Of a stretch of 64,000 nucleotides of DNA, positions 1 to 64,000 are shown one piece after another. Source of the stretch: Azospirillaceae bacterium (GTDB lineage Bacteria > Pseudomonadota > Alphaproteobacteria > Azospirillales > Azospirillaceae); the NCBI GenBank assembly GCA_028283825.1, contig JAPWJW010000005.1, forward strand, positions 1 through 64,000. Direction: 5' to 3'. A model generated the notes under the pieces. The model did not search any database. It had not been told where the DNA came from and saw only the letters and a list, made by a program, of their open reading frames with translations. The stretch's first letter is position 1; each line of letters begins with the position of its first letter. The position numbers were made by a program, and so were the translations under genes.

Positions 1-1773
1 CCCCGGCGTCAGCCAGCTGGTGGTGACGGGGGCGGCCAGCATCAGCGGCGGCACGGTGCTGGCCAGCCTGCTGGCCACGGGCGTGTACCTGGTGGGCAGC
101 GCCTACACCCTGGTGCAGGGCGGGGCGGGGTCCAGCTACACCGGCGCCACGGCGACGGTCTCGGGCGTGGCGGGCCTGAGTGCGGTGGGCAGCATCAGCG
201 GCAACACCTTCCTGCTGTCGGTCAGCAACGACTATGTCGGCGGCAGCATCGGCACGCTGTCCAACACCGGCACCCTGAGTGCTGCCACGGCGGTCTACAT
301 CGCCTCGACCGGCAACCTGGGAACGCTGGTGAACACCGGTGTCATCCAGGGCAATGTCATCAACAACAGCGCCAACGCGCTGACCATCAGCGGGCGGCAG
401 CGGCACCACGGTGGGCACGCTGACGGGCCAGTCGGGCCAGGGCACCATCACCAGCACGCTCGCCAACGTGGTGCTGGCGTCCGGCAACCCGGTGCTGAAC
501 GACGCCATCAATGTCGGCACCGGCACCCTGGTCAACGGCGGCGCCAACGTCCTGCTGACCAGCATCGTCTCGGTCAGCGGCGGCTACAGCCAGTCGGCCG
601 GCACCTTGGGCCTTGGCGCCAGCCAGCTGGTGGTCAGCGGTGCCGTACAGCATCACCGGCGGCACGGTGACGGCCAGCCTGTCCAGCACCACCAACTACC
701 TGGCGGGCGTGGCCAGTTCCACCACCCTGGTGGCGGGCGGCGCCGGTTCCAGCTACAGCGGTGCTGCGGTCGCGGTCGGCAACGTGGCCGGCCTGGCGGT
801 GGGCGGCACCACCAGCGGCACCAACCTGGTGGTCCTGGGCCTGAACGACTATGTCGGCGGCAGCCTGGCCAGCATCGCCAACACCGGCAGCATCAGCGCC
901 GACTACGCGGTCTATGTGGCGGCCACGGGCACGCTGGGCACGCTGTTCAACAGCGGCACGCTGCTGGGCGCCAGTGCCGCGCTGAGCAATCTGGGCAGCA
1001 TCACCAGCATCCTGAACGGCACCTTGGGCACGGCGGTGAGCCCCGGCCTGATGGCGGGCGGTGTGGGCATCGCCAACGCCGGCTACCTCGGCACGCTGAC
1101 CAACTACGCCACCATCCTGGGCACGACGGGGGCGGCGGTCGACAACCAGGGCACGCTCTTCGGCCTGGGCAACGCCGGCACCATGACGGGCGTGACGGCG
1201 GGCCTGAACAATGCCGGCAGCATGACCATCGTCCAGAACGCGGGCCTGGTCTCCGGCTCCATCGGTGTCAACAACACCGGCACGATCAGTGCGCTGGGCA
1301 ACATCGGCTTCGGCACGCTGCTGGGCAGCATCGTCGGGTCGGCGACGGGCATCCGCAACAGCGGCAGCGGCGTGATCGGCACGCTGGCGAACGCGGGCCT
1401 GATCAGCGGCGTCACGGCCATCTACAACGCGGCCACGGCCACGCTGGGCACCATCGCCAACAGCGGCACCATTGCCGGCAACATCACCAACCTGTCGTCG
1501 GCCGACCTGGTGCTGGCCGGCAGCGGCGGCACACTGACCGGTGGCACCATCAGCAACACCGCCTCCAACGTGGTGTTCGCGGGCGGCAGCCAGACCTGGC
1601 CGACCAGCTCAACGTGGGCAGCCACACGGTGGTCAACAGCGGCGCCAGCCTGGGGCTGGGCGGCACCGTGACGGTGACGGGCAACTACAGCCAGGTCTCG
1701 GGCACGCTGTCGGTCAACCCCGGCGTCAGCCGGCTGGTGGTGACGGGGGGCGGCCAGCATCACTGGCGGCACG
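1..1773 (+). pseudogene. Autotransporter passenger, 5'-truncated and frameshifted
   Basis: This is the beta-helical passenger of a giant type V autotransporter, entering from the left window edge and continuous with the open segment that follows. Translation gives repeats of the type GTL-NSG-I-G. Reading must change frame four times: near 392-394 (one extra G against the homologous stretch at 2107-2115), near 646-648 (one extra base), near 1594-1596 (one C missing) and at 1745-1750 (six G where the paralogous site at window start has five). All four lie in the first copy of a 1.72-kb tandem duplication whose second copy is open. I infer either a decayed gene or, at least as likely, uncorrected homopolymer errors in near-identical repeats. 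The start codon and signal peptide lie outside the window. Confidence 0.8.
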
Positions 1774-3360
1774 GTGCTGGCCAGCCTGTCGGCCACGGGC
1801 GTGTACCTGGTGGGCAGCGCCTACACCCTGGTGCAGGGTGGGGCGGGGTCCAGCTACACCGGCGCCACGGCGGCGGTTGCGGGCGTGGCCGGCCTGGGTG
1901 CGGCGGGCAGCATCAGCGGCAACACCTTCCTGCTGTCGGTCAACAACGACTATGTCGGCGGCAGCATCGGCACGCTGTCCAACACCGGCACCCTGAGTGC
2001 GGCCACGGCGGTGTACATCGCCTCGACCGGCACCCTGGGTGTGCTGGCCAACAGCGGCCTGATCCAGGGCAACATCACCAACAACAGCGCCAACGCGCTG
2101 ACCATCACCGGCGGCACGGGCACCACGGTGGGCACGCTGACCGGTCAGTCGGGCCAGGGCACCATCACCAGCACGCTCGCCAGCGTGGTGCTGGCCAGCG
2201 GCGCCCTGTTGCTCAACGACGCGGTCAACGTCGGCACCGGCACGCTGGCCAACAGCGGCGCCAGCGTCCTGCTGGCGAGCATCGTCAGCGTCACCGGCAA
2301 CTACAGCCAGGCATCGGGTGTCCTGGCCCTCAACACCGGCAGCGAGCTGGTGGTCAGCGGTGCGGCCAGCATCAGCGGCGGCACGGTGGCGGCCAGCCTG
2401 TCGTCCGGCAGTCATTACCTGGCGGGCCAGACGGTGGACCTGGTCCAGGGCTCGACCCTGTCCAGCTACACCGGTGCCGCGGCGCAGATCCTGGGGGCGC
2501 ATGTCGGCGCCACGCTGGGCAACACCGTGGTCTCGCTGGGCGAGGGCTCGGGCGGCGGTTCCGGCAGCCTGGTCAGCCTGCTGCGCGCCGTGCTGACCAG
2601 CGATTATGTCGGTGACAGCCTGGCGGGCATCACCAACACCGGCACCCTGGGCAGCAACGCGACGGCGGGTGTGTACGTCGCCAGCACCGGCACGCTGGGC
2701 ACGCTGTCCAACAGCGGCACGGTGCTGGGTTCCAGCGCGGCGGTGAGCAACCTGGGTAGCATCACCAGCATCCTGAACGGGACGCTGGGCACGGTGGTGA
2801 GCCCCGGCCTGATGGCGGGTGCGGTGGGCATCGCCAATGCGGGCTACCTCGGCACGCTGACCAGCTACGGCACCATCCTGGGCACGACCGGGGCGGCGGT
2901 CGACAACCAGGGCACGCTCTTCGGCCTGGGCAATGCCGGGACCATGACGGGTGTGACGGCGGGCCTGAACAACGCCGGCAGCATGACCATCGTGCAGAAC
3001 GCGGGCCTGGTCTCCGGTTCCATCGGTGTCAACAACACCGGCTCGATCAGTGCGCTGGGCAACATCGGCTTCGGCACGCTGCTGGGGACCATCACCGGTT
3101 CCGCCATCGGCATCAGCAACAGCGGCAGCGGCGTGATCGGCACGCTGGCGAACCAGGGCCTGATCAGCGGCGTCACGGCCATCTACAACGCGGCCACGGC
3201 CACGCTGGGCACGATCGCCAACAGCGGCACCATCGCTGGCAACATCACCAACCTGTCGTCGGGCGACCTGGTGGTGGCCGGCAGCGGCGGCAATCTCACG
3301 GGCGGCACCATCAGCAACACGGCCAGCAACGTGGTGTTCGCGGGCGGGGCCCAGGTGGTG
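1..3360 (+). repeat. 1.72-kb tandem duplication inside the autotransporter
   Basis: Base 1 onward aligns with base 1718 onward, and the 1021 region aligns with the 2782 region, with only scattered third-position changes. The two copies cover about 1-1600 and 1718-3360. Copy 1 carries all four frameshifts; copy 2 carries none. The element is nested on the shorter 203-residue modules and the 18-20 residue beta-helix repeats. Confidence 0.75.
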
Positions 3361-6300
3361 GGCGACGCGATCAGCGTGGGCAGCCACACGGTGGTGAACA
3401 GCGGGGCCAGCCTGGTGCTGGCCGGCACGCTGAGCATCACGGGCAACTACAGCCAGGCCAGCGGCACGCTGGTGCTGGGCACGTACGCGGCGGTGGTCAG
3501 CGGTGTTGCCAGCATCAGCGGCGGCACGGTCAGCACCAGCGTGGACCCGACGCTGAACTACATCGTGGGCAGCAGCACGGGCGTGGTGCTGGTGCAGGGC
3601 GGTGCGGGGTCCAGCTACAGCGGGGTCAGCGTCACCTCCACCGTCACCGGCCTGACCCTGGGCAGCGGAGTGGCCACCGTGGGGTCCAACGTGGACCTGG
3701 TGCTGGCGGCCAGCAACGACTACATCGGCGGCACGCTGGGGACCCTGAACAACAGCGGCACCATCGCCGGCGTGCTGACGGCGGCCTACATCGCCAGTGC
3801 GGGCAGCATCGGCACGCTGTCCAACAGCGGTGTGCTGAGCGGCTCGCGCTACGGCATCGACAACCTGGGCAGCATCGGCCTGGTGAGCAACAGCGGCACG
3901 GCCACGGGGGTGATCGGGCTGTACAACCAGGGCGTCATCGGCACGGTGCTGAACAGCGGCAGCCTGCTGGATGAGCCGGAGATCAACGCGGCGGGGCTGA
4001 ACAACGCCGGCCTGATCGGGGCGGTGATCAACCAGGGCACGGGCACCATCAGCAGCGTGTTCTACGGCCTGTACAACAGCGGCAGCATCGCCAGCGTGGA
4101 CAACAGCGGGCTGATCAGCGCCACCAACACGGTCTCCGGCCAGGCGCTGGCCAACGTCGGCACCATCGCCAGCCTGTCCAACGGCGGTGTGATCACGGGT
4201 GTCACGGCGCTGTACACCAGCGGCAGCATCGGCACGATCGCCAACAGCGGCACCATCGCCGGCGCGGTGGTGAACACCAGCGCCAACGCGCTGACCTTCA
4301 CCGGCGGTACGGGCACGGTGACGGGCACCCTGACCGGCCTGGCCGGGGCGCAGGGGACGATCACCAGCACTGGCGCCAACGTGGTGCTGGCCTCGGGCAA
4401 CATCCTGCTGAACGACGCGGTCAATGTGGGCACGGGCACGCTGGTCAACAGCGGGGCCAGCGTCCTGCTGACCAGCGTGGTCAGCGTGACGGGCAACTAC
4501 GCGCAGAGCGACGGCACGCTGGCGATGGGCATCGGCAGCGGCACGGCGGGTGAGCTGCTGGTCAGCGGCGACGCGGCGTTCAGCGGCGGCACGGTGGCGG
4601 TGACGGCGCTGACGGGCAGCAACCTGATCGCGGGGCAGAGCTACACCATCGCCGAGGTGGGCGGGACCCTGACGACCAGCAACCTGGCGGCGGCGGCCAC
4701 GGGCTTCAGCGCCACGCTGGGCACCGGCACCAACGGGACGTCGACCGACCTGCTGCTGACCCTGCTGAGCGATTACGTCAGCGGCACGCTGGGCACGCTG
4801 ACCAACAGCGGCACCATCAATGCGCCGACGGCGGTGATGATCACCAGCGCCGGCAGCCTGGGCACGCTGGCCAACAGCGGGACCATCATCGGCAACGTGG
4901 TCAACGCCAGCGCCAACGACCTGGTGATCACCGGTGGCACCGGCGGCACGGTGGGCAGCTTCTCCGGCGGCACGATCCACAACAGCCTGTCCAACCTGAC
5001 CTTCGCGTCGGGCGCGGTCAGCCTGGGCGACGCCATCGACGTGAGCGGCCACACGGTCAGCAACAGCGGCGCCAGCCTGACGCTGGCGAATGACGTCAGC
5101 GTCACCGGGGCCTACAGCCAGAGTGCGGGCACGCTGAGCGTGGCGGGCCATGTGCTGAGCGTCAGCGGGGCGGCGGTGGTGACGGGCGGCCTGGTCGATG
5201 CCGGCCTGAGCGGGACGGCCAACTACCTGGTGGGTGACGGCGTCACCCTGATCCAGGGCGGCGAGGGCAGCAGCTATACGGGGGCCACCGTCACCAGCGG
5301 CCTGACGGGCCTGGACGCCACCGGCACCACCAGCGGCACCAACCTGCTGGCGGTGGCTGCCAACGACTACATCGGCGGGGCCTACGGCACGCTGGCCATC
5401 ACCGGCACGCTGGCCAACACGGCCGGGGGTGCCACGGCGCTGTACATCGCCCGCACGGGCACGCTGGGGGCCTTGGCCAACAGCGGCACCATCGCCGGCA
5501 ACATCACCAACCTGTCGTCGGGCGACCTCAGCATCACCGGCGGCAGCGGCAGCGTGGTGGGTGTGTTCACCGGCGGCACCATCGCCAACACCGGGGCCAA
5601 CGTGGTGTTCGCCGGCGGGGCGGTTGCCCTGGGCGACGCCATCGATGTGGGCGGGACGCACACGGTCAGCAACATCGGCGCCAGCCTCAACCTGACCAAT
5701 GACGTGGCGGTCAGCGGCACCTATGCCCAGAGTGCGGGCACGCTGACTGTGGGCGGCCATGTGCTGACGGTCAGCGGCCCGGCGCTGGTGAGCGGTGGCA
5801 CGGTGTCGGCGGGCCTGGCCAGTGTGGGCAACTACCTGGTCGGCGACAGCGTGACGATGATCACGGGCGGTGCGGGGTCCAGCTACACGGGCGCCACCGT
5901 CACCAGCGGCCTGACGGGCCTGGACGCCACCGGCACCACCAGCGGCACCAGCCTGCTGGCGGTGGCGGCCAACGACTACATCGGCGCCAGCTACGGCACG
6001 CTGGTCGTGACCGGCACCCTGGGCAACACCGCCGGGGGTCTGTCGGCGCTGTACATCGCCTCGACCGGCACGCTGGGGGCCTTGGCCAACAGCGGCACCA
6101 TCGTGGGCAGCATCACCAACCTGTCGTCGGGCGACCTCAGCATCACCGGCGGCAGCAATGGCACGGTGGGCCTGTTCAGCGGCGGCACGATCAGCAACAC
6201 ATCCGCCAACGTGGTGTTCGCCGCGGGGGCGGTCAGCCTGGCCGATGCGATCAACGTGGCCAGCCACACGGTCGGCAACATCGGCGCCAATATCGGCCTG

Positions 6301-8385
6301 GCCCAGGACGTTGCCATCACCGGCAACTACAGCCAGTCGGCGGGCACCCTGTCGGCCAACGGCCATGTGCTGTCGGTCAGCGGGGCGGCCAGCGTGACGG
6401 GCGGCCTGGTCAATGCCGGCCTCAGCGGGACGGCCAACTACATCGTGGGCGACAGCATCACCCTGATCCAGGGTGGGGCGGGGTCCAGCTATGCCGGGGC
6501 CACGGTGACCAGCGGGGTGACCGGCCTGTCGGCCACCGGGGTGACCAGCGGCACCAGCCTGCTGGCGGCGGCTGCCAACGACTACATCGGCGCCAGCCTG
6601 GACACGCTGAACGTGACGGGGGTGGTGTCCTCGCCCACCGCCCTGTACATCGCGGCCACCGGGACCTTGGGCACGCTCGCCAACAGCGGCACGCTGGCGG
6701 GCAACATCACCAACCTGTCGGCCGGTGACCTGGTCATCAACGGCGGCACGGACGCGGCCCCGGGGACGCTGACCGGGTACAACGGCAGCGTCGGCACCAT
6801 CAGCAACACCCTGTCCAACGTGCGGTTCACCGGCGGGGTGCAGCTGCTGAACGACAGCATCGATGTTGGCAGCCACACGGTGTTCAACAGCGGGGCGACC
6901 CTGCTGGTGAACAACGCGATCAACATCGCCGGCAGCTACAGCCAGAGTGCGGGCAGCCTGGTGATCGGGGTGACGTCGCAGACCAACTACGGCAACCTGG
7001 TGATCAGCGGCAGTGCGGCGTTCACCGGCGGGTCGATCGCGCTGCAGGGCGTGGGCAGCGGGGCGGGCGCCTTGCAGGCCGGTACCTACACCATCGCCTC
7101 GGCCAACGGGCTGAACCTGAGCGGCCTGAGCTTCAGCGCCACCGGCTACACCGTGACCAGCAACCTGGTGACGGTGGGCAACGTGACGGAGCTGGTGCTG
7201 AAGGTGGCGGGGGCCGCCACCAACTACACCTCGGTGGGCAACGCCCAGGGCGGTGCGGCGGTGGGCACGGGATCGGCGCTGGACCGGATCGCGGCCCTGG
7301 CCGGCAACAGCATCACCACCAACACGCAGCTGGCGGCCTTCCAGCAGCAGGTGCTGGCGCCGTTGGCGACCCTGACGCCGACGGCGCAGCGGACGGCGGT
7401 GGCGCAGCTGTCGCCCAGCCAGCTGACACCGCAGCTGACGGCGACGTCGGTGACGCCGACCACCACGGCCATCAGCCAGCACCAGGACCAGGTGGCGGGC
7501 CTGATGGACGGAGACGGCAAGGGCCTGGCGGCGGGCTCCGACGGCCGTACCGGGGTGATCTGGGGCGAGGTCGTGGGGGCGGGCGTGCTGCGCGGCACGA
7601 CGACGGAGGCGGCCGGGTACCGGGCCAGCAGTGCGGGCATCGTGCTGGGGGCGGACTGGTTCGCCAACTCCGAACTGATGGCGGGCATGGCGTTCAGCTG
7701 GATCAACAGCGCGTCGGTGGGCCAGGGGGTGATGGCGGGCAGCCTGACGCGGGTGGGCAGCTACCAGCTGACGGCCTACAGCGTCTGGCGTCCGGACTGG
7801 TCGGACCAGCGTCTGTCGGTGGAGGGCCAGCTGGGCTTCGGCTACAACCACTTCGACCAGCGGCGCGACATCGCCTTCCTGGGCGCCCGTGCCAACGCCA
7901 ACTATGGTGGCGAGCAGTACCTGGGCAAGGTGACGGTGGGGTACGACCTGCCCAAGCAGGGGGCGCTGACGTTCACGCCGCAATACAGCCTGCGGGCGGT
8001 GCGCCTGACCAACCATGGCTACCAGGAGCGGGACGCGGGTCCGGCGAACCTGACGGTGGACCCGTTGGGCACGACGGCGCTGACGCAGGAGCTGGGGGTG
8101 AAGGTGACGACGGACGTGCACACCGGCCTGGGCACGTTTATGCCGGACCTGAAGGTGGCCTGGCTGCATGACTTCAAGGACGGCCCCATCCCGACGACGG
8201 GCGTGCTGGCCGGCGTGGCGTTCGCCAGCACCACCGGGCGGATCAACACCGACGGCCTGGCGCTGAACCTGGGCACCACCCTGGACCAGGGCGGGGGATT
8301 CAAGCTGCGGCTGGAGTACAACGGCGAATACCGCCGCGACTACCAGAGCCACGGCGGCGTCCTGCGCGCCTCCTGGGACTTCTGA
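1774..8385 (+). CDS. Autotransporter, 3' open segment with C-terminal beta-barrel
   Basis: About 2,200 codons stay open here; 1774 is only the first usable codon after the last frameshift, not a true start. The passenger consists of about 203-residue modules (LNDAVNVG, NSGASVLL, GNYSQSAGTL, YLVGD, QGGAGSSYTGA, NDYIGG, GTLANSGTIAGNI). Module starts near 4385, 5000, 5603, 6211 and 6820 are about 608 bp apart. After about nt 7230 comes a linker rich in Q, T and A, then a roughly 280-residue autotransporter beta-domain starting near VIWGEVVGAG and ending in the aromatic SWDF typical of barrel assembly signals. The protein should span the outer membrane and display the passenger on the surface. 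It is paralogous to the gene at 48901-62184. Function (adhesion, aggregation) is inferred from the family only. Confidence 0.88.
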   Translation: MLASLSATGVYLVGSAYTLVQGGAGSSYTGATAAVAGVAGLGAAGSISGNTFLLSVNNDYVGGSIGTLSNTGTLSAATAVYIASTGTLGVLANSGLIQGNITNNSANALTITGGTGTTVGTLTGQSGQGTITSTLASVVLASGALLLNDAVNVGTGTLANSGASVLLASIVSVTGNYSQASGVLALNTGSELVVSGAASISGGTVAASLSSGSHYLAGQTVDLVQGSTLSSYTGAAAQILGAHVGATLGNTVVSLGEGSGGGSGSLVSLLRAVLTSDYVGDSLAGITNTGTLGSNATAGVYVASTGTLGTLSNSGTVLGSSAAVSNLGSITSILNGTLGTVVSPGLMAGAVGIANAGYLGTLTSYGTILGTTGAAVDNQGTLFGLGNAGTMTGVTAGLNNAGSMTIVQNAGLVSGSIGVNNTGSISALGNIGFGTLLGTITGSAIGISNSGSGVIGTLANQGLISGVTAIYNAATATLGTIANSGTIAGNITNLSSGDLVVAGSGGNLTGGTISNTASNVVFAGGAQVVGDAISVGSHTVVNSGASLVLAGTLSITGNYSQASGTLVLGTYAAVVSGVASISGGTVSTSVDPTLNYIVGSSTGVVLVQGGAGSSYSGVSVTSTVTGLTLGSGVATVGSNVDLVLAASNDYIGGTLGTLNNSGTIAGVLTAAYIASAGSIGTLSNSGVLSGSRYGIDNLGSIGLVSNSGTATGVIGLYNQGVIGTVLNSGSLLDEPEINAAGLNNAGLIGAVINQGTGTISSVFYGLYNSGSIASVDNSGLISATNTVSGQALANVGTIASLSNGGVITGVTALYTSGSIGTIANSGTIAGAVVNTSANALTFTGGTGTVTGTLTGLAGAQGTITSTGANVVLASGNILLNDAVNVGTGTLVNSGASVLLTSVVSVTGNYAQSDGTLAMGIGSGTAGELLVSGDAAFSGGTVAVTALTGSNLIAGQSYTIAEVGGTLTTSNLAAAATGFSATLGTGTNGTSTDLLLTLLSDYVSGTLGTLTNSGTINAPTAVMITSAGSLGTLANSGTIIGNVVNASANDLVITGGTGGTVGSFSGGTIHNSLSNLTFASGAVSLGDAIDVSGHTVSNSGASLTLANDVSVTGAYSQSAGTLSVAGHVLSVSGAAVVTGGLVDAGLSGTANYLVGDGVTLIQGGEGSSYTGATVTSGLTGLDATGTTSGTNLLAVAANDYIGGAYGTLAITGTLANTAGGATALYIARTGTLGALANSGTIAGNITNLSSGDLSITGGSGSVVGVFTGGTIANTGANVVFAGGAVALGDAIDVGGTHTVSNIGASLNLTNDVAVSGTYAQSAGTLTVGGHVLTVSGPALVSGGTVSAGLASVGNYLVGDSVTMITGGAGSSYTGATVTSGLTGLDATGTTSGTSLLAVAANDYIGASYGTLVVTGTLGNTAGGLSALYIASTGTLGALANSGTIVGSITNLSSGDLSITGGSNGTVGLFSGGTISNTSANVVFAAGAVSLADAINVASHTVGNIGANIGLAQDVAITGNYSQSAGTLSANGHVLSVSGAASVTGGLVNAGLSGTANYIVGDSITLIQGGAGSSYAGATVTSGVTGLSATGVTSGTSLLAAAANDYIGASLDTLNVTGVVSSPTALYIAATGTLGTLANSGTLAGNITNLSAGDLVINGGTDAAPGTLTGYNGSVGTISNTLSNVRFTGGVQLLNDSIDVGSHTVFNSGATLLVNNAINIAGSYSQSAGSLVIGVTSQTNYGNLVISGSAAFTGGSIALQGVGSGAGALQAGTYTIASANGLNLSGLSFSATGYTVTSNLVTVGNVTELVLKVAGAATNYTSVGNAQGGAAVGTGSALDRIAALAGNSITTNTQLAAFQQQVLAPLATLTPTAQRTAVAQLSPSQLTPQLTATSVTPTTTAISQHQDQVAGLMDGDGKGLAAGSDGRTGVIWGEVVGAGVLRGTTTEAAGYRASSAGIVLGADWFANSELMAGMAFSWINSASVGQGVMAGSLTRVGSYQLTAYSVWRPDWSDQRLSVEGQLGFGYNHFDQRRDIAFLGARANANYGGEQYLGKVTVGYDLPKQGALTFTPQYSLRAVRLTNHGYQERDAGPANLTVDPLGTTALTQELGVKVTTDVHTGLGTFMPDLKVAWLHDFKDGPIPTTGVLAGVAFASTTGRINTDGLALNLGTTLDQGGGFKLRLEYNGEYRRDYQSHGGVLRASWDF

Positions 8386-8414
8386 TCCCGCAACCCCAAG
8401 CGGACAACCCAAAC

Positions 8415-8447
8415 AAAACCCCGCCGGTGGCCGCCGGCGGGGTTTTT
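8415..8447 (+). terminator. Rho-independent terminator of the first autotransporter
   Basis: A 9-bp GC stem (CCCCGCCGG at 8419-8427, CCGGCGGGG at 8434-8442) with a six-base loop is preceded by AAAA and followed by TTTTT. It starts about 30 bp after the stop codon. The same stem occurs after the second autotransporter at 62201-62236. Confidence 0.9.
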
Positions 8448-8451
8448 CTTT

Positions 8452-9369
8452 ATGGTCGAACACCCCTACGCCAGCGGTCTTTCCCCCGTGAAGTCCACCA
8501 AGCCCCCCACCGAGACCTCGACCCTGGAATGGGATGATGTGCGCCTGTTCCTGGCCATCGCCCGGGCCGGTACCTTGAGTGCCGCCGCCCCCCGCCTGAA
8601 CCTGACGCAGCCCACGGCCGGCCGGCGCCTGAAGGCGCTGGAGGGGCGGCTGGGCATCACCCTGTTCCAGCGCACGCCGGCGGGATTCCGCCTGACCGAC
8701 GACGGCGAGGTCATGCTGCAATACGCCGACCGGATGGAGGCCGAGGCGCTGGCCCTGGAGCGGCGGCTGGTGGGGGATGGACGGGGGCTGGAGGGGCTGT
8801 TGCGCCTGTCCTCATCGGAATGGTTCGGGCGCCAGATCCTGGCCCCGGCCCTGGCCGGCTTTTCCATCCGGCACCCCAAGGTGACGGTGGAACTGGTGGT
8901 CGATTCCCGCCTGTTCGACCTGAACCGCCGCGACGCCGACCTGGTGTTCCGTTTCCTGCCCTTCGACGGGCCGGACATCGTGCAGCGGCGGTTCATGACC
9001 GTGCCCTACGGCCTGTACGCCGCCCCGGCCTATCTTGAGCGGCGGGGGATGCCCCGGGGCGATGGCGCCGGCCACAGCCTGATCGCCATGGACAGCCAGT
9101 TGAGCACCCAGGCCGACGTCGCCTGGCTGCGCCGCCATTTTCCCGAGGCGGGTTTCGCCCTGCGCAGCAACAGCCGCGACGTGCAGGCGGCGGCCTGCGC
9201 CGCCGGGGCCGGCCTGGCCGTCCTGCCCCGCGCGGTGGCGGTGGGCCACCCGCTGGTCGAGGTGGACCTGGGCGAGCCGCCGCCGGCGCGGGAGGTCTGG
9301 CTGGGTTATCACCGCGACCTGCGCCGCCTGGCCCGCCTCAGGGCCCTGCTGGACCATCTGGTGGCTTAA
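8452..9369 (+). CDS. LysR-family transcriptional regulator
   Basis: This 305-residue protein has an N-terminal winged helix-turn-helix (about residues 27-85, WDDVRLFLAIARAGTLSAAA, then LTQPTAGRRLKALEGRLG) followed by a periplasmic-binding-like effector domain. It belongs to the short-loop LysR group with a GRRLKALE recognition helix. The listed ATG lies right at the end of the upstream terminator, so transcription probably starts elsewhere or translation begins at a later codon such as GTG 8488. The gene converges on the ABM-domain gene, and its target is unknown. Confidence 0.85.
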   Translation: MVEHPYASGLSPVKSTKPPTETSTLEWDDVRLFLAIARAGTLSAAAPRLNLTQPTAGRRLKALEGRLGITLFQRTPAGFRLTDDGEVMLQYADRMEAEALALERRLVGDGRGLEGLLRLSSSEWFGRQILAPALAGFSIRHPKVTVELVVDSRLFDLNRRDADLVFRFLPFDGPDIVQRRFMTVPYGLYAAPAYLERRGMPRGDGAGHSLIAMDSQLSTQADVAWLRRHFPEAGFALRSNSRDVQAAACAAGAGLAVLPRAVAVGHPLVEVDLGEPPPAREVWLGYHRDLRRLARLRALLDHLVA

Positions 9370-9434
9370 GCCGGCCTCAGGCGTCGGCGGTTGCGGTCGC
9401 AGCCTACATGGGTTCGAAACGCATGCGGCCGGCT
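9369..9434. repeat. Short derivative of an intergenic repeat, with hairpin arms
   Basis: This lies between two convergent genes. It keeps both ends of the element seen at 25272-25402, 36227-36330 and 47326-47453 (CTCAGGCG at one end, GCGGTCGCAGCCTACA at the other) but lacks the middle. Outer arms AGCCGGCC (9369-9376) and GGCCGGCT (9427-9434) can pair and may end transcription in both directions. Confidence 0.45.
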
Positions 9435-9439
9435 GAGGG

Positions 9440-9751
9440 TCAGGCGATGCGGCGCAGGGGCTCCAGGCGCAGGGGCGCGCCCAGCAATTCGTCGAACCGG
9501 GCGGCCAGACTGGCCAGGTTGGCGCCCTTGGCGTGAACATCCAGGGCGGCCTGGTCGGCCCAGACCTCATACATCACCACGGTGGCGGGGTCGGTGCGGC
9601 TGATGTGGGCGGTGTAGGCGATGCAGCCCGGCTCCGCCAGCACCAGCGGCACCAGGGCGGCCATGGCGTCGGCCAGCGCCTGTTCCCGGCCGGGCTTCGC
9701 CGTCAGGTAGGCGACAAGCTGGATCTGGTCGGGGGAAACGGTCGTCGTCAT
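9440..9751 (-). CDS. Antibiotic biosynthesis monooxygenase (ABM) domain protein
   Basis: This small protein of about 103 residues has a ferredoxin-like ABM/YgiN fold: IQLVAYLTAKPGREQALADA, then EPGCIAYTAH and VVMYEVWADQAALDVH. Family members are cofactor-free quinone or small-aromatic monooxygenases, or stress proteins. I prefer ATG 9751 because GAGAG lies just upstream; an earlier GTG at 9763 would add four residues. It lies downstream of the alcohol-dehydrogenase-like gene on the same strand, but a strong hairpin separates them. The substrate is not predictable. Confidence 0.8.
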   Translation of the reverse strand: MTTTVSPDQIQLVAYLTAKPGREQALADAMAALVPLVLAEPGCIAYTAHISRTDPATVVMYEVWADQAALDVHAKGANLASLAARFDELLGAPLRLEPLRRIA

Positions 9752-9771
9752 TGTGGCTCTCACTTCAGCGG

Positions 9772-9800
9772 AACGGGGCCGGCATGGGTCCGGCCCCGTT
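9772..9800. terminator. Perfect 11-bp hairpin between ADH-like and ABM genes
   Basis: AACGGGGCCGG (9772-9782) and CCGGCCCCGTT (9790-9800) are exact reverse complements around a 7-base loop. There is no long T tract on the minus strand, so it could be a weak terminator, an attenuator or an mRNA stabiliser. Confidence 0.5.
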
Positions 9801-9856
9801 ATAATTCATGGGCTTGGCGGCACTTGTCCACCCCATCGCGACAATCGGCGCGCGGG

Positions 9857-10870
9857 TCAGAACCCCGTCAGCACCGTCTTGCCGATGGCGGTGCCGCTTT
9901 CCACGATGGCGTGGACGGCCTTCAGGGTGGCGGCGTTGATGGGGCCGGTCTCATGGGTCAGCGTGGTCTTCAGCACGCCCGTGTCCACCAGATGCGCCAC
10001 CTCCTGCAACAGCTTGTGCTGCTCGACCATGTCGGCGGTCCCGAACAGCGACCGGGTGAACATCAGTTCCCACGCCACGGTGATGGACTTGCGCTTCAGC
10101 GGCACGATGTCGAAGGATTTCGGGTCGTCGATCAGGGCCACGTGGCCCTGGGGCGCCATGATGGTGGGCAGGTAGGGCAGCTGCCTGTCCGATCCCGTCA
10201 GGCCGGCCAGGTACTCCACCTCCGGAATGCCGATGCGGATCAGTTCCCGGTCCAGCGGCTGGTGGTGGTCGATGACATGGTGGGCGCCCATGTCCCGCGC
10301 CCAGACGATGGTCTCAGGCCGCGAGGCGGTGGCGATGACCGTCAGGCCCGTCAGGCGGCGCGCCAGCTGGATGAGGATGGAGCCGACACCGCCGGCCCCG
10401 TTGAGGATCAGGATGGACCCGCCCGCCCGCTTGCGGCCGTAGGGCACGCGCAGGCGGTCGAACAGCAGTTCCCAGGCGGTGATCGCGGTCAGGGGCAGGG
10501 CCGCGGCCTGGGCCCAGGACAGGGTGCGCGGCTTCAGCGCCACGATGCGTTCGTCCACCGCGTGCAGTTCGGCGTTGGTGCCGGGGTGGCTGAGGTCGCC
10601 GGCGTAGAAGACCTCATCCCCCACCTTGAACAGCGTCACTTCCGGCCCGACAGCCTCGACGATGCCGGCGGCGTCCCAGCCCAGGATGCGGGCCTGGCCT
10701 TCCGCCGGCTGGGCGCCGGCGCGAACCTTGGTGTCCACCGGGTTGACCGACACCGCCTTGATCCGCACCAGCAGGTCGCGCGGGCCCGGCGTCGGGGCGG
10801 GTATGTCGAGGTCGACCAGGGCGTCGGCGCGGTCGATGGGGCCGGGGGTGTAATAGCCGATGGCTTTCAT
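9857..10870 (-). CDS. Zinc-type alcohol dehydrogenase / quinone oxidoreductase family protein
   Basis: This 337-residue medium-chain dehydrogenase/reductase has an N-terminal GroES-like domain (VRIKAVSVNPVDTKVR) and a Rossmann NAD(P) site (ILILNGAGGVGSILIQLARR). The catalytic zinc-binding Cys/His pattern of true alcohol dehydrogenases is not evident, so an NADPH quinone or enone reductase of the ZDR group is most likely. ATG 10870 is chosen because GAGAGGA sits about 9 bp upstream; ATG 10879 would put that site too close. It is divergent from tehA across about 216 bp. Confidence 0.85.
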   Translation of the reverse strand: MKAIGYYTPGPIDRADALVDLDIPAPTPGPRDLLVRIKAVSVNPVDTKVRAGAQPAEGQARILGWDAAGIVEAVGPEVTLFKVGDEVFYAGDLSHPGTNAELHAVDERIVALKPRTLSWAQAAALPLTAITAWELLFDRLRVPYGRKRAGGSILILNGAGGVGSILIQLARRLTGLTVIATASRPETIVWARDMGAHHVIDHHQPLDRELIRIGIPEVEYLAGLTGSDRQLPYLPTIMAPQGHVALIDDPKSFDIVPLKRKSITVAWELMFTRSLFGTADMVEQHKLLQEVAHLVDTGVLKTTLTHETGPINAATLKAVHAIVESGTAIGKTVLTGF

Positions 10871-11086
10871 GATGCGCATCCTCTCGGGGGCTTGTTGGAT
10901 GCCCGGAGCATGGATCATGCATTCATGTTTCAGCCATGGCGTAAATCGTACGGTCTTTATACGGAAATGCATGGAAGTGACCCGCCTGCCTGGTGATATT
11001 CCGGGCACGGGGACGTTGCGGAACTGGTAGGACAACGTAAGCGGCGCGACACTCCCCAATTCCCGATGACGGCAGGAGGCGACCTC

Positions 11087-12037
11087 ATGGCATTGGTGAG
11101 AATTCCGGCGGCGTATTTCGGCAGCGTGCTGGGCCTGGCCGGCCTGGGCGGCGCCTGGCGGTGGGCGCATTTGGCCTGGGGCCTGCCGGCGGTGGTGGGC
11201 GAAGGGCTGATGCTGCTGGCCTCTGTGGTGTGGCTGGCCCTGCTGGTGCTGTATGCCGCCAAATGGCTGGTCGACCGCGCCGCCGCGATGGAGGAGGCGC
11301 GCCACCCCGTGCAGTGCTGTTTCATCGGCCTGGTGGGCGTCGCCACGATGCTGGTGGCCGGGGCCGCCGTCCCGCATGCGCCCCGGGTGGCGGAAGGCCT
11401 GCTGATCGCCGGTGCCGCCTTCACCCTGGCCTTCGCCGTCTGGCGCACCGGCGGGCTGTGGCAGGGTGAACGGGATGAGGGTGCGACCACGCCCGTGCTG
11501 TACCTGCCGGCGGTGGCGGGATCCTTCGTCACGGCGGTGGTCGCCGCCGCGCTGGGCCGTGCCGATTGGGCGCGGCTGGCGTTCGGCGCCGGGGTGTTCG
11601 CCTGGCTGGCCATCGAATCCGTGCTGCTGCGCCGTCTGTACAACGGCCCCGCCCTGCCGCCCCCCTTGCGCCCCACCCTGGGCATCCAGCTGGCGCCGCC
11701 GGTGGTGGGCGCCGTCGCCTATCTGGGCGTCAATGGCGGCCGGCCCGATTTGGTCGCCTACATGCTGGTGGGGTATGGACTGTTGCAGGCCCTGGTCCTG
11801 CTGCGCCTGGCGCCCTGGATTCTGAAACAGCCGTTCGGGCCCGGCTATTGGGCCTTCACCTTTGGCGCCACCGCCCTGGCGGCCGCCCCCTTGCGTATGG
11901 TCGCGGCGGGGGACCAGGGCCCCATGGCCGTCCTGGCGCCCATCCTGTTCGCGGGTGCCAACCTGCTGGTGGGTATTGTGGCGCTGGGGTCGGTTTATCT
12001 GGTTGGCCGGCGGGTATTCTCCCGACCGATTGCCTGA
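11087..12037 (+). CDS. tehA: TehA-like SLAC1-family membrane transporter
   Basis: The protein has about 316 residues and about ten hydrophobic segments. It matches E. coli TehA along its length: IPAAYFGSVLGLAGLGGAWR near the start, EEARHPVQCCFIGL, TGGLWQG, ATTPVLYLPAVA, LGIQLAPPVVG and the C-terminal PWILKQPFGPGYWAFTFG. TehA belongs to the anion-channel-like tellurite-resistance/dicarboxylate transporter family of the inner membrane. ATG 11087 is chosen over 11066 because AGGAGG (11074-11079) precedes it with 7-nt spacing. No tehB methyltransferase is adjacent. Confidence 0.9.
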   Translation: MALVRIPAAYFGSVLGLAGLGGAWRWAHLAWGLPAVVGEGLMLLASVVWLALLVLYAAKWLVDRAAAMEEARHPVQCCFIGLVGVATMLVAGAAVPHAPRVAEGLLIAGAAFTLAFAVWRTGGLWQGERDEGATTPVLYLPAVAGSFVTAVVAAALGRADWARLAFGAGVFAWLAIESVLLRRLYNGPALPPPLRPTLGIQLAPPVVGAVAYLGVNGGRPDLVAYMLVGYGLLQALVLLRLAPWILKQPFGPGYWAFTFGATALAAAPLRMVAAGDQGPMAVLAPILFAGANLLVGIVALGSVYLVGRRVFSRPIA

Positions 12038-12042
12038 GCAAA

Positions 12043-12071
12043 ACGGGCGTGAGCTTCAAGCCCACGCCCGT
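12043..12071. terminator. Hairpin between convergent tehA and efflux lipoprotein genes
   Basis: ACGGGCGTG (12043-12051) pairs with CACGCCCGT (12063-12071). It lies in the 40-bp gap between two stop codons and could serve both strands. There is no clear T run. Confidence 0.5.
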
Positions 12072-12077
12072 CTGATA

Positions 12078-13514
12078 TTACTGCACGGCGCCCTGCACCT
12101 CGGCCGCCGTCGGCTGGTACAGGCCGCCCAGGGCCCGCACCGTGTCGGTCGCCAGGCGCAGGCGCTGGCTGCGCACGTCCAGCAGGGCGCGTTCCGCATC
12201 CAGGGCCGCGGTCTGCGCCGTCACCACCTCCAGGTAATCCGACGCGCCGTCCTGGTAACGGGTCAGCGCCAGGTCGCGGGCGTGGTCGGCGGCGGTGGCG
12301 GCCCGGGTCTGGTTGCGTTCCTGGCTCACCAGCTGCCGCGCCGTGGCCAGATCGTCCTCCACCTCGCGGAAGGCGGTCAGCACGGTCTGGCGGTAATCGG
12401 CCACCGCCTGGTCGTACTGCGCCTTGCTGATGCGCACGCCGGCCTCGGTGGCGCCGCCGTCGAACAGCGGCATGGTCGCCGACAGCGGGCCCAGGGACCA
12501 GTAATTGTTGGCCGTCTGGAACAGGTTGCCGTAGGTCGACTGATAGCCGCCGGACAGGCCCAGGGTGATGTTGGGGTACTGGGCGGCGCGGGCGACGCCG
12601 ATCTGGGCGTTGGCCGCCGCCACCCGCCGTTCCGCCGCCGCCACGTCGGGCCGCCGTTCCAGCAGGGTGGAGGGCACGGCCGTCGGGATTTGCGGCGGCG
12701 ACAGCCGGTCGTTGGAGGCCGCCAAGGTGAAATGCGCCGGCACGTCGCCCAGCAGGATGGCGATGGCGTGCTCATCCCCGGCGCGCAGTGCCACGACGGC
12801 GTCCAGCTCGGCTTGCGCCGTGGCCAGCTGCGCCTCAGACCGGGCCACATCTATGCCCGACGCTCCGCCCTGGTCGTGCCGGGTGGAGGTCAGGTCGAAG
12901 GCCCGCTGATAGGCCGTCACCGTGTCGGTCAGCAGGGTGGTGCGGGCGTCCAGTTCGCGCAGGTCGAAATAGACGCTGGCCAACTGGGCCTGCAGGCCCA
13001 GGCGCACGGCCGCCACGTCGGACTGGGCGGCGTCGGCGCTGGCCTCGGCGGCCACCACGCCGTTGTGCACGCCGCCGAACAGGTCCAGCTCATAACTCAG
13101 CGACGGGCCGACGATATAGTTGTTGTAGGTCTCGGCCGACCCGGTGCTCAGCGGGCGGCGGGCGGAAACCCGGCTGCGCCCGGCCTGCGCGGCCATGTCC
13201 ACCGTCGGCAGCAGGTTGGCGCGGTCACGGGTGACGATGGCCGTCGCCTGGGTATAGCGGGCCACGGCGGACGCCAGGCTGGGGTTGCCGGCCTCGATCC
13301 GGTCCTCAAGCCCGCTCAGCACCGCGTCGCCGAACAGGTCCCACCACTTGCCGGTGGCGGGCACGGCCACGCCGGCCTTCTGCCACGGTCCACTTTCTTG
13401 CGGACCCGTTTCCTTGAACGCGTTGCCGGCATCCACCACCGGCGGCTTGTAGTCCGGTGCCAGGTTGCAGGCCCCGGCCAACAGCAGGCTGGCCAGCGCC
13501 CAATGCTTTCTTAT
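12078..13514 (-). CDS. RND efflux outer-membrane factor lipoprotein (NodT family)
   Basis: This is the outer-membrane channel of the tripartite pump whose adaptor and permease lie upstream. It shows the OMF repeats (KPPVVDAGNAFKE, NPSLASAVARYTQA, LDLFGGVHNGVVAAEASADA, LLERRPDVAAAERRVAAANA) and a lipobox LLLAGAC. The 5' end is odd: in this frame no ATG or GTG precedes the lipobox. Only ATA 13514 (overlapping the adaptor stop) or TTG 13481 (which removes the signal peptide) are available. An ATG at 13524 with GGAGAAGG upstream would give a perfect signal peptide if one base of the CCC at 13499-13501 were absent. I infer a one-base error or mutation. Confidence 0.88.
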   Translation of the reverse strand: MRKHWALASLLLAGACNLAPDYKPPVVDAGNAFKETGPQESGPWQKAGVAVPATGKWWDLFGDAVLSGLEDRIEAGNPSLASAVARYTQATAIVTRDRANLLPTVDMAAQAGRSRVSARRPLSTGSAETYNNYIVGPSLSYELDLFGGVHNGVVAAEASADAAQSDVAAVRLGLQAQLASVYFDLRELDARTTLLTDTVTAYQRAFDLTSTRHDQGGASGIDVARSEAQLATAQAELDAVVALRAGDEHAIAILLGDVPAHFTLAASNDRLSPPQIPTAVPSTLLERRPDVAAAERRVAAANAQIGVARAAQYPNITLGLSGGYQSTYGNLFQTANNYWSLGPLSATMPLFDGGATEAGVRISKAQYDQAVADYRQTVLTAFREVEDDLATARQLVSQERNQTRAATAADHARDLALTRYQDGASDYLEVVTAQTAALDAERALLDVRSQRLRLATDTVRALGGLYQPTAAEVQGAVQ

Positions 13515-14671
13515 TTCGCGGCATCGGCCACCTTCTCCGTCGTGTTGGCCAGCCGCACGGCGTCGCCGGTCCGCAGGGATTCCGGCGGGTTGTCGATCAC
13601 GGTCTCATCGGCGCCCAGGCCGGCCGTGACCTCAATCACCTTGCCCTGGTCGTGGCCCAGGGTGACGGGGCGCAGTTCCGCCTTGCCGTCGGCGCCCAGC
13701 ACCGCCACCTGCATGCCGTGCTCCCCGAACAGCAGGGCGCTGGGCGGCAGGGTCACGGTCTTGCTCTCCCCTTGCAAGGGGAAGTCCGCCTGGGCATAGG
13801 CGCCGGGCTTCAGGGCGCGGTCGTCGTTGGCGATCTGCAATTCCACCAGCAAGGTGCCCGAGGCCGGGTCGATGGCCTGGGCCGTGCGGGTCAGTTTGGC
13901 GGTGAAGGCGCGGCCGGGATATTCCGGCAGGCTCATCTTCACCGCCATGCCTTCCTTCAGGCCGGCGGAGCTTTGCTGCGGCACCCGGACATAGGCGCGG
14001 ATGCGGCTGACGTCGGCCACGGTGAACAGGGGCTGGGCGGCGGCGTTGCCGGCGTTCACCAGCGCGCCGATCTGCACCGACCGGCTGGTGACCACGCCGT
14101 CGAACGGGGCGACCAGCAGCTTGAAGCCGGCCAGCGCCTCCAGCCGCAGCACCTGCGCCTTGGCGGCGTTGGTGACGGCGGTCTTGGCGGCCAGATCGCC
14201 CAGCTTCTCATCCGTTTCCTGCTTGGACACGGCATCCTTGGCCAGCATGCCGCTCCACCGCTTGGCGGTGCTGTCGGCCAGGTTCTGGTTGGCCAGTGCT
14301 GTCTGCAGGTCGGCCTTGGCCGCCGCCAGCTGCTGGTCGATTTCCGGCGCGTCCAGCAGGGCCAGGGTCTGGCCGGCCTTGACGTTGTCGCCGATGTCCA
14401 CCAGCCAGCGCTGCACATACCCCTGGGTGCGGGCGTAGATGGGCGCGCTGTTCAGGGCCTGCAAGGCGGCGGGCAGGGTCAGGACGCCGCCCGACTTGAT
14501 GGGCGACGGCTTGATGGTCGCCACCGCCGGCACCGCCTGTTCCGCCGTCCAGGTGGCCAGCTTGTGTTCGTCCTGCCTGCGGCCGACGATACCCGTGCCC
14601 ACCGCCGCCAGGGCGCCGACGGCCACGACGGCGCCGACCAGCTTCAGCCGGCTGTTGCCGCGATCAGACAT
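13511..14671 (-). CDS. RND efflux periplasmic adaptor (HlyD/MFP family)
   Basis: The adaptor has about 386 residues and links inner-membrane permease and outer-membrane channel. After a short cytoplasmic start (MSDRGNSRLK) comes one membrane anchor, then a lipoyl half (RTQGYVQRWLVDIGDNVKAG), a coiled-coil hairpin, the second lipoyl half (LLVAPFDGVVTSRSVQIGA), and beta-barrel and membrane-proximal domains. ATG 14671 overlaps the end of the permease gene by 8 bp and has GGAGGA upstream. The gene's own end overlaps the outer-membrane gene, so the three are one operon. Confidence 0.92.
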   Translation of the reverse strand: MSDRGNSRLKLVGAVVAVGALAAVGTGIVGRRQDEHKLATWTAEQAVPAVATIKPSPIKSGGVLTLPAALQALNSAPIYARTQGYVQRWLVDIGDNVKAGQTLALLDAPEIDQQLAAAKADLQTALANQNLADSTAKRWSGMLAKDAVSKQETDEKLGDLAAKTAVTNAAKAQVLRLEALAGFKLLVAPFDGVVTSRSVQIGALVNAGNAAAQPLFTVADVSRIRAYVRVPQQSSAGLKEGMAVKMSLPEYPGRAFTAKLTRTAQAIDPASGTLLVELQIANDDRALKPGAYAQADFPLQGESKTVTLPPSALLFGEHGMQVAVLGADGKAELRPVTLGHDQGKVIEVTAGLGADETVIDNPPESLRTGDAVRLANTTEKVADAAK

Positions 14672-17600
14672 GTGCTTCCTCCATACGATCGGCGGCCCGC
14701 GGCGCGCCGGCCTTGCGCCGATGGGCAAGGCTGAAGATGACAGGGACGAAAATCAGGGTGGCCAGGGTGGCGACGCTCAGGCCGCCGATGACGGCCCGGC
14801 CCAGGGGGGCGTTCTGCTCGCCGCCGTCGCCCAGGCCCAGGGACATGGGCACCATGCCGATGATCATGGCCAGGGCGGTCATCAGCACGGGGCGGAAGCG
14901 GGTCATGCCGGCCTCCATCGCCGCCGCCGTGGCGTCGCCCAGTTCCGCCAGCCGTTCGCGGGCGAAACTGACCACCAGGATGGAATTGGCGGTGGCCACG
15001 CCCATGCACATGATGGCGCCGGTCAAGGCCGGGACCGACAGGGTGGTGTGGGTCAGGAACAGCATCCACACGATGCCGGCCAGGCCGCCCGGCAGGGCGG
15101 TGATGATGACGAACGGGTCCAGCCAGCTTTGGAAGTTCACCACGATCAGCAGGTAGATCAGCACGATGGCGCCGATCAGGCCGAAGATCAGGCCGGAGAA
15201 GGCGGTCTGCATGGTGACGTACTGGCCGCGCAGCTGCACCGTGCTGCCGCGCGGCACGTTGGCCTTCACATCGTCCAGCACCTTGTTGATGTCGGACGCC
15301 ACGGCGCCCAGGTCCCGGCCGTTGGTGTTGGCGTAGATGTCGATGGCCGGCGCGATGTTGTAATGGGTGACGACGGCCGCGGCGTGGGTGCGCACGATGC
15401 TGCCCAGGCCGCCCAGGATTTGCGAGTTGCTGTTGTCGGCACCGGTGACCGGGATGTTGGACAGGTCGTCGACCGAGCCGATCTGCCGTTCCGGCGTCTG
15501 CGCCACCACGGGGTATGAGACGCCGTTCTGCGGGTTCAGGTAGAACACCGGGGCGGTCTGCGCCGTGCCGGCCAGGGAACCGGCGACGGCCGAGGTCACG
15601 TCCCGTTCCGTCAGGCCGTACTGGCCGATGCGGCTGCGGTCGATGTTCACGTCCAGCTGGGGGTACCGCGACGATTGCTGGATGCGGGCGTCGGCCACGC
15701 CGGGGATGTGGGTCAGGCGGCGCAGGATCTCATTGGCCAGGACCTCGTTGCCGGCGGCGTTGTTGCCCTGGATCAGGATGTCGATCGGGGCGGGGGCGCC
15801 GAAGTTCAGGATCTGGCCGGTGATGTCGGCCGGCATGAAGGCGAACTGGGTGCCGGGGAAGGACTTGGGCAGCTCTTCCCGCAGCTTCTGGACGTATTCC
15901 GCCGTGGGCGCGTGGCCTTCCTTCAGCTGGATCAGGATGTCGCCGTCCTGGGGACCGACGGTGCCGGACGTGCCGTAGATGGTGTTGATGCCGCTGTTGG
16001 GCAGGCCGATGTTGTCGACGATGGACGCCAGGTCGCTTTCCGGGATCAGCTGGCGGATGCGCCGGGTGACACGGTCGAACTGCGCCGACGTTTCCTCGAT
16101 GCGCATGCCCACGGGCGCGCGGACATGCATGGACATGGCGCCCGCGTCCACGGTGGGGAAGAAGTTGCGGCCCAGGAAGGGGATCAACAGGAAGGACAGG
16201 CAGACCAGGCACAGGAAGGTCAGCACGAAGGGCTTGGGCACCGACAGCGCCTTTTCCAGGATGCGGCCGTAGCCGGCGCGGAACGCCTCGAACCGCCGCT
16301 CGAACCCTTGCTGGAAGCGGACCAGCGGGTTGCGCGACCGCCGGGGGGCGGCGTGACCATGGCCCTCATGGTCTTCCTCCGGGACGTGCGGCTTCAGGAT
16401 GAACAGCACCATGGTGGGCACGACCGTCTGCGACAGCACGAAGGACGCGATCATGGCGAACACCACCGCCAGCGCCAGCGGCACGAACAGGAAGCCCGCG
16501 ACACCCGGCAGGAAGAACATCGGCACGAAGACGATGCAGATGCACAACAGCGAGACGAAGGCCGGGGTCACGATCTCCTTCGCACCGTCCAGGATGGCCT
16601 GGCGCACGGCCTTGCCCATCTCCAGGTGGCGGTTGATGTTCTCGATCGCCACGGTGGCGTCGTCCACCAGGATGCCGACGGCCAGCGACAGGCCGCCCAG
16701 GGTCATGATGTTCAGTGTGTTGCCGGTGAACGACAGCCCGATGATGGCCGACAGCACGGCCAGCGGGATGGACACGGCGATGACCAGCGTCGACCGCCAT
16801 GAGCCCAGGAACAGCAGGATCATGAGCGAGGTCAGGGCGGCGGCGATGCCGCCTTCGGTCACGACACCCTTGATGGCGGCCTTCACGAACACCGACTGGT
16901 CGCCGATGGGCACCACCTTCAGGGTGTCGGGCAGGACCTGCTGGATGTGGGGCAGGGTGTCCTTGATGCCCTGGACGATGGACAGGGTGCTGGTGGCGCC
17001 GCTTTTCAACACGGTCATCAGCACCGACCGGCCGCCGTTCACATGCACCACGTTGGTCTGCGGGGCGTTGCCGTCACGCACATGGGCCACGTCGCGCATG
17101 TAGATGGTGGCGCCGTTCACCACCTTGATGGGGATGTCGTTCAGGTCGGTGGCGGCACCGGGCGCGTTGTTCAGGTGGACGGTGTACTGGTAGGCGCCGA
17201 TCTTGGCGAAGCCGGCGGGCGTGATCTGGGTCTGGGACGCCAGCGCGTTGCCCACGTCCTGCGCGGACAGGCCCTTGGACTGCAGGGCTTCGGGATCCAC
17301 GTCCACCTGGATCTGGCGCACGCTGCCGCCCGAGGCGTAGGGGATGGCCGCACCCGGCACCATGACCAGGGGCGGGCGCGCCTGGTTCTGCGCCAGGTCG
17401 AAGATCTGGCCTTCCGACAGGCCCTTGCCCGACAGCGCCAGCTGAATGATGGGCACGGTGGCGGCGCTGTAGTTCAAGATCAGCGGCGGGGTGGTGCCCG
17501 GCGGCAGCTGGCGCAGGATCGTCTGGGAAATCGACGTCACCTGGGCCGTCGCCATCGGGATGTTCACGCCCGGCTGGAAGAAGATCTTGATGATGCCGAT

Positions 17601-17885
17601 GCCCTGCATCGACTGGCTTTCGATATGCTCGATATCGTTGACCGTGGTGGTCAGCGCGCGTTCGAACGGCGTCACCATGCGGCCGGCCATGTCATCCGGC
17701 GACAGGCCGGTGTAGTTCCAGGCCACGGCGATCACCGGCACGCGGATGTCCGGGAAAATGTCCACCGGCGTCCGGATGGCCGACAGCACGCCGACGATCA
17801 GGATCAGGATGGCCATGACGATGAACGTCAGCGGGCGCGCGAGCGCGGTGCGGACTAATGCGATCAAGTCAACGGACTCCGGCAA
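14664..17885 (-). CDS. RND efflux permease subunit (AcrB/MdtB-like)
   Basis: At about 1,073 residues, it has the usual length for proton-driven RND exporters. It has TM1 at RPLTFIVMAILILIVGVLSA, two large periplasmic loops and twelve predicted membrane segments. TM4 holds LVDDATVAIEN with Asp at about 408 and 409, matching the AcrB proton-relay aspartates. It begins with TTG 17885; no ATG or GTG lies just upstream and the hydrophobic N-terminus fits this start. It is the first gene of a permease-adaptor-outer membrane operon. No dedicated regulator is adjacent. The substrate range cannot be read from sequence. Confidence 0.93.
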   Translation of the reverse strand: MPESVDLIALVRTALARPLTFIVMAILILIVGVLSAIRTPVDIFPDIRVPVIAVAWNYTGLSPDDMAGRMVTPFERALTTTVNDIEHIESQSMQGIGIIKIFFQPGVNIPMATAQVTSISQTILRQLPPGTTPPLILNYSAATVPIIQLALSGKGLSEGQIFDLAQNQARPPLVMVPGAAIPYASGGSVRQIQVDVDPEALQSKGLSAQDVGNALASQTQITPAGFAKIGAYQYTVHLNNAPGAATDLNDIPIKVVNGATIYMRDVAHVRDGNAPQTNVVHVNGGRSVLMTVLKSGATSTLSIVQGIKDTLPHIQQVLPDTLKVVPIGDQSVFVKAAIKGVVTEGGIAAALTSLMILLFLGSWRSTLVIAVSIPLAVLSAIIGLSFTGNTLNIMTLGGLSLAVGILVDDATVAIENINRHLEMGKAVRQAILDGAKEIVTPAFVSLLCICIVFVPMFFLPGVAGFLFVPLALAVVFAMIASFVLSQTVVPTMVLFILKPHVPEEDHEGHGHAAPRRSRNPLVRFQQGFERRFEAFRAGYGRILEKALSVPKPFVLTFLCLVCLSFLLIPFLGRNFFPTVDAGAMSMHVRAPVGMRIEETSAQFDRVTRRIRQLIPESDLASIVDNIGLPNSGINTIYGTSGTVGPQDGDILIQLKEGHAPTAEYVQKLREELPKSFPGTQFAFMPADITGQILNFGAPAPIDILIQGNNAAGNEVLANEILRRLTHIPGVADARIQQSSRYPQLDVNIDRSRIGQYGLTERDVTSAVAGSLAGTAQTAPVFYLNPQNGVSYPVVAQTPERQIGSVDDLSNIPVTGADNSNSQILGGLGSIVRTHAAAVVTHYNIAPAIDIYANTNGRDLGAVASDINKVLDDVKANVPRGSTVQLRGQYVTMQTAFSGLIFGLIGAIVLIYLLIVVNFQSWLDPFVIITALPGGLAGIVWMLFLTHTTLSVPALTGAIMCMGVATANSILVVSFARERLAELGDATAAAMEAGMTRFRPVLMTALAMIIGMVPMSLGLGDGGEQNAPLGRAVIGGLSVATLATLIFVPVIFSLAHRRKAGAPRAADRMEEAHV

Positions 17886-18170
17886 TAGAACTTCAGCGAC
17901 GACGAAAAATACGCAAGGCGACGCCCCGCCGGGACGATGACGTTCCGCGGAGATTGGCCCGCCTGATTATAGGCGACGGCCGATTATCTTATTAGGCGGC
18001 GGAAACCGCACGAACCCATCTGTCCCATTCATGAATGGAACCAGGGTCGGATCCAGACCGTTATGACCCCGATGCCCGCCGGCCCGGTAGTCGGCAGATC
18101 GTCTCATGCCCCCCTGTCCCATCGGTGGGGTTAATATCACAACTGCCCGTATCGTTAGTACCCGAATTGT

Positions 18171-18182
18171 TACGCGCGCGTA
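18171..18182. promoter_or_regulatory. Perfect 12-bp palindrome upstream of the aldehyde oxidoreductase operon
   Basis: TACGCGCGCGTA reads the same on both strands and lies about 100 bp before the first gene, in the roughly 395-bp divergent gap with the RND permease. It may be an operator; no matching regulator is adjacent. The rest of the gap (17886-18280) shows no gene. Confidence 0.25.
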
Positions 18183-18280
18183 CGACCGTCCCGTCGCGCG
18201 GGCCTGGGTTGCTTACATTCCTTGCCGGGTTTTCCGGAGGGCTCCTTCAGGCCTAACCCACTCTGACAAAAGGCAGAGTC

Positions 18281-18940
18281 ATGGATATGAGGAAAGATAG
18301 ATCCGCCGTCTCCCGCCGGGGCGTGCTGGTCGGAAGCGCCGCCTCCGCCGCGGTGACGGCCGTGCCGGCGTCGGCAAATCCGCAGGCTGGAATCTTTGGC
18401 GGGGCCCCGGGTCCGGTCCTGGATCCGGTGATGGCCCGGGTGTTGCTGACCGTGAACGGCGGGGCCCGGGACATGACGGTGGATACCCGCACCACCTTGC
18501 TGGACGCGCTGCGCGAACACCTGCGCCTGACCGGCACCAAGAAGGGCTGCGACCATGGCCAATGCGGCGCCTGCACCGTGCTGGTGAACGGCCGGCGCAT
18601 CAATTCCTGCCTGACCCTGGCGGTGATGCACGGGGGCGACCAGGTCACCACCATCGAAGGGTTGGGCACGCCGGACCGGCTGCACCCCTTGCAGGCGGCG
18701 TTCGTGAAGCACGACGGTTATCAGTGCGGCTATTGCACGCCGGGGCAGATCTGTTCCGCCGTCGCCGTGCTGGATGAGGTCAAGGCCGGCATCCCCAGCC
18801 ACGTGACGGACGATTTGACGCAGCCGCCCGCCCTGACCGCGCCGGAGATCCGCGAACGGATGAGCGGCAACATCTGCCGCTGCGGCGCCTACGCCAACAT
18901 CCTGGCCGCCATCGGCGAGGTGGGGGGAGGAAACGCATGA
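18281..18940 (+). CDS. paoA: Periplasmic aldehyde oxidoreductase, 2Fe-2S subunit (PaoA-like)
   Basis: This 219-residue protein is exported folded through Tat (SRRGVLVG at residues 11-18). It carries a plant-type [2Fe-2S] site (Cys 90, 95, 98, 110) and the second, all-helical [2Fe-2S] site (Cys 149, 152, 199, 201) of xanthine-oxidase family small subunits. The layout matches E. coli PaoA/YagT. Its stop overlaps the next ATG (ATGA), so translation is coupled. Electrons from the molybdenum site would pass through these clusters to FAD. Confidence 0.9.
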
Positions 18941-19884
18941 GGCCCTTCACCTATCAACGCGTCCGCACCCCGGCCGAGGCCGCCGCCGCGGCACAGGTCC
19001 CCGGCGTCCGCTTCATCGCCGGCGGCACCAACCTGCTGGACCTGATGAAGCTGGAGATCGAGACGCCCACCCACCTGGTCGATGTCAACGGCCTGGCGCT
19101 GGACACGATGGAGGCGACGCCGGAGGGCGGCTTGCGCATCGGCGCCCTGGTGCGCAACACCGACCTGGCTGCCGACGCCCGCGTGCGGCGCGACTATGCC
19201 GTGCTGTCGCGGGCCCTGGTGGCCGGCGCCTCGGGCCAGTTGCGCAACAAGGCGACCACCGCCGGCAACCTGCTGCAACGCACCCGCTGCCCCTATTTCT
19301 ACGACACCAACCAGCCCTGCAACAAACGGCGGCCGGGCAGCGGCTGTGCCGCCCTGGGCGGGTTCAGCCGGCCGCACGCGGTGGTGGGCGTGAGTGAGGC
19401 CTGCATCGCCGTCCACCCCAGCGACATGGCGGTGGCGATGCGGCTGCTGGACGCGACGGTGGAAACGGTCAGGCCCGACGGCACCACCCACCGCATCCCC
19501 CTTAACGATTTCCACCGCCTGCCGGGCCGCACGCCGGAGGTGGAAACGGCGCTGTCGCCGGGCGAACTGGTCACCGCCGTGACCCTGCCCCCGCCCCTGG
19601 GCGGCCGGCACCTGTACCGCAAGGTGCGCGACCGCGCCTCCTACGCCTTCGCCCTGGTGTCGGTGGCGGCGGTGGTGCAACCGGACGGCACCGGCCGCGT
19701 GGCCCTGGGCGGCGTGGCGCCGAAGCCCTGGCGGGTGGAGGCGGCGGAGGCGGAGATGCCGCACGGCGCCAAGGCCGTGACCGGCCGCCTGCTGGCGGGT
19801 GCCCGGCCGACGGCGGAAAACGCCTTCAAGCTGCCCCTGGTGGAACGCACGCTGCACGCCGTGCTGGAAGAGGCGAGGGCCTGA
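18937..19884 (+). CDS. paoB: Aldehyde oxidoreductase FAD subunit (PaoB-like)
   Basis: This 315-residue FAD-binding subunit of the molybdenum hydroxylase family has the FAD loop [13 protein letters not shown] near residues 26-38 and a C-terminal CO-dehydrogenase flavoprotein domain. Four cysteines, at about 118, 128, 137 and 156 (RCPYFYD, QPCNKR, SGCAAL, EACIAV), match the extra [4Fe-4S] cluster described for E. coli PaoB. That favours PaoB over a plain CoxM-type protein. It lies between the iron-sulfur and molybdenum subunits, with 3 bp before the latter. Confidence 0.9.
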
Positions 19885-19887
19885 CCC

Positions 19888-22095
19888 ATGAAGTTCGACC
19901 AACCCGCCACCGCCCCCAACCCCATCGACCGGCAGAAGGTCATCGGCCATGCCACCGACCGGGTGGAGGGTCCGCTGAAGACGACCGGCACGGCCCCTTA
20001 CGCCTATGAGCGGCACGACGTGGTGGCCAACCAGGCCTATGGCTTCGTCCTGGGGGCGGCCATCGCCAAGGGCTGGATCAGTTCCATCGACCTTGGCCGG
20101 GCGCGGACGGCGCCGGGCGTGCTGGCCATCGTCACCGCCGACAATGCCGGCCCCCTGGGCAAGGGCGAATGGAACATCGCCAAGCTGCTGGCCGGGCCGG
20201 AGGTCCAGCACTATCACCAGGCGGTGGCCGTGGTGGTGGCGGAGACCTTCGAACAGGCGCGCACCGCCGCCGGCCTGGTCCAGGTGCGCTATGTGAAGGA
20301 CAAGGGCGCCTTCGACCTGGCCGCCGCCCGGGCGGAAAAGTCGGACGGCGGCTTGCCCCAGGCGCAGAAGGACGATCCGCATTTCGGCGACTTCGAAGGC
20401 GCCTATGCCAGCGCCGCTGTGAAGCTGGACGCGACATACACCACGCCGGGCCAGGCCCACGCCATGATGGAACCGCACGCCACCATCGCCGCGTGGGACG
20501 GCGACCGGCTGACGCTGTGGACGTCCAACCAGATGATAGACTGGGGCCGCACCGACGTGGCCGAGACGCTGCAGATGCCGAAGGAGAGCATCCGCCTCAG
20601 CTCGCCCTATATCGGCGGCGGTTTCGGCGGCAAGCTGTTCGTGCGCGCCGACGCCGTGCTGGCCGCACTGGGCGCGCGGGCGGCAGGCCGGCCGGTGAAG
20701 GTGGCGCTGACCCGGCCGCAGATGTTCAACAACACCACCCATCGCGGCGCCACCATCCAGCGCATCTGCATCGGTGCTGACAAGGATGGCCACATCACCG
20801 CCCTGGCGCATGAGGGCTGGTCCGGCAACCTGGAGCACGGCAAGCCGGAGAACGTGGTGCTGTCGTCGCGCCCGCTGTATGCCGGCGCCAACCGCCTGGC
20901 CGCGACCCGCCTGGCCACCCTGGATTTGCCGGAGGCCAATGCCATGCGGGCGCCGGGCGATGCCCCCGGTTCCATGGCGGTGGAGGTGGCGATGGATGAG
21001 ATGGCGGAAAAGCTGGGCCTGGACCCCATCGAGTTCCGCGTCCTGAACGACACCCAGGTCAATCCGGAAACGCCGGACCACGCCTTCTCGCAGCGTCACC
21101 TGGTGGAATGCCTGCGCCAGGGGGCGGAGCGGTTCGGCTGGGGCGACCGCAAGCCGGCGCCGGGCCGGGTGCGCGACGGGCGCTGGCTGGTGGGGATGGG
21201 TGTCGGGGCGGCCTACCGCGCCAGCCCCTTGATGAAGTCCGGCGCCCGCGTGCGGCTGGACGGGCGGGGCATGGTGACGGTCGAGACCGACATGACCGAC
21301 ATCGGCACCGGCAGCTACACCATCATCGCGCAGACGGCGGCGGAGATGATGGGCCTGCCGCTGGAGCGGGTGGTGGTGCGGCTGGGCGATTCCACCTTCC
21401 CCGTTTCCGCCGGTTCCGGCGGGCAGTTCGGCGCCATCAGTTCCACCGCCGGCGTCTATGCCGCGTGCGTGAAGCTGCGGGAGGCGGTGGCGGCCAAGCT
21501 GGGCTTCAACGTGGCCGAGGTGGATTTCGCCGACGGCCGGGTGCGCACCGAAGGTCATACCCGTCCCCTGGCCGATGCCGCCCGTGATGGTGAACTGGTG
21601 GGCGAGGACACCATGGAATACGGCGACTTCCGCAAGCAGTTGCAGCAGGCCAGCTTCGGCGCCCATTTCGTGGAGGTGGGGGTGGACGCCGACACGGCCG
21701 AAATCCGCCTGCGCCGCATGCTGGCCGTTTGTTCCTGCGGCCGCATCCTGAACCCGAAGGCGGCGCGTAGCCAGATGATCGGCGCCATGACCATGGGCGC
21801 CGGGGCGGCGCTGATGGAGGAACTGGTGGTGGACACCCGCCACGGCTTTTTCGTCAACCACGACCTGGCGGGGTATGAGGTGCCGGTCCATGCCGACATC
21901 CCGCATCAGGAAGTGGTCTTCCTGGAGGAGGTCGACCCCACCATGTCGCCCATGAAGGGGCGCGGCGTGGGCGAACTGGGCATCTGCGGCGTGGCGGCGG
22001 CCATCGCCAACGCCGTGCACAACGCCACCGGCGTGCGGGTGCGCGACTATCCCATCACCCTGGACAAGCTGATCGGCCGCATGCCGGCGGTGTGA
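19888..22095 (+). CDS. paoC: Aldehyde oxidoreductase molybdenum subunit (PaoC-like)
   Basis: This 735-residue catalytic subunit has the length of E. coli PaoC. It has the a/b hammerhead domain (IDRQKVIGHATDRVEGPLK) and molybdopterin-binding segments, including SSPYIGGGFGGKLFVRADAV and GSGGQFGAISSTAGVYAA. The C-terminal KGRGVGELGICGVAAAIANA supplies the catalytic glutamate that acts as base. The enzyme oxidises aldehydes to acids in the periplasm and works as a heterotrimer with the two upstream products. No PaoD-type cofactor chaperone follows; it may be elsewhere. Confidence 0.92.
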   Translation: MKFDQPATAPNPIDRQKVIGHATDRVEGPLKTTGTAPYAYERHDVVANQAYGFVLGAAIAKGWISSIDLGRARTAPGVLAIVTADNAGPLGKGEWNIAKLLAGPEVQHYHQAVAVVVAETFEQARTAAGLVQVRYVKDKGAFDLAAARAEKSDGGLPQAQKDDPHFGDFEGAYASAAVKLDATYTTPGQAHAMMEPHATIAAWDGDRLTLWTSNQMIDWGRTDVAETLQMPKESIRLSSPYIGGGFGGKLFVRADAVLAALGARAAGRPVKVALTRPQMFNNTTHRGATIQRICIGADKDGHITALAHEGWSGNLEHGKPENVVLSSRPLYAGANRLAATRLATLDLPEANAMRAPGDAPGSMAVEVAMDEMAEKLGLDPIEFRVLNDTQVNPETPDHAFSQRHLVECLRQGAERFGWGDRKPAPGRVRDGRWLVGMGVGAAYRASPLMKSGARVRLDGRGMVTVETDMTDIGTGSYTIIAQTAAEMMGLPLERVVVRLGDSTFPVSAGSGGQFGAISSTAGVYAACVKLREAVAAKLGFNVAEVDFADGRVRTEGHTRPLADAARDGELVGEDTMEYGDFRKQLQQASFGAHFVEVGVDADTAEIRLRRMLAVCSCGRILNPKAARSQMIGAMTMGAGAALMEELVVDTRHGFFVNHDLAGYEVPVHADIPHQEVVFLEEVDPTMSPMKGRGVGELGICGVAAAIANAVHNATGVRVRDYPITLDKLIGRMPAV

Positions 22096-22106
22096 CACCG
22101 CCGGCA
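22082..22106. terminator. Long palindrome across the paoC stop codon
   Basis: TGCCGGCGGTGT and ACACCGCCGGCA flank a single G, giving a 25-bp near-perfect palindrome that includes the TGA stop. It sits between convergent genes only 27 bp apart and could end transcription in both directions. Confidence 0.5.
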
Positions 22107-22122
22107 GCGACGGGAAAGGTGA

Positions 22123-22680
22123 TCAGGCGGCCGGCTTGGTCCATTCGTTGCCGTGCATGAAACCGTCCAGCGGCGTGTGCACGATGTGGTTGGTGTAGTT
22201 GCTCATCACCTTGGTGGCGACGCCCAGCACCACCTCCAGCACGTTGCGGCGGGTGTAGCCGGCATTGATGAAGGCGTCGACGGCGGCGTCATCCACCCAG
22301 CCCCGGTTGCGCACCACCAGGGTGGTGAAGGCGTGCAGGGCCTCCAGCCGCTGATCCGGCAGGGGGGTGCCGGCACGCAGGGCCTCGATCACCGCCGGGT
22401 CCATTTTCTGCATCTTGGCCAGCGTGGTGTGCCCGGCCATGCAGTAGTGGCACTCATTCTCGAAATTGGAGGTCAAATAGACCACCTGCTGTTCGTGCGG
22501 CGTCAGGGTGGACTTGGAAAACAGGTCCCACAGCGAGCTGTAGCCGGCCAGCAATTCCGGGCTTTCCGCCATGTGGGCCTGCAGGTTGGGCACGAAACCG
22601 AAGGCGCCCTTCACCCCCTGCAGGGTCGGGCGGGCGGCCTCGGGGGCGGTCTCGATGGTGTAGGCGGTGAACGTGGTCAT
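22123..22680 (-). CDS. AhpD-like carboxymuconolactone decarboxylase family protein
   Basis: This 185-residue all-alpha protein has the alkylhydroperoxidase-D signature ECHYCMAGH (Cys 77, Cys 80, His 84), a redox-active CxxC with a proton-relay histidine. Family members reduce peroxides or recycle peroxiredoxin partners. ATG 22680 is preceded by GGAG at a good distance. It lies downstream of a LysR gene on the same strand and near glutathione S-transferase and peroxiredoxin-like genes, suggesting an oxidative or electrophile-stress group (inference). Confidence 0.85.
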   Translation of the reverse strand: MTTFTAYTIETAPEAARPTLQGVKGAFGFVPNLQAHMAESPELLAGYSSLWDLFSKSTLTPHEQQVVYLTSNFENECHYCMAGHTTLAKMQKMDPAVIEALRAGTPLPDQRLEALHAFTTLVVRNRGWVDDAAVDAFINAGYTRRNVLEVVLGVATKVMSNYTNHIVHTPLDGFMHGNEWTKPAA

Positions 22681-22814
22681 TTTCAGCTCCGTTGGTTGGT
22701 TCGTGTGCAACTCACGGGGCAGAAGGTAGCGGCGGGGCCGGGGGCGTCGTAGCCGGGGCGGTCGACTAACGCTTATTCCTGACAAGAATGGCCAGGGCGT
22801 ACAGGCGGTGGCCC

Positions 22815-23693
22815 CTATTCCTGAAGCGCCTGTTCCACGAAGGCGGCGAATTCGCGCGCCTTGGCGCTTGCCAGGCGGCCGGTGGGGAACACCGCCCACA
22901 AATCCAGCGGCGGCAGGCTCCAGTCGGCCAGCACCTTGACCACGGCGCCGCTGGCCAGTTCCGGCGCGAACATCCAGTCCGACGCGATGGTCAGGCCCAT
23001 GCCGGCCAGCACGGCGGCGCGTACGCCCTCCGCCGCACTCACCCGCACCCGGCCGTGCACGGCCACCGACACCTGCGCCCCGCCGCGCTGGAAGGACCAG
23101 GCGTTGGACAATTGGCTATGGACCACGGCCTCATGCCCCGCCAGGTCGGCCGGCACCTGGGGATGGCCGGCGCGCGCCAGGTAGCCGGGTGTGGCCACCA
23201 CCGACCGGCCGCCGCTGGCCAGCCGGCGTGCCGTGGCGGCACTGTCGGGCAGCGCGCCCATGCGCAGGGAGACGTCCACCCCCTCGGCGATCAGGTCGAT
23301 GGTCCGGTCGTCCAGGATCACGTCCATCTCCAGATCCGGATGCCGGGCCAGGAAATCCGGCAGGCGGGGGATGATGTGCAGGCGGGCGAAGGTGGTGGCC
23401 GCCGACACCCGCAGCCGGCCGGACAGGCCGCCGCCGGCACCCCGCGCCTCCAGTTCCGCCTCCTCCGCCTCCTCCACCGCGCGGCGGGCGCGCTCATAGA
23501 AACGCAGGCCCGCCTCCGTCGGGCTCAGCCCGTGGGTGGAGCGCAATAGCAGGCTGACCTGCAAGCGGTCCTCCAGCTGCGCGATGGTCTTGGACACCGC
23601 CGGCTGACCCACGTTCAGCTGCCGGGCGGCGGCGGAAAAGGAGCCGGTGTCCACCACCCGCACGAAGGTGGCCATCGCCTGGAAACGGTCCAT
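22815..23693 (-). CDS. LysR-family transcriptional regulator
   Basis: This 292-residue LysR protein has an N-terminal winged helix (MDRFQAMATFVRVVDTGSFSAAARQL, VGQPAVSKTIAQLEDRLQ) and a C-terminal effector domain of the CrgA type (LSGRLRVSAATTFARLHIIP). It is divergent from the glutathione transferase gene across about 250 bp. A perfect inverted repeat of LysR-box form lies 16 bp before its start, so autoregulation and control of the divergent pair are likely. Confidence 0.9.
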   Translation of the reverse strand: MDRFQAMATFVRVVDTGSFSAAARQLNVGQPAVSKTIAQLEDRLQVSLLLRSTHGLSPTEAGLRFYERARRAVEEAEEAELEARGAGGGLSGRLRVSAATTFARLHIIPRLPDFLARHPDLEMDVILDDRTIDLIAEGVDVSLRMGALPDSAATARRLASGGRSVVATPGYLARAGHPQVPADLAGHEAVVHSQLSNAWSFQRGGAQVSVAVHGRVRVSAAEGVRAAVLAGMGLTIASDWMFAPELASGAVVKVLADWSLPPLDLWAVFPTGRLASAKAREFAAFVEQALQE

Positions 23694-23708
23694 GTCGGCT
23701 GTCCTCTC

Positions 23709-23727
23709 TCATTCCTATTGGGAATGA
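23709..23727. promoter_or_regulatory. Inverted repeat, candidate LysR operator
   Basis: TCATTCC (23709-23715) and GGAATGA (23721-23727) are exact reverse complements with a five-base spacer. This contains ATTCC-N5-GGAAT, the T-N11-A geometry of LysR boxes. It lies between the divergent LysR and glutathione transferase genes. Confidence 0.6.
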
Positions 23728-23942
23728 ATATTATCGCTCCAGCCCACCTGCCATGTCGAGAAGCGACCAGCCATTCTCCGCTCACCACCCCGGAATGAAC
23801 CGGGGCGCGTCACGCCGGGGGCCGACGATGCTTCGCATGCTGCTGATCGACGGTCTCGTGGCCTTCCAGACCACCGGCCGCGCCACGCCCGCCCTGCTGA
23901 TGCTGGCCGGATGGGTGCTGCGCCCCTTCAAGGATGCTTTTG

Positions 23943-24575
23943 ATGATCGACGTCTACGCCTTCGCCACGCCCAATAGCGTGAAGGTTCCCATCGCGCTGG
24001 AGGAACTGGGCCTGGCCTACACCCTGCACGCCGTCAACGTTCGCCAGGGGGAGCAGAAGGATGCGGGCTTCGTCGCCCTCAACCCCAGCGCCAAGGTGCC
24101 GGTGCTGGTGGACACCGACGCCGCTGGCCGGCGCCTCATCCAGACGGAATCCGCCGCCATCCTGGTTTACCTGGCGGAGAAGACGGGCCGGTTGCTGCCC
24201 ACCACCCTCGCTGGCCGGGCACGGGTGTTCGAACAGCTGTTCTTCCATGCCTCCGCCCTGGGCCCGGCCTTCGGACAGGCGGGTTTCTTCCAACGCCAGG
24301 CGGCGGAACCGCAGCCCCTGGCCATCCAACGCTTCGCCACCGAGGCCCGCCGCACCCTGGCCGTGCTGGACGGTGTGCTGGCCGACCGGCCCTTCGTGGC
24401 CGGCGACACCTACACCATCGCCGACATCGCGCATTTCGGCTGGCTGTGGCGGCGGGAGTTCGCCGGCGTGAGCCTGGATGACGCCCCCAACGTGGCCCGC
24501 TGGTACGAGACCGTCGCCGCCCGGCCGGCGGTGCAGTGCGGCGTCGACCGCGTCAACGCCCTGGTCCCCGCCTGA
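23943..24575 (+). CDS. Glutathione S-transferase
   Basis: This 210-residue protein has an N-terminal thioredoxin-like domain (IDVYAFATPNSVKVPIALEELGL; NPSAKVPVLVD with the cis-proline; TESAAILVYLAEKTG binding the gamma-glutamyl end) and a C-terminal helical domain ending near VAGDTYTIADIAHFGWLW. This resembles YghU/GstA-like bacterial enzymes. ATG 23943 is chosen over 23934 because AAGGA (23930-23934) sits 8 bp before it. The peroxiredoxin-like gene follows after 30 bp, probably in the same operon. Confidence 0.88.
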   Translation: MIDVYAFATPNSVKVPIALEELGLAYTLHAVNVRQGEQKDAGFVALNPSAKVPVLVDTDAAGRRLIQTESAAILVYLAEKTGRLLPTTLAGRARVFEQLFFHASALGPAFGQAGFFQRQAAEPQPLAIQRFATEARRTLAVLDGVLADRPFVAGDTYTIADIAHFGWLWRREFAGVSLDDAPNVARWYETVAARPAVQCGVDRVNALVPA

Positions 24576-24605
24576 TCCCCCCGAAAAATCCCAAGGAGAC
24601 AAGCC

Positions 24606-25268
24606 ATGACCCTTCAAGCCCAACTGGACGCCTTCAAGGCCGATTTCGAAGCGGGCAAGCCGCCCTACAGCGTGCCGCGGTCGGTGATCGACACCATGCA
24701 CCGCGCCACCGCCGAACTGATCGCGTCGGGTGCCGCCACCCGCGCCCTGAAGGCTGGCGACCAGGCACCACCCTTCACCCTGAACGATCCGGAGGGGCAA
24801 CCCGTCTCGTCCGCCGACCTGCTGGCCCGGGGGCCGCTGGTGGTCAGCTTCTATCGCGGCGTCTGGTGCCCCTATTGCAATATGGAGCTTCAGGCCTTGC
24901 AGGCGGCGTTGCCGGCCTTCCGGGCGCTGGGCGCCAGCCTGGTGGCCCTCTCGCCCCAGACGCCGGTCAACAGCCGCAAGTCGGTGCGCCAGAACGCGTT
25001 GGACTTCCCCATCCTGTCCGACGCCCACAACGCGGTGGCCGCGTCCTTCGGCCTGCGCTTCGCCCTGCCGGATTACCTGGTGGATTTGTACAAGGGGCTG
25101 AAGAACGACCTGCCGGCCTTCAACGGCGACCCCAGCTGGACCCTGCCCATGCCGGCCCGCTACGTCATCGGTCCGGACGGCACCATCCTCTATGCCGAGG
25201 TCAACCCCGACTACACCCGCCGGCCGGAGCCGGAGGACATGCTGCCGGCGCTGCGCGCCATTTGTTAG
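24606..25268 (+). CDS. Peroxiredoxin-like (AhpC/TSA) family protein
   Basis: This 220-residue thioredoxin-fold protein has GDQAPPFTLNDPEGQPVSSADLL followed by SFYRGVWCPYCNMEL. Cys 88 and Cys 91 form a CxxC rather than the single peroxidatic Cys of classic AhpC, as in the peroxiredoxin-like AhpC/TSA subgroup. A strong AAGGAG precedes ATG 24606. It follows the glutathione transferase gene and probably detoxifies hydroperoxides with it (inference). Confidence 0.87.
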   Translation: MTLQAQLDAFKADFEAGKPPYSVPRSVIDTMHRATAELIASGAATRALKAGDQAPPFTLNDPEGQPVSSADLLARGPLVVSFYRGVWCPYCNMELQALQAALPAFRALGASLVALSPQTPVNSRKSVRQNALDFPILSDAHNAVAASFGLRFALPDYLVDLYKGLKNDLPAFNGDPSWTLPMPARYVIGPDGTILYAEVNPDYTRRPEPEDMLPALRAIC

Positions 25269-25271
25269 AAG

Positions 25272-25402
25272 CCCTCAGGCGCCGGGCGTGGCCATCCGGC
25301 CACTTGGGCTTCCTCGGCTTCCAGTCCACTCCGTTCCCCGGAAACCTGCGGCGGCCGCGGTCGCGGCCTACAGCGGCATGAGGCTTACACCTCATGCCGC
25401 TG
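25272..25402. repeat. Intergenic repeat element, copy with terminal hairpin
   Basis: This copy begins CTCAGGCGCCGGGCG, shares a core TTGGGCTTCCTCG and ends in a 13-bp hairpin: CAGCGGCATGAGG (25371-25383), CCTCATGCCGCTG (25390-25402). Other copies are at 36227-36330 and 47326-47453, with a shortened one near 9369. It lies between two convergent genes and may act as a bidirectional terminator. Confidence 0.7.
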
Positions 25403-25407
25403 GTGTC

Positions 25408-26739
25408 TTACTCCAGCCGCAGCTTCTCCACGTCCTTGGCCGTCAGGTTCGACGCCTGGGCGCCGAAGCGGCCGGTGACGTAGTTGGCGACGGCCGCCAC
25501 TTCCGCGTCGGAATAGGCGGCGGCGAAGCTGGGCATGTAGGGATGGCCGGCCTTTTGCGCGCCGGACCCCTTCAGGATCATCAGGGCCACGTTGGCCGCA
25601 CTGGGGTCGTTGACCGCCCGCTTGGCCGTCAATTGCGCCTCCGCCGAGGTGGCGCCCGCCCCGCTCCAGGCGTGGCAACTGGCGCAGGCACCCTCGAACA
25701 TGCGCTTGCCGTCGATGTTGCCGGCGACAATGGCGGCGTCGTGTCCCTTCGGGGCGGGGCCGGCGGGGGCGGGCAGGTCGGTGTGCACCGCCGGCACGGT
25801 TTGCAGATAGGTGCGGATGGCCGTGATGTCCGACGCCGTGAGTTTTGAGAAACTCAAGGTCACCGCCTCGCGCATGGGGCCGGAGGCCACACTCTTGCCC
25901 TTGGCGTGGCCGTGGGCCAGATAGGCCTCGATCTCCGCCGCCGACCAGGTGCCGATGCCACTGGTCTGGTCCGGGGTGATGTTATAGGCGTTCCACCCTT
26001 CGGCCTGGCCGCCGGCCAGCTTGTGCCGGGTGTCCATGGCCTGGGCCAGGGTGCGCGGCGTGTGGCATTCGCCGCAATGGGCCGCCCCCTCCACCAGATA
26101 GGCGCCCCGGTTCCATTCCGGGCTGCGCTCCGCCACCGGCTCGAACCGGTGGTCGGGATTGTACAGCGCCCCCCAGAAGGCCATCAGCCAGCGCTGGTTA
26201 TAGGGAAAGCCGAAGGTGTCGGGCCGGTTGGCCCGCTTCACCGGCGGCAATGAGGCCAGATAGGCCTTGATGGCCAGCAAATCGTCGTCGGTCATCAGGG
26301 TGTATGAGGCGTAGGGCAAGGCGGGGTAGAGATGCCGTCCGCCCGGTCCCACGCCGTCGCGCAGGGTCTTCAGGAAGTCCGCGTCGCTCCACCGGCCGAT
26401 GCCGGTGTCCGGATCGGACGTGATGTTGGGCGTGTACAGGGTGCCGAAGGGCAGCTTGAACGCCCGGCCGCCGGCATAGGGTGTGCCGCCCTCCACCGTG
26501 TGGCAGGCCTGGCAGTCGGCCGCCGCCGTCAGATAGGCGCCGCGCTCCAGCAGGCTGGCGTTGGCCAACTCCGCCGGCACGCCGGTGGGCGAGGGGCCCT
26601 TGTAGGCCGACAGCGGCACCGTCTTGCCGGCGAAAGCCATCTGGCCGGGCAGGAAAACCATGGGGATGATCACGACGGCGGCCGCCACGGCGACGACCCC
26701 GACGACGGCCAGTGCTGCCCATTTGTAGGTCTTGCGCAT
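25408..26739 (-). CDS. Three-haem membrane-anchored cytochrome c
   Basis: This 443-residue protein has one N-terminal membrane helix (about residues 7-30) and three c-type haem sites: CQACH (76-80), CGECH (222-226) and CASCH (352-356). This is the layout of the cytochrome subunit of membrane alcohol or aldehyde dehydrogenases in acetic acid bacteria and relatives. ATG 26739 overlaps the stop of the molybdenum subunit (TGATG), so it is co-translated with it. I infer that it carries electrons from the IorAB-type enzyme to the quinone pool or an oxidase. Confidence 0.92.
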   Translation of the reverse strand: MRKTYKWAALAVVGVVAVAAAVVIIPMVFLPGQMAFAGKTVPLSAYKGPSPTGVPAELANASLLERGAYLTAAADCQACHTVEGGTPYAGGRAFKLPFGTLYTPNITSDPDTGIGRWSDADFLKTLRDGVGPGGRHLYPALPYASYTLMTDDDLLAIKAYLASLPPVKRANRPDTFGFPYNQRWLMAFWGALYNPDHRFEPVAERSPEWNRGAYLVEGAAHCGECHTPRTLAQAMDTRHKLAGGQAEGWNAYNITPDQTSGIGTWSAAEIEAYLAHGHAKGKSVASGPMREAVTLSFSKLTASDITAIRTYLQTVPAVHTDLPAPAGPAPKGHDAAIVAGNIDGKRMFEGACASCHAWSGAGATSAEAQLTAKRAVNDPSAANVALMILKGSGAQKAGHPYMPSFAAAYSDAEVAAVANYVTGRFGAQASNLTAKDVEKLRLE

Positions 26740-28913
26740 CACGTCCGCACCCCCTTGGCCAGGCGTTTGGGATCGATGGGCATGCGTGTCAGCTGCACGC
26801 CGGTGGCGGCGTAGATGGCGTTGGCGACGGCAGGCTGCACCGTCGTGGTGCCGGGCTCGCCGATGCCGCCCGGCGCCTCGGCGGTGGGCATCAGGTGCAC
26901 CTCGACCGCCGGCATCTCATCGATGCGCACCACGCGGTAGTCGTGGAAATTGCTCTGCTGCACCCGGCCTTTCTCGAACGTGATCTGGCCGTGCAGGGCC
27001 GCCGACAGGCCGAACACCAGCCCACCCTGGATTTGCGAGATGACGCCATCCGGGTTGACCGGCATGCCGCAATCCACGGCGGTGACCAGGCGGCGCACCG
27101 TCACCCGGCCGTCGTCCGCCACCGCCACCTCCGCGATGGTGGAAAGATAACTGCCGAACACGGTTTGCAGGCAGATGCCCCGGCCGACGCGCTGGCCCGC
27201 CGCTGTTGGCAGGGGCGTGCCCCAGCCGGCTTGCGCCGCCGCCTTGTTCAACACCGCCAGTGCCCGTGGGTTGGCGCCCAGCAGGCCACGGCGATACTCC
27301 AGCGGGTCGGTCTTGGTCTCAAACGCCAGCCGGTCGATGAAGCTTTCCACCGTGAAGACATTGTAGTTGGGGCCCACGCCGCGCCAGAAGCAGGTGGGCA
27401 CCCCCTGCGGCTCATGCCGCACATACTCGACATGGAAGCCGCCGACGGCGTAGGGCTGTTCGCTGGCGCCGTCGATGGCGTCGATGTCGATGCCGCCGGT
27501 GAAGGCCGGCGGCAGCCAGCGGGCGATGATGCTGGGCCCCACCACCTTGTGATGCCAGGCCACCGGCTTGCCGTTCTCCAGCTTGGCGGAAATCCAGGTG
27601 CCGTAGGTGGAGCGGTACATCGCCGTCCGGATGTCCTCCTCCCGCGTCCACACCACCTTGACCGGGCTGTCCACCTTGGCGGCGATGCGGACGGCCTTGT
27701 CCACCATGTCCACCTCCAGCCGGCGGCCGAAGCCGCCGCCGATCAGGTGGTTGTGGACGGTCACCTGTTCCGGCTTCAGGCCGGATGCCTGCGCCGCCGC
27801 GGCTTGCGCCTTGGTCATCACCTGGGTCCCGATCCATACCTCGCAGGCGTCGGGGCGCACATGTACCGTGCAGTTCATCGGTTCCATCGGCGCGTGCGTC
27901 AGGAAGGGCAGCTCATACATGGCGCTGATCACGCCGGGCTGGCCCGGCTGGACGTCCGGCCCCTCGTTTTTCACCGCCACACCCTGCTGCTTGGCGGCCT
28001 CATACAGCGCGGCGCGCAAGCTGTCGGTGGAGATGTCGGCGTTGGCCCCCTCGTCCCAGGTGATGGCCAGTTTCTCCAGCCCCTTCTTGGCGGCCCACAT
28101 GTGGTCGGCCACCACGGCCACCAGATCCTCCAGCACCACCACCTGGCGCACGCCGGCCACGGCGCGGGCGGCGGCGTCATCCACCGCCTTCACCTTGCCG
28201 CCGGGCACGGGGCAGCTGACCAGGGTGGCGAACTTCACGCCGGGCGGCAGGGCGTCGATGCCGTACTTGACGCTGCCGTTGCCCTTGCCCTCGATATCCA
28301 GCCGGGTCTGGACCTTGCCCAGCAGGCGGAAGGCCTTCGGGTCCTTCAGCGGCGGCTTGGCCGGTGGGGTCAGGTGCGACGCGGCGGCGGCCAGCTCGCC
28401 ATAGGTCAGGGTGCGGTTGCTGGCCGTGTGCAGGACGGCGCCGTCGCGCGTCTCACAGGTGGACGGGTCCACCTGCCAGCGCTTGGCCGCCGCCTCCACC
28501 AGCATGGCGCGGGCGGCGGCACCCGCCTTGCGCATGGGCGTCCAATAGGCGCGGACGGAGGTGGAGCCGCCGGTCGCCTGGATGCCGAACAGGGGGTTGC
28601 CGTACAGGGCGTCGCTGGCCGGTGCCGCCTCCAGCCGGATGGACGCCAGCGGCAGGTCCAGCTCCTCCGCGATCATCATGCTGATGGCGGTGTAGATGCC
28701 CTGGCCCATCTCCACCTGGGGCATGATCAGGGTGACGGCGCCGTCGCCGGCGATGCGGATGAAGGCGTCGGGCGCGAACGCGGCGCCCGCATCCTCACGC
28801 GCCACCGCCAGGCGGCCCAGGGGCAGGTCCACCGCCAGCAGCAGGCCGCCATAGGCCAGGCCGCGCAGCAGGTCGCGCCGTGACGCGCCGGTCGGGGGGG
28901 AGTGCTTGTCCAT
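26739..28913 (-). CDS. Molybdopterin-binding aldehyde/isoquinoline oxidoreductase, large subunit
   Basis: This 724-residue catalytic subunit of the xanthine-oxidase superfamily is of the IorB type, without an FAD partner. A Tat signal is present (ASRRDLLRGLAYGG near residue 10), then molybdenum-cofactor segments (GGGFGRRLEVDMVDKAVRI, CFWRGVGPNYNVF) and a C-terminal GGIGEPGTTTVQPAVANAIY with the catalytic Glu. It is encoded between the iron-sulfur subunit and the cytochrome c, all on the minus strand. The substrate is probably an aldehyde or N-heterocycle; sequence alone cannot decide. Confidence 0.9.
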   Translation of the reverse strand: MDKHSPPTGASRRDLLRGLAYGGLLLAVDLPLGRLAVAREDAGAAFAPDAFIRIAGDGAVTLIMPQVEMGQGIYTAISMMIAEELDLPLASIRLEAAPASDALYGNPLFGIQATGGSTSVRAYWTPMRKAGAAARAMLVEAAAKRWQVDPSTCETRDGAVLHTASNRTLTYGELAAAASHLTPPAKPPLKDPKAFRLLGKVQTRLDIEGKGNGSVKYGIDALPPGVKFATLVSCPVPGGKVKAVDDAAARAVAGVRQVVVLEDLVAVVADHMWAAKKGLEKLAITWDEGANADISTDSLRAALYEAAKQQGVAVKNEGPDVQPGQPGVISAMYELPFLTHAPMEPMNCTVHVRPDACEVWIGTQVMTKAQAAAAQASGLKPEQVTVHNHLIGGGFGRRLEVDMVDKAVRIAAKVDSPVKVVWTREEDIRTAMYRSTYGTWISAKLENGKPVAWHHKVVGPSIIARWLPPAFTGGIDIDAIDGASEQPYAVGGFHVEYVRHEPQGVPTCFWRGVGPNYNVFTVESFIDRLAFETKTDPLEYRRGLLGANPRALAVLNKAAAQAGWGTPLPTAAGQRVGRGICLQTVFGSYLSTIAEVAVADDGRVTVRRLVTAVDCGMPVNPDGVISQIQGGLVFGLSAALHGQITFEKGRVQQSNFHDYRVVRIDEMPAVEVHLMPTAEAPGGIGEPGTTTVQPAVANAIYAATGVQLTRMPIDPKRLAKGVRT

Positions 28914-28926
28914 GATGCGGCCCCCC

Positions 28927-29382
28927 TCAGGTCAACGCCGCGGCGTGCTTCACGCCTTCGCGGATGCGGACATAGGTGCCGCAGCGGCAGATGTTGCCCG
29001 CCAATGCGGCGTCGATGTCGGCGTCGCTGGGCGTGGGTGTCTGGGCCAGCAAGGCGGCGGCGGCCATCACCTGGCCGGACTGGCAATAGCCGCACTGCGC
29101 CACCTGCAATTCCATCCAGGCCTTCTGCACCTTGGCGCCGGCGGGGGTGGCGCCGATGCCCTCGATGGTGGTGATCGCCATGTCGCCGACATCGCCCACC
29201 GCCAGTTGGCAGGACCGCACCGGCGTGCCGTCCAAATGCACGGTGCAGGCGCCGCACTGGGCGATGCCGCAGCCGAACTTGGTGCCGGTCATGCCCAGGA
29301 CGTCGCGCAACACCCACAGCACGGGCGTGTCCTCTTCAACGTCCACGTCGTGCTGGGTGCCGTTGATGGAAAGTTTGAACAT
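28927..29382 (-). CDS. 2Fe-2S subunit of the IorAB-type molybdenum hydroxylase
   Basis: This 151-residue protein has two [2Fe-2S] sites: Cys 38, 43, 46, 58 (plant type) and Cys 97, 100, 132, 134 (helical domain, QCGYCQSGQ and CRCGTY). It has no signal peptide, so it would be carried out with the Tat-tagged large subunit. It is first in a three-gene operon with the large subunit and cytochrome c. It differs from the PaoA-like protein at 18281, which has its own Tat signal and an FAD partner. Confidence 0.92.
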
Positions 29383-29602
29383 GGGTAGTTCCCCGTTTTT
29401 GGGCGGCCGGTGGCGAACACGGGCACCTTGCGGGGCGCCGATTGTGTCGCAGCCTTAACTGTTGCCCGATACGGGGTTGTATTGGAACCATCACGCGGTA
29501 TGGGTTCGGGCACCCCGAGGGTTAGTTCCAAAAGTGGAAGTGACAGACATTGGGACGTAACCACTTGGAATGAAAGGGTTTATGATCTCATTTGGCCCGG
29601 TC

Positions 29603-29655
29603 CGTTGCGCCCGCCGCAACGACACCGGGAAGGGTGTTGTCTCCCATTCCCGGTG
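29603..29655 (-). terminator. Two hairpins downstream of cyoD
   Basis: A 9-bp stem (CACCGGGAA 29623-29631 with TTCCCGGTG 29647-29655) and a 7-bp stem (CGTTGCG 29603-29609 with CGCAACG 29615-29621) lie within 65 bp after the cyoD stop on the minus strand. There is no T tract, so the terminator call is tentative. The remainder of 29383-29602 shows no gene. Confidence 0.4.
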
Positions 29656-29666
29656 CGCATGGCCCG

Positions 29667-30032
29667 TCAGTCCTTCGACAGGGCGCGTTCCACCGACATC
29701 TGGGTCGGCATCATGTTGAGGTTGGCGTTGTGCATCACCCACAGCGACCCGATGACGATGGTGGCGATCAGCAGCACCGTCAGGGCGCCGATGACGGTGT
29801 AGTTGCGCTGTTCCGGCGCCAGGCCCAGGTGCAGGAACACCACCAGCTGCAACAGCAGCTGCACCACCGCCAGGCCGGCGATGGTGCCCATGATCTTCTC
29901 CGGCGGCAGCACGCCGCCCATGACCGCGCCGAACGACAGGCCTGTCAGGACCAGGCAGGCGATGAAACCCACCAGATAGGATTTGAAGGTGCCGTGCGCG
30001 GCGCTTGGTTTCGCGTGAACGGTCGCGGACAT
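29667..30032 (-). CDS. cyoD: Cytochrome bo3 ubiquinol oxidase subunit IV
   Basis: This 121-residue protein has three membrane helices (YLVGFIACLVLTGLSFGAVM; LAVVQLLLQLVVFLHLGL; TVLLIATIVIGSLWVMHNAN), the usual size and shape of CyoD. It assists assembly of the copper site in subunit I. ATG 30032 overlaps the cyoC stop as TGATG. It is last in the cyoABCD cluster; no cyoE haem O synthase follows here. Confidence 0.93.
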   Translation of the reverse strand: MSATVHAKPSAAHGTFKSYLVGFIACLVLTGLSFGAVMGGVLPPEKIMGTIAGLAVVQLLLQLVVFLHLGLAPEQRNYTVIGALTVLLIATIVIGSLWVMHNANLNMMPTQMSVERALSKD

Positions 30033-30652
30033 CACAGAACCCCCCGCAGGTAGACGAAGGTGAAGACGCAAATCCAGATCAGGTCCAGGAAATGCCAGAA
30101 CAGGCTGAGGCAGGACAGGCGGCGGCGCACGATGCCGTCCAGCCCGAACCGGGCGGTCTGGTGCATCATCACCGCCAGCCACACCAGGCCGGCGGTGACG
30201 TGCAGGCCGTGGGTGCCCACCAGGGTGAAATAGGCGGACAGGAAGGCGCTGCGGCCCGGCCCGGCGTTCTCCGCGATCAGGTGCGCGAACTCATGCACCT
30301 CCATGGCGATGAAGCCGGCGCCGACCAGGAAGGTCACGGCCAGCCAGGCGATGACCTGGTGCCGCCGGCCGGCATGCATGTTCAGCATGCCTAAGCCGAA
30401 GGTGAAGCTGCTGACCAGCAGCAGCACCGTCTCCCCGGCGACATAGGGCAGGTCGAACAACTGCTTGCCCGTGGGGGCGTCGGCCACGTTGCCGGCCAGG
30501 ACGCCGAAGGTGGCGAACAGGCAGGCGAAGATGAGGCAGTCGCTCATCAGGTACAGCCAGAAGCCCAGCACCGTCTTGGTGCCGTCATCATGGCCGTGAT
30601 CGGCATGTGCCGCCGCCTCAAGGGCGGTTTGGGGGGCGAGGGCGGTGCTCAT
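30032..30652 (-). CDS. cyoC: Cytochrome bo3 ubiquinol oxidase subunit III
   Basis: This 206-residue protein has five membrane segments, typical of CyoC: FWLYLMSDCLIFACLFATF, ETVLLLVSSFTFGLGMLNMH, FTLVGTHGLHVTAGLVWL and a C-terminal FWHFLDLIWICVFTFVYLRG. It forms part of the quinol oxidase core but carries no redox centre. It sits three bases after cyoB, with its stop overlapping cyoD. Confidence 0.94.
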   Translation of the reverse strand: MSTALAPQTALEAAAHADHGHDDGTKTVLGFWLYLMSDCLIFACLFATFGVLAGNVADAPTGKQLFDLPYVAGETVLLLVSSFTFGLGMLNMHAGRRHQVIAWLAVTFLVGAGFIAMEVHEFAHLIAENAGPGRSAFLSAYFTLVGTHGLHVTAGLVWLAVMMHQTARFGLDGIVRRRLSCLSLFWHFLDLIWICVFTFVYLRGVL

Positions 30653-30655
30653 GGC

Positions 30656-32632
30656 TCAACCCACTTTCTGCAATTGCGCGAAGCGCGCGTTTTCGATGCG
30701 GGCGACCTCGGCCGCCGGGACGTAGTAGTCGACGTCGCGGTCATAGCTGCGCTGGATGAAGGTCGCGACCAGGCCGGCGAAGCCGAACAGGGCGATGCCC
30801 CACATGTGCCAGATCAGGGCGAAGCACATCACCAGGCCGAAGGCGGCGATGACGGCGCCGGCGGCGGTGTTGCGCGGCATGTGGATGTCCTCATACCCGG
30901 CCGCCTGCACATAGGCGTGCCCCGTCTCCTTGTCCGCCCAGTGCTGTTCCAGCGAGGTGATGTGGGGCACGTGGGCGAAGTTGTAGAAGGGGGCGGGCGA
31001 GGCGGTGGACCATTCCAGGCTGCGCGCGTTCCACGGGTCGCCCGTCAGGTCGCGGTTCTTCTCCCGGTCGCGGATGCTGACCACCAGCTGGACCACCAGG
31101 GCCAGGATGCCGGCGCCGATGATGCAGGCGCCCACCAGGGCCACCACCAGGTAGGGATGCCAGCCGGGCACGTCGTAATGGTTCATGCGCCGCGTCATGC
31201 CCTTGAAGCCCAGGATGTACAGCGGCGTGAACGCCAGCCAGTAGCCCACCAGCCAGCACCAGAACGACACCTTGCCCCAGAACTCATCCAGCGTGAAACC
31301 GAAGGCCTTGGGGAACCAGAAGGTCATGCCGGCCAGGCAGCCGAACACCACGCCGCCGATGATGACGTTGTGGAAATGGGCCACCAGGAACAGGCTGTTG
31401 TGCAGCACGAAATCCGCGCCCGGCACCGCCAGCAGCACGCCGGTCATGCCACCGCCGGCGAAGGTGACCATGAAGCCGATGGTCCAAAGCGTGGCGGAAT
31501 GGAAGCGGATGCGCCCCCGGTACATGGTGAACAGCCAGTTGAACAGCTTCACGCCGGTGGGGATGGAGATGATGGACGTCATGATGCCGAAGAAGGCGTT
31601 GACGTTGGCGCCCGACCCCATGGTGAAGAAATGGTGCAGCCAGACGAAGAAGGACAGGATGCCGATCGAGGCGGTGGCGTAGACCATCGAGGTGTAGCCG
31701 AACAGCGGCTTGCGCGAGAACGCGGCGATGATTTCGGAATAGGCGCCGAAGGCCGGCAGGATCAGGATGTATACCTCCGGATGGCCCCACACCCAGATGA
31801 GGTTGATGTACATCATCGCGTTGCCGCCCAGCTCATTCGTGAAGAAATGCATGCCGAGGTAGCGGTCGGTCGTCAGCAGGGCCAGGGTGGCGGTCAGCAC
31901 GGGGAAGACGGCCACGATCAGGATGTTGGTGATCAGCGAGGTCCAGACGAAGACGGGCATCTTCATCAGGTTCATGCCCGGCGCCCGCATCTTCAGGATG
32001 GTGACGATGAAGTTCACGCCGGCCAGGGTGGTGCCCACGCCTGAGATTTGCAGCGACCAGATGTAGTAATCGACCCCCACCGTGGGGCTGTAGCCCAGTT
32101 CCGACAGGGGCGGATAGGCCACCCAGCCGGTGGCGGCGAAGTCGCCCACGAACATGGACATCATCACCAGCACCGCACCCGCCACCGACAGCCAGAAGCC
32201 CAGCGAGTTGACGAAGGGGAAGGCCACGTCGCGGGCACCCAGTTGCAGGGGCACCACCACGTTCATCAGGCCCAGGATGAAGGGCGTGGCCACGAAGAAG
32301 ATCATGATCACGCCGTGGGCGGTGAAGATCTGGTCGTAATGGTGTGGCGGCAGGTAGCCCGCCGCGTCGTTGCTGGCCAGCGCCTGCTGCACCCGCATCA
32401 TGATGGCGTCGGCGAAGCCGCGCAGCAGCATGACCAGGCCCAGGATGAAGTACATGACGCCGATCTTCTTGTGATCGACGCTGGTGATCCATTCGGACCA
32501 CAGGTACCGCCACTTGCCGAAATAGGTGATCAGGCCCAGCAGGGCCAGGCCGCCCAGCGCCACCATGGCGCCGGTGCCCATGATGATGGGCTCATCCCAG
32601 GGGATGGCCTGTAGGGTCAGTTTTCCGAACAT
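30656..32632 (-). CDS. cyoB: Cytochrome bo3 ubiquinol oxidase subunit I
   Basis: This 658-residue haem-copper oxidase catalytic subunit reduces oxygen to water and pumps protons. [12 protein letters not shown] begins at residue 282, placing His 284, Glu 286 and Tyr 288 exactly as in E. coli. LHHFFTMG supplies two CuB histidines, and [10 protein letters not shown] the haem ligands. ATG 32632 overlaps the cyoA stop (TGATG) and gives a length close to the E. coli 663; an upstream extension is unlikely. Electrons come from ubiquinol. Confidence 0.96.
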
Positions 32633-33624
32633 CAGCGGACACTCCGCGTGCTGCCGGCCCGGGGTGCGGTGCACAGGGCCAGCTGGTCGTTGAAGGCCAG
32701 GCCCGGGGCCATGGCGGGCATGAACTGGTGGACGATGTCGCCGAACAGGCCGGCATCGACGGCGTGGTACAGGGTCACCGCATGCTTGATGCTGGGCTTG
32801 GCCAGCGCATCATAGGCCGCACCGTCCAGCACGGCGGGGGCGGCCTTGACCTCCGCCACCCAGGCGTCGAAGGACGCGCGGTCCACCGCGACGGTGTCGA
32901 AATGCATGTCGGAGAAACCTTCGCCGCTGTAGGCGGACGACCGGCCGGCATAGGTGCCGGGGGTGTTGGCGATCAGGTGCAACTGCGTCTGCATCCCGGC
33001 CATGGCGTAGATCTGGCTGCCCAGTTCCGGGATGAAGAAGGAATTCATCATCGACTGGGCGGTCAGCTTGAAGGCGATGGGCGTGTCCACCGGGATTTCC
33101 AGGCGGTTGACGGTGGCGATGCCGTAGTCGGGATAGATGAACAGCCACTTCCAGTTCAGGGCCACCACCTCCACGTTCACCGGCTGGGCCTTGGCCTCCA
33201 GCGGGCGGTAGGGGTCCAGCTCATGCGTCGTGCGCCAGATCAGCACGGCCAGGAACAGGATGATGACGCAGGGGATGGACCACACCACCACCTCGATGGC
33301 GTTGGAATGGGCCCATTTGGGCGCGTAGGTGGCCCGGGTGTTGCCCTCGCGGTAGCGCCAGGCGAACACCAGGGTCAGCACCATCACCGGGATGACGACC
33401 AGCAGCATCAGGCCCAGGGCCAGCAGGATCAGGGTGCGTTCCTGGTCGCCGATGGCGCCCTTGGGGTTCAGCAGTTCCAGGTCGCCGCAGCCGGACAGCG
33501 CCAGCAGGGCCAGCGGGCTCAGCAGGCGGCTGGCCGGTCCTGACCGGGCGTGCCGATCGCCGTCGCCGCCCGTGGGCGCGGCCGTCGCGATGGGGTTCAT
33601 GAACGGGATCACTATCTTCTCCAT
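32632..33624 (-). CDS. cyoA: Cytochrome bo3 ubiquinol oxidase subunit II
   Basis: This lipoprotein subunit of up to 330 residues has a lipobox LSGC with Cys 46, two membrane helices and a periplasmic cupredoxin domain lacking the CuA ligands, as expected for quinol oxidases ([41 protein letters not shown]). ATG 33624 leaves a long pre-lipobox stretch; ATG 33600 is an alternative giving Cys 38. It is the first gene of cyoABCD. A TGTATGGA motif overlaps the start codon, and related motifs lie upstream. Confidence 0.94.
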
Positions 33625-33929
33625 ACAAGGCGGCGGTGTGCGGATTGTATGGATAATCCGCCTGCCAATATCGGTGTTTGTATGTATGGATATGTGCCAT
33701 CAATGCGCCGGCGGATGACGTGCGGAAAATGATGGGCTGCCTTGATCGTTGGCGGGGCGACAGATCGCCGGCCGGACTGGTATGTGTCCAGACCGTCCGA
33801 ATCCCGGCGTTCGGCGGGCTTTGCGTGGGGGCTGCATTTCCCGCTATCGCCGCCAGGCCCAGCCTATAAACTCGCCGGTGGCGCACGTGCGTCGAGGGAC
33901 GGCGCGATCATGAGCGCAGTGTATGGATA
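33618..33929. promoter_or_regulatory. Repeated TGTATGGATA motifs and a 22-bp inverted repeat, cyoA-mocR gap
   Basis: The 10-mer TGTATGGATA occurs at 33646-33655, 33683-33692 and 33920-33929, and TGTATGGA occurs inverted over the cyoA start (33618-33627 region). The first copy sits inside an inverted repeat, GCGGATT (33640-33646) and AATCCGC (33655-33661). MocR-type regulators often bind direct repeats in divergent promoters, so control of cyo and of mocR itself is a reasonable inference. The 330-bp gap shows no gene. Confidence 0.55.
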
Positions 33930-33954
33930 TTGATGTGATGGCCGGACGGAAAAA

Positions 33955-35364
33955 ATGATCGCCGCGCACTGGAAACCCGTCGTCAGCAAGGCCGCCGGCC
34001 CCGTCTACCTGGCCATCGCCGACGCCATCGCCGCCGACGTCGCCGCCGGCCGTTTGGCGCCGGGCACGCGGCTGCCGCCCCAGCGCACCCTGGCCGACCA
34101 GTTGGGCATCGACTTCACCACCGTCAGCCGCGCCTATGCCGAGGCCCGCCGGCGCGGGCTGGTGGAGGGCAAGGTGGGGCAGGGCACCTATATCCGGGCC
34201 GTCGCGGCGGCGGCACTGGCGCCCGCCGCCAGATCCACCCTCGCGGCCGGTAATGGCGGCATGGTGGACATGAGCATGAACCTGCCGCCCCGGTTCACCG
34301 ACGCGGCCCTGGCGGCGGAGCTTTGGTCCACCGTTTCGGCACTGGAAACGGGCGGCGGGCTGGACCTGCTGATGCGTTACCAGGAACCGGGCGGCAGCGT
34401 GCGCGACCGCGCCGCCGGCGTGGCCTGGCTGTCGGGCCGGCTGCCGGGCGCCACGGTGGAGCGCACGCTGGTCTGCCCGGGCGCGCAAGGGGCGCTGCTG
34501 GCGACCCTGGGCGTCCTGGCGGCGCCGGGTGACACTGTGCTGGTGGAACCCTTGAGTTACCCGGGGTTGCTGTCGCTGGCGGCACACCTGCGCCTGCGCT
34601 GCCTGGCGGTGCCGTCGGATGCGGCCGGCCCCTTGCCCGACGCCTTCCGCGCCATGTGCGGGACGCACACCCCGCGCGTTTTCTATACCAACCCCACCCT
34701 TCAGAACCCGACCAGCCTGACCATCCCACTGGCCCGGCGCCAGGCGCTGGCCGATATCGCCCGTGCCCAGGGCGTGATGATCGTGGAGGATGACGCCTAC
34801 GGCGCCCTGCCGCGCCAGCCGGTGCCGCCGTTCGCCGCATTGGCGCCCGACATCGTCTATCACATCGCCGGCCTGGCCAAGTGCCTGGCCCCGGCCCTGC
34901 GCATCGCCTATCTGGTGGCGCCGGACACGCGGGCCGCCGCGCGGCTGGCCGGGTCCTTGCGCGCCACCGCCGCCATGGCCTCACCCTTGACGGCGGCGCT
35001 GGCCACCCGCTGGATCGAGGACGGCACCGCCCACAGGGTGCTGGACGCCATCCGGGACGAGGCGCGGGCGCGCCAGCACCTCGCGGCGGGCATCCTGCCG
35101 CCGGACGCGGTGACGGCCGATCCGGAAGGCTTTCACCTGTGGCTGCGCCTGTCGCTCCCCTGGACGCGGGGTGAATTCGCCGCCCGCCTGCGCACCGTCG
35201 GCATCGGTGTGGTGGCCAGCGACGCCTTCGCCCAGGCCAATCCGCCGGAGGCCGTGCGCCTGGGCCTGGGTGCCCCCGCCAGCCGCGACGATCTGGTGCT
35301 GGGCCTGCGCATCGTCGCCGACCTGCTGGACCAGCCACCGGCCCTGTCCTCGCTGGTGGTGTGA
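33955..35364 (+). CDS. MocR/PdxR-type PLP-dependent transcriptional regulator
   Basis: This 469-residue fusion has an N-terminal GntR winged helix (residues about 15-80: YLAIADAIAADVAAGRLAPGTRLPPQRTLADQLGI) and a fold-type I aminotransferase domain. That domain has NPTLQNPTS, VEDDAYG and the PLP lysine at about 309 (IAGLAKCLAPALRIAYLV). Such proteins sense PLP or amino compounds. It is divergent from cyoA with shared repeat motifs between them. The usual partner genes (pdxST, gabT) are absent, so the effector is unknown. Confidence 0.92.
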   Translation: MIAAHWKPVVSKAAGPVYLAIADAIAADVAAGRLAPGTRLPPQRTLADQLGIDFTTVSRAYAEARRRGLVEGKVGQGTYIRAVAAAALAPAARSTLAAGNGGMVDMSMNLPPRFTDAALAAELWSTVSALETGGGLDLLMRYQEPGGSVRDRAAGVAWLSGRLPGATVERTLVCPGAQGALLATLGVLAAPGDTVLVEPLSYPGLLSLAAHLRLRCLAVPSDAAGPLPDAFRAMCGTHTPRVFYTNPTLQNPTSLTIPLARRQALADIARAQGVMIVEDDAYGALPRQPVPPFAALAPDIVYHIAGLAKCLAPALRIAYLVAPDTRAAARLAGSLRATAAMASPLTAALATRWIEDGTAHRVLDAIRDEARARQHLAAGILPPDAVTADPEGFHLWLRLSLPWTRGEFAARLRTVGIGVVASDAFAQANPPEAVRLGLGAPASRDDLVLGLRIVADLLDQPPALSSLVV

Positions 35365-35368
35365 GGCT

Positions 35369-36124
35369 TCAGATCACCTGTCCACCCGACACCTCGATGC
35401 GCTGGGCGTTGATCCAGCGGTTGTCGTCCGACAACAGGCTGGCAATCATCGGGCCGATGTCGTCGGGTGTGCCGACGCGGCCCAGGGCCGTCATGTCGGC
35501 GAACACCTTGTTCAGGTCCGGCATGTCGCGCACCGCCCCGCCCAGGAAATCGGTCTCGATGGCGCCGGGCGCCACCGTGTTGACGGCGATGCCCCGGCCG
35601 CCCAGTTCCTTGGCCAAGTAGACGCTCAGGGTTTCCACCGCCCCCTTGGCGGCGGCATAGGCGGCGAAGCCGGGGTAGGACACGCGGGTCAGGCCGGTGG
35701 ACAGGTTGACGATGCGCCCGCCGTCGGCGATCAGCGGCAGCAGCGCCTGGGTCAGGAAAAACACGCCCTTGAAGTGGACGTCGACCAAACGGTCGAACTG
35801 GGCCTCCGTCGTGTCGGCGATCAGGGCCATGTCGCCGTGGCCGGCGTTGTTGACCAGGTGGTCGAAGGTCGCGCGGTTCCAGGTCTGGCGCAGGGTGGCA
35901 CGCACCTGGTCCACGAAGGCGGGGAAGGTGGCGATGGTGCCGGCGTCCAGCTTCAGGGCCACGGCCTTGCGGCCCATCGCCCGGATCTCCGCGACCACGG
36001 CCTGCGCATCCTCCGCCCGGCTTTGATAGGTCACGATGACGTCGCCGCCCTTGGCCGCGATGTTCAGCGCGGTGTTGCGGCCAAGCCCACGGCTGGAACC
36101 GGTGACGATGGTGATCTTGCTCAT
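35369..36124 (-). CDS. Short-chain dehydrogenase/reductase
   Basis: This classical SDR of about 251 residues has the cofactor motif TGSSRGLG (8-15), NNAG (LVNNAGHGD), the catalytic Ser in VNLSTGLTR and the YxxxK in AAYAAAKGAVETLS. The C-terminal segment RIEVSGGQVI is typical of 3-oxoacyl-ACP reductase-like members. ATG 36124 (MSKITIVTG) is preferred; the longer frame to 36163 adds a non-conserved extension. It is downstream of an AraC regulator on the same strand, a common pairing. The substrate is unknown. Confidence 0.88.
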   Translation of the reverse strand: MSKITIVTGSSRGLGRNTALNIAAKGGDVIVTYQSRAEDAQAVVAEIRAMGRKAVALKLDAGTIATFPAFVDQVRATLRQTWNRATFDHLVNNAGHGDMALIADTTEAQFDRLVDVHFKGVFFLTQALLPLIADGGRIVNLSTGLTRVSYPGFAAYAAAKGAVETLSVYLAKELGGRGIAVNTVAPGAIETDFLGGAVRDMPDLNKVFADMTALGRVGTPDDIGPMIASLLSDDNRWINAQRIEVSGGQVI

Positions 36125-36226
36125 GGGGTCTATGCTCCGCCCGTGTTGCGATGCCGCAACCATCGGGCCGGCGGCCCCGGCATTGTTGCCGGAAGCTCGA
36201 CGTTTCTTGCTTGATAATCTTTTCCG

Positions 36227-36330
36227 CTCTCAGGCGCCGGGCGCCGGCATCCGCCGGCTTGGCTTTCCTCGTTTTGCAGTCCGCCTTCGGCTCCCCACAA
36301 AACTCCGGCGGACGCGGTCGCGTCCTAGGG
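36227..36330. repeat. Intergenic repeat element, second copy
   Basis: This begins CTCAGGCGCCGGGCGCCGG, contains a CCGCCGGCTTGG core and CAGTCCGCCTTCGGCTCCC, and ends near GGTCGCGTCCTAG. It lacks the CAGCGGCATGAG hairpin seen in the 25-kb and 47-kb copies. It lies between the SDR and AraC genes, so it would be transcribed with an AraC-SDR transcript. Confidence 0.7.
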
Positions 36331-36348
36331 GCGTTTGCGCTGTGGCCG

Positions 36349-37230
36349 TCAGGCGGCTTCGCGGGCGGCCCTGACGTCGCGGGCGGGGGACAGGCCGAAT
36401 AGGCGGCCGTATTCGCGGGTGAAGTGCGGCACGCTCTCATACCCCACGGCGAAGGCGGCGTTGGCCGGGCTTTCCCCCGCCAGCATCAGGCGCCGCGCCT
36501 CGATCAGCCGCAGGCGCTTCTGGAATTGCAGGGGCGAGAGCGAGGTGACGGCGCGGAAATGCTGGTGGAAGGAGGACGGGCTCATCCCCGCCACGGCGGC
36601 CAGGCGCTCGATGGGCAGGACTTGCGCGAACTCCGCCCGCAGCACGGCGACGGCGCGGGCCACCCGCTGCACATGGCCGTCGGGCGGCCCCAGGCGGCGG
36701 ATGGCGGGCCCGTGCCGGCCGGCCAGCAGCCAGTAGTGCATCTCCCGCACCATCTGGGCCTGCAGCACCGGCACCGACGCCGGGCGGTCCAGCAACCGCA
36801 GCAGGCGCAGGGCGGCCCCCGCCACCTCCCCATCTGTCGGTTCCACCCGCACGGGCGCCGTGTCGCTCTCGTCCGCCGCCGCCTTCATCTCCACCGCCAG
36901 CGCCGCGATCAGCGGCAAATCCAGGTCCAGCACCAGCGACAGGTAGGGCGCGCCCAGGCTGGCGCGGGTGACCTGGCTGACGGTGGGCACGTCGGCGGTG
37001 ATCAGCAGGCTGTCGCCGCCGCTGAAGGTATAGGCCTGGTCGCCCATGGTGACATGCTTGGTTCCCTGCACCACCAGGCAGGCCAGCGGGCGGGAGATGG
37101 CGTACTGAAGCGCGCTGGGCGCCGTCGCCCGGATCAGGGTCAGGCCGGGGATGGGCGTGCGCGCGACGCCGCCGACATCGGCATGGGCGTCGGCATAGCG
37201 GGAAACGGCGGAAAGCAGCGTGTCGGCCAT
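36349..37230 (-). CDS. AraC-family transcriptional regulator
   Basis: This 293-residue protein has an AraC_N-type sensor domain (RATAPSALQYAISRPLACLVVQGTKHVTMGDQAYTF, split over residues about 34-70). Its C-terminal pair of helix-turn-helix motifs spans about 195-290 (LPIERLAAVAGMSPSSFHQHF; PANAAFAVGYESVPHFTREYGRLFG). Relatives commonly sit beside an oxidoreductase gene and respond to small organic compounds. Here an SDR lies downstream on the same strand. Confidence 0.9.
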   Translation of the reverse strand: MADTLLSAVSRYADAHADVGGVARTPIPGLTLIRATAPSALQYAISRPLACLVVQGTKHVTMGDQAYTFSGGDSLLITADVPTVSQVTRASLGAPYLSLVLDLDLPLIAALAVEMKAAADESDTAPVRVEPTDGEVAGAALRLLRLLDRPASVPVLQAQMVREMHYWLLAGRHGPAIRRLGPPDGHVQRVARAVAVLRAEFAQVLPIERLAAVAGMSPSSFHQHFRAVTSLSPLQFQKRLRLIEARRLMLAGESPANAAFAVGYESVPHFTREYGRLFGLSPARDVRAAREAA

Positions 37231-37255
37231 GCCCGATCCTAGCGGTGGGCGGGCG

Positions 37256-38164
37256 TCAGGGCAACGCGCGCCACCCCTGCCAGGCGATGTAGAGCCCGAC
37301 CAGGATGATCAGCCCGCCGGAGAAATAGGGCGCCCGGCGCGCCAGCACGCCAAAGGCGTGGGAGAAGCGGCGCGACGCGTGGCGCATGCCCAAGGCCGCC
37401 GCCACGCCCACCGTCACCATGGTCAGCGCCAGGCCGATGCTGAAGCATAGCACCAGTGCCACGCCCAGGGTCACCTGCTTCAGCTGCAAACACAGCACCA
37501 GCACGGTGATGGCGGCGGGGCAGGGGATCAGGCCGCCGGTCAGGCCGAACAGCACGATCTGCCCCGTGGTCACCGACCGGTTGGCGAAGCGCCGCCGGAT
37601 GTCGGCGGCGTGCTGCAGTTCATGGGCGTCCTGATAGCCGGCGGCCTCCAGCACCACGCCGGCCCGGTCGCCGTGGTGGTCATGGTGATGATGCCCATGA
37701 TCGTGGTCGCCATGATGGTCATGCCCGTGCCCATGATGATCATGATCATGCCCGTGGTGGTGCCCATGGTCATGCCGATGATCATGATGATGGTCGTGAT
37801 CATGCTCATGCTCTTCCAACTGCGCCTGGCGGGTACGCCACAGCATCCACAGGGCCACGGCGATGACGATGGCGCCGGACGCCAGCTGGAAATAGGGCTC
37901 CGTCGTTTCCGCGTTCCAGGTGCCGCCGAAATGCAGGCCGGCCAATGCCACCAGCCACACCACCAGGGTATGGGACAGGGTGGCCGACAGGCCCAGCAGC
38001 ACGGCTTGGCCCACCGTGCCGCGGATGGCGATGATGAAGGCGGCCATCATGGTTTTGGAATGCCCGGGCTCCAGCCCATGCAGGGCGCCCAACAGGATGG
38101 CACTGGGGATGAACAGCCAGGCATTGCCGGCCCCCTGCTGCAGCAGGTCGGAAAGCGGGGTCAT
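37256..38164 (-). CDS. rcnA: Nickel/cobalt efflux protein RcnA
   Basis: This 302-residue inner-membrane exporter has the family signature HGLEPGHSK (29-37) and a second conserved block LTGGLIPCPAAITVLVLC. A cytoplasmic loop (about 119-164) is almost pure His, Asp and Gly. The His loop and membrane layout match RcnA, which exports Ni(II) and Co(II). A C-tract/G-tract inverted repeat of RcnR/CsoR operator type lies 36 bp upstream, but no rcnR gene is present in the window. Confidence 0.92.
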   Translation of the reverse strand: MTPLSDLLQQGAGNAWLFIPSAILLGALHGLEPGHSKTMMAAFIIAIRGTVGQAVLLGLSATLSHTLVVWLVALAGLHFGGTWNAETTEPYFQLASGAIVIAVALWMLWRTRQAQLEEHEHDHDHHHDHRHDHGHHHGHDHDHHGHGHDHHGDHDHGHHHHDHHGDRAGVVLEAAGYQDAHELQHAADIRRRFANRSVTTGQIVLFGLTGGLIPCPAAITVLVLCLQLKQVTLGVALVLCFSIGLALTMVTVGVAAALGMRHASRRFSHAFGVLARRAPYFSGGLIILVGLYIAWQGWRALP

Positions 38165-38199
38165 TGAGGCTCACAGGCTTTGATCGTTGGCCGGTATCC

Positions 38200-38218
38200 T
38201 ATCCCCCCCGAGGGGATA
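38200..38218. promoter_or_regulatory. RcnR/CsoR-type operator candidate upstream of rcnA
   Basis: TATCCCC (38200-38206) and GGGGATA (38212-38218) are exact reverse complements around CCCGA, giving a run of seven C then four G flanked by AT-rich ends. This is the form expected for metal-sensing RcnR/CsoR/FrmR repressors. Confidence 0.65.
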
Positions 38219-38483
38219 TGCGCAAGCCACAGTCCGATGCCGGCGGGCGAGGGGGCTTGACCCCCGCCCGTGATCGGCGCAGAAAGTGAATGCGTCAGGG
38301 TTTCACACCCCGGATGTGGGCTTTATGTGGGCGCCCTTTGGGGCATGCTTCGGCGCATGGCCGCCCCGCATCCCGGCGTTCTGGTGCCGGCGGTTCCCGG
38401 AAACCGTGGCTTTCAGCCGTTCCGCCCAGTCCGCTTCGCCGCCCCCGCCGATCCATAGCATTGACGAATGAGTAGTGAAATCA

Positions 38484-38494
38484 ATTCGATTTGA
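38484..38494 (+). promoter_or_regulatory. ATTCGATT-type motif upstream of the TonB receptor
   Basis: ATTCGATTTGA matches 10 of 11 bases of the motif found at 46057-46068 and, inverted, at 48353-48364. It lies about 155 bp before the TonB receptor start. I infer a site for the LysR regulator at 45082. The rest of 38219-38647 shows no gene. Confidence 0.45.
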
Positions 38495-38647
38495 CGCTAC
38501 CGTCTGCGTAATTGATTTTTTCCACACAAATGGCGCGTTGAACGAATGCCGCATCAAACGGTTTAACGCGACTTCTACTGGCAAAACGGGTGGTGATGGT
38601 CGCCGGCCCCGGGACAGCCGAACCAAGTACGCGAAGTGGGGAAAATC

Positions 38648-40972
38648 ATGGGGAAAGCAACGTCCCGGTCTTCTAATCCGGGCAAGGATGTTCAGACGCT
38701 GGCCGCCCATCTGAAGGCAGGTGCGGGTGTCGGCGCGCTGCTGCTGGGCATGGTGGCGTTCCAGGCCGCTGCGGCGGATGCCGCCGCCCCGGCTGACGCA
38801 GCCCCGGCCGATGGACAGGCCATCCAGGACGTGGTGGTCACCGCCACCCGCCGGTCCCAGCGCCTGGAAGAGGTGCCGCTGGCCGTGTCCGTGATCGATG
38901 GCGCGGTGATGGAACGGCGCGGCCTGGCCGACGTGCAGGACCTCAGCGCCGCCGTCCCCGCCCTGAACTTCCGCACCGGCGCCTCCAACAAGGACCGTGA
39001 CATCTTCATCCGCGGCATCGGCACCGTCACCACCTCGCCGGGCGTGGAGCCGTCGGTGTCCATGGTGGTGGACGGCGTGGTGCTGGCGCGCCCCGGCCAG
39101 GCCACCCTGGACCTGCTGGACATCGACCATATCGAGGTGCTGCGCGGGCCCCAAGGCACGCTGTTCGGCAAGAACGCCACCGCCGGCGTCGTCAACGTCG
39201 CCACCACCAACCCCACCGACCAGTTCCACGGTTATGTCGAGGGGTCGTACTTCAGCGGCGGCGATGAATACCGGGTGAAGGCCGGCATCTCCGGCCCGCT
39301 GGTGCCAGGCAAGCTGGACGGCCTGCTGTCGGTGGTGACCAGCGGCTATGACGGCAATGTCACCAACGCCTACACCAACGACAAGGTCAACGGCTACACC
39401 CACAGCGGCGGCCGGGCCAAGTTCCTGTTCACCCCGTCGGACGATGTGACGGTGACGGTGGCGGCCGACTATCTGTTCTCCCGCGACAGTGTTCCCACCG
39501 GCGTGTTCGCCGCCACGACGCAGACCGCCTATCCCACCAACGCCGTCACCAGCAGCGCACCCCTGGCCGCCGCGCTGAGTGCCGCCAACATCCAGGCGTC
39601 CGGCGACAACACCCGCGTCAACGCCAACACCAACAGCGGCACCAAGGACAACAACGGCGGCATCTCCGCCACGGTGGACTGGTCGTTCAACGGCTACACG
39701 CTGACCTCCATCACCGCGTACCGCAAATGGCAGAACACCCAGTTCCAGGATTACGACCAGCTGTCGCAGCTAACCTCCTCCATCCCGCAGGTGGCCGACA
39801 ACGGCTATCTGCTGTTCAGCCAGTCGTCGGAGGAGGTGCGCCTGGCCTCGCCCAAGGGCGGGCTGATCGACTACGTCGCCGGCCTCTATTACATGCACGC
39901 GGTGGATACCGAGGTGTACGGACGCGGCGTGACGCAGATCTCGGGTGGCAGCCAGGTCACCAACCAGGGCACCGCCCGCTTCGGCACCACCGGCAACAAC
40001 TACGCCGCCTTCGGTGAGGCCAACATCAACTTCACCCCGGACTTCCGCGCCATCGCCGGTGTCCGCGTGGTGCATGACGATCTGGACTACGGCTTCAACC
40101 GCGTCTCCACCTCCGCCACGGCCGTGACCGCCATCCAGCCGGCGTTCAGCAGCAGCGGGTCCACCGGCACCACCGATTATTCCGACCGCCTGGGCCTGCA
40201 ATACGACATCAGCCACGACGTGACGGCTTACGCGACCTACTCGCGCGGCTACATGGGTCCGGCCTATAACGCCTTCTTCAACATGGTGGCCAGTTCCACC
40301 CTGGCGCTGAAGCCGGAAACCTCGGACAGCTATGAGATCGGCCTGAAGGCCAAGGCGCTGGGCGGCAAGTTGCAGGCGGACTTCGCCGGCTTCATCACCA
40401 ACTTCCAGAACTACCAGGCCAACTTCGCCGACACGGTGGGCGGCGCCCTGGTGACCCGCCTGATCAACGCCGGCAGCGTGTCCACCAAGGGCATCGAGGC
40501 CGACATCACCTACCGTCCCATCGACAATCTGGTCCTGACCCAGTCGCTGGCCTGGACCCAGGCGCGTGTCGACCATTTCAACTGCCCGGCCAACGCCGCC
40601 AGCAGCTGCGACATCGACGGCCAGCCGCTGCCCTTCGCCCCGGACTGGAAGCTGAACACCTCGGCGACATACACCATCCCGCTCAACGGCCGGTTCAACC
40701 TGGTGCTGGACACCGATTACCGGTGGCAGAGCAAGGTGCAGTACCAGCTGACCGAGACGCCGGACACCATCCAGGACGCCTACGGCATCTGGAACGCCAA
40801 CATTACCTTCGCCGATGACGATGACGGCCTGCGCGTCACCGGCCTGGTGAAGAACCTCCTGGACACGCACTACTCCTCCTACCTCGCCCACGGCAACCTG
40901 GCGGGCCTGGTGCGGTGGGTGCCGCGTGACGACAGCCGCTATTACGGCATCACCGTGCGCAAGGACTTCTGA
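38648..40972 (+). CDS. TonB-dependent receptor
   Basis: This outer-membrane receptor of about 774 residues has a signal peptide (membrane stretch GVGALLLGMVAFQAAAADA), a TonB box-like IQDVVVTATRR, a plug domain (IFIRGIGTV, DLLDIDHIEVLRGPQGTLFGKNATAG) and a 22-strand barrel ending YYGITVRKDF. ATG 38648 follows a GGGGAAAA stretch; a GTG at 38636 is also possible. The MFS gene starts 2 bp after its stop. The plug and barrel resemble carbohydrate or organic-compound receptors common in oligotrophs more than siderophore receptors, though this is a weak call. Confidence 0.92.
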   Translation: MGKATSRSSNPGKDVQTLAAHLKAGAGVGALLLGMVAFQAAAADAAAPADAAPADGQAIQDVVVTATRRSQRLEEVPLAVSVIDGAVMERRGLADVQDLSAAVPALNFRTGASNKDRDIFIRGIGTVTTSPGVEPSVSMVVDGVVLARPGQATLDLLDIDHIEVLRGPQGTLFGKNATAGVVNVATTNPTDQFHGYVEGSYFSGGDEYRVKAGISGPLVPGKLDGLLSVVTSGYDGNVTNAYTNDKVNGYTHSGGRAKFLFTPSDDVTVTVAADYLFSRDSVPTGVFAATTQTAYPTNAVTSSAPLAAALSAANIQASGDNTRVNANTNSGTKDNNGGISATVDWSFNGYTLTSITAYRKWQNTQFQDYDQLSQLTSSIPQVADNGYLLFSQSSEEVRLASPKGGLIDYVAGLYYMHAVDTEVYGRGVTQISGGSQVTNQGTARFGTTGNNYAAFGEANINFTPDFRAIAGVRVVHDDLDYGFNRVSTSATAVTAIQPAFSSSGSTGTTDYSDRLGLQYDISHDVTAYATYSRGYMGPAYNAFFNMVASSTLALKPETSDSYEIGLKAKALGGKLQADFAGFITNFQNYQANFADTVGGALVTRLINAGSVSTKGIEADITYRPIDNLVLTQSLAWTQARVDHFNCPANAASSCDIDGQPLPFAPDWKLNTSATYTIPLNGRFNLVLDTDYRWQSKVQYQLTETPDTIQDAYGIWNANITFADDDDGLRVTGLVKNLLDTHYSSYLAHGNLAGLVRWVPRDDSRYYGITVRKDF

Positions 40973-40974
40973 TA

Positions 40975-42192
40975 GTGCTCATCGCCCGCCGCTGGATGCT
41001 GGTGCTGCTGATCAGTGGCGGCATCCTGAACTACGCCGACCGCCAGATCATCGCCCTGGTGAAGCCCCTGCTAAGCCAGGACCTGGGCTGGTCGGACGCG
41101 GACTATGGCCAGTTGGCCGCCGTCTTCCAGCTGGCGGCTGCGGCCACCTTCCTCTTCGCCGGGCGCTTCGTCGATCTGGTGGGGGCGAAGTGGGCCAACC
41201 CGCTGGCGGTGGGCTCGTGGAGCCTGGCGGCCATGGCGCATGCCGTGGCCGTCACCCTGCCGCAGTTCCTGATGGCCCGCGTGGCCCTGGGCGCCACCGA
41301 GGCCCTGGGCACGCCCACGGCGGTGAAAACCATCGCGCTCAGCTTCGGCACGGCGGGCCGCACCCAGGCCCTGGGCCTGATGAACGCCGCTGGCAGCATC
41401 GGCGCCATCCTGACGCCGCTGTTCATTCCCGTGGTGGCGGCGCACGTCGGCTGGCGCGGCACCTTCCTCATCACCGGTGGATTGGGTTTTGTCTGGGTGA
41501 TCGCCTGGGTCCTGCTGGCCCGGGGCACGGTGGAGGCACCCCTGCCGGCGGAGGCGGTGCCGGTGCGTGAGGCCGGGCTGTGGCGCCAGGCGCTCAGCGA
41601 CCGGGGCACCTGGGCCATCGCCGGCGCCAAGGCCTTGAGCGACCATGTCTGGTGGTTCCTGCTCTATTGGGCGCCGGACCTGTTCCACCGAATCTTCCAT
41701 CTGGACCTGATGCAGTCCGCCGTGCCGCTGGCCACCATCTATGTGGCGGCGGCGGTGGGGGCCGCCCTGGGCGGTGGCGCCTTCGGCCGGCTGGTGGAAC
41801 GGCGGGGCTGGTCCGCGGAGCGGGCACGCCGGGCCATCTTCCTGGTGTGCGGCCTTTGCGTCCTGCCCCTGCCGCTGGTGCTGAACGTCGATGGCGTCTG
41901 GGCGGCGGTGTGCCTGTTGGGCCTGACGCTGGCGGCGCACCAGGGTTTCTCCACCAACCTGTTCGGCATGATCACCGACATCGTGCCGCCGGCGCGGGTG
42001 GGCCTGGTCACCGGCCTGGGCGCGCTCAGCGGCAACCTGGCCGGCATGGCCATCCTGCAGGTGACCGGCCACGTGCTGGCGGACGGCCACGGCTACGCGC
42101 CCATGCTGGCGCTGGCCTCCGTCTCCTACCTGCTGGCCCTAGGCTGGATACTGCTGCTTCGGGCTCGGCCAAGCTTGGTGGGTGCCACTTAA
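40975..42192 (+). CDS. MFS transporter, ACS (hexuronate/sugar-acid-like) family
   Basis: This 405-residue protein has about twelve membrane helices. ILNYADRQIIALVKPLL followed by DYGQLAAVFQLAAAATFLFAGRFVDLVG resembles ExuT-type anion:cation symporters, which import sugar acids. GTG 40975 lies 2 bp after the receptor stop, so the two form an outer-plus-inner membrane uptake pair. Together with the oxidoreductase and dioxygenase beyond the inserted island, this suggests uptake and catabolism of one organic compound (inference). Confidence 0.88.
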   Translation: MLIARRWMLVLLISGGILNYADRQIIALVKPLLSQDLGWSDADYGQLAAVFQLAAAATFLFAGRFVDLVGAKWANPLAVGSWSLAAMAHAVAVTLPQFLMARVALGATEALGTPTAVKTIALSFGTAGRTQALGLMNAAGSIGAILTPLFIPVVAAHVGWRGTFLITGGLGFVWVIAWVLLARGTVEAPLPAEAVPVREAGLWRQALSDRGTWAIAGAKALSDHVWWFLLYWAPDLFHRIFHLDLMQSAVPLATIYVAAAVGAALGGGAFGRLVERRGWSAERARRAIFLVCGLCVLPLPLVLNVDGVWAAVCLLGLTLAAHQGFSTNLFGMITDIVPPARVGLVTGLGALSGNLAGMAILQVTGHVLADGHGYAPMLALASVSYLLALGWILLLRARPSLVGAT

Positions 42193-42217
42193 CAGGGTGC
42201 ACATGGCCGGTCGAACA

Positions 42218-42682
42218 TCACAGTGCCGGAAATCTGGATGTGAATTCAGGCATCGACGCAATGTCCGGCCGCGTGCTCCGGACATGATCAAAGATGGTTG
42301 AAAGCCCCTCCCTAACGCTCCGCGTGAAATCGGAGACTGGGATTGTGCCCAGCCGGTGGCTCTTGGGCAGTCTTTTTCCTGACGCGTCGGCGTTGGTATA
42401 TATGTCGACCAGATCGCCCTGCCGAGCCAAGGTCATGGAATAATCCAGGAATTTGTCCGCCCATGGTTGAGGGGCCGTGTCGCCGGATTCCAACTTTTTG
42501 GCGATGATGGCGAGTGTCGACAGCATATGCAGGGCCGGGCGGTCGCGGAATAATGCCTGGCTCTGATCAATCCTCATTTCGACATCTCCTTCGATATTGT
42601 TCCAGAGCATCGTCTCGAAATCAAAATACCCCTTGAAGTCATTCTGCAGGTCATTCTTGAGGTTCAGTTTGATGCTCATCAT
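42218..42682 (-). CDS. Hypothetical protein, cut off from its operon by an IS
   Basis: This 154-residue soluble protein is not recognised. It has no membrane segment or known motif, and base composition is lower in G+C than its neighbours. GAGAGA lies before the ATGATG start. If the IS256 element is removed, its start overlaps the stop of the gene now ending at 44148 (ATGA), so the two formed a translationally coupled pair. Its promoter is now separated by 1.4 kb of IS. Confidence 0.6.
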   Translation of the reverse strand: MMSIKLNLKNDLQNDFKGYFDFETMLWNNIEGDVEMRIDQSQALFRDRPALHMLSTLAIIAKKLESGDTAPQPWADKFLDYSMTLARQGDLVDIYTNADASGKRLPKSHRLGTIPVSDFTRSVREGLSTIFDHVRSTRPDIASMPEFTSRFPAL

Positions 42683-42715
42683 TTGTCTCTCGTTGGCGAG
42701 TCGACGGCGCTGGGA

Positions 42716-42724
42716 TAGCCCGCG
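42716..42724 (+). repeat. Target-site duplication, left copy
   Basis: TAGCCCGCG directly abuts the left end of the IS256-type element and recurs exactly at 44149-44157. Confidence 0.9.
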
Positions 42725-44148
42725 GATCGTGTCCCAGGTCGTGGTGTAAGAAGCGCCCGGTCATTTTGGTCTCCGGCGCGTTTGGCCGGGACGATCATGC
42801 GGCGACAGTGGGCAGCATGATGGTTGGATCATCGCCGACGGCGGCGATGGTTTCCAGGGTCATGTAGCGACCGCGCTGAACTGCCCATTCATCGTTGATC
42901 TCCATGAGGACGGCACCCACCAGGCGGGTGATGGCGTCCTCGTTCGGGAAGATACCGACGACCTCGGTACGGCGCTTGATCTCGCCGTTGAGGCGTTCGA
43001 TGGGGTTGGTGCTGTGCAGCTTTGCCCTGTGGGCGGCGGGGAAGGACATGAAGGCCAGGACGTCCTCCTCGGCCTCGTCCATCAGGGCGGCGAGCTTGCC
43101 GACCTTGGGTCGGAGTTGATCGGCGACCTGGCGCCACTGGGTCCGGGCGGCGGTGGCGTCATCCTGGGCAAAGGCGGTGCCGATGAAGGCAGCCACCACA
43201 CGGCGGCCTTGCTTGCCGGCGTGGGCCAAGGCGTTGCGCATAAAGTGGACACGGCAACGCTGCCAGGTGGCACGGAATACGCGGGCGACAGCGGCCTTGA
43301 TGCCCTCGTGGGCATCGGAGACGACCAGCTTGACGCCACCCAGGCCGCGGCGTTTGAGCTTGCGCAGGAACTCTACCCAGAAGGTCTCGGCTTCCGAGGT
43401 GCCGATGTCCATGCCCAGGATCTCTCGCCGACCGTTGGTATTGACCGCCACGGCGATGGTGACGGCCACGGAGACGATGCGGCCGTTCTGGCGGACCTTC
43501 ACATAGGTGGCGTCGATCCACAGGTAGGGCCAGTCGCCTTCCAGCGGCCGTTCCAGGAAGGTCTTAACCCGGCCGTCGATCTCCTCGCACAGCCGGCTGA
43601 CCTGGCTCTTGGAGATGCCGGTCATGCCCATGGCCTGGACCAGGTCGTCCACCGCGCGGGTGGAGACGCCCTGGATGTAGGCCTCCTGGATCACGGCGGT
43701 CAGCGCTTTCTCCGCCATGCGGCGGGGCTCCAGGAAGCCTGGGAAGTAGCTGCCCTTGCGCAGCTTGGGGATGTGCAGTTCCACCGTGCCGGCGCGGGTA
43801 TGCCAATCGCGGTCACGGTAGCCATTGCGCTGAACCAGGCGGTCGGCCGACCGTTCGCCGTGGCCGGCACCGGTCAACTCCTGAACCTCCAGTTCCATCA
43901 GTCGCTCGGCGGCAAAGCCGATCATCTGTCTCAGGACATCGGCGTCTGCGCCCTTTTCAAGCATCACGCGCAGCGCCATCATCGGGTCGGTCATCGTGGT
44001 CACCCTCGGTTGGGGATGTGTTGTGGTGACCAAACTCTACCGAAGAACCGCGATGACCGCCCGCCGTGTCAGGCCTTCCAGCCGGCTATGCCGGCCTCCA
44101 CGCCTGACACGGCGGAGGCGCTCCTACACCACGCAGTGGGACGTGACC
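42725..44148 (-). mobile_element. IS256-family insertion sequence, complete
   Basis: This 1,424-bp element is bounded by imperfect inverted repeats of about 32-33 bp: the left end starts GATCGTGTCCC; the right end read inward starts GGTCACGTCCC; both share CGTGGTGTA and a final GCGCC. The 9-bp duplication TAGCCCGCG flanks it. One transposase gene fills it. The clean target duplication points to a simple transposition event. Confidence 0.93.
42795..43994 (-). CDS. IS256-family transposase
   Basis: This 399-residue Mutator-type DDE transposase has Asp 161 ([10 protein letters not shown]), Asp 227 (LVVSDAHEG) and Glu 333 ([13 protein letters not shown]), plus the family block [14 protein letters not shown] 43994 ([12 protein letters not shown]) has GAGGG upstream; a TTG at 44033 would add 13 residues. 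The frame is intact, so the element may still be active. Confidence 0.95.
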
Positions 44149-44717
44149 TAGCCCGCGTAGATGGTAGCGGCTTGGCCATTCTGGGTGGAAATTATGGTCA
44201 TGATGCTGGTCGGCGTTCCGTCAGCCAACTTGCCGATCGGTGCTCCAAAGTCCTTCGATATCACGGTCGCCGGACTATTCGCCCAGCCGGTTGGAACAAA
44301 TCGTTCACCCTGAACGATTGTTGTTGCGACCATGACGGTGAAGGTGTGGTAGTCGACGTCGAATTCGCTTTTCCCCGTGGCATTGGCGCCTGGGCCATGT
44401 TTCGCGTACGTGTTTGTGAGGAAAGTATTCCAGTCGGGACTGGCCGAGACGTCGCCCCCATAGGGCGTTGGCACGTTTTGATAAGAGCCTGTCGCGGCGG
44501 ACCAAATCATTCCCCCGTCGGGTGGAAATGATAAAGTCCAGAAACTGAACGGCGCGGTCGGGGATGGCTGACCATACACGACGACTTCATTGTCGTCACT
44601 TGAGGGGGATTCTTCATAAAGGGGCCGGATGGTTGAGATTCCAGATGTGCCAGAATCCACTGCCGCTGCCGTCGTATTCACGGTCAATGATGACTGGGTT
44701 CTGCGTGTTTTCTCCAA
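44148..44717 (-). CDS. Hypothetical protein, C-terminus replaced by IS insertion
   Basis: About 189 residues, not recognised: rich in Thr, Ser, Gly and aromatic residues, no membrane helix. Its TAG stop is made of TA from the target duplication and the terminal base of the IS. Joining across the element adds twelve residues (YPSAVDSPTRDK) before a TGA that overlaps the start at 42682. The start is uncertain: TTG 44717 has no good ribosome site. The frame upstream is open to an in-frame TAG at 44739-44741, beyond which the 62-codon ORF lies in the same frame. Confidence 0.5.
   Translation of the reverse strand: MEKTRRTQSSLTVNTTAAAVDSGTSGISTIRPLYEESPSSDDNEVVVYGQPSPTAPFSFWTLSFPPDGGMIWSAATGSYQNVPTPYGGDVSASPDWNTFLTNTYAKHGPGANATGKSEFDVDYHTFTVMVATTIVQGERFVPTGWANSPATVISKDFGAPIGKLADGTPTSIMTIISTQNGQAATIYAG
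44149..44157 (+). repeat. Target-site duplication, right copy
   Basis: TAGCCCGCG, identical to 42716-42724, abuts the right end of the IS256-type element. Confidence 0.9.
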
Positions 44718-44738
44718 AAATCCCAGGAATTCAAGGGG

Positions 44739-44927
44739 CTAATTTGTTGGTATGTCGTCATTGATATTAACTATATCAGTTTGATTCGGTTGTGATTGTT
44801 GCAATATACCATTGGTTATTTGGTATATATTATTGTTTCGTGAGTCATTTATCCACAAATTGGGTTCGGTATTGATATTTTGTTGGGTTCTTAATGCGCG
44901 TGCCGATTGTACGTCCGTGATCTCCAT
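44739..44927 (-). CDS. Small AT-rich ORF (62 residues), unknown
   Basis: Starts with ATG 44927 after GGAG at 6-nt spacing, a strong ribosome site. The product is rich in Asn, Gln and Ile, hydrophilic and without recognisable motifs. G+C is much lower than in the surrounding genome. It is in frame with the next gene (44148-44717), separated by a single TAG and eight codons, so it may be the N-terminal part of a gene interrupted by an amber codon, or a separate small upstream gene. Confidence 0.45.
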   Translation of the reverse strand: MEITDVQSARALRTQQNINTEPNLWINDSRNNNIYQITNGILQQSQPNQTDIVNINDDIPTN

Positions 44928-45081
44928 TTTGATCTCCGTTCCAAATCAAGACATCAATCATGGAGTGCATATCATTGTCGGTTGATAGATTTTTTGGCTT
45001 ATATACGACAGTTATGCAAGCAATGTGGATTGTATATGTCGGCGTGCTAGGTTGCGGTGGCGAGGCGGCCGTGTGACGGCC

Positions 45082-46020
45082 TCAATCAACCGGCCCGCCG
45101 GTTGGATTGGCCAGGCGCTCCACCGCCGCCATGTGTTCCGTGGCCACGTCCTGGATGATCTGGCGGAACTGCGCCACCAGGCCGGGGGTGGGGCCGATGC
45201 TGGTGGCCTCCAGCAAGGTGAAGGTGCTGGCGATGCGGGGGCGGAAGCGGCGGATTTGCGCGCCCAGGCGGGCGAACAGCAGGGCGGAGAACGGCTCCGC
45301 GATGGTGACACCCAGCCCGGCGGTGACGTAGCAATAGGCCGGGAAGGAATGCTGGGTCTCGATCAGCCGGTCGACCACCACGCCCTCCGCCACCAGCATG
45401 CGGTCGATGTCGTCCCACAGGGCGTCGGCCTCGTGCATGGGGCCGATGAAGCGCTGGCCGGCCAGGTCGCCGGCGTGGATGACGCGCTTGGCGCCCAGCG
45501 GGTGGTCCGGCGGCAGCACGCAGACATATTCCGCCGGCACCAGCGGGCTGGTGCGCAGGCCCTGGCGCGGCGGGGCGTTGACGCCCAGGCCAAGATCCGC
45601 CTGGCCCAGGAACACCCGGTCCTCCACCCCATGCTGGCCCTGGGATTCCACCGTGACCTTCACGTCGGGGTACAGGGCGTGGAAGCGCGCCATCACCGTG
45701 GGCAGGATGCCGCCGGCCAGGGCCGACAGGGCGGCGATGCGGATGGTGCCCACCGGATGGGCGCGGATGCGCCGGGCCGCCTGTTTTAACAGTTCCACGC
45801 CCGTGAAACTCTGGTGCACGGCCTCATAGAAACTGTTGGCCTGTTCGGTGGGCACCAGGCGGCGGCCCCGCCGTTCGAACAGGTCGAACCCCACCACCCG
45901 TTCCAGGTCCGCGATCAGGCGGCTGACCGAGGGCTGGCTGATGTTCAGCATGGCGGCGGCGGCGGTGATGCCGCCGCTGGTCATCACGGCGCGGAAGGCT
46001 TCGATCTGTCGGATCTGCAT
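45082..46020 (-). CDS. LysR-family transcriptional regulator
   Basis: This 312-residue protein has an N-terminal winged helix (MQIRQIEAFRAVMTSGGITAAAAMLNISQPSVSRLI, residues 1-36, then DLERVVGFDLFER) and an effector domain close to the CysB/NocR-like group. It is divergent from the Gfo/Idh gene. A perfect inverted repeat, ATTCGAT-N3-ATCGAAT, starts 37 bp before its ATG, and related sites lie before the TonB receptor and the PhyH gene. This makes it the likely regulator of the split catabolic locus (inference). Confidence 0.9.
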   Translation of the reverse strand: MQIRQIEAFRAVMTSGGITAAAAMLNISQPSVSRLIADLERVVGFDLFERRGRRLVPTEQANSFYEAVHQSFTGVELLKQAARRIRAHPVGTIRIAALSALAGGILPTVMARFHALYPDVKVTVESQGQHGVEDRVFLGQADLGLGVNAPPRQGLRTSPLVPAEYVCVLPPDHPLGAKRVIHAGDLAGQRFIGPMHEADALWDDIDRMLVAEGVVVDRLIETQHSFPAYCYVTAGLGVTIAEPFSALLFARLGAQIRRFRPRIASTFTLLEATSIGPTPGLVAQFRQIIQDVATEHMAAVERLANPTGGPVD

Positions 46021-46056
46021 GGGATGGATAGCTTCAGCGGATGGATAGGGAAACCA

Positions 46057-46073
46057 ATTCGATTGGATCGAAT
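46057..46073. promoter_or_regulatory. 17-bp inverted repeat, LysR operator candidate
   Basis: ATTCGAT (46057-46063), TGG, ATCGAAT (46067-46073): exact arms with T-N11-A geometry, in the divergent gap between the LysR and Gfo/Idh genes. It shares ATTCGATTGGAT with the inverted copy at 48353-48364. Confidence 0.65.
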
Positions 46074-46201
46074 GAATGGTGGGTGGGATAAATTAGACTG
46101 TGAAATCCACAGTTCAACACAAAAACGTCCGATAGTATGCGTCATATGAGTCAGTTAATGACGCAAAATTAAATGTTAAATATGGAAAGGGGAAGGTTTC
46201 C

Positions 46202-47305
46202 ATGAGCGCGCGCCTGCGTTTCGGCATCGTCGGTACCGGCATGATGGGGGTGGAGCATATCGCCAGCTTGGCCCTGTCGCCGGAGGTGGAGGTGGCGGCC
46301 ATCGTCGACCCCACCCCCTCCTCGCTGGATTGGGCGCGCGACGCCCTGCGGCGCACGGGCAAGAACGCCGATGTCACCGCCTATGGCAGTGTCGCGGACA
46401 TGCTGAAGGGCGGGCGGCTGGACGGCGTCATCCTGGCCTCCCCCAACCACACCCACCACGATGTGCTGCAGCCCCTGCTGGGCACCGACCTGCACATCCT
46501 GTGTGAAAAGCCGATGTGCGCCGATCTGGACGATGCGGCCCGGGTGGCGGATGCCGCGGCCGGCCATCGCGGCGTGTTCTGGGTGGGCATGGAATACCGC
46601 TACATGCCGCCGGTGGCCCGCTTCGTCCAGGATGTGCATGGCGGCCGGGTGGGGCGGCTGGTGATGCTGTCCATGCGCGAGCACCGCTTCCCCTTCCTGC
46701 CCAAGGTGGGGGACTGGAACCGCTTCAGCCGCAACACCGGCGGCACGATGGTGGAGAAGTGCTGCCACTTCTTCGACCTCATGCGCCTGGTGGTGGGGGC
46801 GGAGGCGGTGCGCGTCTATTGCTCCGGCGCCATGGACGTGAATCATCTGGACGAGCGGTACGATGGTGAGACGCCGGACATCATCGACAACAGCTACACC
46901 GTGGTGGACTTCGCCAACGGCGTGCGCGGCCTGCTGGATCTCTCCATGTTCGCCGAAGGCGCGCAGGAGCAGGAGGAGGTGATCGCCGTGGGTGACCAGG
47001 CCCGCCTGGACGTCACCATCCCCAAGGGCGACCTGGTCTACAGGCCCCGCCGCGCCTTCCGCCGGCCGGACCGGGTGGAGCGGGAACACGTGGCGGTGGA
47101 CCAGGTGGTGCTGGACGCCGGCCACCACCACGGTGCCACCTATTACCAGCACCGCGCCTTCCTGGACGCCATCCTGTCCGGCGGCCCGGTGCAGGTGTCG
47201 GCCGAGGATGGCTACCGCGCCGTGCAGATCGGCGCCGCCGCCGAACTGAGCGCGCGGGAGAAGCGGGCGGTCGACCTGGCGGAGTTTAATACGCGCGGCG
47301 TTTGA
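46202..47305 (+). CDS. Gfo/Idh/MocA-family oxidoreductase
   Basis: This 367-residue NAD(P)-dependent dehydrogenase has the Rossmann motif GIVGTGMMG (8-16) and the family EKP motif (102-104, LCEKPMCAD). GTMVEKCCHFFDLMRLVVG holds the active-site His region. Members oxidise or reduce sugars, inositols and related polyols. GGAAGG precedes ATG 46202. It sits between its likely LysR regulator and a PhyH dioxygenase and probably acts in the same pathway as the TonB receptor and MFS importer at 38.6-42.2 kb. Confidence 0.92.
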   Translation: MSARLRFGIVGTGMMGVEHIASLALSPEVEVAAIVDPTPSSLDWARDALRRTGKNADVTAYGSVADMLKGGRLDGVILASPNHTHHDVLQPLLGTDLHILCEKPMCADLDDAARVADAAAGHRGVFWVGMEYRYMPPVARFVQDVHGGRVGRLVMLSMREHRFPFLPKVGDWNRFSRNTGGTMVEKCCHFFDLMRLVVGAEAVRVYCSGAMDVNHLDERYDGETPDIIDNSYTVVDFANGVRGLLDLSMFAEGAQEQEEVIAVGDQARLDVTIPKGDLVYRPRRAFRRPDRVEREHVAVDQVVLDAGHHHGATYYQHRAFLDAILSGGPVQVSAEDGYRAVQIGAAAELSAREKRAVDLAEFNTRGV

Positions 47306-47325
47306 TCCGTCGGATCAAATGCCCC

Positions 47326-47453
47326 CTCAATCGCCGGGCGCCGGCATCCGCCGGCTTGGGCTTCCTCGATTTCCAGTCCGCCTTCGGCTCCCAGAAATCT
47401 CCGGCGGCCCCAGTCGGGGCCTACAGCGGCATGAGTAAAGTCTCATGCCGCTG
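47326..47453. repeat. Intergenic repeat element, third copy with terminal hairpin
   Basis: The core matches the copies at 25 and 36 kb (CGCCGGGCGCCGGCATCCG, TTGGGCTTCCTCG, CAGTCCGCCTTCGGCTCCC). It ends in a 12-bp hairpin: CAGCGGCATGAG (47424-47435), CTCATGCCGCTG (47442-47453). A separate inverted repeat TTTGATCCG-T-CGGATCAAA (47301-47319) spans the preceding stop codon. It lies between convergent genes. Confidence 0.7.
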
Positions 47454-47503
47454 GTGGTGGGTGAGGATACCCCAGGCGCCGTCGGTGCCCGGGGTTCTTT
47501 GCG

Positions 47504-48265
47504 TCAACTCATCACCCGCTGGCCGCCGCGCACCACCGGCACGGCGTTGCGGCGCAGGTGGCCCGGCCCCGGATCCAGGATGGGCAGGGCGGAATACTGC
47601 ATCAGGTAGACGCGGCGCAGGTGGGGCGTGAGGTTGGGGCCGGTGGCGTGCAGCAGCCGGCTGCTGAAGGCGACGACGCTGCCGGCCGGCACCTCCACCA
47701 CCGTACCCTCCTCCGGCCCGGTCCAGCCGATCAGGTCGCGGGTGGCGGGGTTGCGCTCATGATGCAGGATGGCGTCGCGGCTTTCCGGCACTTGGGTGAA
47801 GGGCAGCAGGTGCACGGTGCCGTTCTCCGCCGTGGCATCGTCCAGCGGGCACCAGCAGGTGAGGTAGGGCGGGTGGTCTGGCGGTCCGCCATTGTATTTC
47901 ATATAGCCGGAATCCTGGTGCCAGCTGAACGCCATGCCGTTGTCCGGCCCCTTCACCACGAACTGGTCGAAGAAGAAATAGGCGTCGGGGCCCAGTGTGG
48001 TGCTGCAGATGTCGGCCATCACCTGGCCGAACAGCACGCCGCGCAAGGCCGGCTGTTCCCGTTGGCACTCCCCGGCGAAATAACGCCGCCCACGGTGGGT
48101 GATGCCGTCGGCGTCCACGCCCAGGGCGTCCAGCCGCGCATCCTCGCGCGCCACGAAGCGCTGGCATTCGGCGCGCAGCAGGTCCAGCGCCGGCCCCAGC
48201 AGGGCGCCTTCGAAGACGGCGTAGCCCTCGGCGGCGAATTGCCGGCGCTGTGTCTCAAAACTCAT
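47504..48265 (-). CDS. Phytanoyl-CoA dioxygenase (PhyH) family protein
   Basis: This Fe(II)/2-oxoglutarate-dependent oxygenase of about 253 residues has the metal triad HxD...H: His 116 and Asp 118 in FSWHQDSGY, His 206 in RLLHATGPN. An Arg at about 217-218 is suited to bind 2-oxoglutarate. ATG 48265 (MSFETQRRQF) is preferred over an upstream extension. It converges on the Gfo/Idh gene. Family members hydroxylate diverse small molecules; the substrate is unknown, but the shared promoter motif links it to the nearby uptake genes. Confidence 0.9.
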   Translation of the reverse strand: MSFETQRRQFAAEGYAVFEGALLGPALDLLRAECQRFVAREDARLDALGVDADGITHRGRRYFAGECQREQPALRGVLFGQVMADICSTTLGPDAYFFFDQFVVKGPDNGMAFSWHQDSGYMKYNGGPPDHPPYLTCWCPLDDATAENGTVHLLPFTQVPESRDAILHHERNPATRDLIGWTGPEEGTVVEVPAGSVVAFSSRLLHATGPNLTPHLRRVYLMQYSALPILDPGPGHLRRNAVPVVRGGQRVMS

Positions 48266-48352
48266 GGTGGTCTTGCCCCCTCGGTGCCGCCCGTTCTTCC
48301 CCATGGGTTTTTCCCGTGACCCGGCCCCATGCTGGCGCCCGTCCGCCGGCAA

Positions 48353-48364
48353 ATCCAATCGAAT
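48353..48364 (-). promoter_or_regulatory. ATTCGATTGGAT motif upstream of the PhyH gene
   Basis: Read on the minus strand this 12-mer is identical to 46057-46068. It is about 88 bp before the PhyH start and in the matching orientation. Confidence 0.55.
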
Positions 48365-48540
48365 GAATTCTGGGGCTCATTCGGCCACGCTATGGATGCC
48401 GGCAATGCCCGGGATACTGGCGCAAGACTTACCTTTCGAGGTAACCCGGCATCCGATTTATTCCATCCCGGTGCGCGGGATCGGCCCAATCATTTGTATG
48501 TTCTTTGATTTTACTTAAGTAGTTTTTGGCGCATTCGTAC

Positions 48541-48560
48541 TGTGTGATCGGTATCACACA
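48541..48560. promoter_or_regulatory. CRP/FNR-type palindrome
   Basis: TGTGTGAT-CGGT-ATCACACA is a perfect inverted repeat containing TGTGA-N6-TCACA, the consensus of CRP-family activators. It lies in the 635-bp gap between the PhyH gene (276 bp away) and the second autotransporter (341 bp away). The rest of the gap, AT-rich between about 48.5 and 48.7 kb, shows no gene. Confidence 0.6.
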
Positions 48561-48900
48561 ATCATGATGACGATTCTCTGATAAATGGAAAGTGAGAACA
48601 AAAACGCAAACGCAATTGTAAAGGCGATCTATTTTTAGACATTACGTGACAGGTTCTGACATTTCGCCAAATTCATTCCAGCTATACATACAATCTTACC
48701 CACGTAGCGATTGACACACATCTGTTGCTGCCCCAGAAGGTCTGGTAGGAAACTATCTTTCGGACAGGTCTGTGTCCGAACCGATGGTGTGGACGTTGGG
48801 TCAAAAAAAGATACGCGGGTGCGATGGGGCCTAGCCGGGGAAGTACCCCGGACGGTGCCGGTCGCGTTCCCCCCGTGTCGCTGGTGTTGAGGATGGGGCT

Positions 48901-51900
48901 ATGACGAAGCGCAAGATGGTCAGCAAGGCACTGTTGGCCGGTTCTTCCCTGGTGGTTGTCGGCTTGGCGCTGGCGGCACCCCACCCGGCCCGCGCGGCGG
49001 ATTAGCACCATCGGCGGTTCCGTCACCGGCCGCAACTGGCCGGCAACCAGCAACTTCACCATCACCAGCACGGGCACCGTCGCAGGCAGCGTCACCGGCA
49101 CCCTCAGCGGCCTGACCGCGACCGTCACGGCCGGCACGCTGTACAACGCCGGCCACTTGCTGGGCACCGACGCCGGCCTTTCCATCAGCGCCGCCGTCGG
49201 CGCGGTCTACAACAGCATCGGCGGCACCATCCAGGGCGGCACGGCCGGCATCAAGGCCTTCGGCGCCATCACCAACATCACCAATTCCGGCCTGATCAGC
49301 GGCGGCAGTTTCGGCATCAATTCCGGCGCCTCCAGCATCAGCACCCTGAACAATTCGGGCGGCACCATCATCGGCGGCGTCAGCGGTGTGCACACCAACG
49401 TGACCATCGGCACGCTGATCAACAGCGGCACCATCGCCGGCACCTCGCTGTGGGGCATCGGCATGGTCGGCGCCGGCAGCATCGGCACGCTGATCAACAG
49501 CGGCCTGATCACCGGCGGCGGCGGCGCCATCAATGTCGGGTCCTCCTCCGCCACCCTGGGCACCATCACCAATACCGGCACGATCAGCGGTGCCATCAAC
49601 AACGCCTCGGCGGTCAATCTGGTGTTCGTGGGCGGCAGCGGCACCGCCGTCGGCACCCTGACGGGCGGCATCATCTCCAACACCAGCAGCAACGTGATCT
49701 TCGCCGGCGGCACCATGGTGGTGGCCGACACCATCAGCGTCGGCACCCATACGGTGGTGAACGACGGCGCCAACCTGATCATCTCGGGCGCCGACACCAT
49801 CTTGGGCACCTATGCGCAGGCCAGCGGCACCCTGACCGTGGGCGGGGGCGGCACGCTGATCGTCACCGGCGTCGCCAGCATCACCGGCGGCACCATCGCC
49901 GTCGGCGGCGGCACCCTGTCCGCCAATGCGACATACCTGGCGGGCAGTGGCGGCAGCAGCACCCTGATTTCCGCCGGCGTCGGGTCCACCTATGACGGTG
50001 CCGTCATCACCTCCGCTGACGTCACCGGCCTGGCCTACGCGTCCAGCACCGACGGCACCAACCTGGTCGCCAGCATCGGCAACGATTACATCGGCGACGC
50101 CCAGGCCAGCATCGGCAACACCGGCACCATCAGCGCCGTGCCCACCGCCGTCTACGTGGCAGGATCCGGTAGCGTGGGCACGCTGATCAACAGCGGCCTG
50201 CTGTCCGGCACCTCCAGTGGCGTGTCGATCGTCGGTGGCGGCACCATCGTCAATCTGGTCAACCAGACGGGCGGCAGCATCATCAATGGCGTGGTGGTGG
50301 GCGACGGCGGCGTTCTGACATCGCTGAACAATGCCGGGCTGATCTATGGCACGGTCGCTGTGGCTGTGACCGGCAGCGGCACGCTTGGCGCTGGCCAGAT
50401 CGGCACCATCAGCAACAGTGGCACCCTCATCGCCGGCGTCGGCATCGGGGTGGATGCCGGTGGCACCATTGGCACCGTGCTTAACAGTGGCCTGATCATC
50501 GGCGTCGTCGCCGCCGCCTATGTCGTCGGCAGCATCGGCACGCTGGTCAACGATGGCACCCTGCTGGCGCAGGGCACGAACAACTACGCCCTGCTCATGA
50601 CCAGCAGCGGCTCGATGGGCACGCTGGTCAACAGCGGCACCATCGAAGGCGCCATCGCCAACGTCGGATCCGCGGCACTGACCATTGATGGCGGCATGGG
50701 CGGCACCATCGGCACGCTGACCGGTGTCGGCGGCGCCAAGGGCACGATCGTGTCGGTTCCCGATCTGGTTTTCGGCAGCGGCACCCTGGCCCTGAACGAC
50801 GATATCGGCGCCACGGTGCTGAACACCGGTGCCACCCTGCGCCTGGACAACGCCGTCACCATCACCGGCGATTACAGCCAGGCCGGCGGCGGCACCCTGG
50901 CGCTGACGCCAGGCGGCAGCGGCGGCCTGGTCGTCACCGGCACGGCCGACCTCAGCGGCGGCGCGGTGCAGGTCAGTTTCTCCGGCACCGGCAACTACCT
51001 GACGGGCACCCAGACCCTGGTGAGCGGCAGCATCATCGGCACGCCCAATGCCGACATGTCCACCGTCACCGGCCAGGCCGCCACCCTGGTGTCGGGTGCG
51101 GGCGGCCTGTCGCTGGCCATCCTGAACGATTACATCGGCGGCACGCTGGCCAGCCTGGGCAATACCGGCAGCATCGGTGCGGCCACCGCCGTTTATGTGG
51201 CCGCCACCGGCACCTTGGGCACGCTGGTCAACAGCGGCACGCTGTACGGCACGCAGGATTACGGTGTCTTCAACGGCGGCAGCGTCGGCACCCTGGTCAA
51301 CACCCTCGGCGGTGTCATCCGCGCCACCAGCTCGGCGGTGCGTAACGAAGGCAGCCTGGGCACGCTGATCAACAGCGGGCAGATCATCTCCGACGGCAAC
51401 GCCGGCGTCTTCAACGACGCGCAGGGCTGGTTGGGCGTGCTGATCAACAGCGGCACCATCTCCGGCGGTGTCGGCAACGCCGGCACCATCGGCACGCTGT
51501 CCAACAGCGGCCTGATCAGCGGCAGCTATGCCATCTTCAACACCGGCACCATCGGCACGCTGGTCAACAGCGGCACCATCGCCGGCACCATCGAGAACGA
51601 CGCCAGCACCGCCCTGACCATCGTGGGCGGGGCCAATGGCACCGTCGGTACCCTGACGGGTGTTACCGGCCAGGGTGTCATCACCAACACCGCCAGCAAC
51701 CTGGTGTTCGCCGGCGGCAGCCTATTGCTGAACGACAACGTCAACGCCACCGGCCACACGGTGCTGAACACCGGCGCGTCGCTGCAACTCAACAGCATCG
51801 TCACCGTGACCGGCGCCTACAGCCAGACCGCCGGCACCCTGGCGCTGGCCACCGGCGCGTCCCTGGCGGTCACCGGTGCCGCCAGCATCACCGGCGGCGT

Positions 51901-54900
51901 CATTTCCGCCAGCGGCTTCAACGCCAACGCCACCTACATGGCCGGCAGCGCCGTCGGCACCCTGGTCCAGGCGGGGGCCGCGTCCGACTATTCCGGCGCG
52001 ACGGGTGGTGGCCGCCGGCGTCTCCGGCCTGGCGCTGTCCACCAACAGCGACGGCACCAACCTGGTGGCGACCGCCGGCAACGATTACATCGGCGACACC
52101 CAGGCCAGCATCGGCAACACCGGCAGCATCGGCGGTGTCGTCTACGCCGCCGTCGTCGCGGCCACCGGCACCGTCGGCACCTTCACCAACACCGGCACGC
52201 TGGTCGGCACCTCCAGCGCCTCCAGCGCCGCCGGCGTGCGCGTCGTCGGCAGCATCGGCACGCTGGTCAACAGCGGCGTCATCGGCGCCACCGGCAGCCA
52301 TTTCGGCGACGGCGTGCAGAACTACGGCACCATCGGCGCCCTGCTGAACAACAGCATCATCGCCGCCACCATCAGCGGCGCCGGCATCGAGAACACCGGC
52401 CTTATCGGCAGCATCGGCAACACCGGCACCATCAACGCCGTCTATTACGGCCTGAGCAATGTAACCAACGCCACCATCGCGGTGCTGGACAACGGCGGCG
52501 GCATCATCGCCGGCACGGGCGTCCAGAACCGGGGCGTCATCGGCACGCTGATCAACACCGGCCGCATCGGCATCGGCAACAGTCTCGGCCTGTCCACATA
52601 CGACGGCACCATCGGCACGGTGGTGAACAGCGGTGTCATGGGGGGCGGCGGCGGCATTTACGCCGGTGGCGGCGTGATCGGCACCATCGACAACAGCGGC
52701 ACCCTGATCGGCAACAACGCGACCGGCGCCCTCTACATCACCTCCACCGCCACGGTGGGCACGCTGATCAACAGTGGCGTCCTGGCCGGCGACATCCGCA
52801 ACACCGGCGCCGGCGACCTGACCATCGGCGGCGGCACCGGCGGCACGGTGGGCACGCTGACCGGTTACGACCTGACCAGCCAGGGCGTCATCACCAGCAC
52901 CAGCCATGATTTGGTGTTCAGCGGCGGCAACCTGGCGCTGAACGACATCATCAACGCCACCGGCCACACGGTGCTGAATATCGGCGCCAGCCTGGCCCTG
53001 CTGAGCACCCTCAGCATCACCGGCAACTACACCCAGACCAGCGGCACGTTGGGCCTGGGCGCCAACACCCTGGTGGTCAGCGGCGCCGCCAACCTGTCAG
53101 GCGGCACCCTCACCACCGCCCTGCTGGACGCCACCGCCAACTACATCGTGGGCACTGTCGCCGGCACCCTGGTGCAGGGCGGGGCGGGGTCCAGCTACAC
53201 CGGCGTCGAGGTCGCGTCCACCATCGATGGCCTGACGCTGGCCTCGGGTGCCACCACCCTGGGGGCCAACGTCGACCTGCTGCTCAGCAGCACCAACGAT
53301 TACATCGGCGGCACCCTGTCCAGCCTGGACACCAGCGGCACCATCGCCGCGGTGCGCACCGCCCTTTACGTGGCGTCCACCGGCAGCCTGGGTACGTTGC
53401 ACAACAGCGGCGTGCTGGCCGGCAACCAGTACGGCCTCCTCAATGACGGTACCCTCGGCCTGATCGACAACACCGGCACGGTCAGCGGCCTGGTGGCGCT
53501 GTACAATGTGGGTGCCATCGGCACGGTGGTGAACAGCGGCAGCCTGCTGGACGGGGCCTCGGCCGCCGCGGCCGGCCTGAACAACGCCGGCAGCATCAAC
53601 CTGGTGGACAACCAGGGGACCGGCACCATCAGCGGCCAGTCCTACGGCCTGTACAACGTCGGCACCATCGGCGCCGTCAGCAACCAGGGCAGCATCACCA
53701 GCGGCGTCTACGGCCTGTACAACAGCATCGCCGGCACCATCGGCACCATCGACAACCAGGCCACCGGCACCATCTACGGCCAGGCCCACGGCCTGGTGAA
53801 CCTGGGCACCATCGGTGGCGTCACCAACAGCGGCGTGATCGGCGGCAGCACCGGCCTGGGCGTGCGCAACGCCGGCAGCATCGGCAGCCTGGTCAACACC
53901 GGCCTGATCAACGACGCCACCGGCGTCTACAACAGCGGCGTCCTGGGCAGCCTGGACAACAGCGGCACCATCAGCGCCGCCGGCACGGCCATCCAGGTCA
54001 CGGGCGCGGGCACCATCGGCACGCTGGTCAACAGCGGCCTGATCGCCGGCAGCTTCAACGCCCTGGTGAACAGCGGCAGCCTGGGCACGATCGCCAACAG
54101 CGGCACCATCGCCGGCGTCATCCGCAACCTTGCCGCCCAGGATCTGGTCATCACCGGCGGCACCGGCACCACCGTCGGCGTCCTGACCGGCTACACCGGC
54201 ATGGGCAGCATCGTCAGCACCCTGGGCAACGTGGTGCTGGCCTCGGGCAGCCTGTTGCTGAACGACCAGGTGAATGTCGGTACCGGCACCCTGGTCAACA
54301 ACGCCTATTCGGTCTCGCTGACCACGGTGGTCAACGTCACGGGCAACTACAGCCAGTCAACGGGCGACCTGGTGCTCAGCGTCGCGGGCGGCGCGCAACT
54401 GTCGGTCAGCGGGGCGGCCGTCGTCACCGGCGGCACCATCGCCGCCACGGATGTCACCACCGCCGGCAACCTGCTGGCGGGCCAGCGTGGCAGCATCGTC
54501 ATCGCCGGCGGCGCCGGTTCCAGCTACAGCGGCTACGTCCTCAACGGCGTGCAGGGCCAGGAACTGACCGGCAGCGTGGTGGGCAACGACCTGTACACCG
54601 CCGGCGTCAACGACTTTGTCGGCACCATCCTGGGCAGCCTGGGCAACACCGGCACGGTCAGCGCCAACAACGCCGTCTACGTCGATACCGCCGGCAGCAT
54701 CGGCACCCTGGTCAACACCGGCGCGCTGATCGGCCAGGTCGATGGCGTCCAGAACGGCGGCACCATCGTCACCCTGGTGAACGACGGCCTGATCTCCGGC
54801 ACCACCATCGGCGTGTTCAACCGGAAGGCCATCGGCCTGCTGGACAACGCCGGCACCATCACCAGCACCAAGAACGGCATCGCCAACGCCGGCACGATCG

Positions 54901-55990
54901 GCACGCTGAACAACACCGGCCTGATCACCAGCACCATCTATGCCCTGTACAACATCAACGGCAGCATCGGCCTGATCAGCGGCGACGGCACCTTCGCCGG
55001 CAATGTCCTCAACACCGGCGCCCATGGGCTGACCATCGCCGGCGGCACGGCGACGGCGGCCCTGTTCACCGGCTACAACGGCACCGTCGGCACGATCACC
55101 AGCACCGGGGTCGACCTGACGTTCGTCTCGGGCAAGGTGGAACTGAACGACGTCATCGACGTCGGCAGCCACACGGTGGTGAACAACGGCGCCACGTTGT
55201 CGCTGGACAGCACGCTCAGCATCACCGGCAACTACAGCCAAGCCAGCGGCACGCTGGCCCTGGGCACCCTGACGGCGGTGGTCAGCGGTGTCGCCAACAT
55301 CAGCGGCGGCGCCATCAGCGCCAACATCGATGCCGGCGCCAACTATGTCGTGGGCACCAGCAGCGGCAACATCCTGGTCCAGGGCGGTGCCGGTTCCAGC
55401 TACACCGGCGTCAGCCTGACGTCCAACGTCACCGGCCTCAGCGTCACCGCCGAAACCGCCACCATCGGTTCGGGCGTGGATCTGGTCGTGGCCGTCGCCA
55501 ACGACTATATCGGCGGCACCCTGTCCAACCTGGACAACAGCGGCACCATCACCGGCGTCCGCACGGCTGCCTATGTGGCGGCCACCGGCAGCATCGGCAC
55601 CCTGTCCAACAGCGGCCTGCTGGACGGCAGCCAGTACGGGGTCGAGAACCGTGGCACCATCGGCCTGGTCGACAACAGCGGCAGCATCAACGGTTCGGTG
55701 GCCGGCCTGTTCAACACCGTCGGCGGCACCGTCGGTGTCATCGACAACCAGGGCGTCCTCAGCGGCAACGGCTATGGCCTGAACAACGCCGGTGGCGTCG
55801 GCACCATCGACAACCAGGGCACCATCGCCGGCGTGGCCATGGGGCTGTACAACACCGGTTCCATCGACGCCGTCATCAACGACGGCACCCTCGCCGGCGG
55901 CGGCGCCATGGGCCTGTACAATTTGGGGGGCAGCATCGGGTCGGTGGCCAACACCAACCTGATCACCGGCCAGAACGGTGTCTACAACAC
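48901..55990 (+). pseudogene. Giant autotransporter: signal peptide and passenger, frameshifted
   Basis: ATG 48901 (GAGG upstream) begins a clear signal peptide: MTKRKM, a hydrophobic core and a PARAA cleavage site. The frame then stops at TAG 49003 while the passenger continues one base out of phase (ISTIGGSVTG). Two more shifts occur: at 52003-52005 (GGG where GG keeps the frame) and near 55999-56004. Open stretches are therefore about 49001-52005 and 52006-56003. The passenger is beta-helical, with GTL-NSG repeats in modules of about 900-1300 bp. If the shifts are errors, the full protein would have about 4,400 residues. It continues into the 3' segment. Confidence 0.82.
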
Positions 55991-58900
55991 TGGCCATATC
56001 GATGGCGCTGGACAACAGCGGCGCGATCATGGGCACGGCGGGTGCCGGCATCCGCAACAGCGGCACCATCGGCACCCTGGCCAACAGCGGCCTGATCACC
56101 GGCTCCACCTACGCGCTGGCCAACACCGGCACCCTGGGCACGGTGGCCAACAGCGGCACCATCGCCGGCAACATCCAGAACGTCGGCACCGGCGACCTGG
56201 TCCTCACCGGCGGCACCGGCACCACCGTCGGCACGCTGACCGGCTACAGCAGCGGTGCCATGGGCACGGTCACGGCCCCGCTGGGCAACGTCGTGCTGGC
56301 CTCGGGCAACCTGCTGGTGGACGATGTCTTCAGCCTGGGCAGCCACACCCTGGTCAACAGCGGCGCCTCGGTCCGGCTGGAAACGGTCGTCGCCGTCACC
56401 GGCAACTTCAGCCAGTCGGCCGGCACCCTGGTGGCGGCTTACGGCGCCGGCCGGCTGACGGTCAGCGGTGCGGCCGTCATGACCGGCGGCACGGTGGCGG
56501 TCAGCGGCGTGCCGGGCACGGTCAATGTGCTGGCGGGCCAAGGCGGCGGCAGCGCCGTGGTCGCCGGCGGCACCACCTCCACCTTCACCAACCTCAGCTA
56601 TGCCAGCGACCTGGCGGGGCTGGAGGTCACGGGCTCCGTGGCCGGCAACAGCCTCTACATCGTCGGCCTCAACGACTATGTCGGCGGCAGCCTGGGCACC
56701 CTGAACAACGCCGGCACCATCAGTGCCGTCAACGCCGTCTACGTGGCGGCGACGGGTAGCGTCGGCACCCTGTTCAACAACGGCGTGCTGACCGGCCAGG
56801 CGGCCGGCGTGTACAACCAGGGCGGCATCACCACGCTGACCAATACCGGGCTGATCAACGGCAACACCATCGGCCTGCACAACGCCGGCACGGCCAGCAG
56901 CCTGGCGCTGCTGAACAACGCCGGCACCATCCAGGGTGTCCTGGGCGTGGTGAACGACGGCAGCATCGGCACGCTGAACAACACCGGCCTGCTGACCGGC
57001 AGCTTTGCCGCCATCAGCAGCAGCGGCCGCCTGGACACCATCAGCGGCGCCGGCACCATCGCCGGCAACATCGCCAACAGTTCGACCGCTGACCTGACGG
57101 TCATCGGCGGCGTGACCGGGTCGGCGGTGTACACGGGCTATGACGGTGCCCGGGGCACCATCACCAATACCGGGTCCAACCTGCTGTTCGCGTCGGGCAA
57201 CGTGATCCTGAACGACGACATCAACGTCGGCAGCCACACGGTGACCAACGCCGGCGCCAACCTGGCGCTGGTGAACCCGCTCACCATCACCGGCAACTAC
57301 ACCCAGACCGGCGGCTACCTGGCCTTGGGCAACTCCGTCCTGGTGGTCAGCGGCGTCGCCAACATCTCCGGCGGCGACATCAGCACGTCGGTGCTGGACG
57401 CGTCGGGCAACTATCTGGTGGGGTCGGCCGCCGGTACCCTGGTGCAGGGCGGCCTGGGGTCCAGCTACAACATCTCGGTCACCAGCGGCATCACCGGCCT
57501 GGTGGTGTCGAGCGCCACGGCCACCATCGGGTCCAACGTCGACCTGATCCTGGCCGGTGCCAACGATTATGTCGGCACCATCCTGCCGACGCTGAACAAC
57601 ACCGGAACCATCGCCGGCGTCACCACCGCCGCCTTCGTGGCCACCACCGGCAGCATCGGCACGCTGTCGAACAGCGGCGTGCTGAACGGCAATGAGTTCG
57701 GCCTGCGCAACCAGGGCACCATCGGCCTGCTGTCCAACAGCGGCACGGTGTCGGGCTACGTCGGCCTGTACAACCAGGGTGTCATCGGCACGGTGCTGAA
57801 CACCGGCAACCTGATCGACGCGCCGTCGGTCCGGGCGTCGGGCCTGTACAACACCGGTACCATCGGCCTGCTGGACAACCGGGGGACCATCTACGGCGTC
57901 TCCTACGGCCTGTACAACACCGGCACCATCGGCACGCTGTCCAACAGCGGCCTGCTGTCCGGCGGCGCCGCCACCGCCCTGTACAACAGCGGCAGCCTGG
58001 GCACGATCGCCAACACTGGCGCCATCTACGGCAACGTGGTGAACACCAGCGCCAACGCCCTGGTGATCACCGGCGCCGCCGGCAACGCCCTGGCCATCAT
58101 GGCCGGCGGCACCATCACCGGCACGAACGCCAACGTGGTGCTGGCCTCGGGCAGCTTCCTGTTCAGCGACGCGGTGAATGTCGGCACGGGCACGCTGGTG
58201 AACAGCGGGGCGTCGGTGTGGCTTAACAGCGTGGTCGGCGTCACCGGCAACTACAGCCAGACCGACGGCACCCTGCGGGTGACCGTGGGCACCACCACCA
58301 CCGGCCTGCTGGTGGTCAGCGGCGGCGCCACCCTGACCGGTGGCACCGTGGGCGTAGGCGTGCAGGCGGGCAGTAACCTGATCGCCGGTGACACCTACAC
58401 CATCGTCGAGGCGGGCACCCTGGCCGCCAGCGGCCTGGTGGCCTCGGCCGGCGGCTTCACCGCCACGCTGGGCACGGCCACCAACGGCAGCGCCACCGAC
58501 CTGCTGCTGACCCTGGTCAGCGACTACATCAGCGGCACCCTGGGCACGCTGACCAACAGCGGCACGCTGAACGCCGCCACGGCGGTGAACATCGCCGTGT
58601 CCGGCAGCCTGGGCACCTTGGCCAACACCGGCAGCATCATCGGCAACGTGGTGAACCACAGCGCCAACGACCTGGTGATCACCGGCGGATCCAACGGCAC
58701 GGTGGGCGGCTTCACCGGCGGCACCATCACCAACACCCTGTCCAACCTGACCTTCGCGTCGGGGGCCCTCAGCCTGGGTGACGCCATCAATGTCGGTGGC
58801 CACACCGTGGCCAACACCGGCGCCGACGTCAGCCTGGCCGGCGACGTCAGCGTGACGGGCAACTACAGCCAGTCGGCCGGCACGTTGAGCGTGGACGGGC

Positions 58901-61900
58901 ATGTGCTGACGGTCAGCGGTGCGGCCAGCGTCGGCGGCGGCACGGTCAATGCCGGCCTGTCGGGCACGGGCAACTACCTGGTGGGCGACAGCACGACGCT
59001 GATCGCCGGTGGCACCGGCTCCAGCTATGTCGGCGCCGTGGTCAGCAGCGGCGTCACCGGACTGGACGCCACCGCCGGCGTCAGCGGCACCAGCCTGGCC
59101 GCCGTCGCCGCCAACGACTACATCGGCGGCACGCTTGCCAGCCTGGGCGTCACCGGCAGCCTGGCCAACCAGGCGGGCGGCGCCACGGCGGTCTACATCG
59201 CCGCCACCGGCAGCCTGGGCACCCTGGCCAACAGCGGCACCGTCAGCGGCAACGTGGTCAACAACGGCACGGGCGCGCTGAACATCGCCGGCGGCACCGG
59301 CGGTGTCACCGGCACCTTCACCGGCGGCACCATCACCAGCACCGGCGCCAATGTGGTGCTGTCCTCGGGCAGCGTCCTGCTGAACGACGCGGTGAACGTG
59401 GGGTCGGGCACGCTGGTCAACAGCGGCGCCAGTGTCCTGCTGACCAGCGTGGTCAGCGTCACCGGCAACTACGGCCAGTCGGCCGGCACCCTGGCGATGG
59501 GCATCGGCAGCGGCACGGCCGGTGAGCTGGTGGTCAGCGGCAACGCCAGCCTGACCGGCGGCACCGTGGCGGTGACGGCCATGACCGGCAGCAACCTGCT
59601 GGCGGGCGACAGCTACACCATCGTGGAGGCGGGCGGCAGCCTGTCGGCGACCGGCCTGACGGCCTTGGCCGACGGCTTCACCGCCACCCTGGGCACCTCG
59701 GCCAATGGCGGCGCCACCGACCTGCTGCTGACCCTGGTCAGCGACTATATCGGCGGCACCCTGGGCACGCTGACCAACAGCGGCACGCTGAACGCCGCCA
59801 CCGCGGTCAACGTCGCCGTGGGCGGCAGCCTGGGCACCTTGGCCAACACCGGCACCATCATCGGCAACGTGGTGAACAGCAGCGCCAATGATTTGGTGAT
59901 CACCGGCGGGTCCAACGGCACGGTGGGTGTCTTCACCGGCGGCACCATCAGCAACACGCAGGCCAACCTGGTGTTCGCCTCGGGCGACCTCAGCCTGGGC
60001 GATGCCATCAACGTCGGCAGCCACACGGTCACCAACACCGGGGCCAGCCTGGCCCTGGCGGGCGACGGGACGGTGACGGGCAACTACAGCCAGACCGGCG
60101 GCACCTTGGCCGCCAACGGCCACGTGCTGAGCGTCAGCGGGGCGGCCAACATCACCGGCGGCACGGTCAATGCCGGCCTGTCGGGCGTCGCCAACTACTT
60201 CGTGGGCGATAGCGTCGCCCTGGTGCAGGGTGGGGCGGGCTCCAGCTACTCAGGGGCCACCGTCACCAGCGGCATCACCGGCCTGGATGCCACCGGTTCG
60301 GTCAGCGGCAACACCCTGCTGGCCAGCGCCGCCAACGATTATATCGGCGGCACGTTGGATACGCTGAACGTCACCGGCACACTGACCAACACCGCCGGCG
60401 GCGCCACGGCGCTGTACATCGCCAGCACCGGTACCCTGGGCGCCCTGTCGGTCACCGGCGCCATCGTCGGCGACATCGCCAACTATTCCAGCAACGATCT
60501 GTCCATCAGTGGTGGCACGGACGCGGCGCCGGGCACGCTGACGGGGGCGAACGGTGGTGTCGGCCAGATCACCAACACCCTGGCCAACCTGCGCTTCGTC
60601 TCCGGCACGCTGCTGCTGAACGACAACCTCAATGTCGGGACGCACAGCGTCATCAACAGCGGTGCCACGCTGCTGGTGAACAGCGCCATCAACATCACCG
60701 GCAGCTACAGCCAGACGGCGGGCAACCTGGTGATCGGCGTGTCGTCCACCGGCAGCTACGGCAGCCTGGCGATCAGCGGTTCGGCCAGCCTGACCGGCGG
60801 CAGTGTCACGCTGAAGGCCACCAGCGGGTCGCTGTCGGCCGGCAGCTACACCATCGTCGCGGCCAGTGGCGGCCTTGCCACCAGCAACCTGGTGCTGACG
60901 GCCGCCGGCTACACGGTGACCAGCAGCACCATCACCAGCGATGGCAAGACCGACCTGGTGCTGACCCTGAACACGGCCAGCACCGGAACCACGGGTGGTG
61001 ATACCGGCGGTGGCACGACGACGCCGGCCAAGACCAACTACACCGCCGTGGGCAAGGCCCAGGGTGGCGCGGCGGTGGGCACCGGTGCCGCCCTGGACGT
61101 CGTCGCGGCCAGCGGCGGCAATGCTGCCCAGGCGGTGCAGAGCGCCATCCTGACGCCCCTGTCCACCCTGACGGGCAAGGCCCAGCAGGTGGCGGTGGCG
61201 CAGCTGGCCCCCAACCAGCTGACGCCGCAGCTGACCGCCAACCTGTTCACGCCGACCACCACGGCCATCGGTCAGCACCAACAGACGGTGGCCGGCCTGA
61301 TGGACAGCTACGGCAAGGGTGGTGCCTCGGCCGGCGACGGTACCATGAACGGCGTGCTGTGGGGCGAAGTCCTGGGCGGTGGCGCCTTGCGCGCCAACGC
61401 CACCGACGCGGCCGGCTACCGCGCCAGCAGCGGCGGCATCGTCCTGGGCGGCGACTGGTACATCAACCGCGAGATCATGGCCGGCCTGGCGTTCAGTTGG
61501 CTGAACAGCGCGGCGGTGGGCCAGGGCGACAGCGCCGGCAGCCTGACGCGGGTGGGCAGCTATCAGCTGACCGCCTACAGCGTCTGGCGTCCGGACTTCG
61601 CGGAACAGCGGCTGTCGGTCCAGGGCCAGGTGGCGTTCGGCTACAACCACTATGACCAGCGCCGTGACATCGACTTCCTGGGCACCCGCGCCAACGCCAA
61701 CTACGGTGGCGAGCAGTACGTGGGCAAGATCACGGTGGGTTATGCCATGCCGGACCACAACGGCTTCACCCTGACGCCGCAGTGGAGCCTGCAGGCCGCC
61801 CGCCTGACCAACCATGCGTATAGCGAGCATGACGCCGGTGTGGCCGACCTGGCCGTCGATGCCATGGCGACCAACAGCCTGACCCAGGAACTGGGCTTCA

Positions 61901-62184
61901 AGCTGGACACGGTCTTCAACACCGCCTTCGGCCGCCTGCTGCCGGACCTGAAGCTGGCGTGGGTGCACGACTATCTGAACGGCCCGGTGTCGACCACCAG
62001 CGTGCTGGGTGGGGTCAGCTTCGCCAGCACGACGGGCCGGGTGAACCCCGACGGTGTCGCCATCGGCCTGGGCGCCACCCTGGCCAAGGGCGACGGTCTC
62101 AGCCTGCGGCTGGAGTACACCGGCGAACTGCGCAGCGACTACCAGAGCCACGCCGGCGTCCTGCGGGCCAGCTGGAACTTCTGA
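55978..62184 (+). CDS. Giant autotransporter, 3' open segment with beta-barrel
   Basis: About 2,070 codons stay open; 55978 is only the first usable codon after the last shift. Passenger modules near 58134, 58745, 59350, 59966 and 60590 are about 605-625 bp apart, the same period as in the first autotransporter. After a Thr/Gly linker (STGTTGGDTGGGTTTPAK) and an Ala/Gln-rich stretch, the roughly 280-residue autotransporter beta-domain starts at VLWGEVLGGGALR and ends SWNF. The barrel is closely related to that ending at 8385 (shared AAGYRASS, SLTRVGSYQLTAYSVWRPD, ANANYGGEQY). The likely role is a surface-displayed adhesin, inferred from architecture. Confidence 0.9.
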   Translation: MSTTLAISMALDNSGAIMGTAGAGIRNSGTIGTLANSGLITGSTYALANTGTLGTVANSGTIAGNIQNVGTGDLVLTGGTGTTVGTLTGYSSGAMGTVTAPLGNVVLASGNLLVDDVFSLGSHTLVNSGASVRLETVVAVTGNFSQSAGTLVAAYGAGRLTVSGAAVMTGGTVAVSGVPGTVNVLAGQGGGSAVVAGGTTSTFTNLSYASDLAGLEVTGSVAGNSLYIVGLNDYVGGSLGTLNNAGTISAVNAVYVAATGSVGTLFNNGVLTGQAAGVYNQGGITTLTNTGLINGNTIGLHNAGTASSLALLNNAGTIQGVLGVVNDGSIGTLNNTGLLTGSFAAISSSGRLDTISGAGTIAGNIANSSTADLTVIGGVTGSAVYTGYDGARGTITNTGSNLLFASGNVILNDDINVGSHTVTNAGANLALVNPLTITGNYTQTGGYLALGNSVLVVSGVANISGGDISTSVLDASGNYLVGSAAGTLVQGGLGSSYNISVTSGITGLVVSSATATIGSNVDLILAGANDYVGTILPTLNNTGTIAGVTTAAFVATTGSIGTLSNSGVLNGNEFGLRNQGTIGLLSNSGTVSGYVGLYNQGVIGTVLNTGNLIDAPSVRASGLYNTGTIGLLDNRGTIYGVSYGLYNTGTIGTLSNSGLLSGGAATALYNSGSLGTIANTGAIYGNVVNTSANALVITGAAGNALAIMAGGTITGTNANVVLASGSFLFSDAVNVGTGTLVNSGASVWLNSVVGVTGNYSQTDGTLRVTVGTTTTGLLVVSGGATLTGGTVGVGVQAGSNLIAGDTYTIVEAGTLAASGLVASAGGFTATLGTATNGSATDLLLTLVSDYISGTLGTLTNSGTLNAATAVNIAVSGSLGTLANTGSIIGNVVNHSANDLVITGGSNGTVGGFTGGTITNTLSNLTFASGALSLGDAINVGGHTVANTGADVSLAGDVSVTGNYSQSAGTLSVDGHVLTVSGAASVGGGTVNAGLSGTGNYLVGDSTTLIAGGTGSSYVGAVVSSGVTGLDATAGVSGTSLAAVAANDYIGGTLASLGVTGSLANQAGGATAVYIAATGSLGTLANSGTVSGNVVNNGTGALNIAGGTGGVTGTFTGGTITSTGANVVLSSGSVLLNDAVNVGSGTLVNSGASVLLTSVVSVTGNYGQSAGTLAMGIGSGTAGELVVSGNASLTGGTVAVTAMTGSNLLAGDSYTIVEAGGSLSATGLTALADGFTATLGTSANGGATDLLLTLVSDYIGGTLGTLTNSGTLNAATAVNVAVGGSLGTLANTGTIIGNVVNSSANDLVITGGSNGTVGVFTGGTISNTQANLVFASGDLSLGDAINVGSHTVTNTGASLALAGDGTVTGNYSQTGGTLAANGHVLSVSGAANITGGTVNAGLSGVANYFVGDSVALVQGGAGSSYSGATVTSGITGLDATGSVSGNTLLASAANDYIGGTLDTLNVTGTLTNTAGGATALYIASTGTLGALSVTGAIVGDIANYSSNDLSISGGTDAAPGTLTGANGGVGQITNTLANLRFVSGTLLLNDNLNVGTHSVINSGATLLVNSAINITGSYSQTAGNLVIGVSSTGSYGSLAISGSASLTGGSVTLKATSGSLSAGSYTIVAASGGLATSNLVLTAAGYTVTSSTITSDGKTDLVLTLNTASTGTTGGDTGGGTTTPAKTNYTAVGKAQGGAAVGTGAALDVVAASGGNAAQAVQSAILTPLSTLTGKAQQVAVAQLAPNQLTPQLTANLFTPTTTAIGQHQQTVAGLMDSYGKGGASAGDGTMNGVLWGEVLGGGALRANATDAAGYRASSGGIVLGGDWYINREIMAGLAFSWLNSAAVGQGDSAGSLTRVGSYQLTAYSVWRPDFAEQRLSVQGQVAFGYNHYDQRRDIDFLGTRANANYGGEQYVGKITVGYAMPDHNGFTLTPQWSLQAARLTNHAYSEHDAGVADLAVDAMATNSLTQELGFKLDTVFNTAFGRLLPDLKLAWVHDYLNGPVSTTSVLGGVSFASTTGRVNPDGVAIGLGATLAKGDGLSLRLEYTGELRSDYQSHAGVLRASWNF

Positions 62185-62200
62185 TCCGGTTGACGCTCAC

Positions 62201-62236
62201 AAAAAACCCCGCCGGCAACCACCGGCGGGGTTTTTT
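62201..62236. terminator. Bidirectional Rho-independent terminator
   Basis: AAAAAACCCCGCCGG (62201-62215) pairs with CCGGCGGGGTTTTTT (62222-62236) around a six-base loop, giving T tracts on both strands. It separates the second autotransporter from the convergent lipoprotein gene. The stem is identical to the terminator at 8415-8447. Confidence 0.92.
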
Positions 62237-62260
62237 CTTAGGGGTTTCGCCCTCAGCCCA

Positions 62261-62794
62261 TCAGGGCAAATGCTCCAGCGCGCCCAGGCGCAGGATGGGG
62301 CCCTGCAGTTTGTCGCCCGTCACCACGTTGGTCTGGTACTGGGCGGTGCGGCCGGCCAGGGTGGTCCCGTCCAGTTCCGCCCGCATCATGGCGAAACCCA
62401 CGGCATTGACCGTGGCCGGTGCCGCGCCCGGGGCGTACAGGCGCTGCTTGCCCGGATCGGGCGCCACGTCGCGCACGCCGCCGACGAAGGCCAGGTCCAG
62501 GATCAGCCGTCCCGCCCGCCAGCGCCCGGTGCCGGTCACACCCAGTTCGGCGTCGTCCAGTTGCAGGGCGCCGCTCAACAGGTAGTCGCCCGCCGGCGTC
62601 TGGGTGAAGCCCAGGCGCAGGGTCCCGGCCTCGCCGTCCACCGCCAGGCGCCAGCGTTCCTCCCCCCGCCAGGCCAGGGCCCGGTCGGGGAAGGGGGCCG
62701 CGGCGGAAATCCGCTGGGCCAGCGGGGCGGGTGAGGGGGTACAGGCCGCCGTCGCCACCAGCAGGGCGAAGGCCGCAAGCGTCAGGCGCCTCAT
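62261..62794 (-). CDS. Putative lipoprotein downstream of a TonB receptor
   Basis: This protein of about 177 residues has a short signal sequence ending in a lipobox-like ATAAC (MRRLTLAAFALLVATAAC), then a beta-rich domain that I do not recognise. ATG 62794 overlaps the receptor stop (ATGA), so it is translated with the receptor and may help uptake of the same ligand. A longer in-frame extension to 63082 overlaps the receptor gene and is not believed. A periplasmic or outer-membrane location is inferred. Confidence 0.7.
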   Translation of the reverse strand: MRRLTLAAFALLVATAACTPSPAPLAQRISAAAPFPDRALAWRGEERWRLAVDGEAGTLRLGFTQTPAGDYLLSGALQLDDAELGVTGTGRWRAGRLILDLAFVGGVRDVAPDPGKQRLYAPGAAPATVNAVGFAMMRAELDGTTLAGRTAQYQTNVVTGDKLQGPILRLGALEHLP

Positions 62795-64000
62795 TTGCCG
62801 GCCCCCCAGCGATAGCGCAGCGAGGCGATGAAGGTGCGGTCCGTGCCCTCGCCGCAGCCGGTGGTGGAACAGCTGACGTAATAGCGCTTGTCCGCCAGGT
62901 TGGTGGCGTTCAGGGCCAGGCGCCAGCGGTCGCGGTCGTAATGCACCATGGCGTCCACCACGGCGTAGTCGGGCACGCGGATGGTGTTGGCGGCGTCGGC
63001 GAAGGTGCTGCCGACGTAACGCACGCCGCCACCCCAGCCCAGGCCGGCCAAGGGGCCGCTGGGGATGGTGTAGTCGGCCCACAGCGCCGCCATGCGGTCG
63101 GGCTGCGCCGTCGGGCGGCGGCCCAACTGGCTGGCCACGGTGGTCTTGGTCACCGTCAGGTCGGCGATGGTGACGGACCCGGTGATGTTTAGGCCCTCCA
63201 TCGGGCTGGACACCACCTCCGCCTCGAAGCCTTGCGAGCGCACTTCCCCCGTCTGGATCTGGTTCAGGGAATTGGTGGGGTCGGTGGTCTGGACGTTGGT
63301 CTGGGTCAGGCTGTAGCCCGTCAGGGTCAGGTAGGTGCGCCAGCCTGCCGGCTCGACCCTCAGGCCGCCCTCCACCTGTTCACCCCTGCTGGGCCGGTAA
63401 GGCTCGCCATACAGATTGGTGCCCAGGATGGGGTTGAAGGATGTGGCGTAGCTGACATAGGGCGTCAGGCCCCAGGGGCCGCGATAGACCAGGCCGGTGC
63501 GCCAGGTGGTGGCCTGGTCGTCCTGGGTGGTGGTGACCTTGGTCAGGCGGTTGCGGGTGCCGGTGTCGGACCAGTCGTGGCGGATGTCCGCCGACAGGAT
63601 CAGGTTCTCCAGCAGATGCACCTGCTGCTCGCCGTACACGCCCGTCTGGTCGGAGGATTGCAGCGTGCTGCTCATGTGGGTGGTGGCGGGGCCGTAGGGC
63701 TGGCCATAGACGGGGGCGAACACGTCCAGTGCGCTGGCGCTGCCGCCGTCCAGGGAGTAGTCCTCGCGCGTGTGGCGATAGTCGGCGCCGGCCATGGACT
63801 TCATCTCCAGCCCGCCCAGGCGCCAGTCGCCCTGGACATGGTGGTCGGTCGCGGCCACGCCGCCATCGATGCCGAAATGGTAGAAGGCGCGGCTGAGCAG
63901 GCGGCCGTTGACCGGGCTGCCCCGCGCGCTGACCGTGTTGGTGACGAAGTCGGTGTCGGTGTAGCGCACCGCCGATTGCAGGGTCCACCCCTCCCACAGG
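62791..64000 (-). CDS. TonB-dependent siderophore-type receptor, 5' end beyond the window
   Basis: This is the C-terminal part of an outer-membrane receptor; the frame is open to the right edge. Barrel segments of the siderophore receptor class are present: GVYGEQQVHLLENLILSADIRHD; PYVSYATSFNPILGTNLYGEPY with the RGEQVEGGLR that follows it (typical PEKGKQYEVGLK-like position); VDAMVHYDRDRWRLALNATNLADKRYYVSC; and the C-terminal ASLRYRWGAGK. The plug and TonB box lie outside the window. The ligand cannot be named. Confidence 0.88.
   Translation of the reverse strand, partial: LWEGWTLQSAVRYTDTDFVTNTVSARGSPVNGRLLSRAFYHFGIDGGVAATDHHVQGDWRLGGLEMKSMAGADYRHTREDYSLDGGSASALDVFAPVYGQPYGPATTHMSSTLQSSDQTGVYGEQQVHLLENLILSADIRHDWSDTGTRNRLTKVTTTQDDQATTWRTGLVYRGPWGLTPYVSYATSFNPILGTNLYGEPYRPSRGEQVEGGLRVEPAGWRTYLTLTGYSLTQTNVQTTDPTNSLNQIQTGEVRSQGFEAEVVSSPMEGLNITGSVTIADLTVTKTTVASQLGRRPTAQPDRMAALWADYTIPSGPLAGLGWGGGVRYVGSTFADAANTIRVPDYAVVDAMVHYDRDRWRLALNATNLADKRYYVSCSTTGCGEGTDRTFIASLRYRWGAGK

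Follow-up and report, generated by a model that had tools for sequence, protein, structure and literature searches.

Gene content of the locus

Within the 64-kb stretch of DNA that was analysed (the window), genes for a TonB-dependent receptor, an MFS transporter, a LysR-type regulator, a Gfo/Idh-fold protein and a PhyH-family oxygenase lie together with an insertion element and three predicted operator sites (Table 1).

Table 1. Features of the locus, with positions counted from the first letter of the window.
Feature	Position	Strand	Details
Operator 1, before the TonB-MFS pair	38453..38503	+	51 nt, 50.8 bits, genome-wide E 3e-9; distal box CATAGCATTGACGAATG 38454-38470; proximal element ATTCGATTTGAC 38484-38495
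TonB-dependent receptor	38648..40972	+	Plug and beta-barrel Pfam matches
MFS transporter	40975..42192	+	closest model ACS-type D-galactonate
IS256-family insertion	42725..44148	-	transposase 42795-44033
LysR-type regulator	45082..46020	-	HTH_1 and LysR_substrate domains
Operator 2, between lysR and sqgA	46026..46076	+	30.4 bits, E 1.7e-4; distal box 46027-46043; proximal 46057-46073 (perfect 7-3-7 inverted repeat)
Gfo/Idh-fold protein (SqgA-type, predicted GH188)	46202..47305	+	phmmer and active-site residues
PhyH-family Fe(II)/2-oxoglutarate oxygenase	47504..48265	-	PF05721, 79 bits (cut-off 22)
Operator 3, before PhyH	48345..48395	-	23.9 bits, E 8.2e-4; distal box 48378-48394; proximal ATTCGATTGGAT 48353-48364

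The calls for the five genes were borne out on checking. Homologues of the receptor (76-77%) are found in the same cluster of two relatives of the same genus, L021 and L022. The MFS transporter scored 132.8 bits against its closest model, under the model cut-off of 395. The locus had been described in an earlier, sequence-only reading as split by an insert, and this insert proved to be an IS256 element flanked on both sides by its duplicated 9-bp target, TAGCCCGCG (42716-42724 and 44149-44157); no such insertion lies between the MFS and LysR genes of L021 and L022. No Rfam family matched the window at its gathering threshold, and in a search of plasmid DNA with 130 records the best 20 of the 130 matched the IS region alone.

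The regulator has the two domains of a LysR-type protein and a T-N11-A box next to its own gene. Residues 1-62 were 73-95% identical in the 11 orthologues listed that adjoin the same operator, and the protein is predicted to sense the inducer and to activate the locus.

The predicted operator and its conservation

The sequence-only reading had linked three promoters through one short motif, and its sites were all recovered: exact copies of ATTCGATTGGAT at 46057-46068 (+) and, on the opposite strand, within operator 3, and a loose copy (10/11 match) at 38484-38494. In the whole 7.16-Mb genome there are two exact copies of the 12-mer, both of them inside the window. A Markov-1 model predicts 0.0016 copies per window and 0.18 per genome, which makes such a pair improbable as a coincidence. 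When up to two mismatches were allowed, the window held three matches as compared with a shuffle mean of 1.33, and because 11 of 100 shuffles also reached three, the third site was weak on the evidence first given for it. Genome-wide, the same tolerance gave 131 places (27 for a reversed control pattern), four of them with one mismatch and two exact. These loose counts favour a reading of the 12-mer as a chance repeat or generic promoter element; that reading is extremely improbable, and is refuted as far as sequence can do so, by the cross-genus matrix and whole-genome searches described below and by the distance to a distal half and the orientation toward the target gene, which are the same at all three window sites.

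Related genera show an upstream half as well, and for this reason ATTCGATTGGAT is predicted to be the promoter-proximal half of a 51-nt, two-part operator, in which CATA-N9-TATG (T-N11-A) is followed by ATTCGATTGGAT beginning 30 nt after CATA. In the distal box, all 18 aligned sites share the T and the A, and both letters are present, as read by eye, at all three window sites; the proximal box fits T-N11-A at one of the three. Thus the shared LysR-linked motif was real, but the upstream half of the operator had been missed. The inverted repeat reported at operator 2 (7-3-7, ATTCGAT-TGG-ATCGAAT) is present and perfect; its right arm, however, varies across genera, with most relatives carrying forms such as ATTCGATTGGATGCGAT, and the repeat was rejected as a conserved unit.

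A 51-column weight matrix was trained on 27 unique LysR-PhyH intergenic regions, taken from other genera only. Scanned against the window, it scored exactly three positions above zero, namely the operators before the TonB-MFS pair, between lysR and the Gfo/Idh gene, and before PhyH, with the next position at -11.4 bits. A genome-wide operator search (7.16 Mb; 150 of 731 candidates scored) returned only the same three sites. In these searches the exact 12-mer and the full operator turned up at this locus alone, in contrast to the many places that fit the 12-mer with two mismatches; in both forms the genome-wide result favours the original proposal of one LysR-linked motif shared by the genes for receptor, importer, Gfo/Idh protein and 2-oxoglutarate oxygenase.

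Both L021 and L022 keep the operator at all three promoters, and in this comparison each of the three footprints stands out from less conserved flanks. A strong operator (best E <=9.5e-7) was found in 15 of the 15 named whole genomes whose fetched locus has LysR, a partly circular test in that nine of the 15 gave sites to the search model and 13 to the matrix; whole-genome searches of five genomes without LysR in the fetched locus gave no operator below E 0.08. The family also has 23 weaker LysR homologues (L105-L127; 38-44% identical where listed), and 20 of them adjoin related sites that score above zero, which suggests that other LysR proteins may recognise similar DNA.

Evidence for a sulfoquinovose substrate

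Sulfoquinovose (SQ) is an abundant sulfur-containing sugar of plant membranes. In a phmmer comparison with solved structures, the Gfo/Idh-fold protein matched 8qc2 (351.6 bits), 8qc3 (345 bits) and 8zn9 (306.7 bits, labelled 'oxidoreductase, putative'), followed by the best other dehydrogenase at 86.8 bits; the two closest structures are SqgA enzymes. The catalytic Tyr/His/His and sulfonate-binding Arg/Leu/Lys of SqgA were all matched, with Tyr136, Arg166, Leu170, Lys172, His193 and His321 of ArSqgA corresponding to Y132, R162, L166, K168, H189 and H309 here (numbered by hand as chain minus 13, an offset at which Glu163 of the SqgA paper lands one residue beside the aligned E160). Because the closest structures and the active-site residues agree, this protein, first read as a dehydrogenase, is most likely an NAD+-dependent sulfoquinovosidase of family GH188. 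As far as the available part of Kaur et al. 2023 (PMC10755693) shows, the GH188 SqgA enzymes resemble it in these structures and residues and in their SQ-type cluster setting; the present gene differs in standing under a LysR operator, in the company of genes for a PhyH oxygenase and a TonB receptor.

Pfam and NCBIfam alone would make the Gfo/Idh protein inositol-dehydrogenase-like, below the curated NCBIfam cut-offs, and the MFS transporter resembles the ACS D-galactonate subfamily. A locus serving an inositol-like compound or a sugar acid without a sulfonate group, with an ordinary dehydrogenase, would fit both observations, but it is improbable in view of the gap between the SqgA structures and the best other dehydrogenase, the retention of the sulfonate-binding residues, and the replacement of SqgA by a sulfoquinovosidase-type GH31 in sister clusters. 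The substrate is most likely SQ or sulfoquinovosyl glycerol. The earlier suggestion of a sugar acid, made for an unknown compound, came close, since SQ is an anionic sulfosugar.

Operator conservation and specificity, gene linkage and residue conservation together support a LysR-controlled SQ/SQ-glycerol regulon, a model to which we give a probability of about 0.87. SQ glycosides would enter through the TonB-dependent receptor, a candidate outer-membrane port for them, and then through the MFS transporter, a candidate inner-membrane importer. The predicted GH188-type sulfoquinovosidase would free SQ, and the PhyH-family oxygenase would join in its breakdown. LysR would sit on the bipartite operator, with the centres of the distal T-N11-A box and the proximal ATTCGATTGGAT box 30 bp apart, before each of three transcription units, and would activate them on sensing an SQ-derived inducer; the operator next to lysR would provide for autoregulation too. 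A local regulator known from another SQ system is CsqR (YihW), a protein of the DeoR family. It likewise governs SQ genes, the yih genes of E. coli (PMC10991401, available part), but the present regulator differs in being LysR-type with a bipartite operator.

The PhyH oxygenase and the proposed breakdown of sulfoquinovose

The oxygenase has, besides its PF05721 match, an HxD...H triad (H116, D118, H206) that is invariant in a 47-sequence alignment, and its structure model (pLDDT 94.2) has the PhyH fold. The best 50 rows from Foldseek and VIA-align were largely PhyH-type and other Fe/2-oxoglutarate oxygenases with diverse substrates, and none of these 50 was described as a sulfonate enzyme. A sulfoquinovosidase gene was present in the fetched stretch of 42 of 56 related PhyH loci (25 SqgA, 17 a GH31 homologous to the YihQ sulfoquinovosidase, both together in none) and absent from that of the other 14; 27 of the related loci carry an SsuD-like monooxygenase gene, and 19 of these 27 an aldo-keto reductase as well. 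As a guess, and somewhat on the unlikely side, PhyH might hydroxylate SQ at C6, upon which sulfite would leave.

The locus itself has no FMN-dependent SQ monooxygenase and no reductase of the sulfo-SMO (sulfo-ASMO) pathway of Agrobacterium and Novosphingobium (PMC12890257, PMC9594981). As in that pathway, L021 and L022 have an SsuD-like monooxygenase beside sqgA, and many sphingomonad relatives add an aldo-keto reductase or FMN reductase. Unlike in sulfo-SMO clusters, the monooxygenase of the present genome, a 73% homologue of that of L022, lies in another cluster 690 kb away (C5:736497), outside the operator. The genome-wide model search, with 150 of 731 candidates scored, returned no operator at this unlinked cluster, the matrix gave nothing above zero in L142, and the monooxygenase was rejected as a fourth regulon member. 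As for the SquF/SmoB aldo-keto reductase, the best candidate in the genome was 40% identical to the reductase of L061.

An alternative confined to PhyH, which leaves the operator and LysR unchanged, is a split sulfo-SMO pathway in which the unlinked flavin monooxygenase desulfonates SQ and PhyH either has another substrate, sulfonated or glycosidic, or plays a supporting part; we rate it just short of even odds. It agrees with the presence of the monooxygenase in 18 of 20 PhyH genomes tested, including 18 of 18 alphaproteobacterial ones, 16 of which have a SquF-like reductase; PhyH therefore does not simply replace the monooxygenase, and its role as a plain substitute is weakened. Nor is PhyH obligatory at SqgA loci: it was found in none of 25 drawn regardless of PhyH (stretch fetched), 17 of which had the monooxygenase, 15 with the reductase too. 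SqgA and PhyH occur together in just three of seven genomes of the genus, and 20 of 21 PhyH homologues in other phyla are not near SQ genes. Against the split pathway, two gammaproteobacterial MAGs, possibly incomplete (L055, L076), carry TonB, GH31, MFS and PhyH but no monooxygenase at E 1e-60. Moreover, LysR orthologues (E <=1e-109; next-best 1e-59) occur in the same seven of 82 family genomes as PhyH, and so track PhyH (7/7) more tightly than SqgA (5/7).

In the sulfo-ASDO/sulfo-SDO pathway, as given in the available part of PMC12890257, the SQ cluster of Marinobacterium likewise encodes an oxygenase of the Fe(II)/2-oxoglutarate type, SqoD. An SqgA-GntR-AKR-TRAP cluster from another proteobacterial class (L220) includes a TauD-family oxygenase with no significant similarity to PhyH, and from this one cluster SqoD is probably TauD-type, which speaks indirectly against PhyH as an SqoD orthologue. 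The available text of PMC12890257 does not mention 'PhyH', 'LysR' or 'TonB', nor that of PMC9594981 'phytanoyl', 'LysR' or 'TonB'. Our literature search, thin in its coverage of subscription journals and hence weak as to absence, found no SQ system with a LysR regulator, TonB-dependent receptor or phytanoyl oxygenase, and little on SQ sensing and import by aerobic bacteria.

SQ output has been put at 10 billion tons a year (PMC10755693, available part). A stable-isotope study, in its available part, describes an SQ-assimilating Elstera without a canonical SQ cluster (PMC13372026), and uncharacterised SQ routes may therefore exist. Tentatively, and with rather less than even confidence, a LysR-type SQ regulon may span Azospirillaceae, sphingomonads and Phenylobacterium, with PhyH as a core target that would cleave the C-S bond of SQ independently of the flavin monooxygenase and of the probably TauD-type SqoD, and with a TonB-dependent sulfosugar port. 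For the present locus, with its conserved PhyH oxygenase, a named substrate, SQ, is now proposed, and the 51-nt operator can serve to search for SQ regulons.

Operator sites in the locus and across the genome

The sequence-only reading had grouped the TonB receptor, MFS importer, Gfo/Idh gene (sqgA, a predicted GH188 sulfoquinovosidase) and PhyH oxygenase gene under one LysR motif, and its two exact 12-mers and 10/11 match were located where it had placed them. The genome (7,162,758 bases) has two exact copies of the 12-mer, both within the locus (0.18 copies expected per genome, first-order Markov estimate); four one-mismatch sites lie elsewhere, and 131 places match at ≤2 mismatches versus 27 for a reversed control pattern. 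Taken alone, the third site was weak, with at least three matches at ≤2 mismatches in 11 of 100 window shuffles.

PhyH homologues were collected as 77 loci from public genomes; a second set, of LysR homologues, came from 145 related genomes. LysR and PhyH were divergent neighbours in 31 loci (27 and 4 from the two sets, respectively), whose spacers carry one composite site, CATAGTATnnACGTATGA then ATTCGATTGGATgCGAT, with variation, the latter starting 30 nt after CATA. Four spacers were duplicates; the 27 unique sequences, none from the window's genus, gave an ungapped 51-column matrix with which both window strands were scanned. Below the three operators (see table), the fourth-ranked window position scored -11.4 bits. 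Ranked by the right half-matrix alone, the three sites came 1-3; by the left half alone, unused in the sequence-only reading, the TonB, PhyH and LysR-Gfo sites came first, third and eighth. A sequence-only model built on 18 of the 27 unique sites (E up to 10) returned only these three sites genome-wide, with 150 of 731 first-look candidates scored, such that weak sites could be missed. All three sites point their ATTCGAT half towards the gene they would control. LysR binding sites follow a T-N11-A rule; the distal box fits it, with T and A invariant in 18/18 aligned sites, and we infer that a LysR tetramer would use the two boxes as its recognition and activation sites.

Positions of the operators and the insertion element in the window
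Feature	Position	Strand	Remarks
Operator before TonB	38453-38503	+	50.8 bits, cross-genus matrix
Operator between lysR and Gfo/Idh	46026-46076	+	30.4 bits, cross-genus matrix
Operator before PhyH	48345-48395	-	23.9 bits, cross-genus matrix
IS256-family element	42725-44148		flanked by 9-bp repeat TAGCCCGCG

Conservation and distribution

In two relatives apparently within the window's genus, Nitrospirillum iridis (L022) and a strain recorded as Azospirillum sp. B4 (L021), the operator precedes TonB, the lysR-adjacent operon and PhyH, with matrix scores of 49.1, 41.0, 17.9 and 51.2, 20.5, 6.9, respectively; for N. iridis, the genome-wide search gave weak matches before TonB and PhyH (E 0.16 and 0.07). 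In alignments the operator stands out of less conserved flanks, and further conserved promoter stretches precede TonB. Across 20 named genomes searched in full, a strong operator was present in all 15 with LysR in the fetched locus (9 had fed the model and 13 the matrix; B4 and N. iridis had fed neither). Among the five without LysR there, three had no operator and two had partial matches only (E 0.09, 0.40).

Upstream of weaker LysR homologues in the window's family (L105-L127), 20 of 23 had a site with an operator-matrix score above 0, many of them following the pattern CATAACATT...AATTCGATTTGACGATTATG, which suggests a wider LysR subfamily sharing this operator grammar, with possible cross-talk. 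Exact ATTCGATTTGA occurs in the genome before TonB and otherwise only at L147 (G000:C1:1835440) and L148 (G000:C3:2111726); the operator model, run to E 10, picked up neither.

PhyH and close orthologues of the LysR protein (E ≤1e-109) occurred in an identical 7 of 82 family genomes; within the window's genus, 3/7 genomes had both. SqgA was found in five of the seven LysR-PhyH family genomes and one further genome. The other two were G017, with a GH31 protein 63% identical to a sulfoquinovosidase-like protein near lysR-phyH (L244/L245), and G043, with no sulfoquinovosidase within 19 kb around the locus (L246). Sorted by record title, the 77 PhyH loci comprised 56 proteobacterial (including L068, 'uncultured bacterium') and 21 from other phyla. 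The proteobacterial fetched stretches held SqgA in 25, GH31 in 17 and both in none, in agreement with the complementary distribution reported in PMC10755693; Niveispirillum-like G039 carries both, in separate places (L247, L249). An SsuD-like monooxygenase occurred in 27/56, 19 of these also with an aldo-keto reductase, and one of the 21 other loci had such a sulfoquinovose (SQ) gene.

Substrate and the role of PhyH

Against solved structures the Gfo/Idh protein matched the SqgA entries 8QC2 and 8QC3 at 352 and 345 bits and 8zn9, an 'oxidoreductase, putative', at 307 bits, the best other dehydrogenase reaching 86.8. The GH31 representative of the PhyH loci scored 676-934 bits against YihQ and sulfoquinovosidase entries. 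The best structure matches were 7olf/7oh2 for the SsuD-like monooxygenase and 7bbz for the aldo-keto reductase, which we take to be SQ monooxygenase and 6-dehydroglucose reductase entries, respectively. PMC10755693 identifies 8QC2/8QC3 as SqgA sulfoquinovosidase entries, and six catalytic/sulfonate-binding residues it gives align with identical Gfo/Idh residues; the three sulfonate-binding residues are kept in 96-98% of GH188 sequences according to PMC11465081. We consider SQ the substrate of the locus with a probability of about 0.9. At L034:34-2989 and in its homologues, flavoproteins resembling glycerol-3-phosphate dehydrogenase and GlcD (scores below the curated cut-offs) adjoin a GH31 sulfoquinovosidase-like gene, as might be expected if sulfoquinovosyl glycerol were the substrate.

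PhyH was absent from all 25 SqgA loci sampled regardless of PhyH (the fetched stretches reached at most about 10 kb to either side and were shorter where a contig ended) and is thus an accessory typical of LysR-type clusters and sphingomonad relatives; 17 of the same loci had the monooxygenase, 15 of those with the reductase. That PhyH simply substitutes for the monooxygenase is argued against by the 18/20 tested PhyH genomes that carry both. The other two are MAGs with TonB, GH31, MFS and PhyH (L055, L076), which leave room for a desulfonating role. The iron triad is intact in alignment and the PhyH fold confident in the predicted structure; the nearest protein is EvdO2 by sequence and Foldseek, with SnoK and others level in VIA-align. 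That PhyH is an SQ-cleaving oxygenase is a tentative proposal, somewhat short of even odds.

Both relatives have the monooxygenase gene between lysR and sqgA, whereas the window has only 181 bp there. The genome's best homologue (73%) is at C5:736497. The surrounding stretch (L142, G000:C5:727000-746500) is a second candidate sulfonate/SQ locus, with an SsuD-like monooxygenase, its own TonB receptor, an MFS 51% identical to the window's, a LacI regulator and, further off, a sulfate permease. No operator was found at this monooxygenase cluster by the matrix on L142 or the genome-wide model, nor a close SquF-type reductase in the genome (best match 40%).

The insertion and the proposed regulon

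The MFS-to-lysR gap is 2,889 bp in the window versus 2 and 174 bp in L021 and L022. Around the IS256 element lies roughly 1.5 kb of additional sequence carrying two short ORFs that lack a Pfam match, and the insertion left the three operators intact. Elsewhere, 48956-62184 (+) holds overlapping ORFs of very great length that carry degenerate, GC-rich tandem repeats (units of 18-72 nt); those tested had no Pfam match, and they probably encode a giant repetitive surface protein. At 1726-8721, long open frames of 2331 and 2203 aa on the two strands also match no Pfam family.

The sequence evidence strongly supports a LysR operator system that is genuine and conserved, at a predicted SQ uptake and catabolism locus, and it supports the proposed regulon of receptor, MFS, Gfo/Idh and PhyH under one LysR motif.
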